Under the pieces are notes generated by a model, which was not told the DNA's origin, did not search any database, and saw nothing but the letters and a program-made list of their open reading frames with translations. From Hydractinia symbiolongicarpus (lineage: Eukaryota; Cnidaria; Hydrozoa; Anthoathecata; Hydractiniidae), in the NCBI RefSeq assembly GCF_029227915.1, contig NC_079876.1, positions 11,222,001 through 11,286,000 of the forward strand: 64,000 bases of DNA. The letters are read 5' to 3'. Below are positions 1 to 64,000 of this stretch, piece by piece. Position numbers and translations under genes: made by a program. The number at the start of each line of letters is the position of its first letter. Within the stretch, counting starts at the first letter, position 1.

Positions 1-3000
1 CAAAATGAGTTTATGCTCCATCATTCTGTGATTTTACTGCATTATGCAATGAAAGCAATGATTTAAAATTAACATTGAAGGAGAGCTTACTGATTTACTG
101 AAGTAAATCTCATTTCAATAGCATCATTACTTTACTGCCTTTAGAGCTATTCTAGCATGATTTTTTTTTAATTTTGTGTCTAATATTTTTTACTTTTAAT
201 ATATACTGAATTTTTGCAACTATATTTTCCGAACGCGAAAGAGGTTAAGTAAAATATGTTTAAATAACCAAACATTCGAATTAATCAGCAGTGAACAGAA
301 ACGTTTTATAAAAACAAGTTACTAAGAAAATTTGTTCGACGTATGTATACAGTACACTTATATGTATCAGTAGTTACCGATGATGCAGTCGCAATAATTC
401 CCCCTAGCACAAATAATTTATATCGTTCAAGAAAAAGGCTGAAGTCACTGATTATACAAATTATACAAACTTTAAACTAAAAGAATAAACAAGTATAAGT
501 TTGAAATTTATTATCCCTAACTCTTAAGGTTGCTCAAAAGAAGAAGAGAAGAATCAAACCTTGAAACGCATCAAGTAATAAAAGCAGCCAAGTTCAGCTC
601 TAATGTGGTTGATCAACAATTTAAACACGATTCTAACCTTCAAAATCATATAGTACATGTTTAAAACAAGTTTTTTCAGTTAAAACATAATGAATAAACA
701 CTGTTTTGGAAACAAATAGTATCTTCCAAACCAACAAGTTTAATGCGTATACCACAAATGTGAATTTTCATGATTTCTTTAATTCTTTAATAAATAGCCA
801 TACTTTTTTTATTGCCAAACGTTATAATATGCAGTTTTGTGTTTACTACACAACTATCACTTTCATAAGAAAACGTTTACGTGTGTCATTTCTCCTACTT
901 ACGTAACCATGAAAACAACACTCCTTCCCACATGTTTTTTTTGCTAGTTAGGATCAATAATAAAAAAGCTGATGACGATGGATGAAAGCACACATTGTTT
1001 TTAAATACACTTACTAACAAATATTTAAAGATTCGAAATTAACAGCATGTAAGTGCTAATGTTTATATAAAAGAGATGTGGTGGAAGACTTGTTGGAATA
1101 AAAAGACAAATAATTTTTTAATATAACAAACAATATAATCTATTTAATAACAGCCGCAAGAAGCGAACATACATGACATGCGATATAAAACGGACGGACG
1201 AACCAGTGGATTATCCACAAGCCACCGACTAGTCTCATAATAATAACCACTCGGTATCTGTTCGTGCGTCAAAATGATACCGGAATAGCGGCAGCGCGTT
1301 TGAAAGCGATGATTTAATTACCAAGAAACTGTAATAATTTAACACGGCATTACCGTGTCGTTTAGTCCTTACAAAAATTCAACATAATGTTCAACCCTAG
1401 GTCAAAATGAGTGTAGCGGTACTTAGTTTAATGCTTTTATTTATACTCTTTTTGATCATTACACCTTTTTATTTATTTTCGTTTTTAATGTTATCATATG
1501 TTAAGATTAAGATTATATCACGTTTTTTAGCCATGTATTATATTAATACCAAAAGTTGTCTGTGGCGGAAAATACTGAACTGAAAATTTAACGATATTAT
1601 GAAAGTTAAGGCCATGGCAGTGCACTTTTGAGGCCGAATAACTTTGAAACGAGTGGAAATAACTGACGTTATCTCCTGCGGGAACGACCTGGAATTAAAA
1701 TAGGACTAATTTTCTAAAGCTGGGTCAATCCATCCAGACTGATTAATGACGTCATCAAAAATTTTAAACCCCAATATCTCTGTAACCGTTCGTTAAAAGA
1801 AAAAGTATTTGTTTCTGTACATTTTCTTGATCAAAGTTTCACGCTCTATACAACAGCGGCAACGAGTACACAAATATAAAAATAAATTGTACTCTGATTG
1901 ACCATTCGTCAAAAAGACATGACCTATGTAGTTTCTACATCTGCATTTCATGTTCTACACATTAGAGGCAACAGCTTTCCTTGTTTATGCACTGTGCACA
2001 TTATCAAAAATTCTAAAATAACTCATATTTTTCCATTGTTCTTCTGCCTGGATCTTTTCGGGGGTAATTGACTAGTAAATGTTAAAGAAAAACATAATTT
2101 TAGCTAAAAACGTAGGAGCAAGCTAGCTACATTATGTATAGCAGCCTAGCCCAAAGCTAGCTAGCAGTACTCGGTCTGTTCTATTAAAGTATCTATTCAA
2201 TGTAGTATTAGTGCCATTTTATCTTAGCCAATATTGTTATATTCTTGTGTTATCACCACTCTGATTTTTACTAAGCTGCAAATTGGCTTGTGGTTAAAAA
2301 GTGAAATAATATACTCTGAAGTTTGATAATAGTACCGTTTTACACAATTTATTTTTTGCTAACAATTAATTTTTGAAATGACAGACTGTAGGTTTTGTTT
2401 TTATCTAAACTGTCAAATAATTTTGGAACTTTCACAAAAATTCATTTTATAAATTAAATTGATGTGTTCCTGCTTTAGATTCATAGGGTAACAATAGGCT
2501 GGAGTTGCAAGGTTTGTAAAAAAATGAATATTACTCCTGACATCACTTGCCCATTCTAACCACTCAACCCGCTGTCATTCAAGATAAGTTTTTGAACTTT
2601 CACAGGAGAGTATTTTGCAAAATGTACTAGAAAACGGTGTTTCTTTTGATGGTGTAAGGATTAGTTGTACTCGTAATGGTATCACAATATTGCAGTGTCA
2701 TACTTATAGCGTAGCTACGCGGAATAATATTACTCAATTCATTAGAAAGAAGTAGTAAGAAATTGTTTCAGCAGTATTGTGTTGCATATGTTAAAGTGGA
2801 AGCTAAGAATTAAAATATACTCAAGAAAATCAAACTATTCTTCGCCTTTATAGTCACAAGGACTAATTAACTTAATGCGCAAGCTAAAGAGCAAGAGTCT
2901 TTAAGTTTTCAAGGAAGCACACGTGTCATGGCACAAATTATAAAGATTCTATGGTGGTCATTGAAAAGTTTTACTTTTACATGAAATCCAAAATTGCGCA

Positions 3001-3540
3001 AAATTATAGAAAATTTGTTTGCGGGCCAACATGCACACGATCGATATAGTTTCTCGAGTTTCTCAGTTCAAATTAAATGAGCTCCTCAAAGATGTTACAG
3101 GAAGGAAAGTTCAGCTATGAATTTGACACAATGTGTATGTTACAGAATTTTAACAGAAGGGCTTGCCTTACTGTCATTTGTTATTTCATCTAGATGCTAA
3201 CGATAAGCATCACAGATGACATAGAAAGTGTGATTTCTGTGAACACTCACAATCAACGGGACAAAAACCAGCTCTTTAAGATCGTTTGATAGTGACTCAT
3301 GGTCCATGTGATCATCTCAATCATAGTTCCAGGTGAATGGAAGATGGTCTCTGCATCTAGAGCTTCACGAAACGTTTTCGTATAATACAATAGCTGAAGT
3401 TGATGGATATCTGTTGTATGAACATCGCTGGTTTGTGCCCTACAATCCATGGCTCGCCAAGGAATACAATGCACATTTAAACATGGAATCTTCATGCCTC
3501 TTATGTTTGTTAAATACCTCAGCAAATATATTTATAACTA
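1..3540. other. Intergenic DNA, no gene recognised
   Basis: AT-rich sequence. Short open frames (for example 706-906 and 3253-3525) show no recognisable domain or convincing splice pattern. A run of GCTAGC-type tetranucleotides lies around 2120-2165, of a kind that recurs through the window. No RNA gene was recognised. Confidence 0.6.
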
Positions 3541-3715
3541 GTCGTTGCCCGTGGAAAAATCCACGGGTTTGCCCGTCGTTTATATTTACCCGCCGCAACA
3601 AAGTGGATAAAATATGTCGCATTTGATATTCGTGTTTCCGTAACATCATTTTCTAACTCGGCTGGGGGTCCGCGCAGAGACAGACAGACGACGGCTATTA
3701 TTATAGAGAAGTTCG
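3541..3715. repeat. Probable short interspersed repeat with a terminal hairpin
   Basis: A GC-richer island in AT-rich DNA. A perfect 7-bp stem, CCCGTGG (3548-3554) and CCACGGG (3561-3567), encloses a 6-nt loop and is followed by further CCCG motifs and then a CAGACAGACGACGGC tract (about 3680-3695). The compact head and tract look like a SINE or MITE, but only one copy is present here, so the assignment rests on appearance alone. Confidence 0.35.
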
Positions 3716-3810
3716 TGATTGTGACACATTTAGGGCAATAAAACGTATTGATCAGAAAAGCACACATTTTTAGATACTCATTTTAGATACTTTAGATAAT
3801 TCGAGTAGTA

Positions 3811-5975
3811 AGATGTAATCAAAAGCCTCACATCACTAGAAATATAAGAAAGGCCATCATGAAACGCTCTTACTACAAAAATAAAGCTAATAAATGACTC
3901 TAAATATAAAAAGCTTTATAAATAACAAAGAAACATTATTGTAAATATGAACAGAGCAGCAAAGAGATCATATTTTCATTCCCACGAGACCAATTCCAAA
4001 GACTTTTGGAGCTCTTGTAAACCTTTTTTTTCGAACAAATCTCGCGGTAGTGAAAAGATTTCTTTGTTAGATGATGTTAAAAATGAATTCATCTCTGATG
4101 AAGGTGAAGTAGCGACAATGTTTAATAAATATTTCATAGATTTAATAAGGAAACTTGATTTAAAACCCTGGAAATCCAAAGTGGCCTCTTCAGTATCTCT
4201 AAATAAACTTGATTCTATCCTTCTCCATTATGCTGATCACCCTAGTGTTCTAAAGATCCGTTCAAAAACGAAGAGAAACTTCTCCTTTTTAACTGTTAAT
4301 CCTGAGGAAGTTCACAAAGTGATACTGAGCCTAAATGCAAAATAGGCAGTCAGCGGCCCAATTCCAACGAGAATAATTCAGATAGTTGCAGACAAAATTT
4401 GCTTGCCACTTACAAACTGCATAAATTCTTACATCACTGACGGTATATTTCCATCAGTACTGAAACTATCTGAAGTTATTCCCGTTTTCAAAAAGGGTGA
4501 CAATTCTCGGAAAGAAAATTACCGACCAATTAGTATTTTAAATAGTTTTTCTAAAATTTTGGAACGGCTTCTATTTAATCAGATTTCTAGCTATTTTCAA
4601 CCAATATTTTCATCATTATTATGTGGTTTTAGAAGTAAATATAGCATCCAAAATGCTCTATTTCGCCTAATTGGTAAATGGCATCAGTGCTTAGATAAGT
4701 CTGGGGTGGTGGGAACTGTCTTAATGGACTTGTCAAAAGCATTTGATTCCATAGATCATGGCCTTTTAATCTCAAAATTGGCTGCTTATGGTTTTGATAG
4801 AAAAAGTCTTTACCTTATGAAAAGTTATCTCTCTGGACGTTTTCAAAGAACCAAAATCTGCAGTTCTTTTAGTGAGTGGCTCTCAATTATTTTCGGCGTT
4901 CCACAAGGTTCTATTCTCGGTTCACTTCTGTTTAATATATTTATAAATGACTTATTATTATTTATTGAAAAAACTGATATCTGCAACTTTGCTGATGATA
5001 ATACAATCTACACTTGTGGATCTCAATTAAATGAAGTCATTGCTGACCTTCAGCATGACTTAAATAACGTATTAGCCTGGTTTGAAAACAACCAATTGGT
5101 TGCTAATCCAGCAAAGTTTCAGATGATGTTTTTAGGTTGTCCACACAGTGATACTTTATCGCTAAGAATAAACAATAGCTTCCTAGTCGCATCGGAATCT
5201 GTAAAATTATTAGGCATTACTATTGATAGATGTCTCACTTTTAATGAGCACATCTCTAATCTATGTAAAAAAGGAAATAGCAATGTCAGATGTCTTTACA
5301 GAATAAGACAATTCATTAGTTTTGAACAATCAAAGTTATTGCTTAATTCTTATATTTTATCAATGTTTACCTATTGTCCCATTATATGGATGTATTGCAG
5401 TGCTGTGCAGTATAAATTAATCATTTCAACACACAAACGTGCATTGAGAGCTGTAACAAAAGACTATCATTCCAGTTATCAGGACTTGTTGGTAAATTGT
5501 AACTGTGTGCAAATTCGCGAACTGCGTTTACGTATAATCTGCATAGAGATTTATAAAACATTAACAGACGAAAATCCGTCATTTGTGCAGTCTTTTTACG
5601 CTATAAGACGTATCAGTTACAATTTGCGCAGCAAAAATAGTCTACTTTTACCATCCACAAGTTCAACACGCTTTGGTACTAGATCTTTTTTGTTTCGAAG
5701 TTGTTTGTTATGGAACTCTTTGCCTGACAGAGTGAAGAGTTCTCTCTCCATCAAGAGTTTTAAAAAGGAACTTATCTCACTTAATCTTTCAGATCTCTGC
5801 ACATGTAGGCTACATAAGTCGGCTATTCTCGTCTCTTATTTTTAATGTTTGGTACATCTTTGTGTTTTTTGTTTATTTATTTTTTACTTTAGTTGGTGTA
5901 AATTAGTATTTACCATTTACTATGTAAAACCAACTTTAAATAAATGAAATAATAAAATAAAAAAATAATTGCAAA
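3811..5975 (+). mobile_element. 5'-truncated non-LTR retrotransposon (LINE, jockey/CR1-like)
   Basis: The element starts inside the region between endonuclease and reverse transcriptase: frame 1 from about 3811 encodes a KPHITRNIRKAIMKRS-like stretch typical of that linker in animal LINEs. The endonuclease domain is absent, as expected for 5' truncation during target-primed reverse transcription. The 3' end has a short AT-rich untranslated region and an A-rich tail with repeated AATAAA (about 5938-5968). No clear target-site duplication was found. Confidence 0.8.
3847..5845 (+). pseudogene. LINE reverse transcriptase, broken by a frameshift and two stops
   Basis: The 480-residue open part (4403-5845) has the reverse transcriptase fold: VFKKGD and NYRPIS near residues 29-45, the first catalytic Asp in DLSKAFDSIDHG, GVPQGSILG, and the catalytic FADDN box (FADD rather than the commoner YADD). 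A thumb/connection region follows to the end. Decay is visible upstream: a +1 frameshift near 3893-3896, a TAA near 3914-3916, and a TAG at 4343-4345 that splits LNAK from the in-frame AVSGPIPTRI. The copy cannot make a full protein, but the domain itself is nearly intact, so the insertion is fairly young. Confidence 0.85.
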
Positions 5976-6077
5976 GTCCTACGGCTCATCTCCACTTGGT
6001 GTACTATTAAGCGGTTAGGGTATTTACTGTTCATTTTTAGCATACAATCCATTAAGTAAGAAAATGAACCTAGACTT

Positions 6078-7299
6078 AAAGGCGCGTAATCACACTTATC
6101 GAAAATAATTAACATATACATTTTATTTATTTAATTCAAAGTTCAGACGGAGTTATGGCTTTCCTAAAAATTTGAGGATATAAAACCAACTAGAAATGGA
6201 AATAATGGTACTTTAATATCTTGAATTTATTGGGTTTTTTTCCAGCCGCCATATTTAACGATCTTGTTGATCTCTTATTTTTGTCTAATAAGCGGGCCGT
6301 CGCAAAATGTTCGTGTGAAACCATAGGTAAACAAACGGCCTTAACTTTAAATGAGCTAGGCATCGTTCACCATGCTGTTTTTTTGGCTTGTTGTTTCTTT
6401 GCAAAATATGGCATCAAAAAGTGGAAAGTAATTTTGGTTCTCTTTAAAAAAGCGGCCGCGCGTAAAAAAATCCGTATCACTTTCTCCACTTAGATACAAT
6501 TTTCTTCTATTCTATTCGTCATTGTTTTTGGAGACCAGACAGAAGAAAACAGAAAGAAGAAATTACAGCATTGCCTTGTGGTTATTAATTATGATAATTA
6601 ATGCTTATCACGCTCTTTCTTTATTTATTAGCATGGCCGGAATTACTGCATATTATAAGCCAAAAACCTAACGGGGGAGAATGCTCATTGTAATAGTTGA
6701 AGATAGTTGAAGCACTATGGAGATAATTAAATTTAGAGCATGAAAGGAGAAATTCTGAAAATTTAGGTATTCTGATTGTCTAGATCTGATACTGTCTCCA
6801 TAAAGAAACGACTAACTGTTTGAACAAAATCAAAAAGTAAGACAGCTAGCGAAGCGAAGTTGTCTTCAGAAACAACAACAAGAAGAAGTCAGTGTTGCAA
6901 AGAAGTCTGATTTCAGTAAGAATAACACAGAAACTTCGATTGATTTATCTGATTTATCATGTTTTGAACTTTGTGGATGCATTTATAAAAGCATTACGAT
7001 GGAAACACAGCTACGGATACTCTCCCTCATTCATTATTTTTTCTGTAATGGCATGAATCCAGCAACCGTGTGATTGATTTTGCCGTGCGGTTATTATCGC
7101 ATAATGAAATGCAATGTCGGTTCTGTAGGCGAAGAGAAATTGGGGTGAGTTTGTTATTTCTATAAAACATTTGGACATGTTCGGGATTTAGTTTTCAATA
7201 AAATTTTCAGGATAATGTTTTCTTATTTATATCTTTCACTTTTTATAATAAAATAGGCACCTCTAAAAAAAGTTGCCTACAAGGAGATTACGCGCCTTT
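6078..7299. repeat. Widely spaced 14-bp inverted repeat, possible non-autonomous element
   Basis: AAAGGCGCGTAATC at 6078-6091 is the exact reverse complement of GATTACGCGCCTTT at 7286-7299. The motif is GC-rich in an AT-rich setting, so chance is unlikely but possible. The similarity does not extend inward and no target-site duplication is obvious. The interior has no recognisable coding sequence. Confidence 0.3.
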
Positions 7300-9162
7300 G
7301 AAAGGGTTTTTTCTTATTGACGATAAAATACAAAAAATCTGGCTTATCCGATGTGTAAAAGAAACAAACATCTTAGTTTTTTATAAAACATTTATTTAAT
7401 TCGTTACAAATTTAAATAGCCACCATAACTCCTCATATTCGCCCTCTACCAAATCATTCAATTTCAATGTTTTAAGCATATTACGACTTTTCGAAAATAT
7501 GGCGTTGCTCACATTTAGAAAAGTCAGAGTAGCCATGAAATGAAATTCAGTTTGGAACTTTCTAGAATCATACCTAGTTGCTGTTAGCTATCATTTTAAA
7601 TCAACCAGATCGGATCCACATCTTTCTTGCCTGTTCAGAGTGGCGCAACATGTGGCGCATCATGTGAAAAATATAGCTTGAACAAAAAATATTTTTTTGT
7701 TTAACAGGTAAATATCACCATGTTCCCAGCAAGATCCGAAGGAAAAGCCAGTAATTATCACGTAACAGGAAAGTAATGAAATTGTTATGTCTTCGACATC
7801 CATTTCCTTTGCAGCCATTTGTCTAGTTCCATAGTATATTTTTCGTCGGTAAAAGACAAGAAACAGCTACAGAAAGTATTATATAACTGTTTAAACTGGT
7901 ATTCACTGGCTAATTAGCAATTGTATTATTTTATATTAACAAAGAATTATATTTTTTGTAAAGTAAACGAGTTGCCTTCCCGCCTGAAACGCTGTAAATA
8001 ATAAGAGTGTTTACAGACGAGTTTGATTAATTCAAAGCCATTCCAGTTTTCACACAAAAAAACCCTGCGTTTCTTCTAAAAAATAAGAATGTTATTTGGC
8101 TGTAGTACATCACCTATTTCATATTTAAGAATTCCGTGGGTAACATAGAATATATGACAACATTACTTTATTACATCAACATAAACTGTATGGGCCAAAC
8201 GTGGCTTTCCTAGTGACAGGAGTACATAGAACTTTGTATTTCAAAAGCACTGTGCATAATTTCGACAAAGACATAATGGCAGACATACTACTAATTAAAC
8301 AAAGTTGTTAAAAGTTTGTTTGGGGTACAGTTCTTTAAAACGCTTTACTCAAGACAGTCGATAGGTATATATTTAATGAAGTTACACAACCATGTTTTCT
8401 TCCAATATTTCTTTACCAGTTGGTCACCTGTTTTGCGTTTGGGGAATAATATTTGAAAGAGAATCGCGAATTTAATTAAAAAGTCGCTCGAAGTCGCTCT
8501 TACATGTGCGACTTATCGGCACTAGCGCGAAAAGTATTCAAAAGATTAACTAACTAAGTGAGTGTCCAGGCTGGTGTTCACTAGAGTGAAATAAGCAATA
8601 GGAAATTAAAAAAACTTCGAAAATTGGAAGATGCTATAAACCCCTGCAAACCCGTTTTTCTAAACTAGAATCAAATTTGAAACAGTTGCTGCTATGGTGT
8701 AGAAAATCAAAATAGTACCAGTAATGGTTAGCTTTTTTCACCACTTTAGCTTTGAGGTCAATATAAACTTAAAATTTGTCCTAAACCCTTTGAAATCAAT
8801 TTATGTTAACCCTATTTGGTTTGGGGGGATTCTCTATTGACAGATTTTCGGGCAATTTTTTGCAACTTTTCATGCGAACTATGTAAAAACTGGAATATAC
8901 TGGAAATTTTATTTGGCTTTCAGAAAATTTACACAGAATGTAAGAATTCGCTCTAGAACTAAAGTAATTGAATTTTAAGCATATAGAGGTATTTTGAAAA
9001 TATTTCAAGCTTTTGATGACGTCATCGACAAAGTGCTGATGTAAGCAAGAATTTATTCCCGCCATTTTGTTCCTTTTGTGACGTACTATAAGTGTGGCAA
9101 TTTTTTTTTTTTTTTTTTGGGGGGGGGGGAGAAAACAATTCAAAGAACCTCACGTTACAAAG
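7300..9162. other. Intergenic DNA
   Basis: AT-rich, without recognisable genes. A homopolymer junction of about 18 T followed by about 11 G lies at 9101-9129, a likely sequencing or slippage hot spot. The 115-residue minus-strand open frame at 8796-9143 runs through this homopolymer and has no domain, so it is not called a gene. Confidence 0.6.
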
Positions 9163-9168
9163 ATTTAT
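9163..9168 (-). terminator. Polyadenylation signal of the carbonic anhydrase gene
   Basis: AATAAA on the minus strand, about 50 bases downstream of the carbonic anhydrase stop codon (9217-9219). Confidence 0.55.
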
Positions 9169-9216
9169 TCTCTTTTTAAGAATTGTAACAACTCTAGAAG
9201 AGACTATACGTAATTA

Positions 9217-10924
9217 CTAGTACCAAAATTTTCTTGTTTTATGCTTTGGTCTCATGTTGACTCCGTACAACTTCCGTCCATTTGTTGCTTGTACTGGCCG
9301 ATAATTTCCGTACATTGGTAAATTTTCACAATCCAGAACTTTATTAATTGCTCGTAGCTTAAAATAAAGAAAGCGATCAAAATGTTATCTTGTTGCTTAA
9401 TTTTGTACAGTTTTAAAAGGTTGAGAGTTTACACTTGCAAAAAAACATGAAGAAAGTTGCTTACATCTCGGAGGTTAATTGTATGCACACGACTGGTAAG
9501 TACAACCCAATCAACATTCTCAGTGCATGGTGGTGTGGTCAACGAGCCACGGTAGTTGACATATGGTGTACGTTTCAAGTTAGCACGGCATGGTATAAAA
9601 TTGGCCAAAGGAAATGCCGGGACCTTTACACTGTTCCCTATGAGCAAAAGTTATGTTTTCTAAATTGCTCTTTGTTTTTCCTATTCGGTATGGGAAAGGA
9701 GGCCCGAAAATGGCATATTATTGTCCAGAGCTTTCTCAAACGCTATTGTGACAGGTAATGGTAGTTTTCCCGATTTTAAAATTTCTAGTGAGGTTCCCCA
9801 AACAATGCTCACGTCAGCAATAAAGAATTATGTTAAATTATTTTTTTTGTCTACTTTAACTGTACCTACCTATCTCTCAGCACTTTTGGACAACGGTCAC
9901 TTTGTGCACCGTCCATCCGCTCTTTCAAGGTCCAATAAAGTCCATGGCAAATAGGGTGGAAGTCAAATTATTTTAAAAATGCCAGTACCTTGTTGATTAA
10001 GTTCACCCGCATGACCACCTAACTGCGAAAAGATTGAACTCGACCTTCTCCGTACCTGAAATAAATTAATGAAATATTCTATTATGTTTGAACAAATATT
10101 TTTCTCGTAATTGTCTTACTGTTACGCCTTACTGTTAGTTTCACAAACACTCCTATGACAAGCAGCACATCACTGTGTTGAGACACTTCTGCCAGCTTGT
10201 ACTTTGCATTTAGATGAACAAGGTGCATCTAAAGAAAAAAAGTAACATTGTAGCTACATCGCTTAAACACACGTGTTGGTTGGTCTGTTTAAAATTAACG
10301 TACCTCGCCTTGAAAAAACTTTCTATTTAACGAATGCTCGGATCCTTTTTTTATAGGTGAGCCAAAGTGGATATGCGCTTGGATTGGCACAAATTTATTT
10401 CCACCTTTCTTTAAATAATAGAGAGTGCTTTCTGGAATATCAATAACAAGCGTGTGTCCATTGTTACTAAATGTATAAGTTTCTCCAGTTTTTGGTGGCT
10501 TGTTGTAGTTGTGAAATAAAATTATGTTCTTTCTACTTGGTCGAATTGTTCGTGAAAGGTCAATGTTTATCGGCGACTGGAGACTGCCAGCACATTGGGG
10601 ATTAGTTTTGGACCATTCTTTTGGTCCTACGTATAATATTGAGGAAGTTGTAAATAGTTATAAAAAACATTAATGATCTGCCAGATACTGCGATAATCTT
10701 ACCATTGAGTTTCCCCCCTTTGTAATTCCAGTCAGCAGTGCAAACTTCATCGCCTATAACATTAGAAAAGAACTCACACATTTGTGGCGACTATACAAAC
10801 ATTAATACTTACAATATTAAATATAAGAAAAAATAATGGTAGATAAAAAGGGATGAGACTTTGAAAACTTACACTCTACATATGCAAGATATGCAAACAT
10901 AAGGATGGTGAGGATTTGATACAT
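9217..10924 (-). CDS. Secreted alpha-carbonic anhydrase, seven exons
   Basis: Reversible hydration of CO2, outside the cell or in the secretory pathway. Seven exons join in phase at GT-AG introns: 10873-10924, 10703-10753, 10304-10626, 10133-10228, 9989-10055, 9465-9637 and 9217-9357, giving 300 residues. A hydrophobic N-terminus (MYQILTILMFAYLAYVEC) is a likely signal peptide. Zinc ligands are His119 and His121 (QAHIHFG) and His144 (MHLVH). The proton-shuttle His92 is present in NNGH, as are the GSEH and SLTTPPC motifs. Cys46 and Cys234 match the disulfide pair typical of secreted isoforms. The C-terminus has the usual NYRPVQ motif. No transmembrane or GPI tail is evident after it, so a soluble secreted enzyme is likely. 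Cnidarians use such enzymes in carbon supply, pH control and calcification. All catalytic residues are present. Confidence 0.95.
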
Positions 10925-12328
10925 TGCGCCTTTTTCTGTGTATCATACGCTGAAATTGCTAGAGGAAAATAACCATTAAGTAGCAAATCTGCTGGACAGG
11001 CGCAATAGCTTTTGTAGGAAAATAAAGTGGGAACACATACTTCATGCTTTGATAAAAATTACACAATCTTAAGCCGATTTAAATTATATGATATAAGAAC
11101 ATCTTAACAACGCTACCTTATGGCTTTTGGAAAATCCGCTAGCTATCTAATGACTTACAGCATGTTTAAGCTTGAAATCTACTTTGTGATATTATTTAAT
11201 AGCCTTATACTAGTAACCATTATGCGTAAAACCAACTTCAAAAAAAGAAGAATTTAAGAACCAGCTTTAGCCAGAAAGCGTTACATTGCTGCTGGACAAT
11301 ATTTTCGATGCTAACTGCATGTTATTAAAACATTAGGCCCTTGGTGTTAGTTATAATAGATTTGACATTAAATTAATGTCTCTTTTTAATAATTGATTTG
11401 TCTGTTCTTGTAGCTCTCATTGCTTTTTTCCTACCGCATCACTAAAAGAAGTCATCCTTTTTTCGTTTTAAAGAGATTTAAGAGACGTTCCCGTAGGTAC
11501 CAGAACGTCTTAAAGACGTCCTTATTTAGTCTCTTTCAAACGTTATACTGCCAAGGCAGGCCTGCTTCGAATAATTTTAGTCTATGCGTATTAGGATTTT
11601 AGTAATTTTAATTCTGTTGGAGGTGTGACAAACCAAAACAATGATGAAGTATTTAATAGAAACTTGATATTTCTATCATTTATATAAATAAACAGTTTAA
11701 TAAGAATAAAATAATATTACATACAAGCTTTTATATAAGCAACAACAACGAAAATAAATTCATTATATAATTTCGGAAACTTTTCTTAAGATGAATGTTC
11801 AATGAGCAACAGATAAGCAAAAATTAAGCATTTAAAACAGAAAGACCTAAGCTGCATTAAGCTAAACTACTGTTTTGCTTATAAAAAAAGCGTGCATTAT
11901 ATAAAATACACAGCGTAGCTAATACTACAAAATTAAAATTGTTGACCATAAAAAATAACAGTTGGTATCTTTGAAGGTGTCTTGAACAACAGCGTCATTT
12001 TATTTCGCCAATCAGTAACACTGTGGTCTGAGCCCTTCTTGTAAAATATGTCTGTCATATTGTGCACGTTGGATGATGTGTTTATTCTTTGAAGTTATAT
12101 CCAAACAACCCTTTAATAAAATGCATTTCAGTCATTAGACCAATATATAAAGCACGTCCCGTTTTTTTTTAAGAACAAACTTTATAGGTCTAAAGCTTTA
12201 GAGCATGTGTAACGTGCACTTAAAGGAGAAGGGATAGTGAATCCAAAACTAAGCATTGAAAGTATTATTTTCCCAAGTTTTAATGAAAGCTCCCCTTGAA
12301 AGACCAAAAATCAGGAATGTTCCTGGCC
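10925..12328. other. Intergenic DNA left of the giant transposon
   Basis: Presumed 5' flank of the minus-strand carbonic anhydrase gene, then AT-rich DNA. A relic at about 11440-11545 contains AAAGACGT and TTATTTAGTCTC motifs resembling the reverse complement of the 60-bp minisatellite at 29813-30060. A 55-codon minus-strand open stretch (11933-12098) reads smoothly but shows no firm family match. Confidence 0.5.
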
Positions 12329-12335
12329 GAGAAAG
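12329..12335. repeat. Left target-site duplication GAGAAAG
   Basis: Seven bases immediately outside the left TIR, identical to 27720-27726 immediately outside the right TIR. This fixes both boundaries of the element. Confidence 0.85.
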
Positions 12336-12448
12336 CACCCTATTCGGTAAACTGTATATGATAGTTATCCCGCTCCGCTGTAAAACGGAGAACGATAAAC
12401 GGCGCACTCCGTTGTTGCGCTGTTGCTCCAGCGATAGCGGAGAGCGAT
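12336..12448 (+). repeat. Left terminal inverted repeat, 113 bp
   Basis: Matches the reverse complement of 27607-27719 at 107 of 113 positions; mismatches are at TIR positions 51, 66, 67, 71, 72 and 80. It contains CTCCG/CGGAG mini-palindromes and repeated GTTGCTCC/GTTGTTGC-type motifs that could be transposase-binding sites. The pseudokinase start codon lies 40 bases past its inner edge, so the repeat may also carry that gene's promoter. Confidence 0.92.
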
Positions 12449-12487
12449 GCTTATGGAAGGTTTTGCTATTTGCCTATGAAATAAAAA

Positions 12488-15400
12488 ATGGCGGCGTCGT
12501 TGCGAGAAAAAGAATTCAACGTTGATATTTTTACTATTTTAAATCATCAAAATGAACACGATGGTAATAATAAAAAGGAAGATATGGATGCTGGAGTCAA
12601 TGCAAAAGAAATGTACAAGCTTAAATTTGAAGGTCTTGTGCGAATTTGTTTTTTTTAGCTTGCTTTTTCTGTTTGCTAGCTAGCTAGCAGCTAGAGCTAC
12701 ATATCCTAGCCATAATAGCTAGCTGTGAGCCCTTATCCTCCTTATTCCACGATATCTAATCAGCTGCAATGTGACATGGTTACAGCCCTTTTTAGCTGGT
12801 CAGCTGACTAGCTATGCTATATAGATGAGTTCCAGCAGTGTGACGTCATTTGTTTACTTTTTGGCGGTAAAGCTCTAGGGCTCTGGCATTCAGAGCTTGC
12901 TGAAGAGAGGTTTTTTCCTGTGCATTTCTTCTCGCGGAAACGTCATTGAGGTTTTCAACTACTATCGAGTGTAGATTGATGCCTTCTGCACGGCTGTTTC
13001 GCTACGGTCAAACCGCGGACAAAATTAAGATGGCTTCCACAATTTTTTTGGAAATTTTGTATTTTTATCATTTTTTAAATTATTGAAACTTTTTTTGTGT
13101 TGTTTTAATTTTACTGCATTAAAAAGTATTAAAACGATCTACTTTTCCCCTTTTTAAATATATAAATATGTTATACATGTGTGTTATAAATTTCGAGTTA
13201 TTTCGTCAAACAAAACACACAAAACTAAAAAAAAACATTATTTTTGGCGAAAGTATACCATCTTTCCAACCTTGTGCCAACGTCGCGCTACTAGCTATGG
13301 ACTTGAAAATTGGTATGGGGGGCCTGGAAACATGGTTCTATTGGCCGGTACCGTGCACCGTTCGTCTCGCAAACTATAACCTACTTAAATTTTAAGTTAA
13401 AGTCTTCTTTAGGCGCTAAAAAAGAGGAGAAAAAGTTGCCAAAGTGGTGCACGGCGATTTGATGTAGTGTGATCCCTTTTCTGTCTAATTAAATAATTAT
13501 CTAAACTTCTAAGCAAGTCACAGTGATGGCGTTTAATGTTTTGGTAGGTATGGTTTTTCCCAGCAAAATTACGGCAACCCGGTGTTTACTTTTGACTTGA
13601 TTGCTCGACCCGGGCATCCTAATCCGAAACCGGGATTTTTTGAAAATGTTGGAATAAGCGAGACAACGGTGTCTTAGCAATTTTGAAGCTAGCTAAAGTT
13701 TGGCAGAGCACGAGGTAAGGGAAAAACAGTAAACTACTTTATTTTGCAGGGATTTTAATATTATTTTTTTGCTATAAGATCACCCTTGGTTTTAAGAAAT
13801 TGTTTTATAGCTTGTAAAACTTCTTTTTTCTTCTGTTTTGTATTTTTCTGTAAAGAGTAGCTATTTTTTGGTCCTACAGTTTTGCATTTTGCATCGTGTT
13901 TTGTAGCTAAGTCACTTAATACTTCTTTTTTATATTTAGTTAAGACTTTGGTGGGCTTTTTCAAGATAAAATTGTTGAAATCAAAGATGTTTATGGCTAG
14001 CTAGCTAATCTTGGCTTTATCACAAGATTGGGTGCTATTTTATACAATTTATAAAGAAACACAACATGATTGCTTTGTATATATTTAATGTATATAATAA
14101 ACTATTTATGCACAACTTGAGTTATTTTCTACTAGCATGATAAACTAGAATGTTGAAACTGTCGACTCTGAATGACGTTTTATTTAATGTATGATGTCAC
14201 ATATTTGGCCTGAAAACCCTTAGGACCAAAAGTGACCCTTTGAACAATTTTGGACAGATAAATATTACATCTACATCATCTTTAATGGCCTCAGAATCCA
14301 AAGTAATGTTTTTTATTCAGTTAATAAACGAATTTTAAGCATACATTCAGGCTCTAAAGGTCGTTTTTCAAATAATTTTTCCCATTTGGCCCAAAAATAA
14401 CCCTTTGGACAATTTCGGACAGACTAATCTGTCATCTACAACATCTTTAATGGCCTTAGAATCCAAAGTAATGTTTTTTGTTCAGTTAATAAACAAACTT
14501 TAAGCATACATTGAGGCTCTAAAGGCCGTTTTTCACATAGGTCTCACATTTGGCCCAAAAATAACCCTTTGGACAATTTCGGACAGTAATAAAATAAATT
14601 AATTTTTATTCCAGATATTTAACCTAACCTTTGGACCATAAAAAACATGTTTCCTTAACTTTATTCTAGAGATATTGTGGAAGACATTGATCTAAATGAT
14701 AATTTTTAAGTCATTTTTAGACATTTTGGCCTAAATATACCAATTTCGGACAGGTGTCCAAAAATTTTTTTCTTTTAATAATATGGACAATTTATCCAAG
14801 ATTATTATTCTTTTTACAGAATATAAAAATTTTATTTCGTTCTTGAGATATCCTGTTTTAACTGAGAGGGTAATTCGAATTATTTTTTCGTAACATTTTT
14901 GTCCGCTTCGAAACAGCTGTGTCTGATTGAATAAAAATAACCTCGCTTCACCTAGCGTCCCCATCCTTTTTCCTGCCACCCAAATGGAAAGCCAAAGAAC
15001 TTCCTGCTGAAAATGTAAGCAATGGAATTCATCTAGCTATAGCTATATCATCAGTCAAAGGCTTGACTGTTCTGCATCAGCCAGAGGACATATCCCCAGT
15101 AGTATATTGATTTAGGGGCCTTCAAAAATTTATCTTGGGCCCCATTAACAAGATTTTGTCCGTTAAGGTCTTCACCTCTTAACGGATCCTCCCCCAAAAA
15201 ACTGAAATGATTCGCTGGTTTACGACAATATGCTCTTCCTACTACCTCGTGATGTTGAGACTGTGCTGCCATCTTGATGCCTTCTAAAACATTTTGGGGT
15301 TGATTATAATGCTCTGACATTTTCAGTCAAGTTATAGAACAATAAAAAATGGTTTTTAATGGACAATATCCTATTATCAGGGCCCAAAATATTTTTAGAA

Positions 15401-18344
15401 GGCCCCTTTGCTAAAGCGCAGGTACCAATAGGTAGTAGCTATAGCTAGCTAGCTATAGCTATGCTGATAGTTGTGGAAGTCATTTTTGAAGCAGTCTGTT
15501 TTGCAGGGAATTAATCAAATTTAAAACATATATAGCTATACCTTCCGCTCCCAAATAAGTTAATCTCAAAACGTTCATAACATTATTACTACTGAACAAA
15601 AAATCATTTGTTTCGCAAATCAAATTGTAAAAACTAGAAATTTAACCTTAAAGATAGTGTGTTTCCCAACTTCGTTCAGTTCTCCACCATATCGAAATGG
15701 TTATATACTTGTTCAAACTTATTTAGGATATATATATTTATATATACTCCAATTGTGACCAATTTTGACGATGATGTTTGCCGCTTTTCACTCTAGCTCT
15801 TTTTCAAGATAGTGATCGAATTTGCATTCAAGTTTTATTTTTTATATGCTCTCTTATAAATGCAAATGGGAAAAAGGGATATATTTTCTTAAACTATGTT
15901 ATAAGTAAAGTCAATGAGCTATATCAGGACAAGATAGAGAAACTATCACAAGAACAAATTCACCATTAATAATCATGAAATGATGGTCTTTTTAATATTT
16001 CAGAATAAATTGCATAAGTCTAACAGCTAATTAAGAAATTACTAATTATAACCTGAGAAAATTAAATGCAGTCTCAAAGAAATACTTAATTTCTAATTTT
16101 ACTAGGCAGAGTGGTTGCTGTACTTGGACATTGAAGTGCTATATTTAGACTCTGTTGGCTGCTTTTTCCCCTTATTCTTTTAGATACTTGGCTTGAACGT
16201 TTGTTGAACTCAGTGGATAACTATTTCGTACTTTAAAAGACAGTAAGGCAGTATTTCCTCATGTTAGGTTATCCTGTAGGTTAGGTTTTCAATTCATTTC
16301 ACCATTTTTTGCCTAAAATTTGTAATGAATCAACTTACATCGACTTTTATAGGTACATAATTCTTTTTCATGATATGTCAAGTAATCCAGCAAATATTTA
16401 TTTTGTGTAGATGTTTGGAATCATATCAGGTGCACAGTTGCTCCAGTTTTAAGTGGAAAATCTCAAAGGAAAAGAAAGGTTCTGAAAAAAGTAAAGGAGG
16501 GTATTCAGGTGGGTTTTTATAAAGATTGCTGTTTTTAGCAAACCTTTTTTAAAAGTATTTATTTGTACAACTGGCTGCTGTATAACTATATTGCATTTTT
16601 TTCTGCAGAAAAAAGTGGAGAAAATGTTTGAAACTGACGTAGATGGAAGTGAGACGATCAAACATATTGAGAGTGACCTATACGAACGATTTCAGGTGTG
16701 TAAGCAGATCTTCAGATATGTTATAATATGATTTAAGAATTTTATTAGACATAGAACCTCAGGTTTTACAAGTAGCATGCGTTTAAATATAGCTGTGCTT
16801 TAGGTTCGGTTGGAGTTGATAAAGTACATGAAAGGACAAGAGGGAAGTGAATCTGTTGTCAGCGGCTGCTATCCCTTACCGGAAAGAAATAAAGTAATGT
16901 TTTTTCTGTGATATAGTATTTATCTTTTTACATTTTCTTAACTTACAGTTTAAAGTACATTCTTCTTAGCTTGATGGACAAGATGAATGTGATGCCGATA
17001 GTCAAGAAACAAAAAGCTCTGAAACTGATGAAGTAAATAAATTATTTCCTTTGGTTATTTTTGGGTCTCTTGCCATTTACCTTAAATGTGCCTCGAGATT
17101 TCCCTTGTGTGTATATGCTTACAAACCTTAAAATATGGCAAAAAATATAAATAAAGACCTTGAAAAAAAATTTAATTTAATAAAATTTTATAAAAATTGA
17201 CACACACAAATTAAATTGTTCTGTCTATCATAAGGTATAGGTCTTGTGTTATTTTTAGCTTTCCAATGATGTCCCACTAAGAAAGAAGAAAAAATGGTCG
17301 TACATGCCTACAAAACAAGACGAACTGGTAGAAAAACTGGATGGCGCCAATAAGCGGTTGACGAGACTAGAAAATTTAACATCAACATTGAGCTATCGGA
17401 TCCACGAATTGAAAGAAAAAAATGCGTCGCTGCTGCTAAGAAATGCCGAATTCACAAGGTTAAAGCTGGTAGAACAATTAGGCATGAATCGATCAGTACA
17501 AATGGTTGATGCGTCCTTGTTTGCGAGTCGCTTTCATACAGGAGATCCACTATTGCAAGAGGAAACCCCTTGCATTCTAGATTCAGCGTTCATTTCTACG
17601 CTGAAAATAACAGATTTTTGTGAAGGTGTTTTTGCTTCTACTAAAAGGGCTATGTTCGATGACGGAGATACTGTGATATTGAAAACGTTTTCAAAAGATT
17701 GTCGTCAAAATAACATTAAAAATGTTGCCCATGTAAGTCACGAGCACCGGATTTTGAAGTTTATTGGTCGGCACGAAAACCTAGTGAGCAGCATTGGAGT
17801 CGTGCATTTCGATCAATCGTATTATTCCGTGCTTCATTACGTTGCTGGTTATACTCTTGATCGCCATTGGAAATTGGGTTTTCCAGACATTTCTTCAACT
17901 TCAGTTTTTAAGCGAATTCTGACAGGCGTTGCAAGCGGAATTAGCTTCTTGCATAGTAAGGGTGTGTTACACAACCATATCGTTGCAGACAATGTAATTC
18001 TTCACGGACAGGATTTGTTTCCTATTCTGATAGGATTCAGTTTTGCTTGTCGTGCAACATGTGTTAGGAACAGTTGCGTAGATGTGATCAAACTGTTTCC
18101 AGATAAAGCGCATTTAGCACCAGAGTTATTTCAGGGTTGTCCTGTGTCGTATAGTACGGACATATTTAGTTATGGGAAACTCCTCGATAACTATTTGAAA
18201 AATATGTCTGTCATGGATGACAAAGCGCGAGATAAGTTGGAATCCTTCTCGATACAGTGTATGGATTGGAGAGCGCCTCATCGATTACCGCACAAATTTC
18301 TTTTCAGGAGAGTGGGCTTGCTTCTGACGGAACTAGGGTACTAG
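12488..18344 (+). CDS. Transposon-borne coiled-coil pseudokinase
   Basis: Proposed six-exon model: 12488-12632, 16411-16508, 16609-16695, 16804-16893, 16970-17032 and 17259-18344. All junctions are in phase with GT-AG introns, giving 522 residues. Residues 1-175 are charged and unrecognised (KSQRKRK basic patch near 70). A predicted coiled coil lies at about 184-236 and a kinase-like domain at about 276-520. The ATP-site lysine (VILK, about 303) and the alpha-C glutamate (HEHRIL, about 323) remain. HRDLK has become HNHIV and DFG has become GFS, so catalysis is unlikely; the APE motif (LAPEL) is kept. It is therefore probably a scaffold or signalling pseudokinase. The first intron is 3.8 kb, so joining exon 1 to 16411 is the weakest link; the phases agree exactly. 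Nearby GT-AG exons downstream are firm. Confidence 0.75.
13761..13964 (-). CDS. Small lysine-rich ORF inside the pseudokinase intron
   Basis: A 67-residue minus-strand frame, strongly basic (over 30% Lys), reading from a TTG codon, so it is more likely an exon than a complete gene. It ends in TAA followed by an AAAATAAA-like sequence, which fits a 3' exon. No domain recognised. It could belong to the same unit as the frame at 15051-15320, but no spliced path is proven. Confidence 0.25.
   Translation of the reverse strand: MKKPTKVLTKYKKEVLSDLATKHDAKCKTVGPKNSYSLQKNTKQKKKEVLQAIKQFLKTKGDLIAKK
14197..14590. repeat. Tandem repeat, about 2.4 copies of a 155-165-bp unit
   Basis: Units share ATTTGGCC, ACCCTTTGGACAATTTCGGACAG and AATCCAAAGTAATG blocks. 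The AATCCAAAGTAATG block recurs at a spacing of 165 bases and the ATTTGGCCC block at 154 bases. The array lies in the first intron of the pseudokinase gene; weaker echoes (TTTCGGACAG) continue to about 14755. Confidence 0.75.
15051..15320 (-). CDS. Unrecognised ORF inside the pseudokinase intron
   Basis: An 89-residue minus-strand frame starting at an ATG (15320). Hydrophilic, with no recognisable motif and no clear splice donor. It is nested in the first intron of the pseudokinase gene on the opposite strand. A fourth transposon gene is possible, but chance is equally likely for a frame of this size. Confidence 0.2.
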   Translation of the reverse strand: MSEHYNQPQNVLEGIKMAAQSQHHEVVGRAYCRKPANHFSFLGEDPLRGEDLNGQNLVNGAQDKFLKAPKSIYYWGYVLWLMQNSQAFD

Positions 18345-18474
18345 TTCCATAAGATTGATAGGCAAAGATAAAAATATTTTCAACTGTAAATTGTATTTCC
18401 TTCTTCCAATTTCCCTCATGCACCCACCAAGTTTGAAAAATGATAAATAGTGGATAAAATTAAGTCTATACCTT

Positions 18475-18625
18475 AAGGGAAGAAATTTTGGTGGGAAAAA
18501 ATTTGGTGAAAAGTTAACTTGGCGGAATTGACGGAGAGGGAAAAAAATAATTTTGGCGGGAATTTATTTGTGCGGGCGGCGTCAATACCACCAAATTTTC
18601 TTCCCCCAAAAAGATTTCTTCCCTT
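18475..18625. repeat. Foldback (MITE-like) sequence, about 150 bp
   Basis: The left arm begins AAGGGAAGAAATTTTGG and the right arm reads as its imperfect reverse complement, ending in TTTCTTCCCTT. The arms also share a GAAAATTTGGTG-type block. It lies just beyond the pseudokinase stop codon, in the gap between the convergent genes, and is probably a small element nested in the giant transposon. Confidence 0.55.
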
Positions 18626-18917
18626 GGAAGTTGTAATTTTTCGACTTTCTTCTCTTTCCAAACTGCAGTACGTCCAGAAATTGACGCAAGTACGCGAAAT
18701 TACTTTAATCAGAAAATTAGATGTGGGTGGCCATTCTGCTGTGTCAGCACATTAACGCGGGTTAAGACAAGGATATTAGAAACAGTATATTTATCCTATG
18801 GAGGCATTCTCGGAGCCATTATTTTTTGTATGTATGGATTAGTTATGATATTTAAAAAAGCTACATTCCCAATTGTCGTTCGATATCGGATTCGCAAAAA
18901 TAAATATCGCAAAACCA

Positions 18918-18977
18918 CAACCTCGAACCCAGGGCCTGTAGCGTTTATTTGATAAACAGGCCCTGGGTTCGAGGTTG
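18918..18977. repeat. Perfect 22-bp inverted repeat with 16-nt loop
   Basis: Arms 18918-18939 and 18956-18977 are exact reverse complements (core AACCCAGGGCCTG / CAGGCCCTGGGTT). It lies between the 3' ends of two convergent genes. It could be a MITE core or a transcript-end structure. Confidence 0.8.
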
Positions 18978-19241
18978 GCAAAACCATATTTTCTCAATGA
19001 ATCAAAAAAATTAAATCTAGCAATAATTTATACAGCGTTAAATATCCTGTTAAGGTACTTGTTCAAGCTCGACCTTAGTCAGGGATTTTTTCTTAGGGCG
19101 GGGAAATCAAAAGGACAAGGGGTGGAAAAATTACGCTGGGTCTCAAACGAATTTTCTGCGGTCGGAATACTGATCGATAAATCCGCGAAAGTTTCTTAGT
19201 AATGAACAACAATAATAGCTTTTTCTCTCCTTTTTTGACAA

Positions 19242-21338
19242 TTAAACGTTACTAAGAAAATATTCTTCTAAATCAGGCTTTGGTAAATTTTCCGCCACTT
19301 CCCATGTTGGAGAACGATAGCCAATCCATTTAACCTGATATTCTCTCCGATCATTGACCTCTCTGTGAGTCATTATAAAGTCAATGAAACCTTCGTTTTG
19401 GGCAGACTTATCCAACACTTCTCGAAGAGTCACAACCTTTCCAGATTTGTTTGGAACATTGTCCACTAAATTAAGTGACTGGGTATTTATATCAAGCTCT
19501 TCGCGTTGAATGGCCTCTTTAGATTTTCGCTTTCTTCTATTAAATTCACGCACAACTGTTTTCTCAGACCCTACATTATCTTTTGAGCTATGCGGTTGTT
19601 CAATTCGCTCTAGCTGCTGCTCCTGTTGGTTTAAATTGACCGTTTCGGATGACTCGGCAATGCAACTTGAATTAGTTGTATGGTTTGTTATAATTGGAAC
19701 TAAACAAGAAGTATGGTGCATTTTAATTATTTTCTAATCAGCAGTATATATCACAGAAATAATAAAAAAGACCAGCGTAAAACAGCGAGAAGAAACTTAA
19801 CCATGATAACAGATGTTTTACCAGTGAAAGATATGTGTTGCATATTCTCTTTTAATATTTTTAGCTCGACTTGGGAACAATTGCTAGGCTTTTTAAACAT
19901 AAAACCGGCCGGTAACCAATTTACTGTTACGTGACCATTATCGACTTGTTTGTAGGGAACTGTTGTACGCTTCCCACGTGATGCCAAATCTATAATAGGA
20001 AGAGAAAACTAATGTAATTGAACACTAGAAGCAGATTACAAACCTCTTTTTAAATAAGTAAAGCAAAGCGGCGTACATATTTTTTGATTCAGTTCCAAGG
20101 TTACTTCTTTTCTTAAAGATGTTGTTTCTATGGTTGCTTCAACCGGTACACCTAGTATAATAAATTTGAAGAATGAAAATAATGAAGCTAATCGAAACAT
20201 GGATTGTAGCGCATTTAAAAAATCACACTGGCGAATTGTAAACAGAAGGCTGTGCTTACTCATTATGTGACTGGCGAACTTCCATTCCAAATCATTTTGA
20301 GAGTCAACAAAATCAATTCCTTTTTGACTCCCGTATACAGTGACTTTATTTCCCGTTCTTTCTGTGTCCATATCCATTATAACGATATCCATTCCGATGG
20401 ATTCCATCTCTCTACACTAAATAGTAAAGTTTTATGATTCAATATTCTGTTATCCCTAATCTCATATTGTTGAAAATATAGTAAAAATTACGAATTCTTA
20501 GGTGGTAAAATATTTCAAGTTCCGGAATATTTTAATTTAATAACATTTTTTGGCACGTTCCATGTAGACAGTTGACGCATCAGCTCCTTAAAAAACAAAG
20601 TTTTTGTACTAACAATTTTTTCCCTCATTCTGCGAACAGCCGACGATTGACTCTGTTGAGATAAACTTGAGAAATTTGGCTTCTCAACTGTAGAAGCTTG
20701 GGCGTTATAGGTTTTCCTATCTTCTTCCGGTAACGCCGTCCAGGCTTTATTCATATCCGCCATTTTGTTGACTGGATTATCTAAACAACAAAAAACTAGC
20801 GAGTATTATGTACTTATAATATTTTCAGTTTATAGACTTACTAATCTCATTTTTAGCTTCTCTTCTTTTCAAACTCAGTTGGATGCGTACTATAATAATG
20901 GCTGGCAATAATATGTCAATAAGATGATACAACGATATAAAATAAGTATTGACAACAAGCTAAACCTTTCATATATTGTTTACGAAACATGTCAAAGCCA
21001 GAAGGTTTTCTTTCGGGTAGTTTTGTCGACTTTACTTGTGGAGGTCTTCTCTTGCTATTAATCCAATCCTACACCAAAAAGAAAAACAAGGTCAACTTTG
21101 TAATCATAATAATGGTATTGCCGTAATTCTGTTTTTTAAATGTACCAAAAAGTGTTTCGACAGAACAAACCTTGATTTTCGATTCACTTAGGCCTGTTTT
21201 CAATACCGCTTGCTCTAACAAAGATCGCGCCAACGTATTGTCACTTTTATAGCTCTTCATTCCAGCTTCATAAAGTTCTTCGAGGACAGTGACTTGTTCT
21301 GGGGTCTTTTTTACTAGCTTTCTCTTATTTTCAGCCAT
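19242..21338 (-). CDS. Homeodomain / HMG-box-like / chromodomain protein, transposon cargo
   Basis: Eight exons: 21171-21338, 20966-21068, 20842-20889, 20557-20780, 20260-20416, 20044-20151, 19822-19989 and 19242-19699, giving 477 residues. All junctions are in phase; only the exon 4 donor (AAC|GTGCCA) is weak. Residues about 7-65 form a homeodomain-like unit (TPEQVTVLEELYEAG, then LSESKIK across an intron to DWINSKRR, where a classical domain has WFQNRR). Residues about 79-135 resemble an HMG box (SGFDMFRKQY ... AWTALPEEDRKTYNAQA). The last 50 residues form a chromodomain (YQVKWIGYRSPTWEVAENL). A basic stretch, NRRKRKSK, is a likely nuclear signal. Known roles: homeodomains and HMG boxes bind DNA, chromodomains bind methylated histone tails. 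Inference: a DNA-binding chromatin-reading partner that could steer insertion or repress host silencing. Confidence 0.8.
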
Positions 21339-22834
21339 GTTCTACTGTTTTTTGAACTACGATGATAATTATCAAACATACACAGTTGGCTATTTCCAAA
21401 AAATATAAGATCAGTTGGGATGAATCGGAACAAAAACAGTTTTGACATAGCAGTCAGTTAACTCACCCCTACAAAATGTCGCGTGTATTTGATTTCGTTA
21501 CTGCAAAGTAAGTGGAGTATGTAAAGCACAATTTGTGGGTATTGTTACCCGAACTAGCAAAAATATGAGCGTCTGGAATATCTTACCAGAATTTTTTTTT
21601 TTTGCTTTAACCTTGACAAAATTTTCAGCCTGCGACATTTTGTCCGCACAAGTTTACATAATTGCATAAAGCCGGAAAGAAAAAAACTTTATTTTCATAA
21701 AATTCGACGAAATATGATGATTTATTATGAACTGTGAAATATAATTTCGCGAAAATTCATTCAACCGCGAATCGCGATTCTCCTTTTTGAAAATCTAGTT
21801 TTTTTACATTACCAGATTGACAGAAACTTCTGGTTACATCACAAACCCTTATACAAGCGCTAATTTTTATCTTATGCAATCAAGACTAGCACCTGCCGTA
21901 AAATGAAATTTTTCAGAAAAATGTCAGAACACACAGCTCAAATTGATCCGAAATTTATATTCACAGCACTATTCCTTTCACTGGACTTGACATCGAAATA
22001 GACAAATAACTGCCGTTAAAAGAAATCATGTCGAAATTGACACTGTAGCTCGACCCGATCTCAGTGAGACATGTCAGAACACAGTACAAAGTGACCCGAA
22101 TTTCTATTACACAGTTTTCTTAAAAACAAAAAAACAACAAGATAAGACCTACTTACTAATTTTAGCGTGTGTTAATTTAGCAAGACAAATTTACGCATTT
22201 TTTATAAGAACAATGAACTTGGAGAAAGTTTCTTACTTTTTTACAAACATTTTTTTTGATTATTTGTTTAACGTCCCTGGAAACAAATCCATGTAGATCC
22301 TGCAATGTTTTTAACTATTTCTTCGATAAATTTAGGCTACGCTAAATTAGTACACGTGGATGCCATGGGAACGAGAGAAAACGGGACGAGCATTAAAATG
22401 TATTCCAGCGACACAAATTACAAAGTAAACTTGCAATATATAAGACAAAGGAAGCATTAGTAACTTTTTTTTATGACATCACATAAATACCGCGTCCGTA
22501 CAAAGTAGAAGTGGACATATCTAACCTACTTATTAATATCATTAAAAAATCTGTAAAATCTGTAACAGATAAATATTTGTTTTACATATTCTATAAATCT
22601 GTAACAAAATTTAACAAAGGCGCAAAATTTATATTCTATATATATCTTAAATGAGGTGATTACTTAGAAGAGCCAAAGCTTTCGAAACACAATTTCAAGC
22701 TGTGATAGTCAGATGGTTACAATGAATTATATTGCTATCCATGTGTCACCAAGTAATAATAGCAAAAGAAAATATAATAAATCAATTCTGTAAAAACACT
22801 AACAAATATATATATCGAAATATGCAGTTACAGG
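21339..22834. other. Spacer between cargo gene and transposase gene
   Basis: AT-rich, with no convincing ORF. It includes the 5' flank of the homeodomain/chromodomain gene and the 3' flank of the transposase gene. The segment 21640-21790 has several TTCG/CGCGAA-type short inverted motifs (for example around AACCGCGAATCGCGATT). Confidence 0.5.
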
Positions 22835-25800
22835 TCATGGGTTTTCTTCATCAGATTCATCTGAAGATTGTCCATCGCAATAAACAGTCACATCAAAATC
22901 ATCTTCGAGATTGTTGCTTTCGACATCCATAAATAGTTTCTGCATATTTTCTACTGTATTTCGTACATAATTTAGTTTTTCTATAACAAAGATTTTTTTT
23001 GGAGAATCGTTATTATAAATAGCAGTAGCCAATGAGGATTCCATTTCTCTATAGTAGTTTAATACGTGCTGCATTTCCGTACGAACAATTTGAAGCTCCT
23101 CGGTAGCACGACACTTGCGCAGGTAAAATTGTACGCACGTACTTTTTACTGATGCAGGAATGTTATGTGAAGTGTTATTAACCTAAAATAAAGTGTCCGT
23201 AACAAATTAAAGAACTCGTCATTTTTTTACCATGCATAATTTTTAGAGAATTACCTGATCAACCGTAGTAGTGTTTAAATATATCCTGGAATTGACGTCC
23301 AATGCATCTTTATACAACACATCTTCGTACACACCACATTCTCTGTTCGTCTGATTTAACGACTCAACTAAATTCTTTAGGTCATTGCAGATTTTATTGA
23401 TTTGCACTGATAAACGATTGCATATCGAAGAACCATCTATCAAAGTTAAGTAAAATAAATCAACAAAGAATAAAAAAACAAAGATTGTACACATATTTCA
23501 TCGGGCTGATATAAATTTATAGTTTACCTGCATATCGTTTCTTTAAAGTCAGTAACATTAACCTTTCAGTTGCACGAGTATGTAAAGTATCCAAAGTGGT
23601 TTTTACAGCATTCTGAACGAATTTGCGATGATGATACGTGTACTGATTTGAGGTTATACTCCAACGATCGTTTACATCGTGCTTTTTTTCGAAACTCGAA
23701 AGACCAGATTCCAACCTAAATAACAATAACAAAAAGCCATCTAAGAACGAAACAAAAAACTACCGGATGGTTAGTGTGTTGTGGCATAAACTAAATGTTC
23801 ACATACCTGTTTAGTTTTATCCTATGTCTCGCAGTATCAGAAACACTACTACTTAACAGGAGTAATGTATTTTCGTTATTCAGCTCTTTAATTTTAGTAT
23901 AATATTTGAATTCCCAACCAACCTCTAAAGATAACACTTTCACATTGTATAACAAATCAGTTAATCAAGTTCTTCCTTTAACAACAAATAAGTGTAAGTG
24001 TAACAAATAAGTACCTTGCTCTACAACACTTTTCCATTTAATTTTAGACTCTTCCTCCAACTTCCATGAGTGTATAACCTCGTCTGTGATATTATCTAAA
24101 AACGTTAAGTTTCAAGAACTCTCACATTCTTTCAGATTTGCCAACAAATAAAACCAAATGTATCCCATTAACAACTCTATTCTCACGAAACACGATTTTA
24201 AGAAAATATGTCACCTAGGTTTAAACACAAAGTTTGGATTTCTGCAGAACTAGTCTGATAGACAGCATTGGCTTTTTGATACCAGCCCACAAGTGTTTTC
24301 CCTAATGAACACAAGTAATTCAAAAATACAACAACTAAATGCTAAAACTTCTTGCTCACTTACTTAAAATTTCACAGGTTTTGTATATACAATATTATAA
24401 TTAAACAATATATAGATACATGCGTACCTAATATTTCTAACTTAGTCATTGTAAAATGATTTAAAGCATCACTCAAAAAGTCAACACGGTGAGCTGAAGT
24501 CATCTCTTTCGTGATTTTTGAAAACGATCTCAAATAGGACCAGAGTCTTTCCATCAGTTCCCCATCCATTAAACCAAAACCTTCCATTCTACGGATCGAA
24601 TGTTGTACCTAACAATGAAAATGTGGAAAACGGTTACTATTACAAAGATTCTGTATGTCAGTTGTCAAAGTAATAAGAACAATAACAACAATAACAACAA
24701 CAACAAACACAACAATAATAAAAAAGAAACAAACCTGACAAGAACTTTTGTGCCCATATGCGTGAAATACTGGTATCCCTAATTTGAATTTGGGGTATTT
24801 ACTTAACGTTCCTTTTTTCTAAAATATAGATCAATATATACTGTTCAACATATATGTTTCAAGCTAAACCAGAATGCATATAGAAAACGAATAACCTGAC
24901 AGGCAATATCATACATAATATGGACGTCAATATCTTTACCCAACACTTCAGCTAGGATTTTATTCATCATTAATACCGCATAACCAATTCTAATCATATG
25001 AAAAGAAAATATCATTGAATATTCTATAATAAACAACATCGCAGACTGAAAATTATTTTGTCCAAGAAATATTTTTGTGTATATAGTTTACATTAATAGA
25101 AAGTTTATGCAATATATAAAAAGACTACTAACCTCTCGCCATGTCGCATGTTAAGAAAGAGCTTTGGAATTTCATGCCGACAAGATACACCAAAAACACC
25201 TGTCACACTAAGCTTTGAACTTTTTCTTTTTGAACGGATACGGTTCCCTGCTTGAAAGTTATTACATTCCTAAAGTGATTTCAGACTTTATTACAACGAG
25301 GAAGTTTTGAATTAAATTAGGGTGATGAAGTGTATCTCACCTTATTTTCCACAGCTTTGTCATCATAGCTAGACATGAATGTGTCAACTTCGTCATCTTC
25401 AATAAAATGATTTTTGTCATTGTTTGGGGTATTCTTTGATTTTGATGCAGAGCTTTTTAAAACAAGTCCAAAATTAGCATCCATGCAATAGAAAACACTC
25501 CCAGCATCCTAAAAGCATTACAACAAAATTACCAGAGTATATAAAAAAGAAATACAAAAATATCCATAAATGACAAGCTGCCATACTATTGGACATGCTG
25601 GACATTGGTTGGGTTTTTTTCCTGTTAAGTCTGAAAACCATAGATCCCTCAACTGTCGCTGGAATTGACGGTATTGGTCAATGGAGTCTGTTTGCATAAA
25701 ACGTGTTAATACGCGTTTCTAGAAAAAAATTATGAACTATATAATATAATTATAACAAGCCCATTGCTGCTAAATTAAACAATTTGGCTCTCTTCTGACA

Positions 25801-27205
25801 ATAAATAGGCTTTCTTATTAAAAAAGGTAAAAAGGTTTTGTTGTTAGTCCTAACCTATAAATTCAAACCTTAAACTTACCAGAGTTTGGTTATGCATACC
25901 AGTTTTCCATGACATTCCATCAATAAATGAAGTGAAAGAAATTTTACCCTCCATTTGCAATGCAACGAATTGGTCCAGCAATTTTATTGAGATGGCAGTA
26001 GAAGGTTTAGTAGGTGTTGATGGCCATAAATCATACTTTAACAACTTCGAAAATTCAGATTCACATGTGCAGAACCAGACTTCACACTGATGGAGACAAC
26101 CTATAAGTTCAGAATATAAGGGCTTATCCAACTGCTAACTGTACAAATAGAGCACTCACATCATAGTCACATGTATATATTACCTTTTTCTGAAACAATT
26201 GTTATTACTCGAAAATATTTGTTTGAACAGGAATAACAGTGAGCATCGTGTAATTCGTTGTGAAATGTATATGTCATCATGTCAAAGTTTGGCTATGAAA
26301 AAATAAAACATCACAAGTATATATATAATATATATAAATCAAATATATATATATACATATAAACACGAACTTTAAGTTAAAACTTTAAGTAGCAAAAATG
26401 AATGTAATTTTTTCTTGAAAACAAAACATAAAAATAATATATATAATATATATATAAGTTTTTTTAGAGTGAATGCAGATTTTTTTCACAATGCCAAACC
26501 CTCCTGAAAGCGCCTGCACTTTTTACAATGTTTATTCTATTTATATGTAAAACTGTCACATCTTATTATCTAGGAGGTTAACATTATACACATAACATCA
26601 AGCGCATAGCTGATAAGCATGGCAAGTTTGGTAAGGACTAGTTACTAGCTAAATGGCGTAACTTGCTTCACTTGCAGGCTCTGTATAGCTTATATATATA
26701 TACACACCTTTAAAGTAATTGCATTATGAAATGCAATGTTCTTATGGGAAACGTCTGCACAACCCTGGCAATATGTCGCAAGTGGACCACAGTCTTTGCA
26801 CCAAACAAGCCCTTCCTCAAACGACGAATCACATACCGTACACTTTTGAAGAAGCAAAAGGTTGAATTTTTCAGCATAATTTTCACAAATGTTAGAAGTG
26901 ACAGAACTCCAGGAATGTAATTCTTTCTCTTTGTTTCTTTCATAACCGCCACATCTTTTTTTTTTAACTATATCCCCACTCAACAAAAACTGTACATTAT
27001 CATGTTCTTCAATATCAAATTGTTCGGTTTGCACTAAAGGGTCCTCAATAGCACTTGTATTATTTGTTTCTTCTATGGTAGTTATGCTTGCAGAGGAATT
27101 GCTTGTCACCGGCTGAAATGACTTGAAAACACTTCTTGTATAACCGTTTCTGAGAGTTGTGCGAATGATCCGTGACCCTTTCCTGTTAGACTTTGCAAAA
27201 GGCAT
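22835..27205 (-). CDS. KDZ (Kyakuja-Dileera-Zisupton) transposase, 15 exons, intact
   Basis: DDE-type transposase expected to cut and join the element's TIRs. Exons: 26708-27205, 26209-26292, 25880-26131, 25587-25718, 25341-25508, 25133-25269, 24896-24989, 24735-24818, 24428-24608, 24215-24301, 24015-24095, 23807-23924, 23528-23715, 23255-23436 and 22835-23182. They join in phase to 877 residues. Exon 1 has a Cys/His cluster (CTVCDSS, WCKDCG, YCQGC, then HKNIAFH) like the zinc module that accompanies KDZ domains. Next come LWPSTPTKPSTA, YRQFQRQLRDLW with CPACP, CMDANFG (first Asp), CRHE, MYDIACQ (second Asp), FHAYGHKSSCQ and GLMDGELMERLWSYL (Glu): the family's signature order. The end is coiled-coil-like with an acidic tail. 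Exon 2 has a second possible donor (26184), which would shift the frame into exon 3; the donor at 26209 keeps it open. Confidence 0.92.
26310..26460. repeat. AT-rich simple repeats in the transposase intron 1
   Basis: Interrupted (AT)n runs at about 26318-26360 and 26435-26458, within the intron between transposase exons 1 and 2. Confidence 0.7.
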
Positions 27206-27606
27206 AATATCTTACTGCTATAATAATTCAAGCAAAACATGGAGATGAGCTGATGAGCTAGATAGCTAGCTGCAACACTTGCCTTCCACACTGAACTGAC
27301 TAAACATTGAACAGGGGTGGGGGCTAGCTGCTAAAAACAAACAGTACAGAGGTAGTCTAAAATTTGGCTGACAACCATTCAACATAACTACAACACTATT
27401 TGTAGTGCTGTTACAAGGAAAACACTCTCAGAACTGCTAGAAAAGTGATTTGTCTCAACATATTTTGTCCAGGATTGTGGTGGTCACGTTGGTTTGGCCA
27501 TAGTGATGTTTGGCGAAGCAACGCAGCCAGCCAGAAAAATAAATGCACCACTATTCACCACAAAAAGTAATGCACCAACAACCAGCGTTCCATGCAAACG
27601 GCAAAT

Positions 27607-27719
27607 ATCGCTCTCCGCTATCGCTGGAGCAACAGCGCAGCAACGGAACGCGGGGTTTATCGTTCTCCTTTTTACAGCGGAGCGGGATAACTATCATATA
27701 CAGTTTACCGAATAGGGTG
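27607..27719 (-). repeat. Right terminal inverted repeat, 113 bp
   Basis: Reverse complement of 12336-12448 with six differences. Relative to the left copy it loses a CTCCG and a CGGAG motif (TTCCG and AGGAG instead), so the two ends are not equivalent in palindromic content. The transposase start codon lies 402 bases from its inner edge. Confidence 0.92.
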
Positions 27720-27726
27720 GAGAAAG
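27720..27726. repeat. Right target-site duplication GAGAAAG
   Basis: Directly abuts the right TIR and equals 12329-12335. Confidence 0.85.
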
Positions 27727-28130
27727 TACAAAAAAAAATCTAAGATACTTACTTTTAATCACCAAAATATTTTCTTCATTGTCCATTCATATCTCGGGTA
27801 AAAACAGCCTTTTTTGCTTTACTATTTACTTGTTGTGTTATGGAGCACATTATTCTTTTCTCTTCAAAAGTAAACGTCAAATGCAACATTTGTTGAAATA
27901 GAACGATGTTCTTTACAAGTTTATTCTATGCGGTCATTCGAACGCTGTTTTTATTGTAAAATGTATCCTTTTTTTGACAAATTTAATTCGAATTTTTGGC
28001 TACCTCTGTATAAGAAATTCTGAAATATCAAAAACGTTTATTTCTACGCCAATTATTTCGGATCGGCAAACAATTAACGTAGTTATTTGTTTGTTGTGAC
28101 ATTATCTTTAAAACGAAAAGAAATGATGAT

Positions 28131-28159
28131 TCATTTCGAACGAGATTTTACTTGTCTTA
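28131..28159. repeat. Left remnant of the 60-bp minisatellite
   Basis: TTTCGAACGAGATTTTACT followed by a TGTCTTA end matches the 3' half of the 60-bp unit at 29941-30000. It continues directly, across the Harbinger insertion, into the array that resumes at 29813. Confidence 0.75.
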
Positions 28160-28437
28160 AGGCTGAAATACACTATCATTTTTCAATGATCATTTTCCAA
28201 TTATCATTGAAAAATGACAGTGTATACAGAAGAAAATGTCATTTTTTACACTCTCATTTCCAATGATCCTTAAAAATGAAAAGTTGAAGATGTTCAACTT
28301 TTAATTTTTCAATGACATTTTTTTTCTATTGTTTTAAATCGAATCCATTGTTTTCGCACACGTGTTTGTTGCACGCGATATAGTTTTGGCGTAAACATTT
28401 TTGAAAACAAAGATTTGAACAAGTAATTCACCCGAGA

Positions 28438-29184
28438 ATGAAGACGCAAGAAGCGATCGAAATTTTTTTTGAGATTTGGAGAAGCCAGCCCAGTTTGTGG
28501 GATGTTAAATCCCCGTTTTATAAGGACAGAAACGAGAAGGCAAAAAGTTATGAGATATTCAAAGGCAGACTAGGAATGGAAGGTTTGTGTTATTTCGAAT
28601 GGTTTGGATGAGAAAAGAAAAACATGTATATTTTTATGATCTGTTTTTCTTTTTAGAGAAATTAGTGAGGAGTAAATTGAATACACTACGAAGTTATTTC
28701 AGCGCAGAATTGAAGAAAGTAAACAACAGCAAGAAAAGTGGAGCAGGACGAGATGATGTTTACGAAAGTTAATGGCCATACTTTCAGTCCTTGCTATTCC
28801 TACGTGACTCCATCGTCCCAAGAAAAACAACTTCTTCGATGGTGGGTATAAATTTCAGACAAATTTTTCTTGCCATGGAACAGCACCGGTGGAGTTAAAG
28901 TACGCACAAAATTTATCCCCGATATCTTTCGCATCATTTCTGTAGTAGTTCAGATGAGATTACTCGCCGTAACCTCTTTCAGAACACCGCCCATTCAATC
29001 TCCGATCCCAAGGAACTCTTCAACACATGCCACACAAAATTACCCACCCTTTGTGTCTCCGCCGTTATCGCCTGTTTTACAGAATATGTACCGACACCCA
29101 GTGAACATATATCAAAACACTTATTACAGTCGAGAAAGTTTGTCAGATCTCAACCCAGAAGAGGGCTCACAAAGTGCAGGGTAA
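28438..29184 (+). pseudogene. Harbinger MADF-domain (Myb/SANT-like) protein, interrupted
   Basis: Exon 1 (28438-28582) encodes the start of a MADF domain: IEIFFEIWRSQPSLWDVKS, then FYKDRNEKAKSYEIF. Exon 2 (from 28657, in phase) continues KLVRSKLNTLRSYFSAEL to a TAA at 28770-28772 where homologues have a Lys before WPYFQSLLFLRD; the same frame stays open after the stop to about 28845. A proline- and serine-rich stretch (SPIPRNSST, FVSPPLSPVLQ) at 28960-29184 is its likely C-terminal part in another exon or frame. In this family the protein helps the transposase enter the nucleus and bind the TIRs. Confidence 0.75.
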
Positions 29185-29219
29185 TAATGTGTGACTGCTA
29201 GTTTAGTACGTTTGATAAA

Positions 29220-29680
29220 TTACTGAACGAAATATATATTTACCTTGAGGTATTTTTCTTTTAATCGCATGTAAATAGCTTCGTAAACTTCAGCGATGAA
29301 CTGTGACAAAGTACTTTTGTGAACGCGAAATAAATACTGTAATTCGGTGTAATTTATCCCACATGAGAAAAACTTTAAAGTTGCAGCTACTTTGACTTTA
29401 GCAGGAATTGGGTCTCGCAAATGCGTTGTTTTTTTCTCAATGTCAACTTCTATGAGATTTAGGAGCTCCTCAAAAATATTCGGCGGCATTCTTAAAAATC
29501 GCGTATACTCTGCAATTTCCTCTACACGCAGTTAATACATGAGAGTATTGTGGATGCCAAGTTCATTTCGCCTATACGGCTTCACCCATACATTTCTTTG
29601 CATTTTTTCCTATGTTTAGCTCTCTTTTTTGATAACATATGCACAACAAAAGCAGCTGCTATTTCTTCTTCAGAGTCCAT
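29220..29680 (-). pseudogene. HARBI1-like transposase, N-terminal part only
   Basis: From 29680 downward the frames give MDSEEEIAAAF, then after a shift WVKPYRRNELGIHNTLMY, a TAA, LRVEEIAEYTRFLRMPPNIF, and on through FEELLNLIEVDIEKKTTHLR and YLFRVHKSTLSQFIAEVYEA. These are the conserved N-terminal and helix-turn-helix regions of Harbinger transposases. The DDE catalytic domain that should follow is absent: the frame ends at 29220 and the opposite-strand MADF gene occupies the rest. It is a deletion derivative with at least one frameshift and one stop. Confidence 0.8.
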
Positions 29681-29812
29681 GTTGCAAAGAAAACATTCTC
29701 AAGTTTCATGTTTTTAATGATAGTGTATTTGCGCCAAAATTTGTCATTTTTAATGTCATTGGAATGTAGCATTGGAAAATGATCATTGAAAAATGATAGT
29801 GTATTTCAGCCT

Positions 29813-30060
29813 TTACAGTGGCCAAATAAAGACGTCTCTGAGAAGTGTCTTTTGAACGAGATTTTACTGGTCTTACAGAGACCAAATAAAGACGTCTTTG
29901 AGACGAACATTTTAAACAAGATTTTATTGGTCTTACAGTGACGAAATAAAGACGTCTTTGAGACGTTTCTTTCGAACGAGATTTTACTGGTCTTACAGAG
30001 ACCAAATAAAGACGTCTTTGAAACGTTTTTTTAGTCAAAAGACGTCCGGACGAGTTAGAG
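29813..30060. repeat. 60-bp minisatellite, four copies
   Basis: Copies start at 29821, 29881, 29941 and 30001 (partial), each with CCAAATAAAGACGTCTTTGA followed by ACGAGATTTTACTGGTCTTA. The period is exactly 60 bases. Because 60 is a multiple of three, the minus strand stays open through it and fuses in frame to the reverse-transcriptase fragment, encoding a repeated [17 protein letters not shown]. Confidence 0.9.
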
Positions 30061-30084
30061 ACGAGAAAAGCCGTCTTTAAGAAG

Positions 30085-30605
30085 TCTTTGTGTTTACTGG
30101 GTAGGTGGGTGGTTGGATTGAGTATGGATGTACTGAATGATGCTGTCAGGTTTGCTGTATGGTGTAAAGGTTCATTGTCGAGATTTTGCGTGATGTCTAC
30201 AAAATTCACAATTTTCTTATTGCATTCAATAACAATTTTTAAACCGCATTCTTGGAATAATGCTTGTATTTTCTTTTTGATGCGTTCCATCGCAGGTCCG
30301 CTGGTGTCTTTAAATGCGGCAAGACCATCATCACGGTACAATCCCACATTGTTAGGGTGAATTGCGTTTATCTTGTTTAACATGAACAATCCAACTTCGC
30401 AAACGTCGGCACCGTTATATGCACCCATCGTCACGTCGAACAATTCTCCTCCCTTCTTCATCCACGTTTGTTTGCTAGTGTCGAATAGAAGCGATTTTTG
30501 CGCATGAAAGATGGCTTTTATATCATCTTCTTTTATCTCTAAGTGTTGGGTAGCATAATGAATTGCGTCTGATAATAATGTTTTTGTTATTGAAGGATAA
30601 AAGTT
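30085..30605 (-). pseudogene. Reverse-transcriptase fragment (YRDD-type retroelement)
   Basis: A continuous minus-strand frame from about 30605 to the minisatellite. It reads [39 protein letters not shown], then [11 protein letters not shown] and [12 protein letters not shown]. The YRDD is placed like the YxDD catalytic box of reverse transcriptases and the FYPSI like the upstream palm motif. I recognise this as a retroelement RT type common in cnidarian genomes but cannot name the clade. Both ends are cut: the AT array at the N-terminal side and the minisatellite at the C-terminal side. No fingers or accessory domains are left. Confidence 0.7.
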
Positions 30606-30610
30606 AAAAT

Positions 30611-30985
<375 letters not shown>

Positions 30986-31013
30986 TATATATTTATAAAA
31001 GTTAAAATATTTA

Positions 31014-34000
31014 TAAATATATGTATTTGCTTAAACTATATAAATGTAAAAGTAGGTAAGTTTCTTCACTTTTCTGTTGTTATGTGTAAGAAGTGACTTA
31101 AGAGACCATAATCCTGGGACCCTGTAAAAATATTACAAAAATATCGCTTTTATTTATGGGATCATTGGGTAAATGGAATATTTTGATGCGTGTGGTGACA
31201 CTTTTCATTATTGACCATAAACCAGACCTCTTAATCATAAAGTAATTTGCAAACTTTGGTTCCGGATGATAAGACATTACTATACAAAAGTCAGTTGATG
31301 TGCATTCCATTTGTAATTGAGTTTGAATGAAGTAACCAGAACCTTTTCAAATAATCTCTAAAGGACCTCCTGAATTGGTTGCTCTTGTTTTAACTTCCAA
31401 CATTAAACCAGAACAAAGTTAGTCCATCAGGACTAGCACCATAAATTTTTCTGTACATGATCCACTGGTAATTGTCTAAGTTACTTTGGTTGTTAAAAGT
31501 AGCTCATCTTCATAATGGTGACATCTAAGAAATTTTTTAAGTTTGTATATAATAGATCACTCTCTTGTAAATCTTTCTTTACCAATTTCCAATATGTGTC
31601 AAATTTTTTGTTTCCGTATATTCCAAGTAATGCAGGCATGCAGGCTAACGACTACCTGTTATTTTATTTTTTCTAAGTGACATTTGTAACCATTGCCATA
31701 ATTCGAACTTATAGTTGGATGAATTGGCTCTGTACTTGTGATTTAGATCTTAATGTTATTTTTATTTTGTTTTAACTGTTGCTGAGTACTATGTAAAATG
31801 TGCTTATAATTTTTAGTTTTAGGAGATTCACTCGTACATTTTGTAAAAGTAATTTTTCTGTTATCAATTGCACAGTTAATACTTTCTTGAATATTTACAA
31901 TTTTTGTAGTTGGAATTTGGACAACACTGCTATCATAAGTTTTAAGTGCAATAATGGTCAGTTAAACTTACTTCAGAAAGTCTAGTGTATTTAAATTATA
32001 GATGTTCTTTGAAAGATAAATTTATGAAAGATGTAAGACTTCACAGCAATGTTGTTCAAATGGCTTCTCAATTTTTTACTTTATTCTATTTTTTATTTAA
32101 ATTACGTCAAGCTTAAAAGATGAATTTTCAGGATCAGCAGGAATCATTGCAGCATAGCTAATCTTATCTGACCGTGTTCTTGCTGATTTCAGTTTAATCA
32201 TGTGAAGGCATCACAGGAGTTGATCCTTTTATTGTTTTTGGATGTCACTTTTGTAATTGCTCAGTACATGTTAATGACAGTATTTTTTTCGTTACTTGTA
32301 TAAAAATATTTTAGATAAAGCAAAAAGCTAGTACGTAACAACGTAAACCGCAAACTCCAACTGGGCAGTCATAATGCCCAGTTGGAAGTAACTACTGGCA
32401 TCTTAACCATGAGATTTTTTAATTAATGCTTGAAAAAAATATCTCTCTCTGAATGCTTAAGTGTTTTTACTGATACTATTTTTCGGCTGGTAAGCATTTT
32501 GTAATCATTTAGCTGTTGCCCTATACTATCGTTTGTTGAAAGCATAATCTGAAAATATTAAGGAAGTCACTTTGGGGTACAAACCTTCACTTGGGTCATA
32601 TGGAGTTGTTTTTAAGGAATATTAAAAGGTATAAGACTGTTGGAAGACTAATCATTCCTTTCTGTCTTCTTTCTCAATGTCTGAGCTAATGATGGATATA
32701 AACTAAACCTGTTAACCGTAATTCGTAGTTCATGGTCAGAGCCAGTTGTGGATAGAACACACTCGACAAGCTAAGTAAAACATTCTCCTTTCTTTTTAAG
32801 TGACATTCTTGTATTTATCGATACAGTTAAATAGATACAAACTATTTTATTGAGCCCTGAAAAAAAAAAAATAATAATAACTTAAATATTTTAAAAAGGT
32901 AAAAAAGGTTTTGATAAAAACAATTAAAAGCATCATTAATAACTTCCTTCATTTAGTAGAGATACATTTAGTAGTATTAAATATACTATGTGTCAAAATA
33001 TTTTAAAAATTTCTCAGAAGGTCTCGCATAAGTAATTCGTTAAAATTAATCCTTCATTAAGCATTCAGAGGAAGATATTTTTGTCAAGGCATTAATAAAA
33101 TTCCTTAAAACATTTGGCACCATGGAAGAAGAAACTTTTCTTTGAAATTTCCAATTTTACTCTAGGTAGACGTATGATGGTGTTTTTATTAATAGTGTTG
33201 TTTGACATAGTATCAAAATAATTCTTCAAATGTTCACACACGTCTCTAGTAATACATTTAAACACATGTTGACAAATACTTTTTCGCATCACATAAGCAA
33301 TCGTTGGAATGGTTTCGTAGCAGGTTTTCCACAAAAAATGATACAGACTGCCCTCTATGAAAGTAAGAAGGTGTGTTACTATGCTAGAGAAAATTTGCGT
33401 TTTTATTTTTGCATATTCCGTTTTCTTAGTTTTGTTTTTGGCATTTAATAAGTTAAAGATAAAAAAGGCAAAATAAAAGGACTGTTAACTTTTCTTAATA
33501 TATAGTTAATCTAAAATATTTTCGGCTTCCTCGTTTCCAAACCTTATTATGGAGCATTTGAAAGAGCTCTGAGGAGGAAAGTAATCATGTTAGTACAGTA
33601 ATTTTCCGTGGGTTGTTTTTTTCTGATTTTAATGAAGCTTTTTCAAGGAAACCATAGTAAACCAATTATACTTTATTGTTTTTTTGTGAAGATATGTTAA
33701 TAGAACATAAACGTTTTCGAGAAACAAATCTGCCAAGTTTCGTTTCGGTGACTTACCGTCGCTGATGGTGTTAGTTGATCCTCTACGACTAAGAAACTTT
33801 TGATTGACGTAATTAAGAGTGTCAGATTTGCTTGGTGTATGCTTTTGTTTGTTTGTTTATTTATTTTATTATTTACCTATTAAGTTAGTTATTTATGTTT
33901 ATCGTTTCTCGCATTTGCTTGTTAGTGATCATTTTTTATGCTTATGTTCGCTTACAGAGAATAACAAGGGATTATTACATAGTAAATTGTAAATGGAGAA

Positions 34001-34238
34001 TTTAAAGGCGAATTAGCCGCGAAATGTGTTCTTCATTTTTTTTGATTTCCACGAGAAACAAAAAACATATTCATCACTCATTTTTCCCTAAGAATAACCA
34101 ATAAAGACTGCGTACTGATTTGTTAAAAGTTCACAGTAAAACATTCCGCCTTAATGTATATAATCTCCCTTAGAAGCAACATGATGTATACGAGTTTGAA
34201 ATACGACACCATACTTTATTATTATCACTATTTTTTTT
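31014..34238. other. Intergenic DNA
   Basis: No recognisable gene. The only structure noted is a perfect 12-bp hairpin stem, TCCAACTGGGCA (32356-32367) and TGCCCAGTTGGA (32375-32386), with a 7-nt loop. Open frames such as 31098-31310 and 33092-33334 have no domain. Confidence 0.5.
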
Positions 34239-34240
34239 AG
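34231..34240 (+). promoter_or_regulatory. Splice or trans-splice acceptor before the Nudix start
   Basis: TTTTTTTTAG ends 20 bases before the Nudix start codon. The coding region is a single exon, so this is either the end of a 5'-UTR intron or a spliced-leader trans-splicing site, a process known in hydrozoans. Confidence 0.5.
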
Positions 34241-34260
34241 TAAAAGTACAAAACTGTGGA

Positions 34261-35160
34261 ATGTCGGATTTCGTGCAAGGAATACTTAAACTTCAAACTG
34301 GCAGTGTAAACTTTGAGAGCAAATTGCAAGATCACCCACCATGCGTGCATGGAGAGAACTTAATATATATCGTGTCCGCCATTTTGATTAAAGAAGAGAA
34401 AATTTTGTTAGTAAGTGAAAACAGACCGGAGTGTTATGGGGCATGGTATTTACCGGCTGGCAAAGTGGAAAAAAACGAAACTTTAGAAAGCGCCTTCGAG
34501 AGGGAATTAGTTGAAGAAAGTTTTATTCAAGGTAAGGCTGACCACTTGCTTAGCATTGATCATGATTTATTTGGAAGATGGTTTCGATACAATTTCATTG
34601 GTCATTCAGTCGGTGGTCGACTAAAAACATTGGAAGACCAAGATAAGGAGTCGCTTGAAGCAAAATGGTTTCCTATCAGTGATGTCTTAAACGGTGCTCT
34701 AGATCTTCGGTGCAGTGATATTTTGCACGTGATAAAAGACGCAGTAAACTGGTTGTCGGCCGACAAATCAATTCAACACATTAAATCGTTGCCGATTCAA
34801 GCGCCTTATACGCATCATATACAACGACTTATTATTATTGACGCGCGGCAGAGGGATAACATTCGTCTGGCGTTAGTAAAGACGTTAAATATTCTTCCAT
34901 GGGAGGGACTGACGCAAAGAGTTGAAGCTTCGCTGAATAGTGTGTTCACGTCGAAAACATTTCGTTTGAAAAGGCTAGGTATGTTGTCAATCGAACACCT
35001 TCCAAACAAGAAAAAACCCTCTGATGGAGTGTGTTTTAATATATTGTTTAGAGTGGAGGAGGGAGAGGAAAACGAATCGTTTGACTGGATTGTTTTAGAC
35101 GAAAATTTAAAAATCATATTTGAACAGATATGTGCCAGTAATTCGTTTATAATTTTTTAA
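34261..35160 (+). CDS. NUDT18: Nudix hydrolase, NUDT18-like
   Basis: Probable oxidised-nucleotide diphosphatase acting on 8-oxo-guanine nucleotides to keep damaged bases out of nucleic acid. One 299-residue exon. The Nudix fold occupies about residues 32-165: YIVSAILIKEEKILLV, then GAWYLPAGKVE, then the Nudix box from GKVEKNETLES through RELVEES. The metal-binding glutamates of RExxEE are present, but the Gly that normally follows (EExG) is Phe (EESF). The C-terminal 130 residues are not Nudix and resemble the variable tails of NUDT18 relatives. An intronless coding region with a splice acceptor 20 bases upstream fits a 5'-UTR intron or trans-splicing. Alternatives within the Nudix superfamily cannot be excluded; membership in the superfamily is firm. 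Confidence 0.88.
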   Translation: MSDFVQGILKLQTGSVNFESKLQDHPPCVHGENLIYIVSAILIKEEKILLVSENRPECYGAWYLPAGKVEKNETLESAFERELVEESFIQGKADHLLSIDHDLFGRWFRYNFIGHSVGGRLKTLEDQDKESLEAKWFPISDVLNGALDLRCSDILHVIKDAVNWLSADKSIQHIKSLPIQAPYTHHIQRLIIIDARQRDNIRLALVKTLNILPWEGLTQRVEASLNSVFTSKTFRLKRLGMLSIEHLPNKKKPSDGVCFNILFRVEEGEENESFDWIVLDENLKIIFEQICASNSFIIF

Positions 35161-35249
35161 ATGTTACAAATCGCATTTTAACTAAAAGTTTTTTTCACCA
35201 GTTTTAATATTTCTTAAATTTTATTTTTAGTGAGACTTTGAAAATACGT

Positions 35250-35625
<376 letters not shown>

Positions 35626-35631
35626 TGTATT

Positions 35632-35792
35632 GGCACTTTCGCAACTCTATTTATGGCACTTTCGCCACTTGTGTGGCACTTTTATCACTCATATGGCACT
35701 TTCGCAACTCATACGGCACTTTCACCACCTTATTTATGGCACTTTTACCACCGCGCCTATGGCACTTTCGTCCCCTGGCACTTTCGCAACCC
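35632..35792. repeat. GGCACTTTCGC minisatellite
   Basis: Eight diverged units of about 15-26 bases, each with GGCACTTT(C/T)(G/A)C and a variable tail (for example ATGGCACTTTCGCAACTC). It abuts the GA tract. The same 13-mer GCACTTTCGCAAC occurs as an inverted pair at 41649 and 42227. Confidence 0.8.
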
Positions 35793-36354
35793 GAGGGCTC
35801 CCTACGCGCATGCGCGGATATCTCGTTTGGCAAATTTTTAAAAACATAAGCGGGGACATATATTTATTTCATTCTGCTAGCAGCTTTTGACCAACTGTTT
35901 AGACTGTTTTTAGTAAGTTATTGAAGTTATTTCTTATATTAAACGTCTAACAAACTTTGTTGTAAGTTAACACATATTTCTCTATGGTTTATAGTAGTTT
36001 GACTTTACAGCGAGCAACATAAAGCTTTGCTACCAAGCTAGCTAGAGCTGGCTCATCTAATGAGCTGTATTGAAAATACACATATTTCTTCATGGTCTAA
36101 AGTATTTTGTCTTTATAGCTAGCTAGCTAGCTAGTTGAGAGATAATACAGTCTCACTTGTCAGTGTCATTATTGACAGCAGGCTTTAACGTTAAGTAGTA
36201 GTAGTATATATATATAGCTATATATATAAGAGAAAAATTGCACTGGAAATGTTATTTCTCTCAAGTATATATTATCTTTTTTGTTTCTTGATCATTGCAG
36301 TGTTCTTAAAGGGAAATATAAATGTTAGGTATTGCCGGAACTATACGTCTGACG

Positions 36355-36362
36355 TTTTCTGA
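36355..36362. repeat. Candidate 8-bp target-site duplication TTTTCTGA
   Basis: Identical octamers at 36355-36362 and 36844-36851 flank a sequence with inverted termini. Confidence 0.55.
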
Positions 36363-36843
36363 AAGAGGGTGCCGATAAGCCGCAAACGCCCGCATATATA
36401 CAGGCGAGTTCGGGCGACTTTTCAAGTAAAATTAGCGGCTGCCCCCCAAACCGCCCGCACTTTGAACTCGCCTGGAACATTCCTGAAATGCAATTCCTTG
36501 TAATAAACCATGCAGACGATGATTGGGAAGAAGGCGCTTGAAGAGAAAGGAGGTAATAAAGTTTATATAAACTTTATTAACTCCTTAACTTTATTATAAA
36601 ATAAACTTTTTCAAAAACCATCAAAAACAGTTCTTCTAAGAACTTTGCTACCACATAGTAAGTTTATTTTAATTTTTATAGTTTTTTTGAATCATATATT
36701 ATTGTTGTTGTTTTTTTTTTCGGGCATTGTTCGGGCCTATGCAGGGTGTTTCGGGCGAATACTTGAATTTTTTTCAAAACGCCGAACTCGCTTGAATACA
36801 CCCGCACTTTTTACGGCGTATTCGGCTTATGGGCGCCCTAGTG
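36363..36843. mobile_element. hAT-like MITE, about 480 bp
   Basis: Imperfect terminal inverted repeats: the left end has AGGGTGCCGATAAGCCG and the right end CGGCTTATGGGCGCCCTA. Further shared blocks (CGAGTTCGG, CGCCCG) extend inward. An 8-bp duplication, TTTTCTGA, flanks it, which is the duplication length of the hAT superfamily. The interior is GC-richer than its surroundings and non-coding; the open frame at 36645-36851 is incidental. Confidence 0.65.
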
Positions 36844-36851
36844 TTTTCTGA

Positions 36852-38904
36852 TAGCTACCTTCTCATCTAAAAACCAAGTATATATGTTTTTACGTATGTA
36901 GTTCAGTTCCTGAATTATGGCACTGATGACAGCATATAAATTTGTCAAAAATAAATTTGCAGAAAATACTAAGTAATTCTTAGTATTGAAATAAGTCGGA
37001 TTGGTTCTGAATTTAACATGTGCTTTATAACAAGTTTTTATAACACTAAGGTTTGGAAAAATTGAGAACTGATCCGACCTGTGTTATCAGTTACCCCAAG
37101 TTGACCGAGGTTTTGAATAGTCGAGAATGGTCGAAACGGTTCGGCTTCTACCACCACGGGTCGGGTCAGGCATTCTTTTTGTCCTGCTTTCTGTGAAAGC
37201 AGTTATCGCTAGCCATGCCATGATGCAAGTAGTATGTGTTATCTTGTGTTGTCTTGTTATTTCTACTGTATTTTTAAGGTATTTTTTTCAGCAGTGATTG
37301 ATTGTTCCACCTATCTGATTGGTTAACGTTGTATTTTTGTCTGTAGCTAGCTATCTAGTGACTTATTTTACTAGAGTACTTAAGCTTGCTAGATTTCTTT
37401 GTTTATATTTTAACTATGGGCTCTTCTAACATGTGTCTGGCATGTGAAAAAGATGCTAGTGAGCTACAACTTTCTACAAATGCCATTTTCCATTGAGTTC
37501 TTCAAACAATAGTACAATAGTCAGTGATGGACAACAAGGGTTATAAAATGAATCTTGAATTCTTCCAGTCAGAATGTCACATGGTACAACTTTCAGTTGA
37601 GGGAAAGCATGGACCTTTCACAGTCAAACTCTCACAGAAGAAGCTTTAATTATTCAAGAACTACAATTATATATCTGAATTAAAGTAAGACTAAATTAGC
37701 ACACCTAAAACTACACAATATGACAGGTTTGAAGTTAAAACACAAAGATTCTACAAGAAATTCAGCCCCTATTTATAAAAAGGTGACTGCGTGAACAGCG
37801 TGTTTTCCCTCAATTCATAATGGCTACACTAAAAAATACAGACATGTATTTGGTTGAAAAGTATCACGTCCCCCCCCCCCCTCTGGTTTGTACACAATAA
37901 AAATAGTTTTTGATGTACACATAGAAAAAAACTTCACTGTCATAAGTTATCAAACGCCAGCTCACTTTAAATTTTTTCTTTTAGACAACATAAGGTTAAA
38001 AGAATATTTTTAAAGTCTTTTATTCATCTTTCACTTATGTTTTGTAAGAAATTTTTGATTAGGCCACTGGCGAAAATATGTTTGGTTAGCATCATTTCTA
38101 ATTACAAAAGTGAGTCGGTCGGTAGTGTAAAAATTTTTCCTGGAAAATTACAAAAATACTATATTTCGAAGCCATATTTTGTTATTCGTTTTAAATGTAC
38201 GCCAGCTGTATTTTTAGCCTTCATTTCAAGTTTGATTTTTATCAGTCAGTGTTGTTCCCATGGTTTTCGCTTGTATTGTCGTATAAATGCGAAGCAGAGA
38301 AATATAGCACTGAGTAGTGCAGCGCAGTCCCCTATCGAAATAGCATTCGGACATAACGACTGTAATTCGGAGGACCACTGAAAAGGTAAATGGTGGATTT
38401 TGTTGTGTGTTGAAGTTTGTTCGTGGATTGTTTGGCTTATTTTTTTCAAATTTACTGACTCCCTGACTCGACTTTCGCCTTTCAAAGTGAGTCGGTGGGG
38501 TGACTCTAACCAATTATATTTTTGAGGGTGGCCTTAGCATGTGCAATGATCTAGTGACTCATCTAGACAAACTTGTTTCAGAACTAGCAAAGCAATTATT
38601 GCCTCACCTATTATCTCATTTTCCAGAAATGGGCATGTTTGCATGCACAGGAGTTTTCATATGCTTGTGTTGGTGTTTTGTTTTCTTAAAGAGCTCAAAT
38701 TTTATAAAGTGTTTATGATCCAGCTTTCAGTTGGTATTCTGTTAATTTGAAGACATGAATATACAGGTGCAAATCCTGTCTGGATCTTCTATTTAGTTTT
38801 TATCAGACCAGTGTTTATTTAAGAATACCAAAGGCAATATATATATGTTTTTAAGTGTACTTTTTGCTATTAAAAAGTTTTACCATGTTTCTGGTTGTTA
38901 TTTT
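36852..38904. other. Intergenic DNA with minor repeats
   Basis: No gene recognised. A short poly-C run lies at 37869-37881. A CCCCAAGTTGACC sequence at about 37093 resembles the ACCCAAGTTGACC motif of the 38905-39118 repeats. The 114-residue frame at 38037-38381 overlaps equally long frames on the other strand and has no domain. Confidence 0.45.
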
Positions 38905-39118
38905 CTATAGGGCAACCTTTATTGCTGACCCTAGTTGACCAGATCCTTTCTAGTCACTATGGGGCAACTTTTGTTGTTGACCCAAGTTGACCAAGGCTTC
39001 TAGACAGTCAACACAAAATGTTGCCCCATAGTGACTAGAGGGTGTTTGGTCAACTTGGGTCAACAATTAATGTTGCCCCATAGTGACTAGAGGATGTTTG
39101 GTCAACTTGGGTCAACAA
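38905..39118. repeat. Direct and inverted repeats with GTTGCCCCATAGTGACTAG motif
   Basis: Two adjacent direct copies of a unit containing TGTTGCCCCATAGTGACTAG and GTTTGGTCAACTTGGGTCAA lie at about 39018-39118. Inverted copies (CTAGTCACTATGGGGCAAC, TTGACCCAAGTTGACC) lie at 38951-38991. The cluster ends directly at the tyrosine-recombinase pseudogene. Confidence 0.8.
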
Positions 39119-39119
39119 T

Positions 39120-39982
39120 ATGATATGTTTACAGAACACACAAAGATCTGGCGTTTGTTCTAATTTGACTCTGCAAGAGTTTAACAATGGCTGCTGGGAA
39201 GGAGACATGTTCCGGATTCGTGTAAAGAAACATAAAACAGCTAGCGCTTATGGAACAACTAAATTTTATCTTCAGCGCCATATTTACGATTACATGAAGA
39301 TTTTCGTGGATAGCGTAGGAAGTCAAGTTATTGGACAAAGTTCGTACCTTTTTGTATCATTTAATGGTGGCCAAATGGACTCTGGACAAATTAGTCGGCA
39401 AATTAATGCTTCTTGGCAAAAAGCTGGAGTTTACGGCGGCGACAAGCATGCTCGGAACTTGACATGCACAATATTTAGAAAATCAGCTTCAACAGCGGTC
39501 CTAGAGCATCACCATCAGGGGTCGAAAGACGTGGCTGATTTGCTTCTGCATTCAGAGAAAACACAAAAAAAAAAAATTACGATGTTCGTCGAAGAGAGTC
39601 CGGAATCGAGTCCTGTTCCTGAAAAATCTTGTGTTGAAGCAATGACAGCCCAAGACGGAAATGGTCCACTGATGAAATTAAAGAAGTTGAACAAGTTTTT
39701 TAACGCGGAAATTAAGAAAGGGTTGTGTCGTTGAACCTAGTCGTGGAAAAAGAAAGTCATTTTAATTTGTTGTGTGGAAATCCGAATCGTATAATATACG
39801 ATAAAGTTCGATCATTATGCAAAAAGATAACTCTTGATCCCAATCAAACTTTGGGAGGGATACCAAAAGAAACGCTGGCGGAAAAAATAAAGTATACGAT
39901 GATACTGCAGGTTGCGATTTGCAAATGGTCGCTGAGGTTCCTGATGATAAAGAACTTGAGTCCTACTAAGCATAAATGTTAA
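39120..39982 (+). pseudogene. Tyrosine recombinase / integrase-like gene, decayed
   Basis: The 204-residue frame to 39734 has the layout of a tyrosine-recombinase catalytic domain. QRSGVCSNLTLQEF carries the first Arg, KKHKTASAYG may carry the Lys, TIFRKSAST the second Arg, and DVADLLLHSEKT a His. The catalytic Tyr should follow about here but is lost from this frame: a run of 12 A (39565-39576) precedes TTACGATGTT, which gives NYDVRR one frame away. The coding trace then continues in a shifted frame to about 39982 (GIPKETLAEKIKYT). Mobile Crypton- or DIRS-type elements carry such enzymes; nothing here shows which. No N-terminal domain or start is identifiable. Confidence 0.65.
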
Positions 39983-41648
39983 TTAAGGCATTGACTTTAT
40001 ATAGCTTAAGCGCTTGAACATTTTCCTCCCTTAAATTTTAGGAATGTTAACCTCGTTTATCCTTGATGTTCTGTGATTTCCAAAGCTTTTCAACAATAAC
40101 CAGGTCAATTTAATTTATGTGTATTCGATGGAAAGATTAGGTAATGCACGTACGTCTCTTGGTTTTAGTTAATTTTCAACTTTACTTTGCGTTATTCACC
40201 TGTATTTTTTATGTAATTCGTTTTCTCGAACCATTTTTTGGTCCTCCTTAAATTAATTTTTTCCAATAACTAAATCTTTTTAGTGTCTATGTCTAAGAAA
40301 ATAAATGTTCGAAAAATGAATACTGGTATGTAACGTAGCCACAAGTTTGGAAAAAACTATTCTTAAATAGTTCTCTTTACAAATACATCAACCTAATAAG
40401 TCGAGTTATTGAACAAGAATTATCAACAAGGTTAAGTCAAGCCGACATACGAAATTTCTTTCAGTGAAACTTTATGGGTTGTAACAATTGTAAGTTTGCC
40501 TTAACTGGAACTAACATCTCATTTTTGTCTAAGTTCGAATTAACGAGAGCTTCGCTTAAGTCTTTAACTGTTTTCTCTGGTCCCTTGGGGGTTCGAGTTC
40601 CAGGAAATAACTGTATATATAAAAATTTCGGTTCTATATACCATTAAGTCGCGTTTGGTTGACTGGCGAAAGATTTCACTTATCCAATGTAACATTTAGT
40701 CTTATCTATTTTTTTGAGTTAACGCTTTATGTATTCTCTATTAGTCAGTTAGTCTCCGTTCTTCCTTTGTGACGCCTAAGTGTTAGAACTAGGCTAACGC
40801 AAGTCTTGGCTACTACTTCTGTTGGGAAATTGCCTGTTAATGGGCTTCACACGATAAGTTTTTTATCGAGCGCTCATAGCGTTTTTATATAGGACTTCTA
40901 ATACTGGAAGGCACTCCACCCTAAAATAAATTTTGGACGTTAGGTAGACTGCAAAGTTAAGACTCCTTTACTTGTTCTTATAGTAGATATTAATAAACAT
41001 TGTTAACCCTTCGCTACTATTTGTTTTTGCTAAATAATACATTTCCTCACGTCAAAATATCGCTCTTTTTTCTGAAAAGTGAAAGAACGTACTAGAAATT
41101 ATCTTATCAGTAAAGTAATCATTTCCAAGTAAAGGCAGGTGGTACATTTTTTGCTCGTCTGGTATAATTTCTCCGGTACCCTTATGATCTACAATTATTT
41201 CTTAGATTTCAAGTTTTGCATGCAAACATTATAATAGGTTAGCTAACACTAAGCAAAATAAGCAATAAAAATAGACCAATTTCAGTCCTTAAATATTATT
41301 GTCAATGTCGTTTCACAGGATTTTTGACCAAAATTTGCAAAATTTGAGAAATTCGCAAAAGTTAGGTTTCGCGACAATAAATCCTAAAGCAAATATTAAA
41401 AAATATACAACTTTTTACTAACATATTATCCGAACAACATAATAGCGTAGGCATTAATACATCCTATAGGTGGTAAAAGTGCCATTTTATAGCAAAGAGA
41501 ATGTTGGTTTTAATGTAAAAACAATAATTCTAGGTAATAGTTTTATATTTTTACTCATACTAGTTGTATACATTGTATGTAAGAAAAGTGAAGTAAATTC
41601 CTTGTAAAAATATGGGTGTGGTCTGTGACCATGCATTTCTCAAATATG
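39983..41648. other. Intergenic DNA
   Basis: AT-rich, no recognisable ORF or RNA. A TTGGGGGTTCGAGTTCC stretch near 40586 resembles a tRNA T-arm B box, but no cloverleaf forms around it. Confidence 0.5.
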
Positions 41649-42239
41649 GCACTTTCGCAACATCTGCAAAATTCGGACCAAGGCCTAAAATCAATCATTT
41701 TCGACATGAAAACATTCTTATCAGAAGTTAATTTTTTGCTTAGGCTTAGAAAATAGATTTGGCCATTAAATGGCCAAGTTATAACTATATTTGATTTCTT
41801 TTGCGGATTTTATAGCATATTAAGGTAAAAAAACACGAAAAACGCTTTGTTTCAAAATACGACGTTGAACATTGAGTTAAATATGTATACTCGATCTTCA
41901 CCTTACCTATGAAATCGTAAAAAATCAAAATTTGGGCAAAAAACTATAAAGTGGTTATCGGAAGGGTAAAAGTAACACCAAGTGGTTCTAAAAGCTTGAG
42001 AGAATGGAGCCGTATGGACCAAAAACACTTTTAGGGAATTTGGAACCACGGATTCTGGCACTTTTAAAACCTGGGCAGTCATCTTTTGGCTCAGATATGC
42101 TAGATTTTCCGCAATAATAAAAAACTATCACTGTTCTGCAGCATTTAGACAATGTACTTCATAAAATGGTTGGACTGGATATGGTAGCGCAATTATAGGT
42201 ACTTATTATGCGCATGTGAAGTTTGGGTTGCGAAAGTGC
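41649..42239. repeat. Possible MITE bounded by a 13-bp inverted repeat
   Basis: GCACTTTCGCAAC (41649-41661) and its exact reverse complement (42227-42239) bound about 590 bases of non-coding DNA. The left end repeat reads TATGGCACTTTCGCAAC, like the units of the minisatellite at 35632-35792. No clear duplication was found at the edges. Confidence 0.45.
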
Positions 42240-42853
42240 TACAAAACGCATTTCCAGAGAGAGATATGAGAACATGAGATTATCCGCATTAATGCATTAA
42301 CCGCAATGCAATTTGACTTAAATGTTACTGCTTGTGTCAGCATTTTTTTGTTGAGGTGAAGTAGTTAAATATGCTCATAGCTAATCTTGAGATTACATAT
42401 TAAGCACCCTTAACGCAAAAAATAATTCTCCATTTTTTAAATCGCAAAAAATTATTTTTTAAGCCACCTAATAGCAAAAGATAACTTCCGAAGGTGTGGC
42501 TAAACACATATCTGCGAACTTTTCGCGACAATTTGAAAAACATGCGTATCAGGTTAGTGGAGACACCTGAAGTACAGCTACACTAAAGGACAGTCAACTT
42601 TTCTGAAATGTGAACGCACCATGTCATACAATCACAGTGACCAGCCTTTCCACCAACATTTTCACTTCGTGCAACCGCAATCCATGGTTAATATGGAGTT
42701 GTTAATTCTACTTTTAACTCTCCTTCTTTTTTTTATAGTTTTTTATTTATATCATGTTATGTGTGCGTTCTTTGTTATGCCATAGTTGTGTTCTTTGCTG
42801 TTGTGTAATCGCTGCTAAGTATTCGCAATGTAATTTAAAGAGGGTTAAGTCAT

Positions 42854-43341
42854 TTACCTTGTTCCTGCAGACTTTCTTTGCAAAGGGGGATCATGCGATG
42901 CATATTGACCTTTGGCCGGTGTAACCTCCATACGTTTATCTATATGTGCCATTAAACTAGTTTTATCATTACAGCTTGCTGTTTTGTTATCTAAAATGTA
43001 AAATAAAAACTCTGTAATCCTGTATGATGGTCTCATATCACATATCACAATAACTGCTCTGGTAACTTTTGCATGTTTTTAGCAGCCATCTTGGAAAAAA
43101 TTTATGAGCTTCCACGGCTTTATAGTTTTCCATAGCCTCAGGCGTCTAATTTTCTAGAATACAATATAGGTAGATCAAAAGAACTTTGAACAAACCAGAT
43201 AATAAACTTCTAACTACAGCCTAACGACTTATACTTACGAGGTGTCGTTAACAAGTAGTGATTCAAACTTGGCCACTCCGTTGGATCGTTGATCCAATCA
43301 TCAGCAGGGCGCTTATATCTCTGGTTACTTAAAACTGACAT
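42854..43341 (-). pseudogene. Possible transposon-derived gene fragment
   Basis: An ATG at 43341 opens 34 codons (DDWINDPTEWPSLNHYLLTTP) ending at a canonical donor, C|GTAAGT (43239). Further down, TPEAMENYKAVEAHKFFPRWL resembles a stretch of a widespread transposon-associated protein in invertebrates. A last open part (42854-43048) includes RKSAGTR. The pieces do not splice together in one frame, so this is either a decayed copy or an incomplete model. Function is not known. Confidence 0.35.
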
Positions 43342-44602
43342 GTCTATATTATCCGGCTACTTAGGTAATCGCGTACAAAAATTGTGTAGAAATAGCCAAA
43401 GCTTTACTAAGAAATCGAAGTTTCTTTTATCCAAACTAAAAATAGAAAACATAGTATGTCGCTATTGAGCTGTGTAATCTTTACAACGGTTCAATTTTAT
43501 CAGTTCTGTTGATAAATCGCATGGATACGTATGTTTTATTTGCGCATAAGTGAGACGTCCATTAATTGACAGGTCCTGTGCAATATTCTGTGATGATATT
43601 TGTGCAGGCGGTTGGTTGCATCAATTTAAAAACTGGAACACTCGAGATCTTAAAAATATAAGAAAGGAGTCTAGAAACAGTGTATTTTATATTCCACTGT
43701 AGTTTTGAAAGATTCCTGTTTGGGTTTCAACTTTCTGTTAACTTTGTTTTTTTTTGTACCGTCTCTGATGACAGAATTATCTATTGCCCTGGTTCCAAAG
43801 GTTTCTTAACTGGTGAAATAAGCATACCAAAAATTCCTTTGCGAACGTCTTTAACATAAGCGTAAGAACTTGCACTGTAAATAACATAAGATATTACACA
43901 CTTTTGTTTCACTTGTGTTTACACAAGTTTAAATTGGGCCAGTAATAATCTTGCTTTTGCCTGACCTTGAAATTAGAAATGTCAGAATCAGCATGGTTAT
44001 ATCAGCCGTTTTGAATATAAATTGAGAAGAAAATATTAGAATTCCCGTTTTTGGCCGTAAAATCGGTCACCTGCAGCAAAACACAGAGTACACCACTAAT
44101 ATTTTATTTATAGGCGCAGGAAGGCAACGAGAAGATCTTGTAAAGATGTAACTAATTCATGACTAATTTTTGCCGGTGGTTAAATTTTATCTTTCCACGT
44201 ATTTACAGTTTTTTAGGTTTCAAAATCTTGTTTACGTCAGTCAATTGCTGGTTCTGATGTACATTAGATCCAGTCCTGTTACTTTGGTTTCGTTTCTACT
44301 TCAAAGAAACCTATCGAAATTTCTTTCACTATTCATAAAGAAAATGCTTGAATGAACATGTATGAAATGAAATTTTATTCAGCATAAATAATCATTTTGA
44401 GCATAATAAAGAATTGTTTGCATAAACAAACCAGTTTTGAGCATTATTATTACTGAGAAAAAGACTGTCATTTATGTAACCACTCACGAACTTTAGTTAA
44501 GAAGATTTACAATTAATTTTGGTTTATTTTTAATTCCAATCTAGCATAAACACATCATTGTAACTTCACTGAATTATACCAAATGCTTCTAATGTATAGT
44601 TA
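43342..44602. other. Intergenic DNA upstream of the MFS gene
   Basis: No gene recognised; presumed to hold the promoter and 5' untranslated region of the transporter. No clear TATA box was identified. Confidence 0.45.
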
Positions 44603-47600
44603 ATGAATGTAGTTGCTATTATAATGGATGAACCACTTCCAGAAACAACCAAAACGGATTTGACAGTTAATGGACATAATTTAAGTGATGTTCCAGAAAG
44701 TACAAACTTTAATGTCGGGGATGAGGAGCATGTTGAACAGAAGGATGATAATGAGGATAGAAGCGATGTACTTGTCAAACCTACATTTGCTATTAAATTA
44801 CATGGTGAAATAAGTAAGGATAAGATTTTCAATAAAGAAAATTTAGAAAATCCTGACACTTGTACAACTAGTGATAGTACTATTCACAATAACAGTGAAA
44901 ATTTAAATATAAACCAATCTGAAAATATAAGTAATGATCTCCAAGGTACTCATTTTGATCATTTTAATGTGAACAATATTGGAGACAATGTAGATCCTGG
45001 ACCAAGCGAAGATGTTTTGCAAGAGCAAAGAGAATTGAAACGTAGAACGTTTTCTACTTTAGTTACAATCAATGTCATTGCATTTCTCGCTTCTTTCTTT
45101 TACTGGATACAGAATGGTGTTTTTCCATACTTAACACGAAGTTTAGGTGTTAGTCCAGAGATGTTTGGCTATATAGAATCGACATTTGCTTTTTATCAGT
45201 TGATAGGCTCGCCTATATTTGGAAGATGTGGGGATGTATTTGGGACTCGTATAGTAATGATGATATCTGAATTAGCCTCCACTATTAGTTATATAACATT
45301 AGCTGTTGCAAGTAATATTGGTATGTTGTTCTTATCACGTGTTCCAGCTTTAGCAATGCATAATTTACAAGGATCCTACATGATTATATCTGACATCACT
45401 TTGCCAGATGATCGTGCAAACATGCTGGGAAAACTGGGTGTGTCACATGGCTTAGGTAACCATTATTGTTATAATATTTTCTAGCGGAATTTTTATGCTA
45501 GTATATGTGTGTTTTTTCATTAAGCAAGTAACGTAGAACGTAAAAATTTTAATTTTTTAAATAAAATAAATACGAAAGGATTATCGTTTTTCCAGAGCTT
45601 TCTGTAGAACGTCTATTATTTTCAATGTACACCCGTACAATTTTATTGTAACCAAAATTTATATAAAACGTTACAATCATGTAATACAATAAAATAAGTT
45701 CTTTTGACCAAATTTGGTGAAATCACGAAAAGATTCAATGATAAGAATCCACATACGCAGGATTCCCAGACAGATGATTACTGAAACTCATCGAAAAGGT
45801 ACAATGGAGATGATGATATGTTCTTGTTAAGAACACTTTTGTCTTTATATATCATCAAACTCTCTTAATTTTAATCAGAAATTATTATGTGCAGATGTAA
45901 TGACCGTAAAATCATCAAGGGAACGAGATGCTCCACAAAATAGTGAATGATTCTTAACTGCTGTAGACTGAGCAGTCTTAACAGCTTTACCCATTAAGGA
46001 GAATACGCCCTTATGTTCTGAAGCTCCGGATTTTAATTTTCGACAGATCAACCGTAATAAGAAGCATTGAAGTTACTGCTAGACAAATGGTAGACAACAT
46101 TTAGAAATTAAGGACTTAGGCACGCTATCTTTGAACTTAAAGAAAGATGACATGGCGAACGGGCGAACTAAAAATGACTTAAGACTGTAACCAGACAGAC
46201 TATTTTTTAATTAAGGATAGCTTTCCCAAAAAATTAAAAATATTCGTAACGCTGTTTTATCTGACTCACACGGTAAATTTTTCGGAACGTGTAGTCTATT
46301 TAAAAAATATTTAATACAAAATAACTAGAATATTCATTCGTAGATGTGTGTTTTTATAAAAACAAAGGTAGTCTAACAAAGTAGAACAAACAATAGTGTA
46401 ATAAAATAGAAAACACGACGGTGATTTTCGTGCATCTGGAAGCGTATTTTGCCATGCATCTTAAAGCAATAAAAGATAACAAATCAATATCGCTTTTGTA
46501 TGCTTGATACAAGATACATCTATGATGTTACTGAAATAAAAACTGTCTGCACGTTACATTTTATAACATAAGAATTAAATTACTCTTTCTAACCCGAATC
46601 TCTATTATCCGAATCTTTCTATAATCCGAACAAATTAAAAGTCACCGTCAATTTTTCTTAAGAAACTCTCATAATTTACTTTCCACTATCCCAATCTCTG
46701 TAATCCGAAAACCTCTATAATCCGAACTAATTTAAGGTTCTTTCGGCTAAACTCTCTCTTATCCGAATTTTCACCCTTGAAACCTAGAAATTCGAATTAG
46801 AGAGACTTTCTACTATCCAAATCTCTCTGTAATCCGAATAAAAAGTTATCCCCCTTGAGATTCGGATTAGAGAGAGTCAACTGTATTAAAAGATCATAGA
46901 TTTGCGTTTTATCTTCCCGAATAATTTTCTGCAGTTTATTGCTAACATTTATACACGCTAAAAATCGGATAACAAGCAATTCGTTAACACAGATGCTGGC
47001 CCTCTCTTTTTTAATGTTTAGCATCAAATAAAAAACAAATTTAAACTACTTTGAATACATTTACAATACAACTTTGTCTTTATAGGAATGGTCACTGGAT
47101 CCTTTGTTGGAGGAATTGTCACTCACATTTTCAGCGAACGTGCTGCAACCGTGGTATCCGCATGTGGTAATATTGTCTGCGTGGTAATTATTTTTGTTTT
47201 CATCCCGAAGGACACAAAAGCAATACGCCTGAAGTTAGACAATTTACAGCAAAAATTAAACAGAACATCCCTCGAACCGCCGCCATTCTCAATGTCATCA
47301 TTCAGTATCACGCAAATATTTTCAATTCTAAAAATCAAAATCATACAGTATTTATTATTCTTAAAAATCATGTCAGCATTTCCATTTAGCTTGATCTATT
47401 CCATGTTTTCGATTGCAATAATGGATTATTTCAAACTTGGACCAAAATATAATGGCGCCATATTAGCGTACGTTGGAATACTTGGAATTTTCGTGCAAGG
47501 TGTTTTAATCGGGTTACTTACGAAGAAATTTAAAGATCCCGAATTAATTAAATACTCTATGTTTCTAATCGCAGCTTCATGCATGTTTCTCATAGTCGCT

Positions 47601-47885
47601 GATAACATTTTTTTCTTTTGTTTTCTTCTGTTCCCTTTATCAATTGGAGCGATAACTTCACATATTGTTTTACTAGCAGCCATAACAAAGGTTGTTCCAA
47701 TCACTGACACAGGATCTGCTCTTGGATTAACTTTAGCTTTACACGCCGTAGTACGTTCTATTGCACCCACGTTGGGTGGCTTGTTGTTTACAGCAATTGG
47801 GTGGCCGATATTTGGTGCAGTTGGCTACGTGATGCATTTGTTTCTGTCTGGATTTGTTGTGCTAAACGGACGAAAAGATTACTGA
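44603..47885 (+). CDS. MFS transporter, SLC22A18-like, two exons
   Basis: Integral membrane solute or drug transporter. Exons 44603-45455 and 47086-47885 join in phase (Gly codon split G|GA) to 550 residues. The second in-frame ATG (44624, MDEPLPETT) is an equally good start. A roughly 145-residue acidic, Asn- and Ser-rich cytoplasmic N-terminus is followed by about 11-12 hydrophobic segments. MFS motif A is seen at about 207-216 (GRCGDVFGTR). FLSRVPALAMHNLQGSYMIISD, in two parts, and LGKLGVSHGLGMVTGS are the pattern of the SLC22A18/tetracycline-efflux-like branch. Substrate cannot be told from sequence. The long acidic N-terminus is unusual for the family. The intron holds a MITE (46580-46886). 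Confidence 0.88.
46580..46886. repeat. pogo/Tigger-like MITE in the MFS intron
   Basis: Repeated TATAATCCGAA / TCTCTAATCCGAA motifs, at least eight diverged copies on the plus strand. They end at the right with GGATTAGAGAGAGTCAACTG next to TA, the terminal form and TA duplication expected of pogo/Tigger relatives. The left end is more decayed (CTCTTTCTAACCCGAATCTC). No coding capacity. Confidence 0.6.
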
Positions 47886-50800
47886 AGCGTTGACGGCTTA
47901 CTTGACGTGGCTTTCTTTGTGCTCAAAATATATTATAAAAATAAAATTTTACAATATATATTACCATTTTAGCTATATTTTTATTATTAACTTCTTTTTC
48001 CCGATTTTCACCTTCTTTTTCCCGATTTTCACGAGAACTTCTTTTTTTGCGAATGATCTTTGTACAGGCCACTACATTAATGCAAATGCTCAAATAAACG
48101 CCGGTCTCGAATAAATGCCACGCTCTGGTAAACGTCCCCTGTCTGATAAATAAATGTTTCGGGGTTTGTTAGAACATATACAGTAATCCATGATCACGAA
48201 CGTTGAAACATTTAAATATATTAAGTGTCAGGGGTAACAACACTTCATAAAGGAAGGAATTTAAGAATTGTAAAAAACTTGGATTTGTTTAAGAACTGAG
48301 TGACAAGAGCTAATTACTTTATTCCATAAGATAATTTACGTTGTCAGCACGCTTGTAAAAACTCTATAAAGCTCTATAGAACAGAAAATACGTCATTATT
48401 ACTAATACAACGGAGATCCAGTAACGCTCATTTTTGCCGTTTGTATAAAACATGAAATTATATATGCCGGCTACAATATTTTAATTGATCTGATCTAATA
48501 TTAAACGACTTTTAAATGCAGCGAACAAAGAAATTGTAGAACATATATATATATATATATATATATAAACAAATTATCAAGAGAAACAAAACTAAAAAGA
48601 TGGAACAAAGAAAGTGCAGCGATTGTCTCAAGTGTCTCAAGTAAAGAATCTGATCCTTAAGAGAGAGAATTAGATAAAATTGTAATTGAAAGCAAATCAG
48701 AGGACATCACAACATGCGCCAGTTGAGGTTTGCTAAAATTTCAGAAGTAGGCTGCAAAAAAGAAATATCTCTATAGATTTTCCACCATTACATATGAAAA
48801 ATTAAACTGAGCGTTGCAAAAACTCTATGTTGAAGTATAGACAGAGAAAAAAGGCATGCACTCCAAGTACACCAGCAGACATAGAGCAGCTTTCAGTCGT
48901 ACCATACTTTTACCACCATAATCGAGAAGTCTTTAGGCTAGGCGGCTAATTGCCATTTATTCTGAGATCAGAGAACGCCAACAACTCTGCACATTTTCTC
49001 CATCCTTCCACATTATCTTCTGCACAATGGAGCGACGAAAAAGAAAGTTTTGTCGTCAGATGCTTCTAGTGTGAACCGCGGCAGGTATTTTTCACAGCAG
49101 CGTCTCATTGAGCTGTTTAACATACAAATAGTGATTAACACTAGATAGACGCCTACTGGGAGTCGACCCTTCTGCTCTCTAAATCAAAATGCGCAAAATC
49201 TGGAAGTGAACAGAACAGAAACTGTTTTGTTGGTAATTTCCATATTATTGCGCACATTTCAATAGGGAAAGTAAACACACTTTGCGCAAGTCTCACGAAG
49301 ATCATATTCAGCATAATTGAATTGGTGTGTGTATAAATTTTTAATTCAATCCGACGTGCGAAAAAAAGCTGTTTTGGTGGTAATAATGTTACGCTCAAAA
49401 TCTTTTTGATTTTCCACTTGTACTAAAAACCTCGGCTTTAAGCAGCTCATAAGGTTTTCTGTGTCCGTCCGTTCCGTTCCGCGAAAAAAATCCTATGTAC
49501 AAGTCGTATGTACATCGAAAATCAAACGTGATTTTTGTAAGAAGAATTTAATGGAATGTCTGAAGGTAATGCTTTATCCTCTAAGTAAAGAACTAAAACT
49601 TAAGAACAAAATTTATTAATTTTTAGTAAAGATAAAGTTTAAGAATTTAGTAATATAAAAACTATTTATTATAGCTATTTAATCTTATTTACATCTTTTT
49701 ATGTTTATTCGCAGTTGCTCCGCAACATAAAAAATGGAAAGCAATTGACATTAATTAAAATAAAAAGTCCAACCATATCAAATATATAAGAATTAATTTG
49801 CTAGCACAATGATTCGAAGTTCTACATTCAACTGGTTTCACATAAGATGACTAAAATGTGCATTATAAGTTAATCACAAAATAATTCACAACACACACCT
49901 TAACAAATCCTTATACAACTACCAGAGAAGACAACTTTTGACCAGCATTTTCAGACTATAATCCACGACATAACATGACAAATATTATGTGTATAGGAAC
50001 CAATCAATATTCGCCACACATTCTTCACTTTATAATGTTTTGGACAGACGTATCGACTTGAGGGTTCTGTTTTTTGCTAAATCTGGTAACTCTGAGATAA
50101 TTAAACAATTAAACATTTTCAAGATGTACACAAATTAACTGAAAGTTTACCACCCTTATTAAGCACTCCATCGGGTCACAGAGTTATTTATGCCTTAACA
50201 TGTGGATTAATCCAGACAACAGACGTCATGAGGGTTGCCTAAGAGAGAGCTTAGTAATACATTTATCAGCATCTTTTAGCTTTTTTAGAATCTTTCAACT
50301 ATTCTACCTATGACTGAAAATAAAATGCTTTTTATTGACATTTGTTTATATTTTTGTTTTAGAGCTTTCCTAAATCTTTATTGCACGACGATTTTGTTTG
50401 GTGTAAATTGCCGAACCTCTAAAAAAATTCGGCGAACGAGTTTAAATTATGTTAACACGTGAAATTAATCACAAAATGATTTCTTTATCCTGTTTATGTG
50501 AAGTAGCAATCAAAAACATTTTGAAAGTAAAAATTCAGCTTCGAAAATTTTATATTTTAATAAATCCACCACCTGCTCAATAGGCACGCCACACTACAAT
50601 AACCTAAATGGCCGTTGTGTCTCTTTTTTATTTATAGATCATCACTTTTAATAGCATATTATTAACAGTTTGCTCATAACAATTCCGGTCAAATTTTAAT
50701 CAAACGATATCCTTATGCCATTATCCATTTTGGAATACTTTTCTTTACATTGGACATCGAAGTGACAGTATATGTTGGATAATTTATTTCCTACAAAATA

Positions 50801-51858
50801 CAAATTTATTTATCAGCTATTACCGAGATAAAAAAAAAGTGAAGGAAAAGTTTTGTGACCTACTGCAGGAATATTTTTATTTGTGTGAGAAGCACCTTCA
50901 ATTTTTAATCTGTTTTCCTCTAGCACAATACTGTCTATGTCTCGTTTACTTGTCTCATTTATCTGCAGCAATAGCACTGTGGTATGACCGTGCACATGAA
51001 TTATACGGGCGCTATTTTCTTATTGAAGACAAAACAAATCTTATCACTTATTCATATTTTTTGACAAACTTTTTCCACCTGTTAGTTCCTGTAAAAAAAG
51101 AAGTCTTGTGCGAAAACAAGATTTTATTGAAGAAAGAGAAAAAAGAAATTGGTTTGGGATTTTTTTTAATTAAAACCCGATATTATTATTTAAATATATA
51201 ATATTTATAAATTAAAAGTACCAGGTCAGTGGCACAAGATTTTTCGTTTGAAGGTAAATTTTGTCTATTTGTTTGGTTTATATAAATGCTTGTTTGTTTG
51301 TTTTACTCATTTTGTCCGATTTTTTTTATTTCTTATAACAAAAGTATAGCTGAAATAATTTTTGCGTCACACCCCAATTTTCTATATTTACCAGGTCCAG
51401 TATTTTTTTAGTGATACTGAGCTGTGCTTTAAGAGTTTGAGGTCAATATCTTGTAACCACAAAACAAATGTTTGCAAAATTTTGCATCTCAAATGGGATC
51501 ACTTTAGAATGATTCTTTATGATTCAGAGTTTTCCTGTTTAAAAAGATAAATAACCAATCACAACTGAGATGAGAAGTTATTTGCGAACAACTAACGCAT
51601 ATAAATAAATATATAAAACATGCTTCTTCAATGTCAGAAATATTCTCGACCGTGATCTCTCAGAATCTCATCCGCGAAAATCAAAGTCAGCAAAAAAAAT
51701 CGAGAAAATTGATATCGGCTGCAGAAAAAGTGATTTTTGTTGCATGTATTTTCAACGGTCTTATAAACGAATCCTTGTCTCTTTTTTAATAACGTGAAGT
51801 AATAGTGTTCTGGTCAGTACAAATTAAAACAACTTGTGTTGTTGAATTTTATAATTGA
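47886..51858. other. Intergenic DNA
   Basis: No gene recognised. It contains two tandem copies of CTTCTTTTTCCCGATTTTCA (about 47990-48031) and an (AT)n run at 48543-48568. Open frames at 49153-49398 and 50839-51201 lack domains. Confidence 0.5.
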
Positions 51859-52275
51859 ATTTTAATTCAAAAAATTACAAGTCACACAAATTAGCCCCAC
51901 ACAAGTCTTTGGACGCGAATTGAAATAAAACTTTCTCCAAACCTATATAGTACCCAAATAAAATGAAAGCTCGACAAAACAGGATATAGATGTCACAGTT
52001 ACAAAAAAGTAAGAAGCTATCCATGTTTGCTACATTTTAACTTTCTGACTACAAAGTTGTATTGCTGAAATTTACAATGAGATTTTAATTCGAAAAATTA
52101 CAAGTCACACAAATAGTCACCCAATTTTTTTAGACACGAATTGAAAAACAACTTTGCCCAAACTGATAGTACCCAAACAAAGTGATTGCACCATTAAACA
52201 GGATATAGATATCACTGTGACAAAAAATGAGAATCCAATGTTAGCGACATTTCAACTTACAAAACCTTCTGACGG
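51859..52275. repeat. Tandem duplication, period 223 bp
   Basis: ATTTTAATTC(A/G)AAAAATTACA at 51859 recurs at 52082, followed by matching AAGTCACACAAAT, GAATTGAAA, TAGTACCCAAA and ACAGGATATAGAT blocks. The two units are diverged by point changes and small indels. Confidence 0.8.
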
Positions 52276-55200
52276 CAAAGGTTTTTGCTTTTAACGCAAA
52301 ACTGTTTAGCTACGTTTTCATGCAGCATTAAACAATAAAAACCCCTGACGCTAATTAAAGAAGTGTGGCATAGTTCACTCTTAAGCAAAAGGGTACAGGG
52401 AACCCAGGGCAATCCTCTCTGAATAACCAGTGTTAGTATAAACGTTGCGTATGTTCTAATATACTAACGTTTTAGATATATATTTTAATAAAAATTAACA
52501 TTAAGTTTTTGAATCATTAATTTCAGTGTCTCTCTTTGAAACATTTATCATAAAAGTATGGATATTAGCTACGCAAAGAAAGGCGTATTGTTTCGCTATC
52601 CCACCCTTTTAATTTTATTATCGTAAAAAAGGGCAAGCCTAAATTAACATCCAAACGCTCGTTCAGCCAATTCTTGTAACACCGAATATCTTATATTGAA
52701 AAGAAACGCTTTCTATCTAATAGAAAGGTTATAGTACCTTGCTGTGGAATCGCAGGGTAAAAACGTTCAGCTGCAGGACCAGCCACACAACTATCATGTC
52801 TTCTATAGAAAACGTTAATAAACAAGCAAAAGATGGACGATGTTGCATGCTACAATGGCTTCAAACACACGTGGTAAGGTTGGTAAAACATTTTCTCTCA
52901 GCTTTGTGTAGCGATGATGGCAATGTAGATCCTGAAGATGTGCAAACGCGTATTATCGTAGTGAATTTTTTTCAATGATTTTAGCATCGCATGGTTTTAA
53001 CATAGGATATTGTGGCTTGTTATTTAAAAGCGTCTTCGTAACTTTGTGCTTATCAATTTATTCTCAATACAAAAGTCGAAGAATGTGTAAAGTCCTTTCA
53101 TTGCGGCACGAAGTCACGAAAACACTAGTTTTCATTAGTGAAAGTTGAAGAGGTTATTCTAAAGTCAAATCCACTAACAGCAGACAATCGTCTGTTAGAA
53201 TACCACATGTCTGAAACAACTAAAGCTATCATCAGAAGGACGCTTATTTCATTTCTGAAATATGTTTGATAAAATTTGTTATCCACACGATGATCGTTGG
53301 GTCAGTGGAAACAAACAATACATCCAGTAAAATTGGTGCATTTTAATTGGCTGCCTAAATGATTCATGTGCCAAATTTGGTGACGAAGCAAATAATACAT
53401 AAGTAAATATATATGTGACAAATATTATACATCTGTAACAGCGAACAAAGCTAATTGATTCGATTAAGATTTCACATAAATTGGACACCAAAATACTAAA
53501 AAATTCTACTGGTCTTACTGGCTTAAATTATTGTATTTTTCGGGGCGAGTTTTGCGACTATAATACCGCAATCATTCTAAGAAATTAAAATGTTAAACAA
53601 CACTGATGTAGAATTAATAAAACGTATTCTTACATGTGCAAATAGCCTTTTCGTGTTTACGTTGCCTATGTGAACCAGGCTTTAAAACGAGCTGTGATAC
53701 TATGCACGTGTTACCGTTAATAGTGTTAAAAAGGTTTTGGAACCAGCTTGTTTATGTCTGGGTTTTTTTTCACCCTGTATTGATGAATGAATTATTAATA
53801 TATTTCATAACAAAATGACAAGAGAAAATTAAAAACAACTTTATTAAAAGTATAACGAAACACGAATAACTTTAATTGGGGTACATGTGACGAACTAAAT
53901 GTTTTAACGCAAGCTTTAGGAAAAAACTACATTTCACAAAAATGCATTTTCACTGTTATTATTATTATTATATTTCGAAACAACAAAATCAGGAATATAG
54001 AATGTTTGAAAAAAAGCTGATGATCACGCTATTTCTCTGCAAAAACTATATCCTTTTTTCATTTTTAGAGTATTGTAGCTGAGAACGGATTTTGAAGTTG
54101 CCCAGTCTTAATTATTTGCCAAAATAAAACGAGGGATGAATACATCAAATATGCGTACCTAGTCACATTCTTTAGTTTGTTCGTAATAAGGAACTTAATA
54201 TAACCCATTGTGGCGTACAACATCGAAAAAAAACAATAAGAATATTTTATGTTGAAACTTATATAAAAATAACACTGAATAAGCACAGCCTAAAATTGCA
54301 TCACTCCACCTAAATTATAATTTTTAACATAAAATCTCATTTTGTAAAAACTGAAATTCAATTTTATGTTAAATTTCATTTTAATTTTCAAAAAACATAT
54401 TTTCCTATGGGGGAATAACAACAATAATAACAAAATCAATATCTATTGTTACAAGCAATAAAAATACGATTGAAGTTGTGCAGTTTTAAAATATACATTT
54501 AGTTGTTTTTGATTTCCATCATTTCCCCCCAGGAGATACATTTCAGTCATTTCAATGCGATTTAAAGACACGCTTGAAATATCGCTGAGTGATTAAAAAG
54601 ACATTTATGCTGATGTATTGTTAAAAGCAAGCTATGGAAATTGATTGAAGAATAATTTGGTTTGTCACTTGAAAAAAAGTTTTTGTTTTGAGACTAGTGT
54701 GTAGCGATTTTAAGTAACATTTTTTTTATATAAAGTAAGTGGAGACTTTGTGTTGGTTAAATAATCGCTACACAACGCTTCATATTGTTCGTCGTTGTTA
54801 TATATATTTATATTTATATTCTCTATTTATTTATAATCAAAACAGTATTTTTTGAAATATTTTTTTACAAAGTTATTAAAAAAGTCCTCTGCAAGGTAAG
54901 AAAACCGTTAATTCATCGGTAGAGTCTGACTTCTCAAGATAATATATCTAGTCTTGAAATTCGTTTCATGTCTTGTATTATATACAAAACCATTGAGTGT
55001 TAATTTCTTTTTTCATTCACAAGAGTTAACATGGATTTTAAACTTTTAACACGATCGAAAAATACAATTCTGAATCTATCTTTATTTATTGGACCAATAT
55101 TACATTATTTTGTGTTGCTAAAGCGATGTTAACATATCCACATACTTCTTTGAGATGCATTAACATATCCACATACTTTTTTGAGATGCATGATAAGGTG

Positions 55201-56130
55201 GTTTTAAGGAGATTTTAATCTATTTCCGTCTTTGTGTACTCTTACAACTATCGTACATTACCGCATATTAGTGATTCATTATTTCAATTTGGATGCGAAA
55301 TTCGCAAAAGGTGTGATGTCAATTTTTTTTATAGATAAAACGACACCTTTTTTCCCACTGTTGTCACTTAAATTATTTATTCTTCCCCTTCTTTTAAATT
55401 TTGCATACTACATTTATGTTCACATAAAAAGGAAATTACATAGTTTTTGCAAGATTATGTGTGAAAGACTATTAGGCACATTTAAGAGCATGCTTAGATA
55501 TCAGACTAAACTTTCGTTATCAGACTGCTTTCATTCAACAAATTTAGCTTTTTAGAAAAATATATGTTTTAAGCTTTGCAGAAAACAGCATGTCAAAATC
55601 GCACGGGAAGTGAGTTCACTCGCAACATCACTGCGTAAGATAACTTGATTCACTGGAAGGTTATAATTTTGTAAACTGCTCTTTGGCAAGTTTTGCTAAA
55701 AAAATTTCTGTATGAGATGTTTCTGCTTCCATTTTTAACAACATCACAACATTAGAATTAATCTTATTTCACCAGGATTTTTTTTTTCGCTTCATTGAAT
55801 AGTTTTTAAATACTATTCCCAAAATAATTTTTTAATTCACTAGGGCATAAGGATCAACCCAGTCAAAATTTACGAGTAATTAGGAAACTCGGGTAACAAT
55901 TCTATAAAAACAGCTAATCCACGGTCACATTAGTTATTTCAATTTTTTTAACTTTTTACTTCCACTGTAGAATTTCACTTGTATTGATCTCTGCTCACAT
56001 AAAAATCTTTTTAAATGGAAATTTAAGCTAGAATTATGTAGATCTTATCTTCGCTTTTAGACATAACTTTCACTGAAAGAAGTATTAACTGGAAGATTTG
56101 TATCAAATAATTGTCGCTGTGTGTGGAAGC
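52276..56130. other. Intergenic DNA upstream of the K+ channel
   Basis: No gene recognised. A 32-bp unit, TTAACATATCCACATACTT plus TTTGAGATGCA, is repeated twice at 55130-55193. A long open frame at 55232-55555 is hydrophobic but has no motif. Confidence 0.5.
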
Positions 56131-57546
56131 ATGGTAAAAAACACATTGATTTGCGGTGAAAATAAATGTTTCGCGAACCAAGACAAAGCCTTCAGAGATG
56201 AAGAAGCGAGTATCAAACAAATACGCAACACTTTCGGCGCAGAAGAAGAATGTTACACAAATACTCACATCAGATATGATAGTTGCGTGAGCGAGGATCG
56301 ACTCAAAAACTTAGAAGGAGTGAGAGAACTACTCGCTTATAAACGACAACGACTCCTTTCGATGGATTCGTTTGAATCAAACGTTTCGATTAGCTCAAAA
56401 TCGAAACGACTCGTAACGAAAGACGGTTTTGTCGATATAAAATACGTGAATATTCCTGGATTGAACTCGCGATATTTAAAGGACATCTTTCATACACTGA
56501 TGGATTTAAAATGGCGTTACATCAGCTTGATGTTCACACTCAGTTTTCTTATTTCTTGGGTAATTTTTGGAACAGTTTGGTATATAATATTTTACATTCA
56601 TGAAAATCAGACTTGTATTGACAATGTTGACTCATGGGTCAGCGCGTTTTTATTTTCCATAGAAACACAAACCACAATTGGTTACGGTGGCCGTGCAGTT
56701 ACACCGAACTGTCCCGAAGGTGTTCTACTTCTGGTCATTCAGACTATCATCGGCATGTTTATTAACTGTGCTATGCTTGGACTTTTATTCGCAAAATTAT
56801 CTCGACCCAAAAATCGCGGCAAGACGACAATGTTTTCAAAACGTGCAGTCATAACCCTTCGCGACGGTAATTTATGTATGATGTTCCGCTACGTGGATTT
56901 GCGACACCGCCGTCTTCTGGATACGAATATGCGTGCTGTTATTATCAGACCTAAACTCACAGAAGAAGGTGAGTTTATACCTATCGATATGGCCGACCTG
57001 AAATTGACGATCGATCTTCAACAATTCGAATATACGATGAGATTATTCCCGCTATTCCCTATCACTGTCATTCATGTGATTGATGAAAACAGCCCGTTTT
57101 ACAGCATGTCTAAAGTTCAACTTGATCAAGCTGAGTTTGAAGTTATTCCGATTCTAGAAGGAACCGTGCCAACAACGGGTAACTCTACTCAAGCTCTTAC
57201 TTCCTACCGGCCAACGGAAATCTTATGGGGACACCGGTTTAAACCTGTATTTACTGGAATTCACATTGGACAGAATATAAACCGGATTGATTTAAGCACA
57301 TTACATGATACATATAAAGAGTTGAACACGCCGGATTGTTCTGCGGAAATCTTTGAGAAAACCAGGTATTTGGACGATTGTTCAAGCTTATCTGAGTCAC
57401 ATGGTTACCAGAGTGGTCCCTCATCAACTCTGTCAGTAAACGAACGAGTTTTAAGACGTTTTTCAAGTAACCCAATGGATGTATGTATAGACATGCCAAC
57501 AGAAGTTATTCAAGAGTTTCCTGTTTTGAAGGAGACAACGACTTAA
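56131..57546 (+). CDS. Inward-rectifier potassium channel (Kir), intronless
   Basis: A plasma-membrane K+ channel subunit, expected to form tetramers. One exon, 471 residues from the ATG at 56131. A 125-residue N-terminus precedes M1 (about 130-156), the pore helix (FLFSIETQT), the selectivity filter TIGYGG (182-187), M2 (about 198-221) and the cytoplasmic domain. Cys162 and Cys194 match the disulfide that braces the Kir pore. RPKNRGKT just after M2 is the PIP2-binding region. Position 212 at the rectification site is Asn, as in weak rectifiers of the Kir1.1 type, not the Asp of strong rectifiers. The filter ends GYGG where most Kirs have GYGF. Which Kir subfamily it belongs to cannot be decided; membership in the family is firm. 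Confidence 0.95.
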   Translation: MVKNTLICGENKCFANQDKAFRDEEASIKQIRNTFGAEEECYTNTHIRYDSCVSEDRLKNLEGVRELLAYKRQRLLSMDSFESNVSISSKSKRLVTKDGFVDIKYVNIPGLNSRYLKDIFHTLMDLKWRYISLMFTLSFLISWVIFGTVWYIIFYIHENQTCIDNVDSWVSAFLFSIETQTTIGYGGRAVTPNCPEGVLLLVIQTIIGMFINCAMLGLLFAKLSRPKNRGKTTMFSKRAVITLRDGNLCMMFRYVDLRHRRLLDTNMRAVIIRPKLTEEGEFIPIDMADLKLTIDLQQFEYTMRLFPLFPITVIHVIDENSPFYSMSKVQLDQAEFEVIPILEGTVPTTGNSTQALTSYRPTEILWGHRFKPVFTGIHIGQNINRIDLSTLHDTYKELNTPDCSAEIFEKTRYLDDCSSLSESHGYQSGPSSTLSVNERVLRRFSSNPMDVCIDMPTEVIQEFPVLKETTT

Positions 57547-60500
57547 AAATATTTCACGTGTTTTATATGTTGTGAAAACGAAGACAAACAGTTACCAATG
57601 GTACAAAAATTAAAATGTCTGACCTAATGATATTTAGCTTTCACAATAATTTCTAAAACTTGGTCACTTGGAATCGTAGGTATTCATTAAAAAATTTTTG
57701 TTCGGTTTCTGAATTTATAAGAAATGTCTATTTTAAATTTTTGTCATTTTATTGTATACAAGGGACGCCCAACATTGTTTTAAATTTGATAACAAATAAA
57801 GCAGTTCAATCTAAACGTGTACTAGCCTCGTTTTGACATAGTTAACACAATTGAAAATATTTAGAACTTTCTGTTGAGTTTCAGTCCAGAAACGCAGAAA
57901 CCGTATAGTTTTTTATTCGCAACATACTCACTTTTTTTGTGGTGTTTTCACTATTTTATTCTGTGTATTGAAATAAACATTTTATCAACCAAGTTGTGTG
58001 TTTCTTTATCTTCAACAAAATATTTACTTAAATATTTCATTTGTAGATAATTCATATGAGTAGCCCATTAAACTTCAAATCTAAGAATTAGGAATACGGA
58101 TTAATTAATAGTAGAATGATATATCCCTAAGCGAACAGCTCATGTGATGTTTGAATATTTCACACCGTGAAACATTGATTTTATTTAGTTTTTGGAGATC
58201 AAAGGTATTTGTTGTCTACAATCTTCACTGATAAATAAATAAATTAGACTGAATGTTTTCAATGAAAAATATCTATCTTGAACTCGGTTATTCCAGGTAT
58301 ACTTCATGCGAGGTGATAAATGAAAAATATCTATCCTGAACTCGGTTATTCCAGGTATACTTCGTGCGAGGTAATAAATTTGTACCATAGTTGTTTCTTT
58401 CTTGTGTATACATCTTTGCATATTTTTTGAAACCAGTAAATTTATATTCTGGGCAGCCATATTAGATATACGAGATAAATACCCTTAAACAATTCCAACA
58501 AAAGTTTGTGCTCACATACTGTTATTGTTGTTGCGAAAGAATGTAGGAGCAGGCATGTGTATGTACTTTATGGATTGATCATTACCGCTATAACTGCTAA
58601 GCGAGAAATAACAAAAAAGTTTGCACCATATTCAAGACGTGACCTAAGATCAAGAAAATATAACCTGAAGTAAACCATGGATTATTATTCTGGTTTGTTT
58701 CATTTCCCAGTTGCAAATAAAACGTTTGTTAAAAGTGCAAGCGTTATTGTTCCATTCTGCCTTCCATTTTACTTCCTATTCCTTGTCTGAACATAATAGG
58801 ACTAATTTCTTACTTAGTTTTTCGTTGCACATATCAGGCTGCAAAAGTTTTCGTTTGGAAAGTCAACTTTTAAAACCAGAAAAAAGCGCGAAAATAGAGA
58901 AAGTAAAAGAATAGACAAAATTTAGTTGCTTTATTGAATCATGTTAATAGAATGTTAAGTGAGCATAAAAAATAAACGTTGGTGATTTAACGAGCCCGTG
59001 TCTTTTAAATGTGGCCGCTTTTTTATAAACAACACAAAATTTTGATTAAAACGTGATGTTGATTAAGTTATGCATTTCACAGACTTGTTTACTTATTTGC
59101 TAGTTGGTAAATTAACTTGGAAGACCAAATTCACGAGACTGATTGATCAGTTCAACAGGTGCGCCAATTAAAATTAAACTTTGACTACAGTTCTAACATG
59201 GTTTTTAGGAGAAGAAATTAGGCTCTTGTTTTCACTGTGGTGAATCTCGGGCATTCCAAATGCAGAATGATGCTTTCATGGTGATGACGCCAAACCTGCG
59301 GCTGATTTCGTTGTGATCTATCATATTAAGGAGTTACCATTACAGATGTACCTTAATAAGGAAAAGTTTGCGCAAGAAAAAATGGCGGAACTAAAAATTT
59401 CGAATTAGTGATACAATCATGAGATTGCAATGATTGAAAAAAAATTTTCATGCAAATAATTGAGGGGTTTTCCCTATAACAAAACAATGGCAGAAAAAAC
59501 TCGCCTTTTTATTGAAATCAACAAAATTAGATTGCAAATTTTATTTTATCATTTCTTGTAATTGCAGACAAAAAGATTGCGAACTGCGTACTTTTTCTAG
59601 AAAATGCGGAAAAAAGGATTGCGAATTTTGACCAAAATCCGCATTTTTGTCTTCTATCTTTCCTTAAGGTAGTTCTTATTTCTGCTTCTGCCGTTTATAC
59701 TGCCTTTTCCACTTTCGACAAACCAGCTTTTAAAACAGGTGCACTATTGAAGACAAAAGGGTCCTTGCAATGTTCACTTATTTTTTTTAAAAATTTTGTA
59801 ATTGCAGATTCTTAATTGGACAACGAGAAAACGAACTGGGGATGAATAAATTGATGGAATATATAGAGAAAAATCGGTTAGAGAAGACGAGTGGATACAG
59901 AAAACAGATCTACCTCTTACAAAAATTATTCTCCTTGACTTACGAATACATAAACTCATGTTTGCTCATTTTGAAGAAGTAACGCACCTGGTAAGGAGAC
60001 CTTCAACTCCGGAGAAAGAATATGTTATTTCCATATCCATAAAAGCTCTAACTAAAGGCATAGGCACGTTTTCAGATGTAACAAATTCTTGCGCGCGCTG
60101 CAAGAGTGTATTTTAGAACGACTTTAATAGCAGTAAGGAACAATATAATTGGGAGTGTGCGTGCAAAAATTACCGCAGATGTGCCTGTTGCTTGGTGCAG
60201 ACAAAAAAGGATTTGTTATAGAAAGAAACATAGTACGACTTAGCTCTGAGAAACTCAATGCCTTTCTCGCGCAAATAAAAAGGAATTTGTGAGGAATTGC
60301 AGCATTTGCTAGTTTTATCTTATTTGCACGGGTCCTCTTCGAGCACGGGTCATACCATAGAGGTGTTTACCCAACACCCAGGAACTCGACAGGTGTTTTT
60401 GATTTGGGAATATATAAACTTCCCCAGCGCAACGCAATTGAATAGGGGCAATACAATTTTTGAAACAACAAGTAATAACATTGAACAGCACGTTATTTAC

Positions 60501-60703
60501 CTTAAGACATTTATCATAAACTTAATAAGACATTGCGTTTATGCTTATAGAAGAAGCTTTTCGCCGAGTGATAAGAGTCTTCGGAAATCATGATATTTGA
60601 AAAGTGATACTATAAATGACTTTAAAAAAGTATGGATCAGTTCACATTTTGTGCGACAGTATCGAAGTTTAGTCACATTATTTAAATAACTGTGTCTATG
60701 TCG
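57547..60703. other. Intergenic DNA downstream of the K+ channel
   Basis: AATAAA at 57795-57800 is a plausible polyadenylation signal for the channel gene. No other gene was recognised. A plus-strand stretch at 59812-59985 reads open for about 58 codons (LGMNKLMEYIEKNRLEKT) after an acceptor-like TTGCAG, but has no recognised family. Confidence 0.5.
58262..58378. repeat. 58-bp direct repeat, two copies
   Basis: ATGAAAAATATCTATC(T/C)TGA followed by ACTCGGTTATTCCAGGTATA is duplicated in tandem with only a few base changes. Confidence 0.9.
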
Positions 60704-61771
60704 TCACATTAGGAAGGATGATAATTTCTTATAATGGCAGTGAATAATTTCTAACAGAAACAAATCATTTATAATGTACTCTTCTTCTTTTAATTTGACG
60801 TAAGAATCACTTTGATACACCTGCGTGTTTTTAGAATAGCGTAATTTAGCTGTTTTGCCAACTCTATTTATCAAACATACATCATTTATTCCGTTGCCAG
60901 CCACATCTATACTTGTGTTTTGCGCCTTCACAAGGTACTTACGATCACCAATTTTAATGTTGTTATAAAAAACAGTCAAATCAGAATATCGATATTTAAT
61001 GTACACGCGATTTTTTACCTGGACAATATTATTTTCGTTTCCAAAACGTTCAATGTTTCTCCCTTGAAAACATTTCAAGTAATTACAAAATTGCTCTATT
61101 TTTGAAATTTGTTGAAAGTTCGCAACTTTGGAACTTCGTTTCAATGTTTCAATAACACTATCCCAATATGTTGATGGCAAAGTCACTTTGCCTTTTAAAG
61201 TTTGCGAGACACCAGAAATAATCGCTAACTCCTGTGAGGTCCATTCTTCAGATCTTTTTTTGTGTGAAATGTTATATTCATCAACAATAGAATCTAATGC
61301 ATTGTCATGAGTACCAAATGTTTCTGCGCATAAGATAACTAAATCTTTTTCCCTTTTATTTTCAAGCTCGCAGTCTTCAATTTGCTTCCCCAATGCTCCA
61401 TCCTTTTCACACCCTTTAAGTTTTTCAGAAAAACTTCCAGTTAATTCATCTGGAGTAAGACATGTTAATGTTTGAAATTTTTTTTCAATATTTTTTAACT
61501 TTGAGATGACATTTTCATATTGTTCCTCGCATTCATTCAGTTTGTTCTCAGTGACTTCAGCTTCTTCTCTTACAGAAGTGATGTTTTTTTCTAATACTTC
61601 AATCTTTGTGAGTAATTTTTGATCACTTTCAGCAGCTTCTAATCTAATCATTTTGTTTTCATCTTGTAGTTGTTCAATTATTTTATTCTTTTCGTGAGAA
61701 TCTTCTAATAAGAACAATATGTGTTGTTGGTTGTACTCCATCGAATGTTGATTCAAATCTTTACGTAAGAC
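60704..61771 (-). CDS. Unrecognised coiled-coil protein, 3' exon
   Basis: A minus-strand exon of at least 355 codons, bounded upstream by an acceptor (TTTCAG before 61771) and ending in a stop at 60704. The open frame continues upstream of the first ATG (61756) as VLRKDLNQHS, so this is the 3' part of a gene whose earlier exons were not identified. Residues about 10-100 form a heptad-rich coiled coil (IEQLQDENKMIRLEAAE, LEKNITSVREEAEVTENKL). The middle is helical and charged; the last 130 residues look globular (NRVYIKYRYSDLTVFY, IDVAGNGINDVCLINRVG). No family was recognised. It may be cytoskeletal or nuclear; there is no signal peptide or membrane segment in this exon. Confidence 0.7.
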   Translation of the reverse strand, partial: VLRKDLNQHSMEYNQQHILFLLEDSHEKNKIIEQLQDENKMIRLEAAESDQKLLTKIEVLEKNITSVREEAEVTENKLNECEEQYENVISKLKNIEKKFQTLTCLTPDELTGSFSEKLKGCEKDGALGKQIEDCELENKREKDLVILCAETFGTHDNALDSIVDEYNISHKKRSEEWTSQELAIISGVSQTLKGKVTLPSTYWDSVIETLKRSSKVANFQQISKIEQFCNYLKCFQGRNIERFGNENNIVQVKNRVYIKYRYSDLTVFYNNIKIGDRKYLVKAQNTSIDVAGNGINDVCLINRVGKTAKLRYSKNTQVYQSDSYVKLKEEEYIINDLFLLEIIHCHYKKLSSFLM

Positions 61772-64000
61772 CTGAAACAGATAAACATATACAGAATTAA
61801 AGTAAGCAAAAAAAAACGCTATATCCTAAAAGCCAATTCTTATGTTATGAGTGAATTAGTGTGATGCCACCACGAAGCTCAAAAAGTTGAGTCTTTTTTA
61901 AAGAAAATCAGACACAGCAAGGAAGAGATGTCTTTTGTCCATTTTTAAATAATTTGTGCTAAATATGGTTGGTAGATAAAAAAATTTATGATCTCTAAAA
62001 AAGGACTCAATTTGGTCAAGAATTAGCTAGGCCAACATGTTTGCACTTTTTCTAATAATACTTTTTTGGTTTGCTGCATTATTATTGCAAAGCGAAATTG
62101 TGGCACACGTTTGTTACGCACAGTATACCAAGAGAAATATCGAGATTCTCACAAATTTCAACAGAATTTAAATCATATAAAGTCAGTATAAGGAAATATA
62201 ACACTTATTTTTCACAAAAGGTTATTTTTTTGTGTACTAGAACAAATAAGTTTGGACCGAGAAGCTGTAATAAAAGTTAGCTAAAAATGCCAATAAGTTT
62301 GGGTTTGTATTCGCTCTTGCGTTCCCCTCCCTTATTTTCCAATTTTCCGTTTGCCTGAAGAGAAAAACTTTAAAAGTAAAATAAAGCAGTGAAAAAAACG
62401 ACCATCGGCTAACTTGAAGTATATTTTACAGACCTAACACAAATACATATCTAAGGTAATTAAAACACAAATCTTATTTATTTTTGTGTATTCTACCTCA
62501 AAGAATTTTATATTGGTCTCATTCTGTGGGATCAAATGATTACGCACAATAAAATGTAGTGGAAGTGATTTTGTGATGGCAAAACAAAACAAAAATAGTT
62601 TCAAACTTTTATTTTGTTTAACTATTTTCGCATGTTTTTTAAATTTTTCAACACTCGAACATCTCAATAAGTTTTACACCATGTGGGCTTTGGTTCAGTA
62701 ATGGTGACGACCGTTAAGGTAATTTTTGTTTTGGGAGATAAGGGTTGGACATAAAACCTCTAATGTTCTCTTTAGCCTGTTAATCGCGCATAGAAAAACT
62801 TTATATTAAGGCCCTTTAAGGCTTCGTCATTTTCTTTACGCGTCTAACCCTATGTTTTTGCGTTGTGTTTCATGAACTTTACAATAATGTAGTATAGTTA
62901 ATTTATGAATAGTACAGGCAAATATGTGTGATTTTTTTTCCGTTTTTACATAAGTTACAAGTTATCTTCTAACAACTGCACTTTTGTGAACTCAACAGAA
63001 CTACTCTCGAAAGGCCTTTTGGGATGTGAAACCACATAAAAAACTTTTCCCAAATTTCATGTTTTTCAAAACTTTTGTATTCAGTTTAGCTAAATTAGCA
63101 TGTGTGAGTTTTTTAATATTTTAATCTCAGGAAATCCTCCACCAAGCATTCCCGCCTCTTGTTCTTGATGAACAAATTTTGCTTGCAACTTGCAAGAATG
63201 CTTCGCAACCTTTTTTTAATTTCCAGTGATACTTACTGAGTTTTCAGATTAATCTATTAGGCACCTGATGCCAAATATATAGGTTCCACATCGCGGAGAG
63301 CTTTTGATATTGGCTATCACTCGAAACTACCTCTAAAAATCTCTATGAAATTCTTTAATCGGGAAAATAGAATAATTTTCGTTACGATTATCCTTAGGAC
63401 TTCAAACTTTTTTTCGTAAGAGGAATATTTTTTAGAATTTCGGTCACGTTGTGAATGTGAATACCCGATTTTTTTAAATGTTGCCCGAAAACCGGGAAAG
63501 AACAGATTCTCAGTCAATTTTCGGAATTTATTCATACGCACTATGGAATTTAAGTAAATGTCCACTTTTAACATTTAATATTTGTTAATGATGAAGCTGT
63601 TATAACTAATTTCCTTTATTCTGTTCTTGCTAAGCTTTTTGAAAGGTCGTTAATTTTGGATGATGTAGGGGTGGTTGATTCACGCCCTCTGTAATTTTAC
63701 AGTTAAATTTCGCTGGATATAAAACTTATCAAAGTATTGTCCAAACCTATAATTAACAACTTGGTCTGAAAAAACATTAATGAAAGCATTTTTCCCAATA
63801 CCGTCTTAAAATATATCGAAATGCGACAAAATTACCTCAAATTTAAGATTCATAAAAGATTTATACTTTTGCATGGAATATAGTCACAATAAAAATGGCA
63901 AACACAACGTAATATCTCCTAAAGGCTATTTGACATTTATAGCTCAATAACATATAGAAAGTTATGAAAAAAACATTAAACAAGGCGGGTGATTTCGGAA
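61772..64000. other. Intergenic or intronic DNA
   Basis: May hold 5' exons of the coiled-coil gene, but none was identified with confidence. No repeat or RNA gene recognised. Confidence 0.45.

Follow-up and report, generated by a model that had tools for sequence, protein, structure and literature searches.

KDZ (Kyakuja-Dileera-Zisupton) transposons are characterised by a KDZ catalytic domain and CxC1/CxC2 clusters, and the portions of the literature available to us describe several groups that differ in their ends, duplications and cargo. Kyakuja elements make 7-bp duplications and have CA..TG ends without terminal inverted repeats (TIRs) (PMC12730594), whereas 8-bp duplications are given for Zisupton and a Dileera element, and fungal KDZ1-3 have long TIRs of 139-241 bp (PMC12810828). 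Animal KDZ are represented by Zisupton of fish and Pristionchus, with a multi-exon transposase and proteins of up to 1400 aa (PMC9297572); for fish Zisupton, an F-box association has also been noted (PMC12062965). Some fungal KDZ carry TET/JBP, a conserved chromatin-related companion gene that encodes an enzyme and has passed between transposon superfamilies, while IS3EU, which has another transposase superfamily and 6-bp duplications, combines transposase, TET/JBP and an alpha-kinase (PMC12730594). Large elements are known from algae, namely the giant KDZ of Ectocarpus and one of Chlamydomonas, whose accessory genes are mostly of unknown function; those of Ectocarpus contain nested insertions and are possibly mobilised in trans (PMC12477816).

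Here we describe a 15.4-kb element at positions 12336-27719 of a 64,000-nt stretch of Hydractinia symbiolongicarpus DNA (NC_079876.1, 11,222,001-11,286,000, assembly GCF_029227915.1), hereafter the window, with three genes, T, H and K. It has the traits of the superfamily, that is, a KDZ domain, CxC clusters, 113-bp TIRs and 7-bp target-site duplications (TSDs), the last at 5/5 full-length insertions, in a 2.6-kb derivative and in one member of a second family. The 7-bp duplications and CA..TG ends recall Kyakuja, but the long TIRs, which are shared with fungal KDZ1-3, place it outside that subgroup as described, and duplications of 7 bp at all five sites separate it from Zisupton and the Dileera element. 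As in animal Zisupton the transposase is multi-exonic, although the proteins reach a larger size there, and the element is comparable to those of the algae in its length and to those of Ectocarpus also in its nested insertion and additional genes. Like the TET/JBP-carrying fungal elements it has a chromatin-related companion, but H looks like a reader or DNA binder, K like a pseudokinase, and both track one KDZ clade; like IS3EU it has three genes, of which the kinase-type one runs opposite to the transposase, but K lacks the catalytic aspartates. The pair of H and K is not mentioned for KDZ in the portions of PMC12730594 and PMC12810828, or for animal Zisupton in those of PMC9297572 and PMC12062965, that were available to us, and no report of the T, H and K gene set was found in the limited literature searched.

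The element, its copies and its recent movement

An earlier sequence-only reading had proposed a KDZ transposon with 113-bp TIRs at six mismatches and a perfect 7-bp duplication, and both features were confirmed (Table 1). The left TIR begins CACCCTATTCGG, and the unit is arranged as T > H > < K inside CACCC...GGGTG inverted repeats. As confirmation, the reading had named full copies with all three genes, and empty sites, in the host. Searching the genome (481 Mb, 76 contigs, one assembly) recovered five distinct full-length insertions, all with sequence of T, H and K, each with the TIR pair and its own different perfect 7-bp duplication, and the flank match length was exactly 7 at every site. 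A TIR pair or duplication arising by chance was thereby ruled out, as was the possibility that host genes are just bracketed by TIRs, because the complete unit occurs at five sites. The joined flanks of three of the five insertions match uninterrupted paralogues end to end at 91-99% identity, representing empty sites; empty paralogues exist for the insertion site in the window. Three insertions sit within repeated sequence. The window also contains host-type genes, in keeping with an animal host.

Table 1. Positions of the features of the element within the window.
Feature	Position	Strand	Remark
Left TSD	12329-12335	.	GAGAAAG, perfect; site has empty paralogues
Left TIR, K side	12336-12448	+	113 nt; 30 related matches in host genome
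Gene K	12488-18344	+	522 aa, 6 exons (predicted splicing); coiled coil + pseudokinase
K exons	12488-12632, 16411-16508, 16609-16695, 16804-16893, 16970-17032, 17259-18344	+	
Nested insertion, K intron 1	12989 to ~14921	.	~1.93 kb; CAC..GTG ends, 3-4-bp duplication (CTG/TCTG)
Gene H	19242-21338	-	8 exons (predicted splicing); homeodomain-like, tentative HMG-like region, conserved middle, GTF2I-like repeat, chromodomain
H exons 1-6	21171-21338, 20966-21068, 20842-20889, 20614-20780, 20260-20416, 20044-20151	-	
H last two exons, first form	19802-19989, 19242-19733	-	476 aa
H last two exons, alternative form	19822-19989, 19242-19699	-	458 aa; exon lengths total 459 codons
Gene T	22835-27205	-	KDZ transposase, 878 aa, 15 exons (predicted splicing); GT-AG junctions, open frame, Pfam
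T exons 1-8	27205-26708, 26292-26209, 26134-25880, 25718-25587, 25508-25341, 25269-25133, 24989-24896, 24818-24735	-	
T exon 7	24896-24989	-	ends directly after YDIAC; 22-bp deletion
T exons 9-15	24608-24428, 24301-24215, 24095-24015, 23924-23807, 23715-23528, 23436-23255, 23182-22835	-	
Right TIR, T side	27607-27719	-	113 nt; pairs with left TIR at 6 mismatches
Right TSD	27720-27726	.	GAGAAAG, perfect duplicate of left TSD

Four copies are young: that of the window (C2), C15, C14a and C14b. Their noncoding sequence differs by 0.13-0.42% across the six pairs, and therefore the family moved recently. The element is thus a full-length, recently mobilised KDZ member, and its movement has left 7-bp duplications and amplified the whole three-gene unit. 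The nested insertion in intron 1 of K, which is missing from the three other young copies and which we infer to be CACTA-like, is outside the element proper, though counted in the 15.4 kb.

It is possible, although rather unlikely, that the element is now inactive and that its copies are recent fossils, some of them moved in trans. Lesions in K, T or both are present in all four young copies: the window copy has the 22-bp T deletion, C15 has lost 5 bp from the final exon of T, C14b has a stop in K, and C14a has breaks in both K and T. None of the four (0/4) has T, H and K all in the same intact form. Internally deleted relatives also exist, such as a 2.6-kb element on C7 with the 7-bp duplication AATCGGT; a TSD was looked for in a 1.4-kb C8 derivative and none was seen. 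However, the low noncoding divergence speaks for recent movement, and the lesions, taken from one assembly only, vary from copy to copy.

The three genes and their predicted products

GT-AG splicing is possible throughout K, T and H with no internal stops, in agreement with the three multi-exon genes read earlier. The KDZ assignment was borne out by T, which matched the KDZ transposase domain PF18758 in Pfam (E 2.2e-47, 162 bits, cut-off 26.6) and, both above cut-off, CxC2 (E 4.6e-12, 46.5 bits) and CxC1 (E 2.4e-07, 31.3 bits). In its majority reading T contains CMDANF (331), YDIAC (451) and GELMERLWS (506), whose acidic residues may form the catalytic triad; of these motifs, YDIAC and GELMERLWS are retained in family 2, in which we did not see the stretch with CMDANF. 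The splice donor used for exon 7 in the window is peculiar to this copy, since the 22-bp deletion is absent from the five other assembled copies.

The reading of H as a homeodomain/chromodomain protein stood for its chromodomain, which matched PF00385 (25.9 bits, cut-off 25.1) and the structures of CBX3 (E 1.2e-4) and CBX1. The aromatic positions read as a cage are F, W and Y in both families, and presumably these three form the cage as in HP1. The homeodomain was weak from a single sequence (E 0.0079, 16.4 bits, below the cut-off of 22.9) and better from a two-family profile, for which MATalpha2 was the top PDB match (E 3.2e-5). A GTF2I-like repeat reached E 2.1e-5 yet only 25.2 bits, below the cut-off of 27, and over this stretch the two families share 56% identity. 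An HMG box was not adopted beyond a tentative HMG-like region, as Pfam gave no match and the top PDB match, HMGB3, was non-significant (E 0.39). The alternative last junction of H, giving 458 aa, is also open in copy C14a.

K matched Pkinase in Pfam (E 2.9e-19), and both the HRD and the DFG aspartates are missing in all four aligned members, which confirmed the earlier call of a pseudokinase. Alpha-kinases, such as that of IS3EU, are a kinase family distinct from the Pkinase domain. Lys142, Glu162, LHN-I-N and FS--CRA are invariant in the same 4/4 members, and what we read as the beta3-Lys/alphaC-Glu pair is Lys142/Glu162. The coiled coil is predicted as one confident helix, the only confident part when the structure of the K exon was modelled from its single sequence, with a mean pLDDT of 40.5. 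Some kinases without canonical residues are active, and the invariant Lys142 and Glu162 would also be compatible with K being catalytically active through an unusual site and phosphorylating T, H or some factor of the host; given that both aspartates are absent throughout, we regard this as improbable.

Co-inheritance and selective constraint

A second family, 41-50% identical to that of the window over alignable codons, shares the three genes, their order and their orientation. Its delimited member (C13:19986370-19996346, 9.98 kb) has ends CACCCGTTTCTG (CACCC) and the TSD AAACATG, the 7-bp length in family 2 being taken from this one member with both ends read. K lies within 1.3 kb of H at 20 of 24 H loci, on the opposite strand and convergent in 20/20, although independent H-K events number fewer than 20, because the C7, C6 and C1 groups are duplicates. 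T or KDZ was found within 30 kb of 15/24 H loci, with one on the strand of H in 15/15; the C3 and C5 loci have an additional T or KDZ on the other strand. Conversely, 57 of 72 KDZ clusters have no H or K match within 20 kb, and therefore the pair tracks one KDZ clade; T relatives without either match within 20 kb exist, for example at C13:6.26 Mb. A search of viral contigs for H and T relatives gave pattern matches only, none of them confirmed.

Between families, pS/pN was 0.85/0.395 for K (383 codons), 0.839/0.412 for H (347) and 0.863/0.347 for T (393), so that, judged from these alignments, synonymous change is saturated and nonsynonymous change limited in all three genes. Long-term conservation of T, H and K across diverged families is shown at this level of comparison. 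Among the four young copies, variable columns were fewer than in noncoding sequence (49/7623) for K (2/1568, p 0.005) and T (6/2632, p 0.006), and the comparison for H was non-significant (6/1377, p 0.24). Inside family 2, pN/pS of K was scattered (0.14-1.4, p<0.05 in 2/15 pairs), and that of T against a decayed C7 copy was 0.85.

The companions had been called captured or co-evolved. Recent capture of H and K was rejected as the main explanation, as family 2 shares the layout, synonymous change is saturated and H is paired with K at 20/24 loci; the evidence favours co-inheritance with T over a long time, and the element very probably represents a KDZ unit of three genes whose companions have long been conserved. 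In algae, giant elements of the KDZ and EnSpm types do carry accessory genes, mostly of unknown function (PMC12477816, in the portion available), and H and K might likewise be host-derived passengers without a role in transposition. This seems highly improbable, since the pair, its order and its orientation are kept in families 41-50% identical, with nonsynonymous change limited, the pseudo-active site of K is conserved, and the pair follows a single KDZ clade.

Possible roles of H and K

Taken together, the element looks more like a three-protein machine than a transposon with random passengers. T would bind the element ends and mobilise the element by cut-and-paste transposition, making a staggered cut of 7 bp. 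For H, the homeodomain-like and GTF2I-like regions may bind DNA and the chromodomain methylated histone, and H could thereby tether the transposition complex to marked chromatin, older repeats for example, or protect the element inside such chromatin. K, presumably dead as an enzyme although the putative beta3-Lys/alphaC-Glu pair is kept, might act as a scaffold or as an allosteric subunit in assembling or regulating the complex. We hold these specific roles of H and K tentatively, with somewhat less than even confidence, whereas a KDZ clade with a three-gene unit and the proposed roles of T, H and K is, as a whole, the reasonably probable best explanation. More tentatively still, the three might be obligatory parts in an ancient animal KDZ clade: a transposase, a histone-methylation-reading homeodomain/GTF2I/chromodomain tether and a pseudokinase by which the complex is put together or gated. 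Such an element would be a eukaryotic cut-and-paste transposon with its own chromatin-reading subunit for targeting and a dead kinase as regulator.

Alternatively, H and K may chiefly counter host silencing, with H recognising element DNA and its methylated histones and, together with K, keeping the element transcribed, while integration is not guided. DNA-binding and chromatin-reader domains fit such a function, and there are known or proposed cases of transposon-encoded genes that act on silencing marks, such as TET/JBP in fungal KDZ and SET methyltransferases in HarbingerS and MuDR (PMC12730594, in the portion available). However, Pfam gave no match to a family of chromatin-modifying enzymes for either protein, and insertions in repeats also fit targeting; we consider this explanation possible but not likely.

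In the literature consulted, as far as it was available, companions of KDZ transposases are fungal or algal, save for the F-box domain in fish Zisupton. Here, an animal KDZ clade keeps the same two companions and layout across families in which synonymous sites appear saturated. It brings to light a pseudokinase family carried on mobile elements, and offers a testable case of transposon companion genes as working subunits and a system in which possible chromatin reading by a cut-and-paste transposon can be studied.

A three-gene unit moves as a whole

The sequence-only reading of a 15.4-kb KDZ transposon (the element, or window copy) withstood re-examination: the two terminal inverted repeats (TIRs) differ by 6 mismatches over 113 nt and are flanked on both sides by the duplication GAGAAAG, and gene models of T, H and K built by hand with GT-AG junctions gave three frames that are open across those junctions. 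The Pfam matches listed in the table bear out the KDZ identity of T, the chromodomain of H and the kinase domain of K.

Positions and composition of the element, its delimited relatives and other features of the window
Feature	Position	Strand	Remarks
Left TIR	window 12336-12448		113 nt
Right TIR	window 27607-27719		113 nt
Gene K, coiled-coil pseudokinase		+	Pfam: protein kinase domain
Gene H, homeodomain-like/GTF2I-like/chromodomain		-	Pfam: chromodomain and sub-threshold GTF2I-like repeat
Gene T, KDZ transposase		-	Pfam: KDZ with CxC2 and CxC1 clusters
Nested insertion, window copy	window 12989-14921		some 1.93 kb, within the first K intron; CAC..GTG ends, CTG/TCTG 3-4-bp duplication
C15 copy	C15:7495280-7513386		nested insertion of about 4.1 kb within the first T intron, with a 31-bp inverted repeat
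C7 copy	C7:32253814-32285096		16.5-kb interior insert, inverted repeats of about 254 bp; may be a further large mobile element
Family-2 member on C13	C13:19986370-19996346		9,977 bp
Reverse-transcriptase frame	window 4346-5845		499 aa, probably a LINE-type element
215-aa frame	window 39087-39734		phage-integrase-type match below threshold (E 1.5e-4); may be a tyrosine-recombinase element
Long (AT)n arrays	window 30609-30997, 35253-35623		(AG)n after the second
Host-type frames	window 10295-10657, 34174-35160, 44600-47885, 56089-57546		carbonic anhydrase, NUDIX, two major-facilitator pieces, inward-rectifier potassium channel

When the host assembly (481 Mb, 76 contigs), in which the window occupies C2:11222001-11286000, was searched, the left TIR had at least 30 matches, and six inverted TIR pairs, the window pair included, span 13.7-31.3 kb; five further TIR loci (L024-L028) were inspected. 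Because two of the pairs, both on contig C7, have one duplication in common and probably reflect a fold-back or second haplotype, we count five distinct full-length insertions (window, C15, C14a, C14b and C7, after their contigs). Their perfect 7-bp duplications are all different (GAGAAAG, GTACAGG, AAAATCT, AAAGTAG, AAATAAA), with a flank match of exactly 7 at 5/5, and sequence from all three genes is present in every one, as the earlier reading expected of full copies recovered with the TIR. The three-gene unit moves as a whole, leaving 7-bp duplications. A reduced relative of 2.6 kb is flanked by AATCGGT, and no duplication was found at the ends of a 1.4-kb relative on C8. On C7, TIR elements of this kind occur as mirror-image duplicates (C7:22.03-22.47 and 32.25-32.75 Mb), which suggests either that two haplotypes were assembled as a fold-back or that a large region was duplicated in inverted orientation.

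Insertion sites and condition of the copies

For each site, a joined-flank query (120 bp from the left side, one duplication included, plus 120 bp from the right) was searched against the genome, and the best 40 of 991 candidates were scored. Among these, the window site has two end-to-end matches without length difference, C2:10624105-10624345 (99%) and C14:14404898-14405138 (98%), and a third that is 7 bases shorter (C3:18280638-18280871, 91%), while identity reached 99% for the C14a site (on C11 and C1) and 94% for the C14b site (on C6 and elsewhere); the C15 and C7 sites had no match within these 40, a result of little weight given that scope. Therefore, at least three insertions entered members of older repeats, and the matched paralogues show the target uninterrupted, as the earlier reading had called for.

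Aligned gene pieces of C15, C14a and C14b are about 99-100% identical to the window copy, and these four young copies differ pairwise at 0.13-0.42% of noncoding columns. Pieces of the decayed C7 copy are mostly 92-97% identical, with several K exons missing from C7a, one of its two assembled versions. The nested insertion of the window copy, which includes a 165-bp tandem repeat, is inferred to be a CACTA-like non-autonomous element. In window T, exon 7 ends with a 22-bp deletion that adjoins YDIAC and is absent from the five other assembled copies; the T frame is still open (878 aa vs 884 aa in the majority reading, six residues fewer). C15 has a 5-bp deletion in its final T exon, and K of C14b contains a stop; in C14a, K is frameshifted, T contains a stop and H is open only via an alternative junction. 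Given these lesions, we make no claim of autonomy for the window copy.

Diverged relatives, gene association and constraint

Genome searches with K, H and T gave 43, 100 and 98 rows, thinned to roughly one per locus (29/43 K, 24/100 H, 22/98 T and 68/82 PF18758); PF18758 had no match in 14 control genomes. Diverged relatives with the layout T > H > < K (family 2) lie at C13:19.99, C2:6.30, 6.53, 6.63 and 27.43, C11:25.16 and C3:15.74 Mb. Both ends of the C13 member begin CACCCGTTTCTGTTAACTGT, with the duplication AAACATG, and a single end was identified for each of the C2:27.43 and C11 members. Where codons could be aligned, identity between the C2:27.43 member and the window family is 43% for K, 41% for H and 50% for T.

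In the thinned rows, K lies 429-1,220 bp from H at 20/24 H loci, on the opposite strand at all 20, and T or a KDZ match lies within 30 kb of H at 15/24, with one on the H strand in 15/15; these counts include duplicated regions (C7, C6, C1), so that independent events are fewer. Both H and K occur within 20 kb of 11/72 KDZ clusters, and H only at 4/72, two of which are C7 copies with K farther off beyond the insert. Neither had a match within 20 kb at the remaining 57 of 72 (thinned rows), among them some T relatives, for example at C13:6.26, C13:11.94, C7:3.68 and C11:5.41 Mb. Some of these 57 have single open frames of at least 500 aa (e.g., C14:4638149, C8:10880630).

Between the two families, on alignable codons only, synonymous sites are saturated (pS 0.84-0.86), with pN of 0.395 for K (383 codons), 0.412 for H (347) and 0.347 for T (393). 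Against a C6 relative, pS/pN of the window family is 0.855/0.237 for K and 0.77/0.299 for H, and comparison with the decayed C7 copy gave pN/pS values of 0.57 for K, 0.46 for H and 0.85 for T. Among the young copies, K (p 0.005) and T (p 0.006) vary less than noncoding columns, and H is not significantly less variable (p 0.24); in family 2, p<0.05 was reached in 2/15 K exon pairs.

Proposed roles and relation to known KDZ elements

The pseudokinase call for K was upheld by an alignment of the K proteins of the window copy and family 2 with two distant relatives (26-27% identical; C13:18540521, C4:22108311), in which the HRD and DFG aspartates are missing from 4/4 members, while Lys142 and Glu162, read as the beta3 Lys and alphaC Glu, are invariant together with LHN-I-N and FS--CRA. 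The distant relatives have the same dead-site signature at 26-30% identity, the thinned list shows no KDZ match up to 20 kb from them, and they might belong to a host gene family or another element. The N-terminus of H, searched as a profile of both families, matched the MATalpha2 homeodomain (E 3.2e-5), the chromodomain matched CBX3 (E 1.2e-4), and an HMG-like stretch gave nothing better than HMGB3 at a non-significant E of 0.39.

Catalysis is assigned to T from what is established for the KDZ superfamily, and H might tether the transposition complex to marked chromatin, given its predicted DNA-binding and reader domains, the three insertions in older repeats (raw count) and the chromodomain-guided integration known for retrotransposons (from the title of a work cited in PMC12477816). 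K may serve as a scaffold or gate, since its catalytic site is dead yet conserved and it has a coiled coil. The main alternative is that H and K act against silencing.

Among known elements, Zisupton and a Dileera element have 8-bp duplications, Kyakuja has 7-bp duplications and CA..TG ends without TIRs, TET/JBP may be present in fungal KDZ, and in TET-bearing IS3EU the transposase is accompanied by an alpha-kinase gene in opposite orientation (all PMC12730594). Fungal KDZ elements are about 9-11 kb, with TIRs of 139-241 bp and duplications of 4-8 bp (PMC12810828); giant KDZ elements of a brown alga bear nested insertions and additional genes (PMC12477816), the Hydractinia sex locus gene list includes a likely KDZ transposase gene (PMC9926710), and animal Zisupton and a link to F-box are described (PMC9297572, PMC12062965). 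The T, H and K set goes unmentioned in the consulted passages of these papers, and we therefore regard the element as a variant within the known KDZ elements, from a clade, apparently of an animal, in which a chromodomain/homeodomain-like protein and a pseudokinase are conserved.
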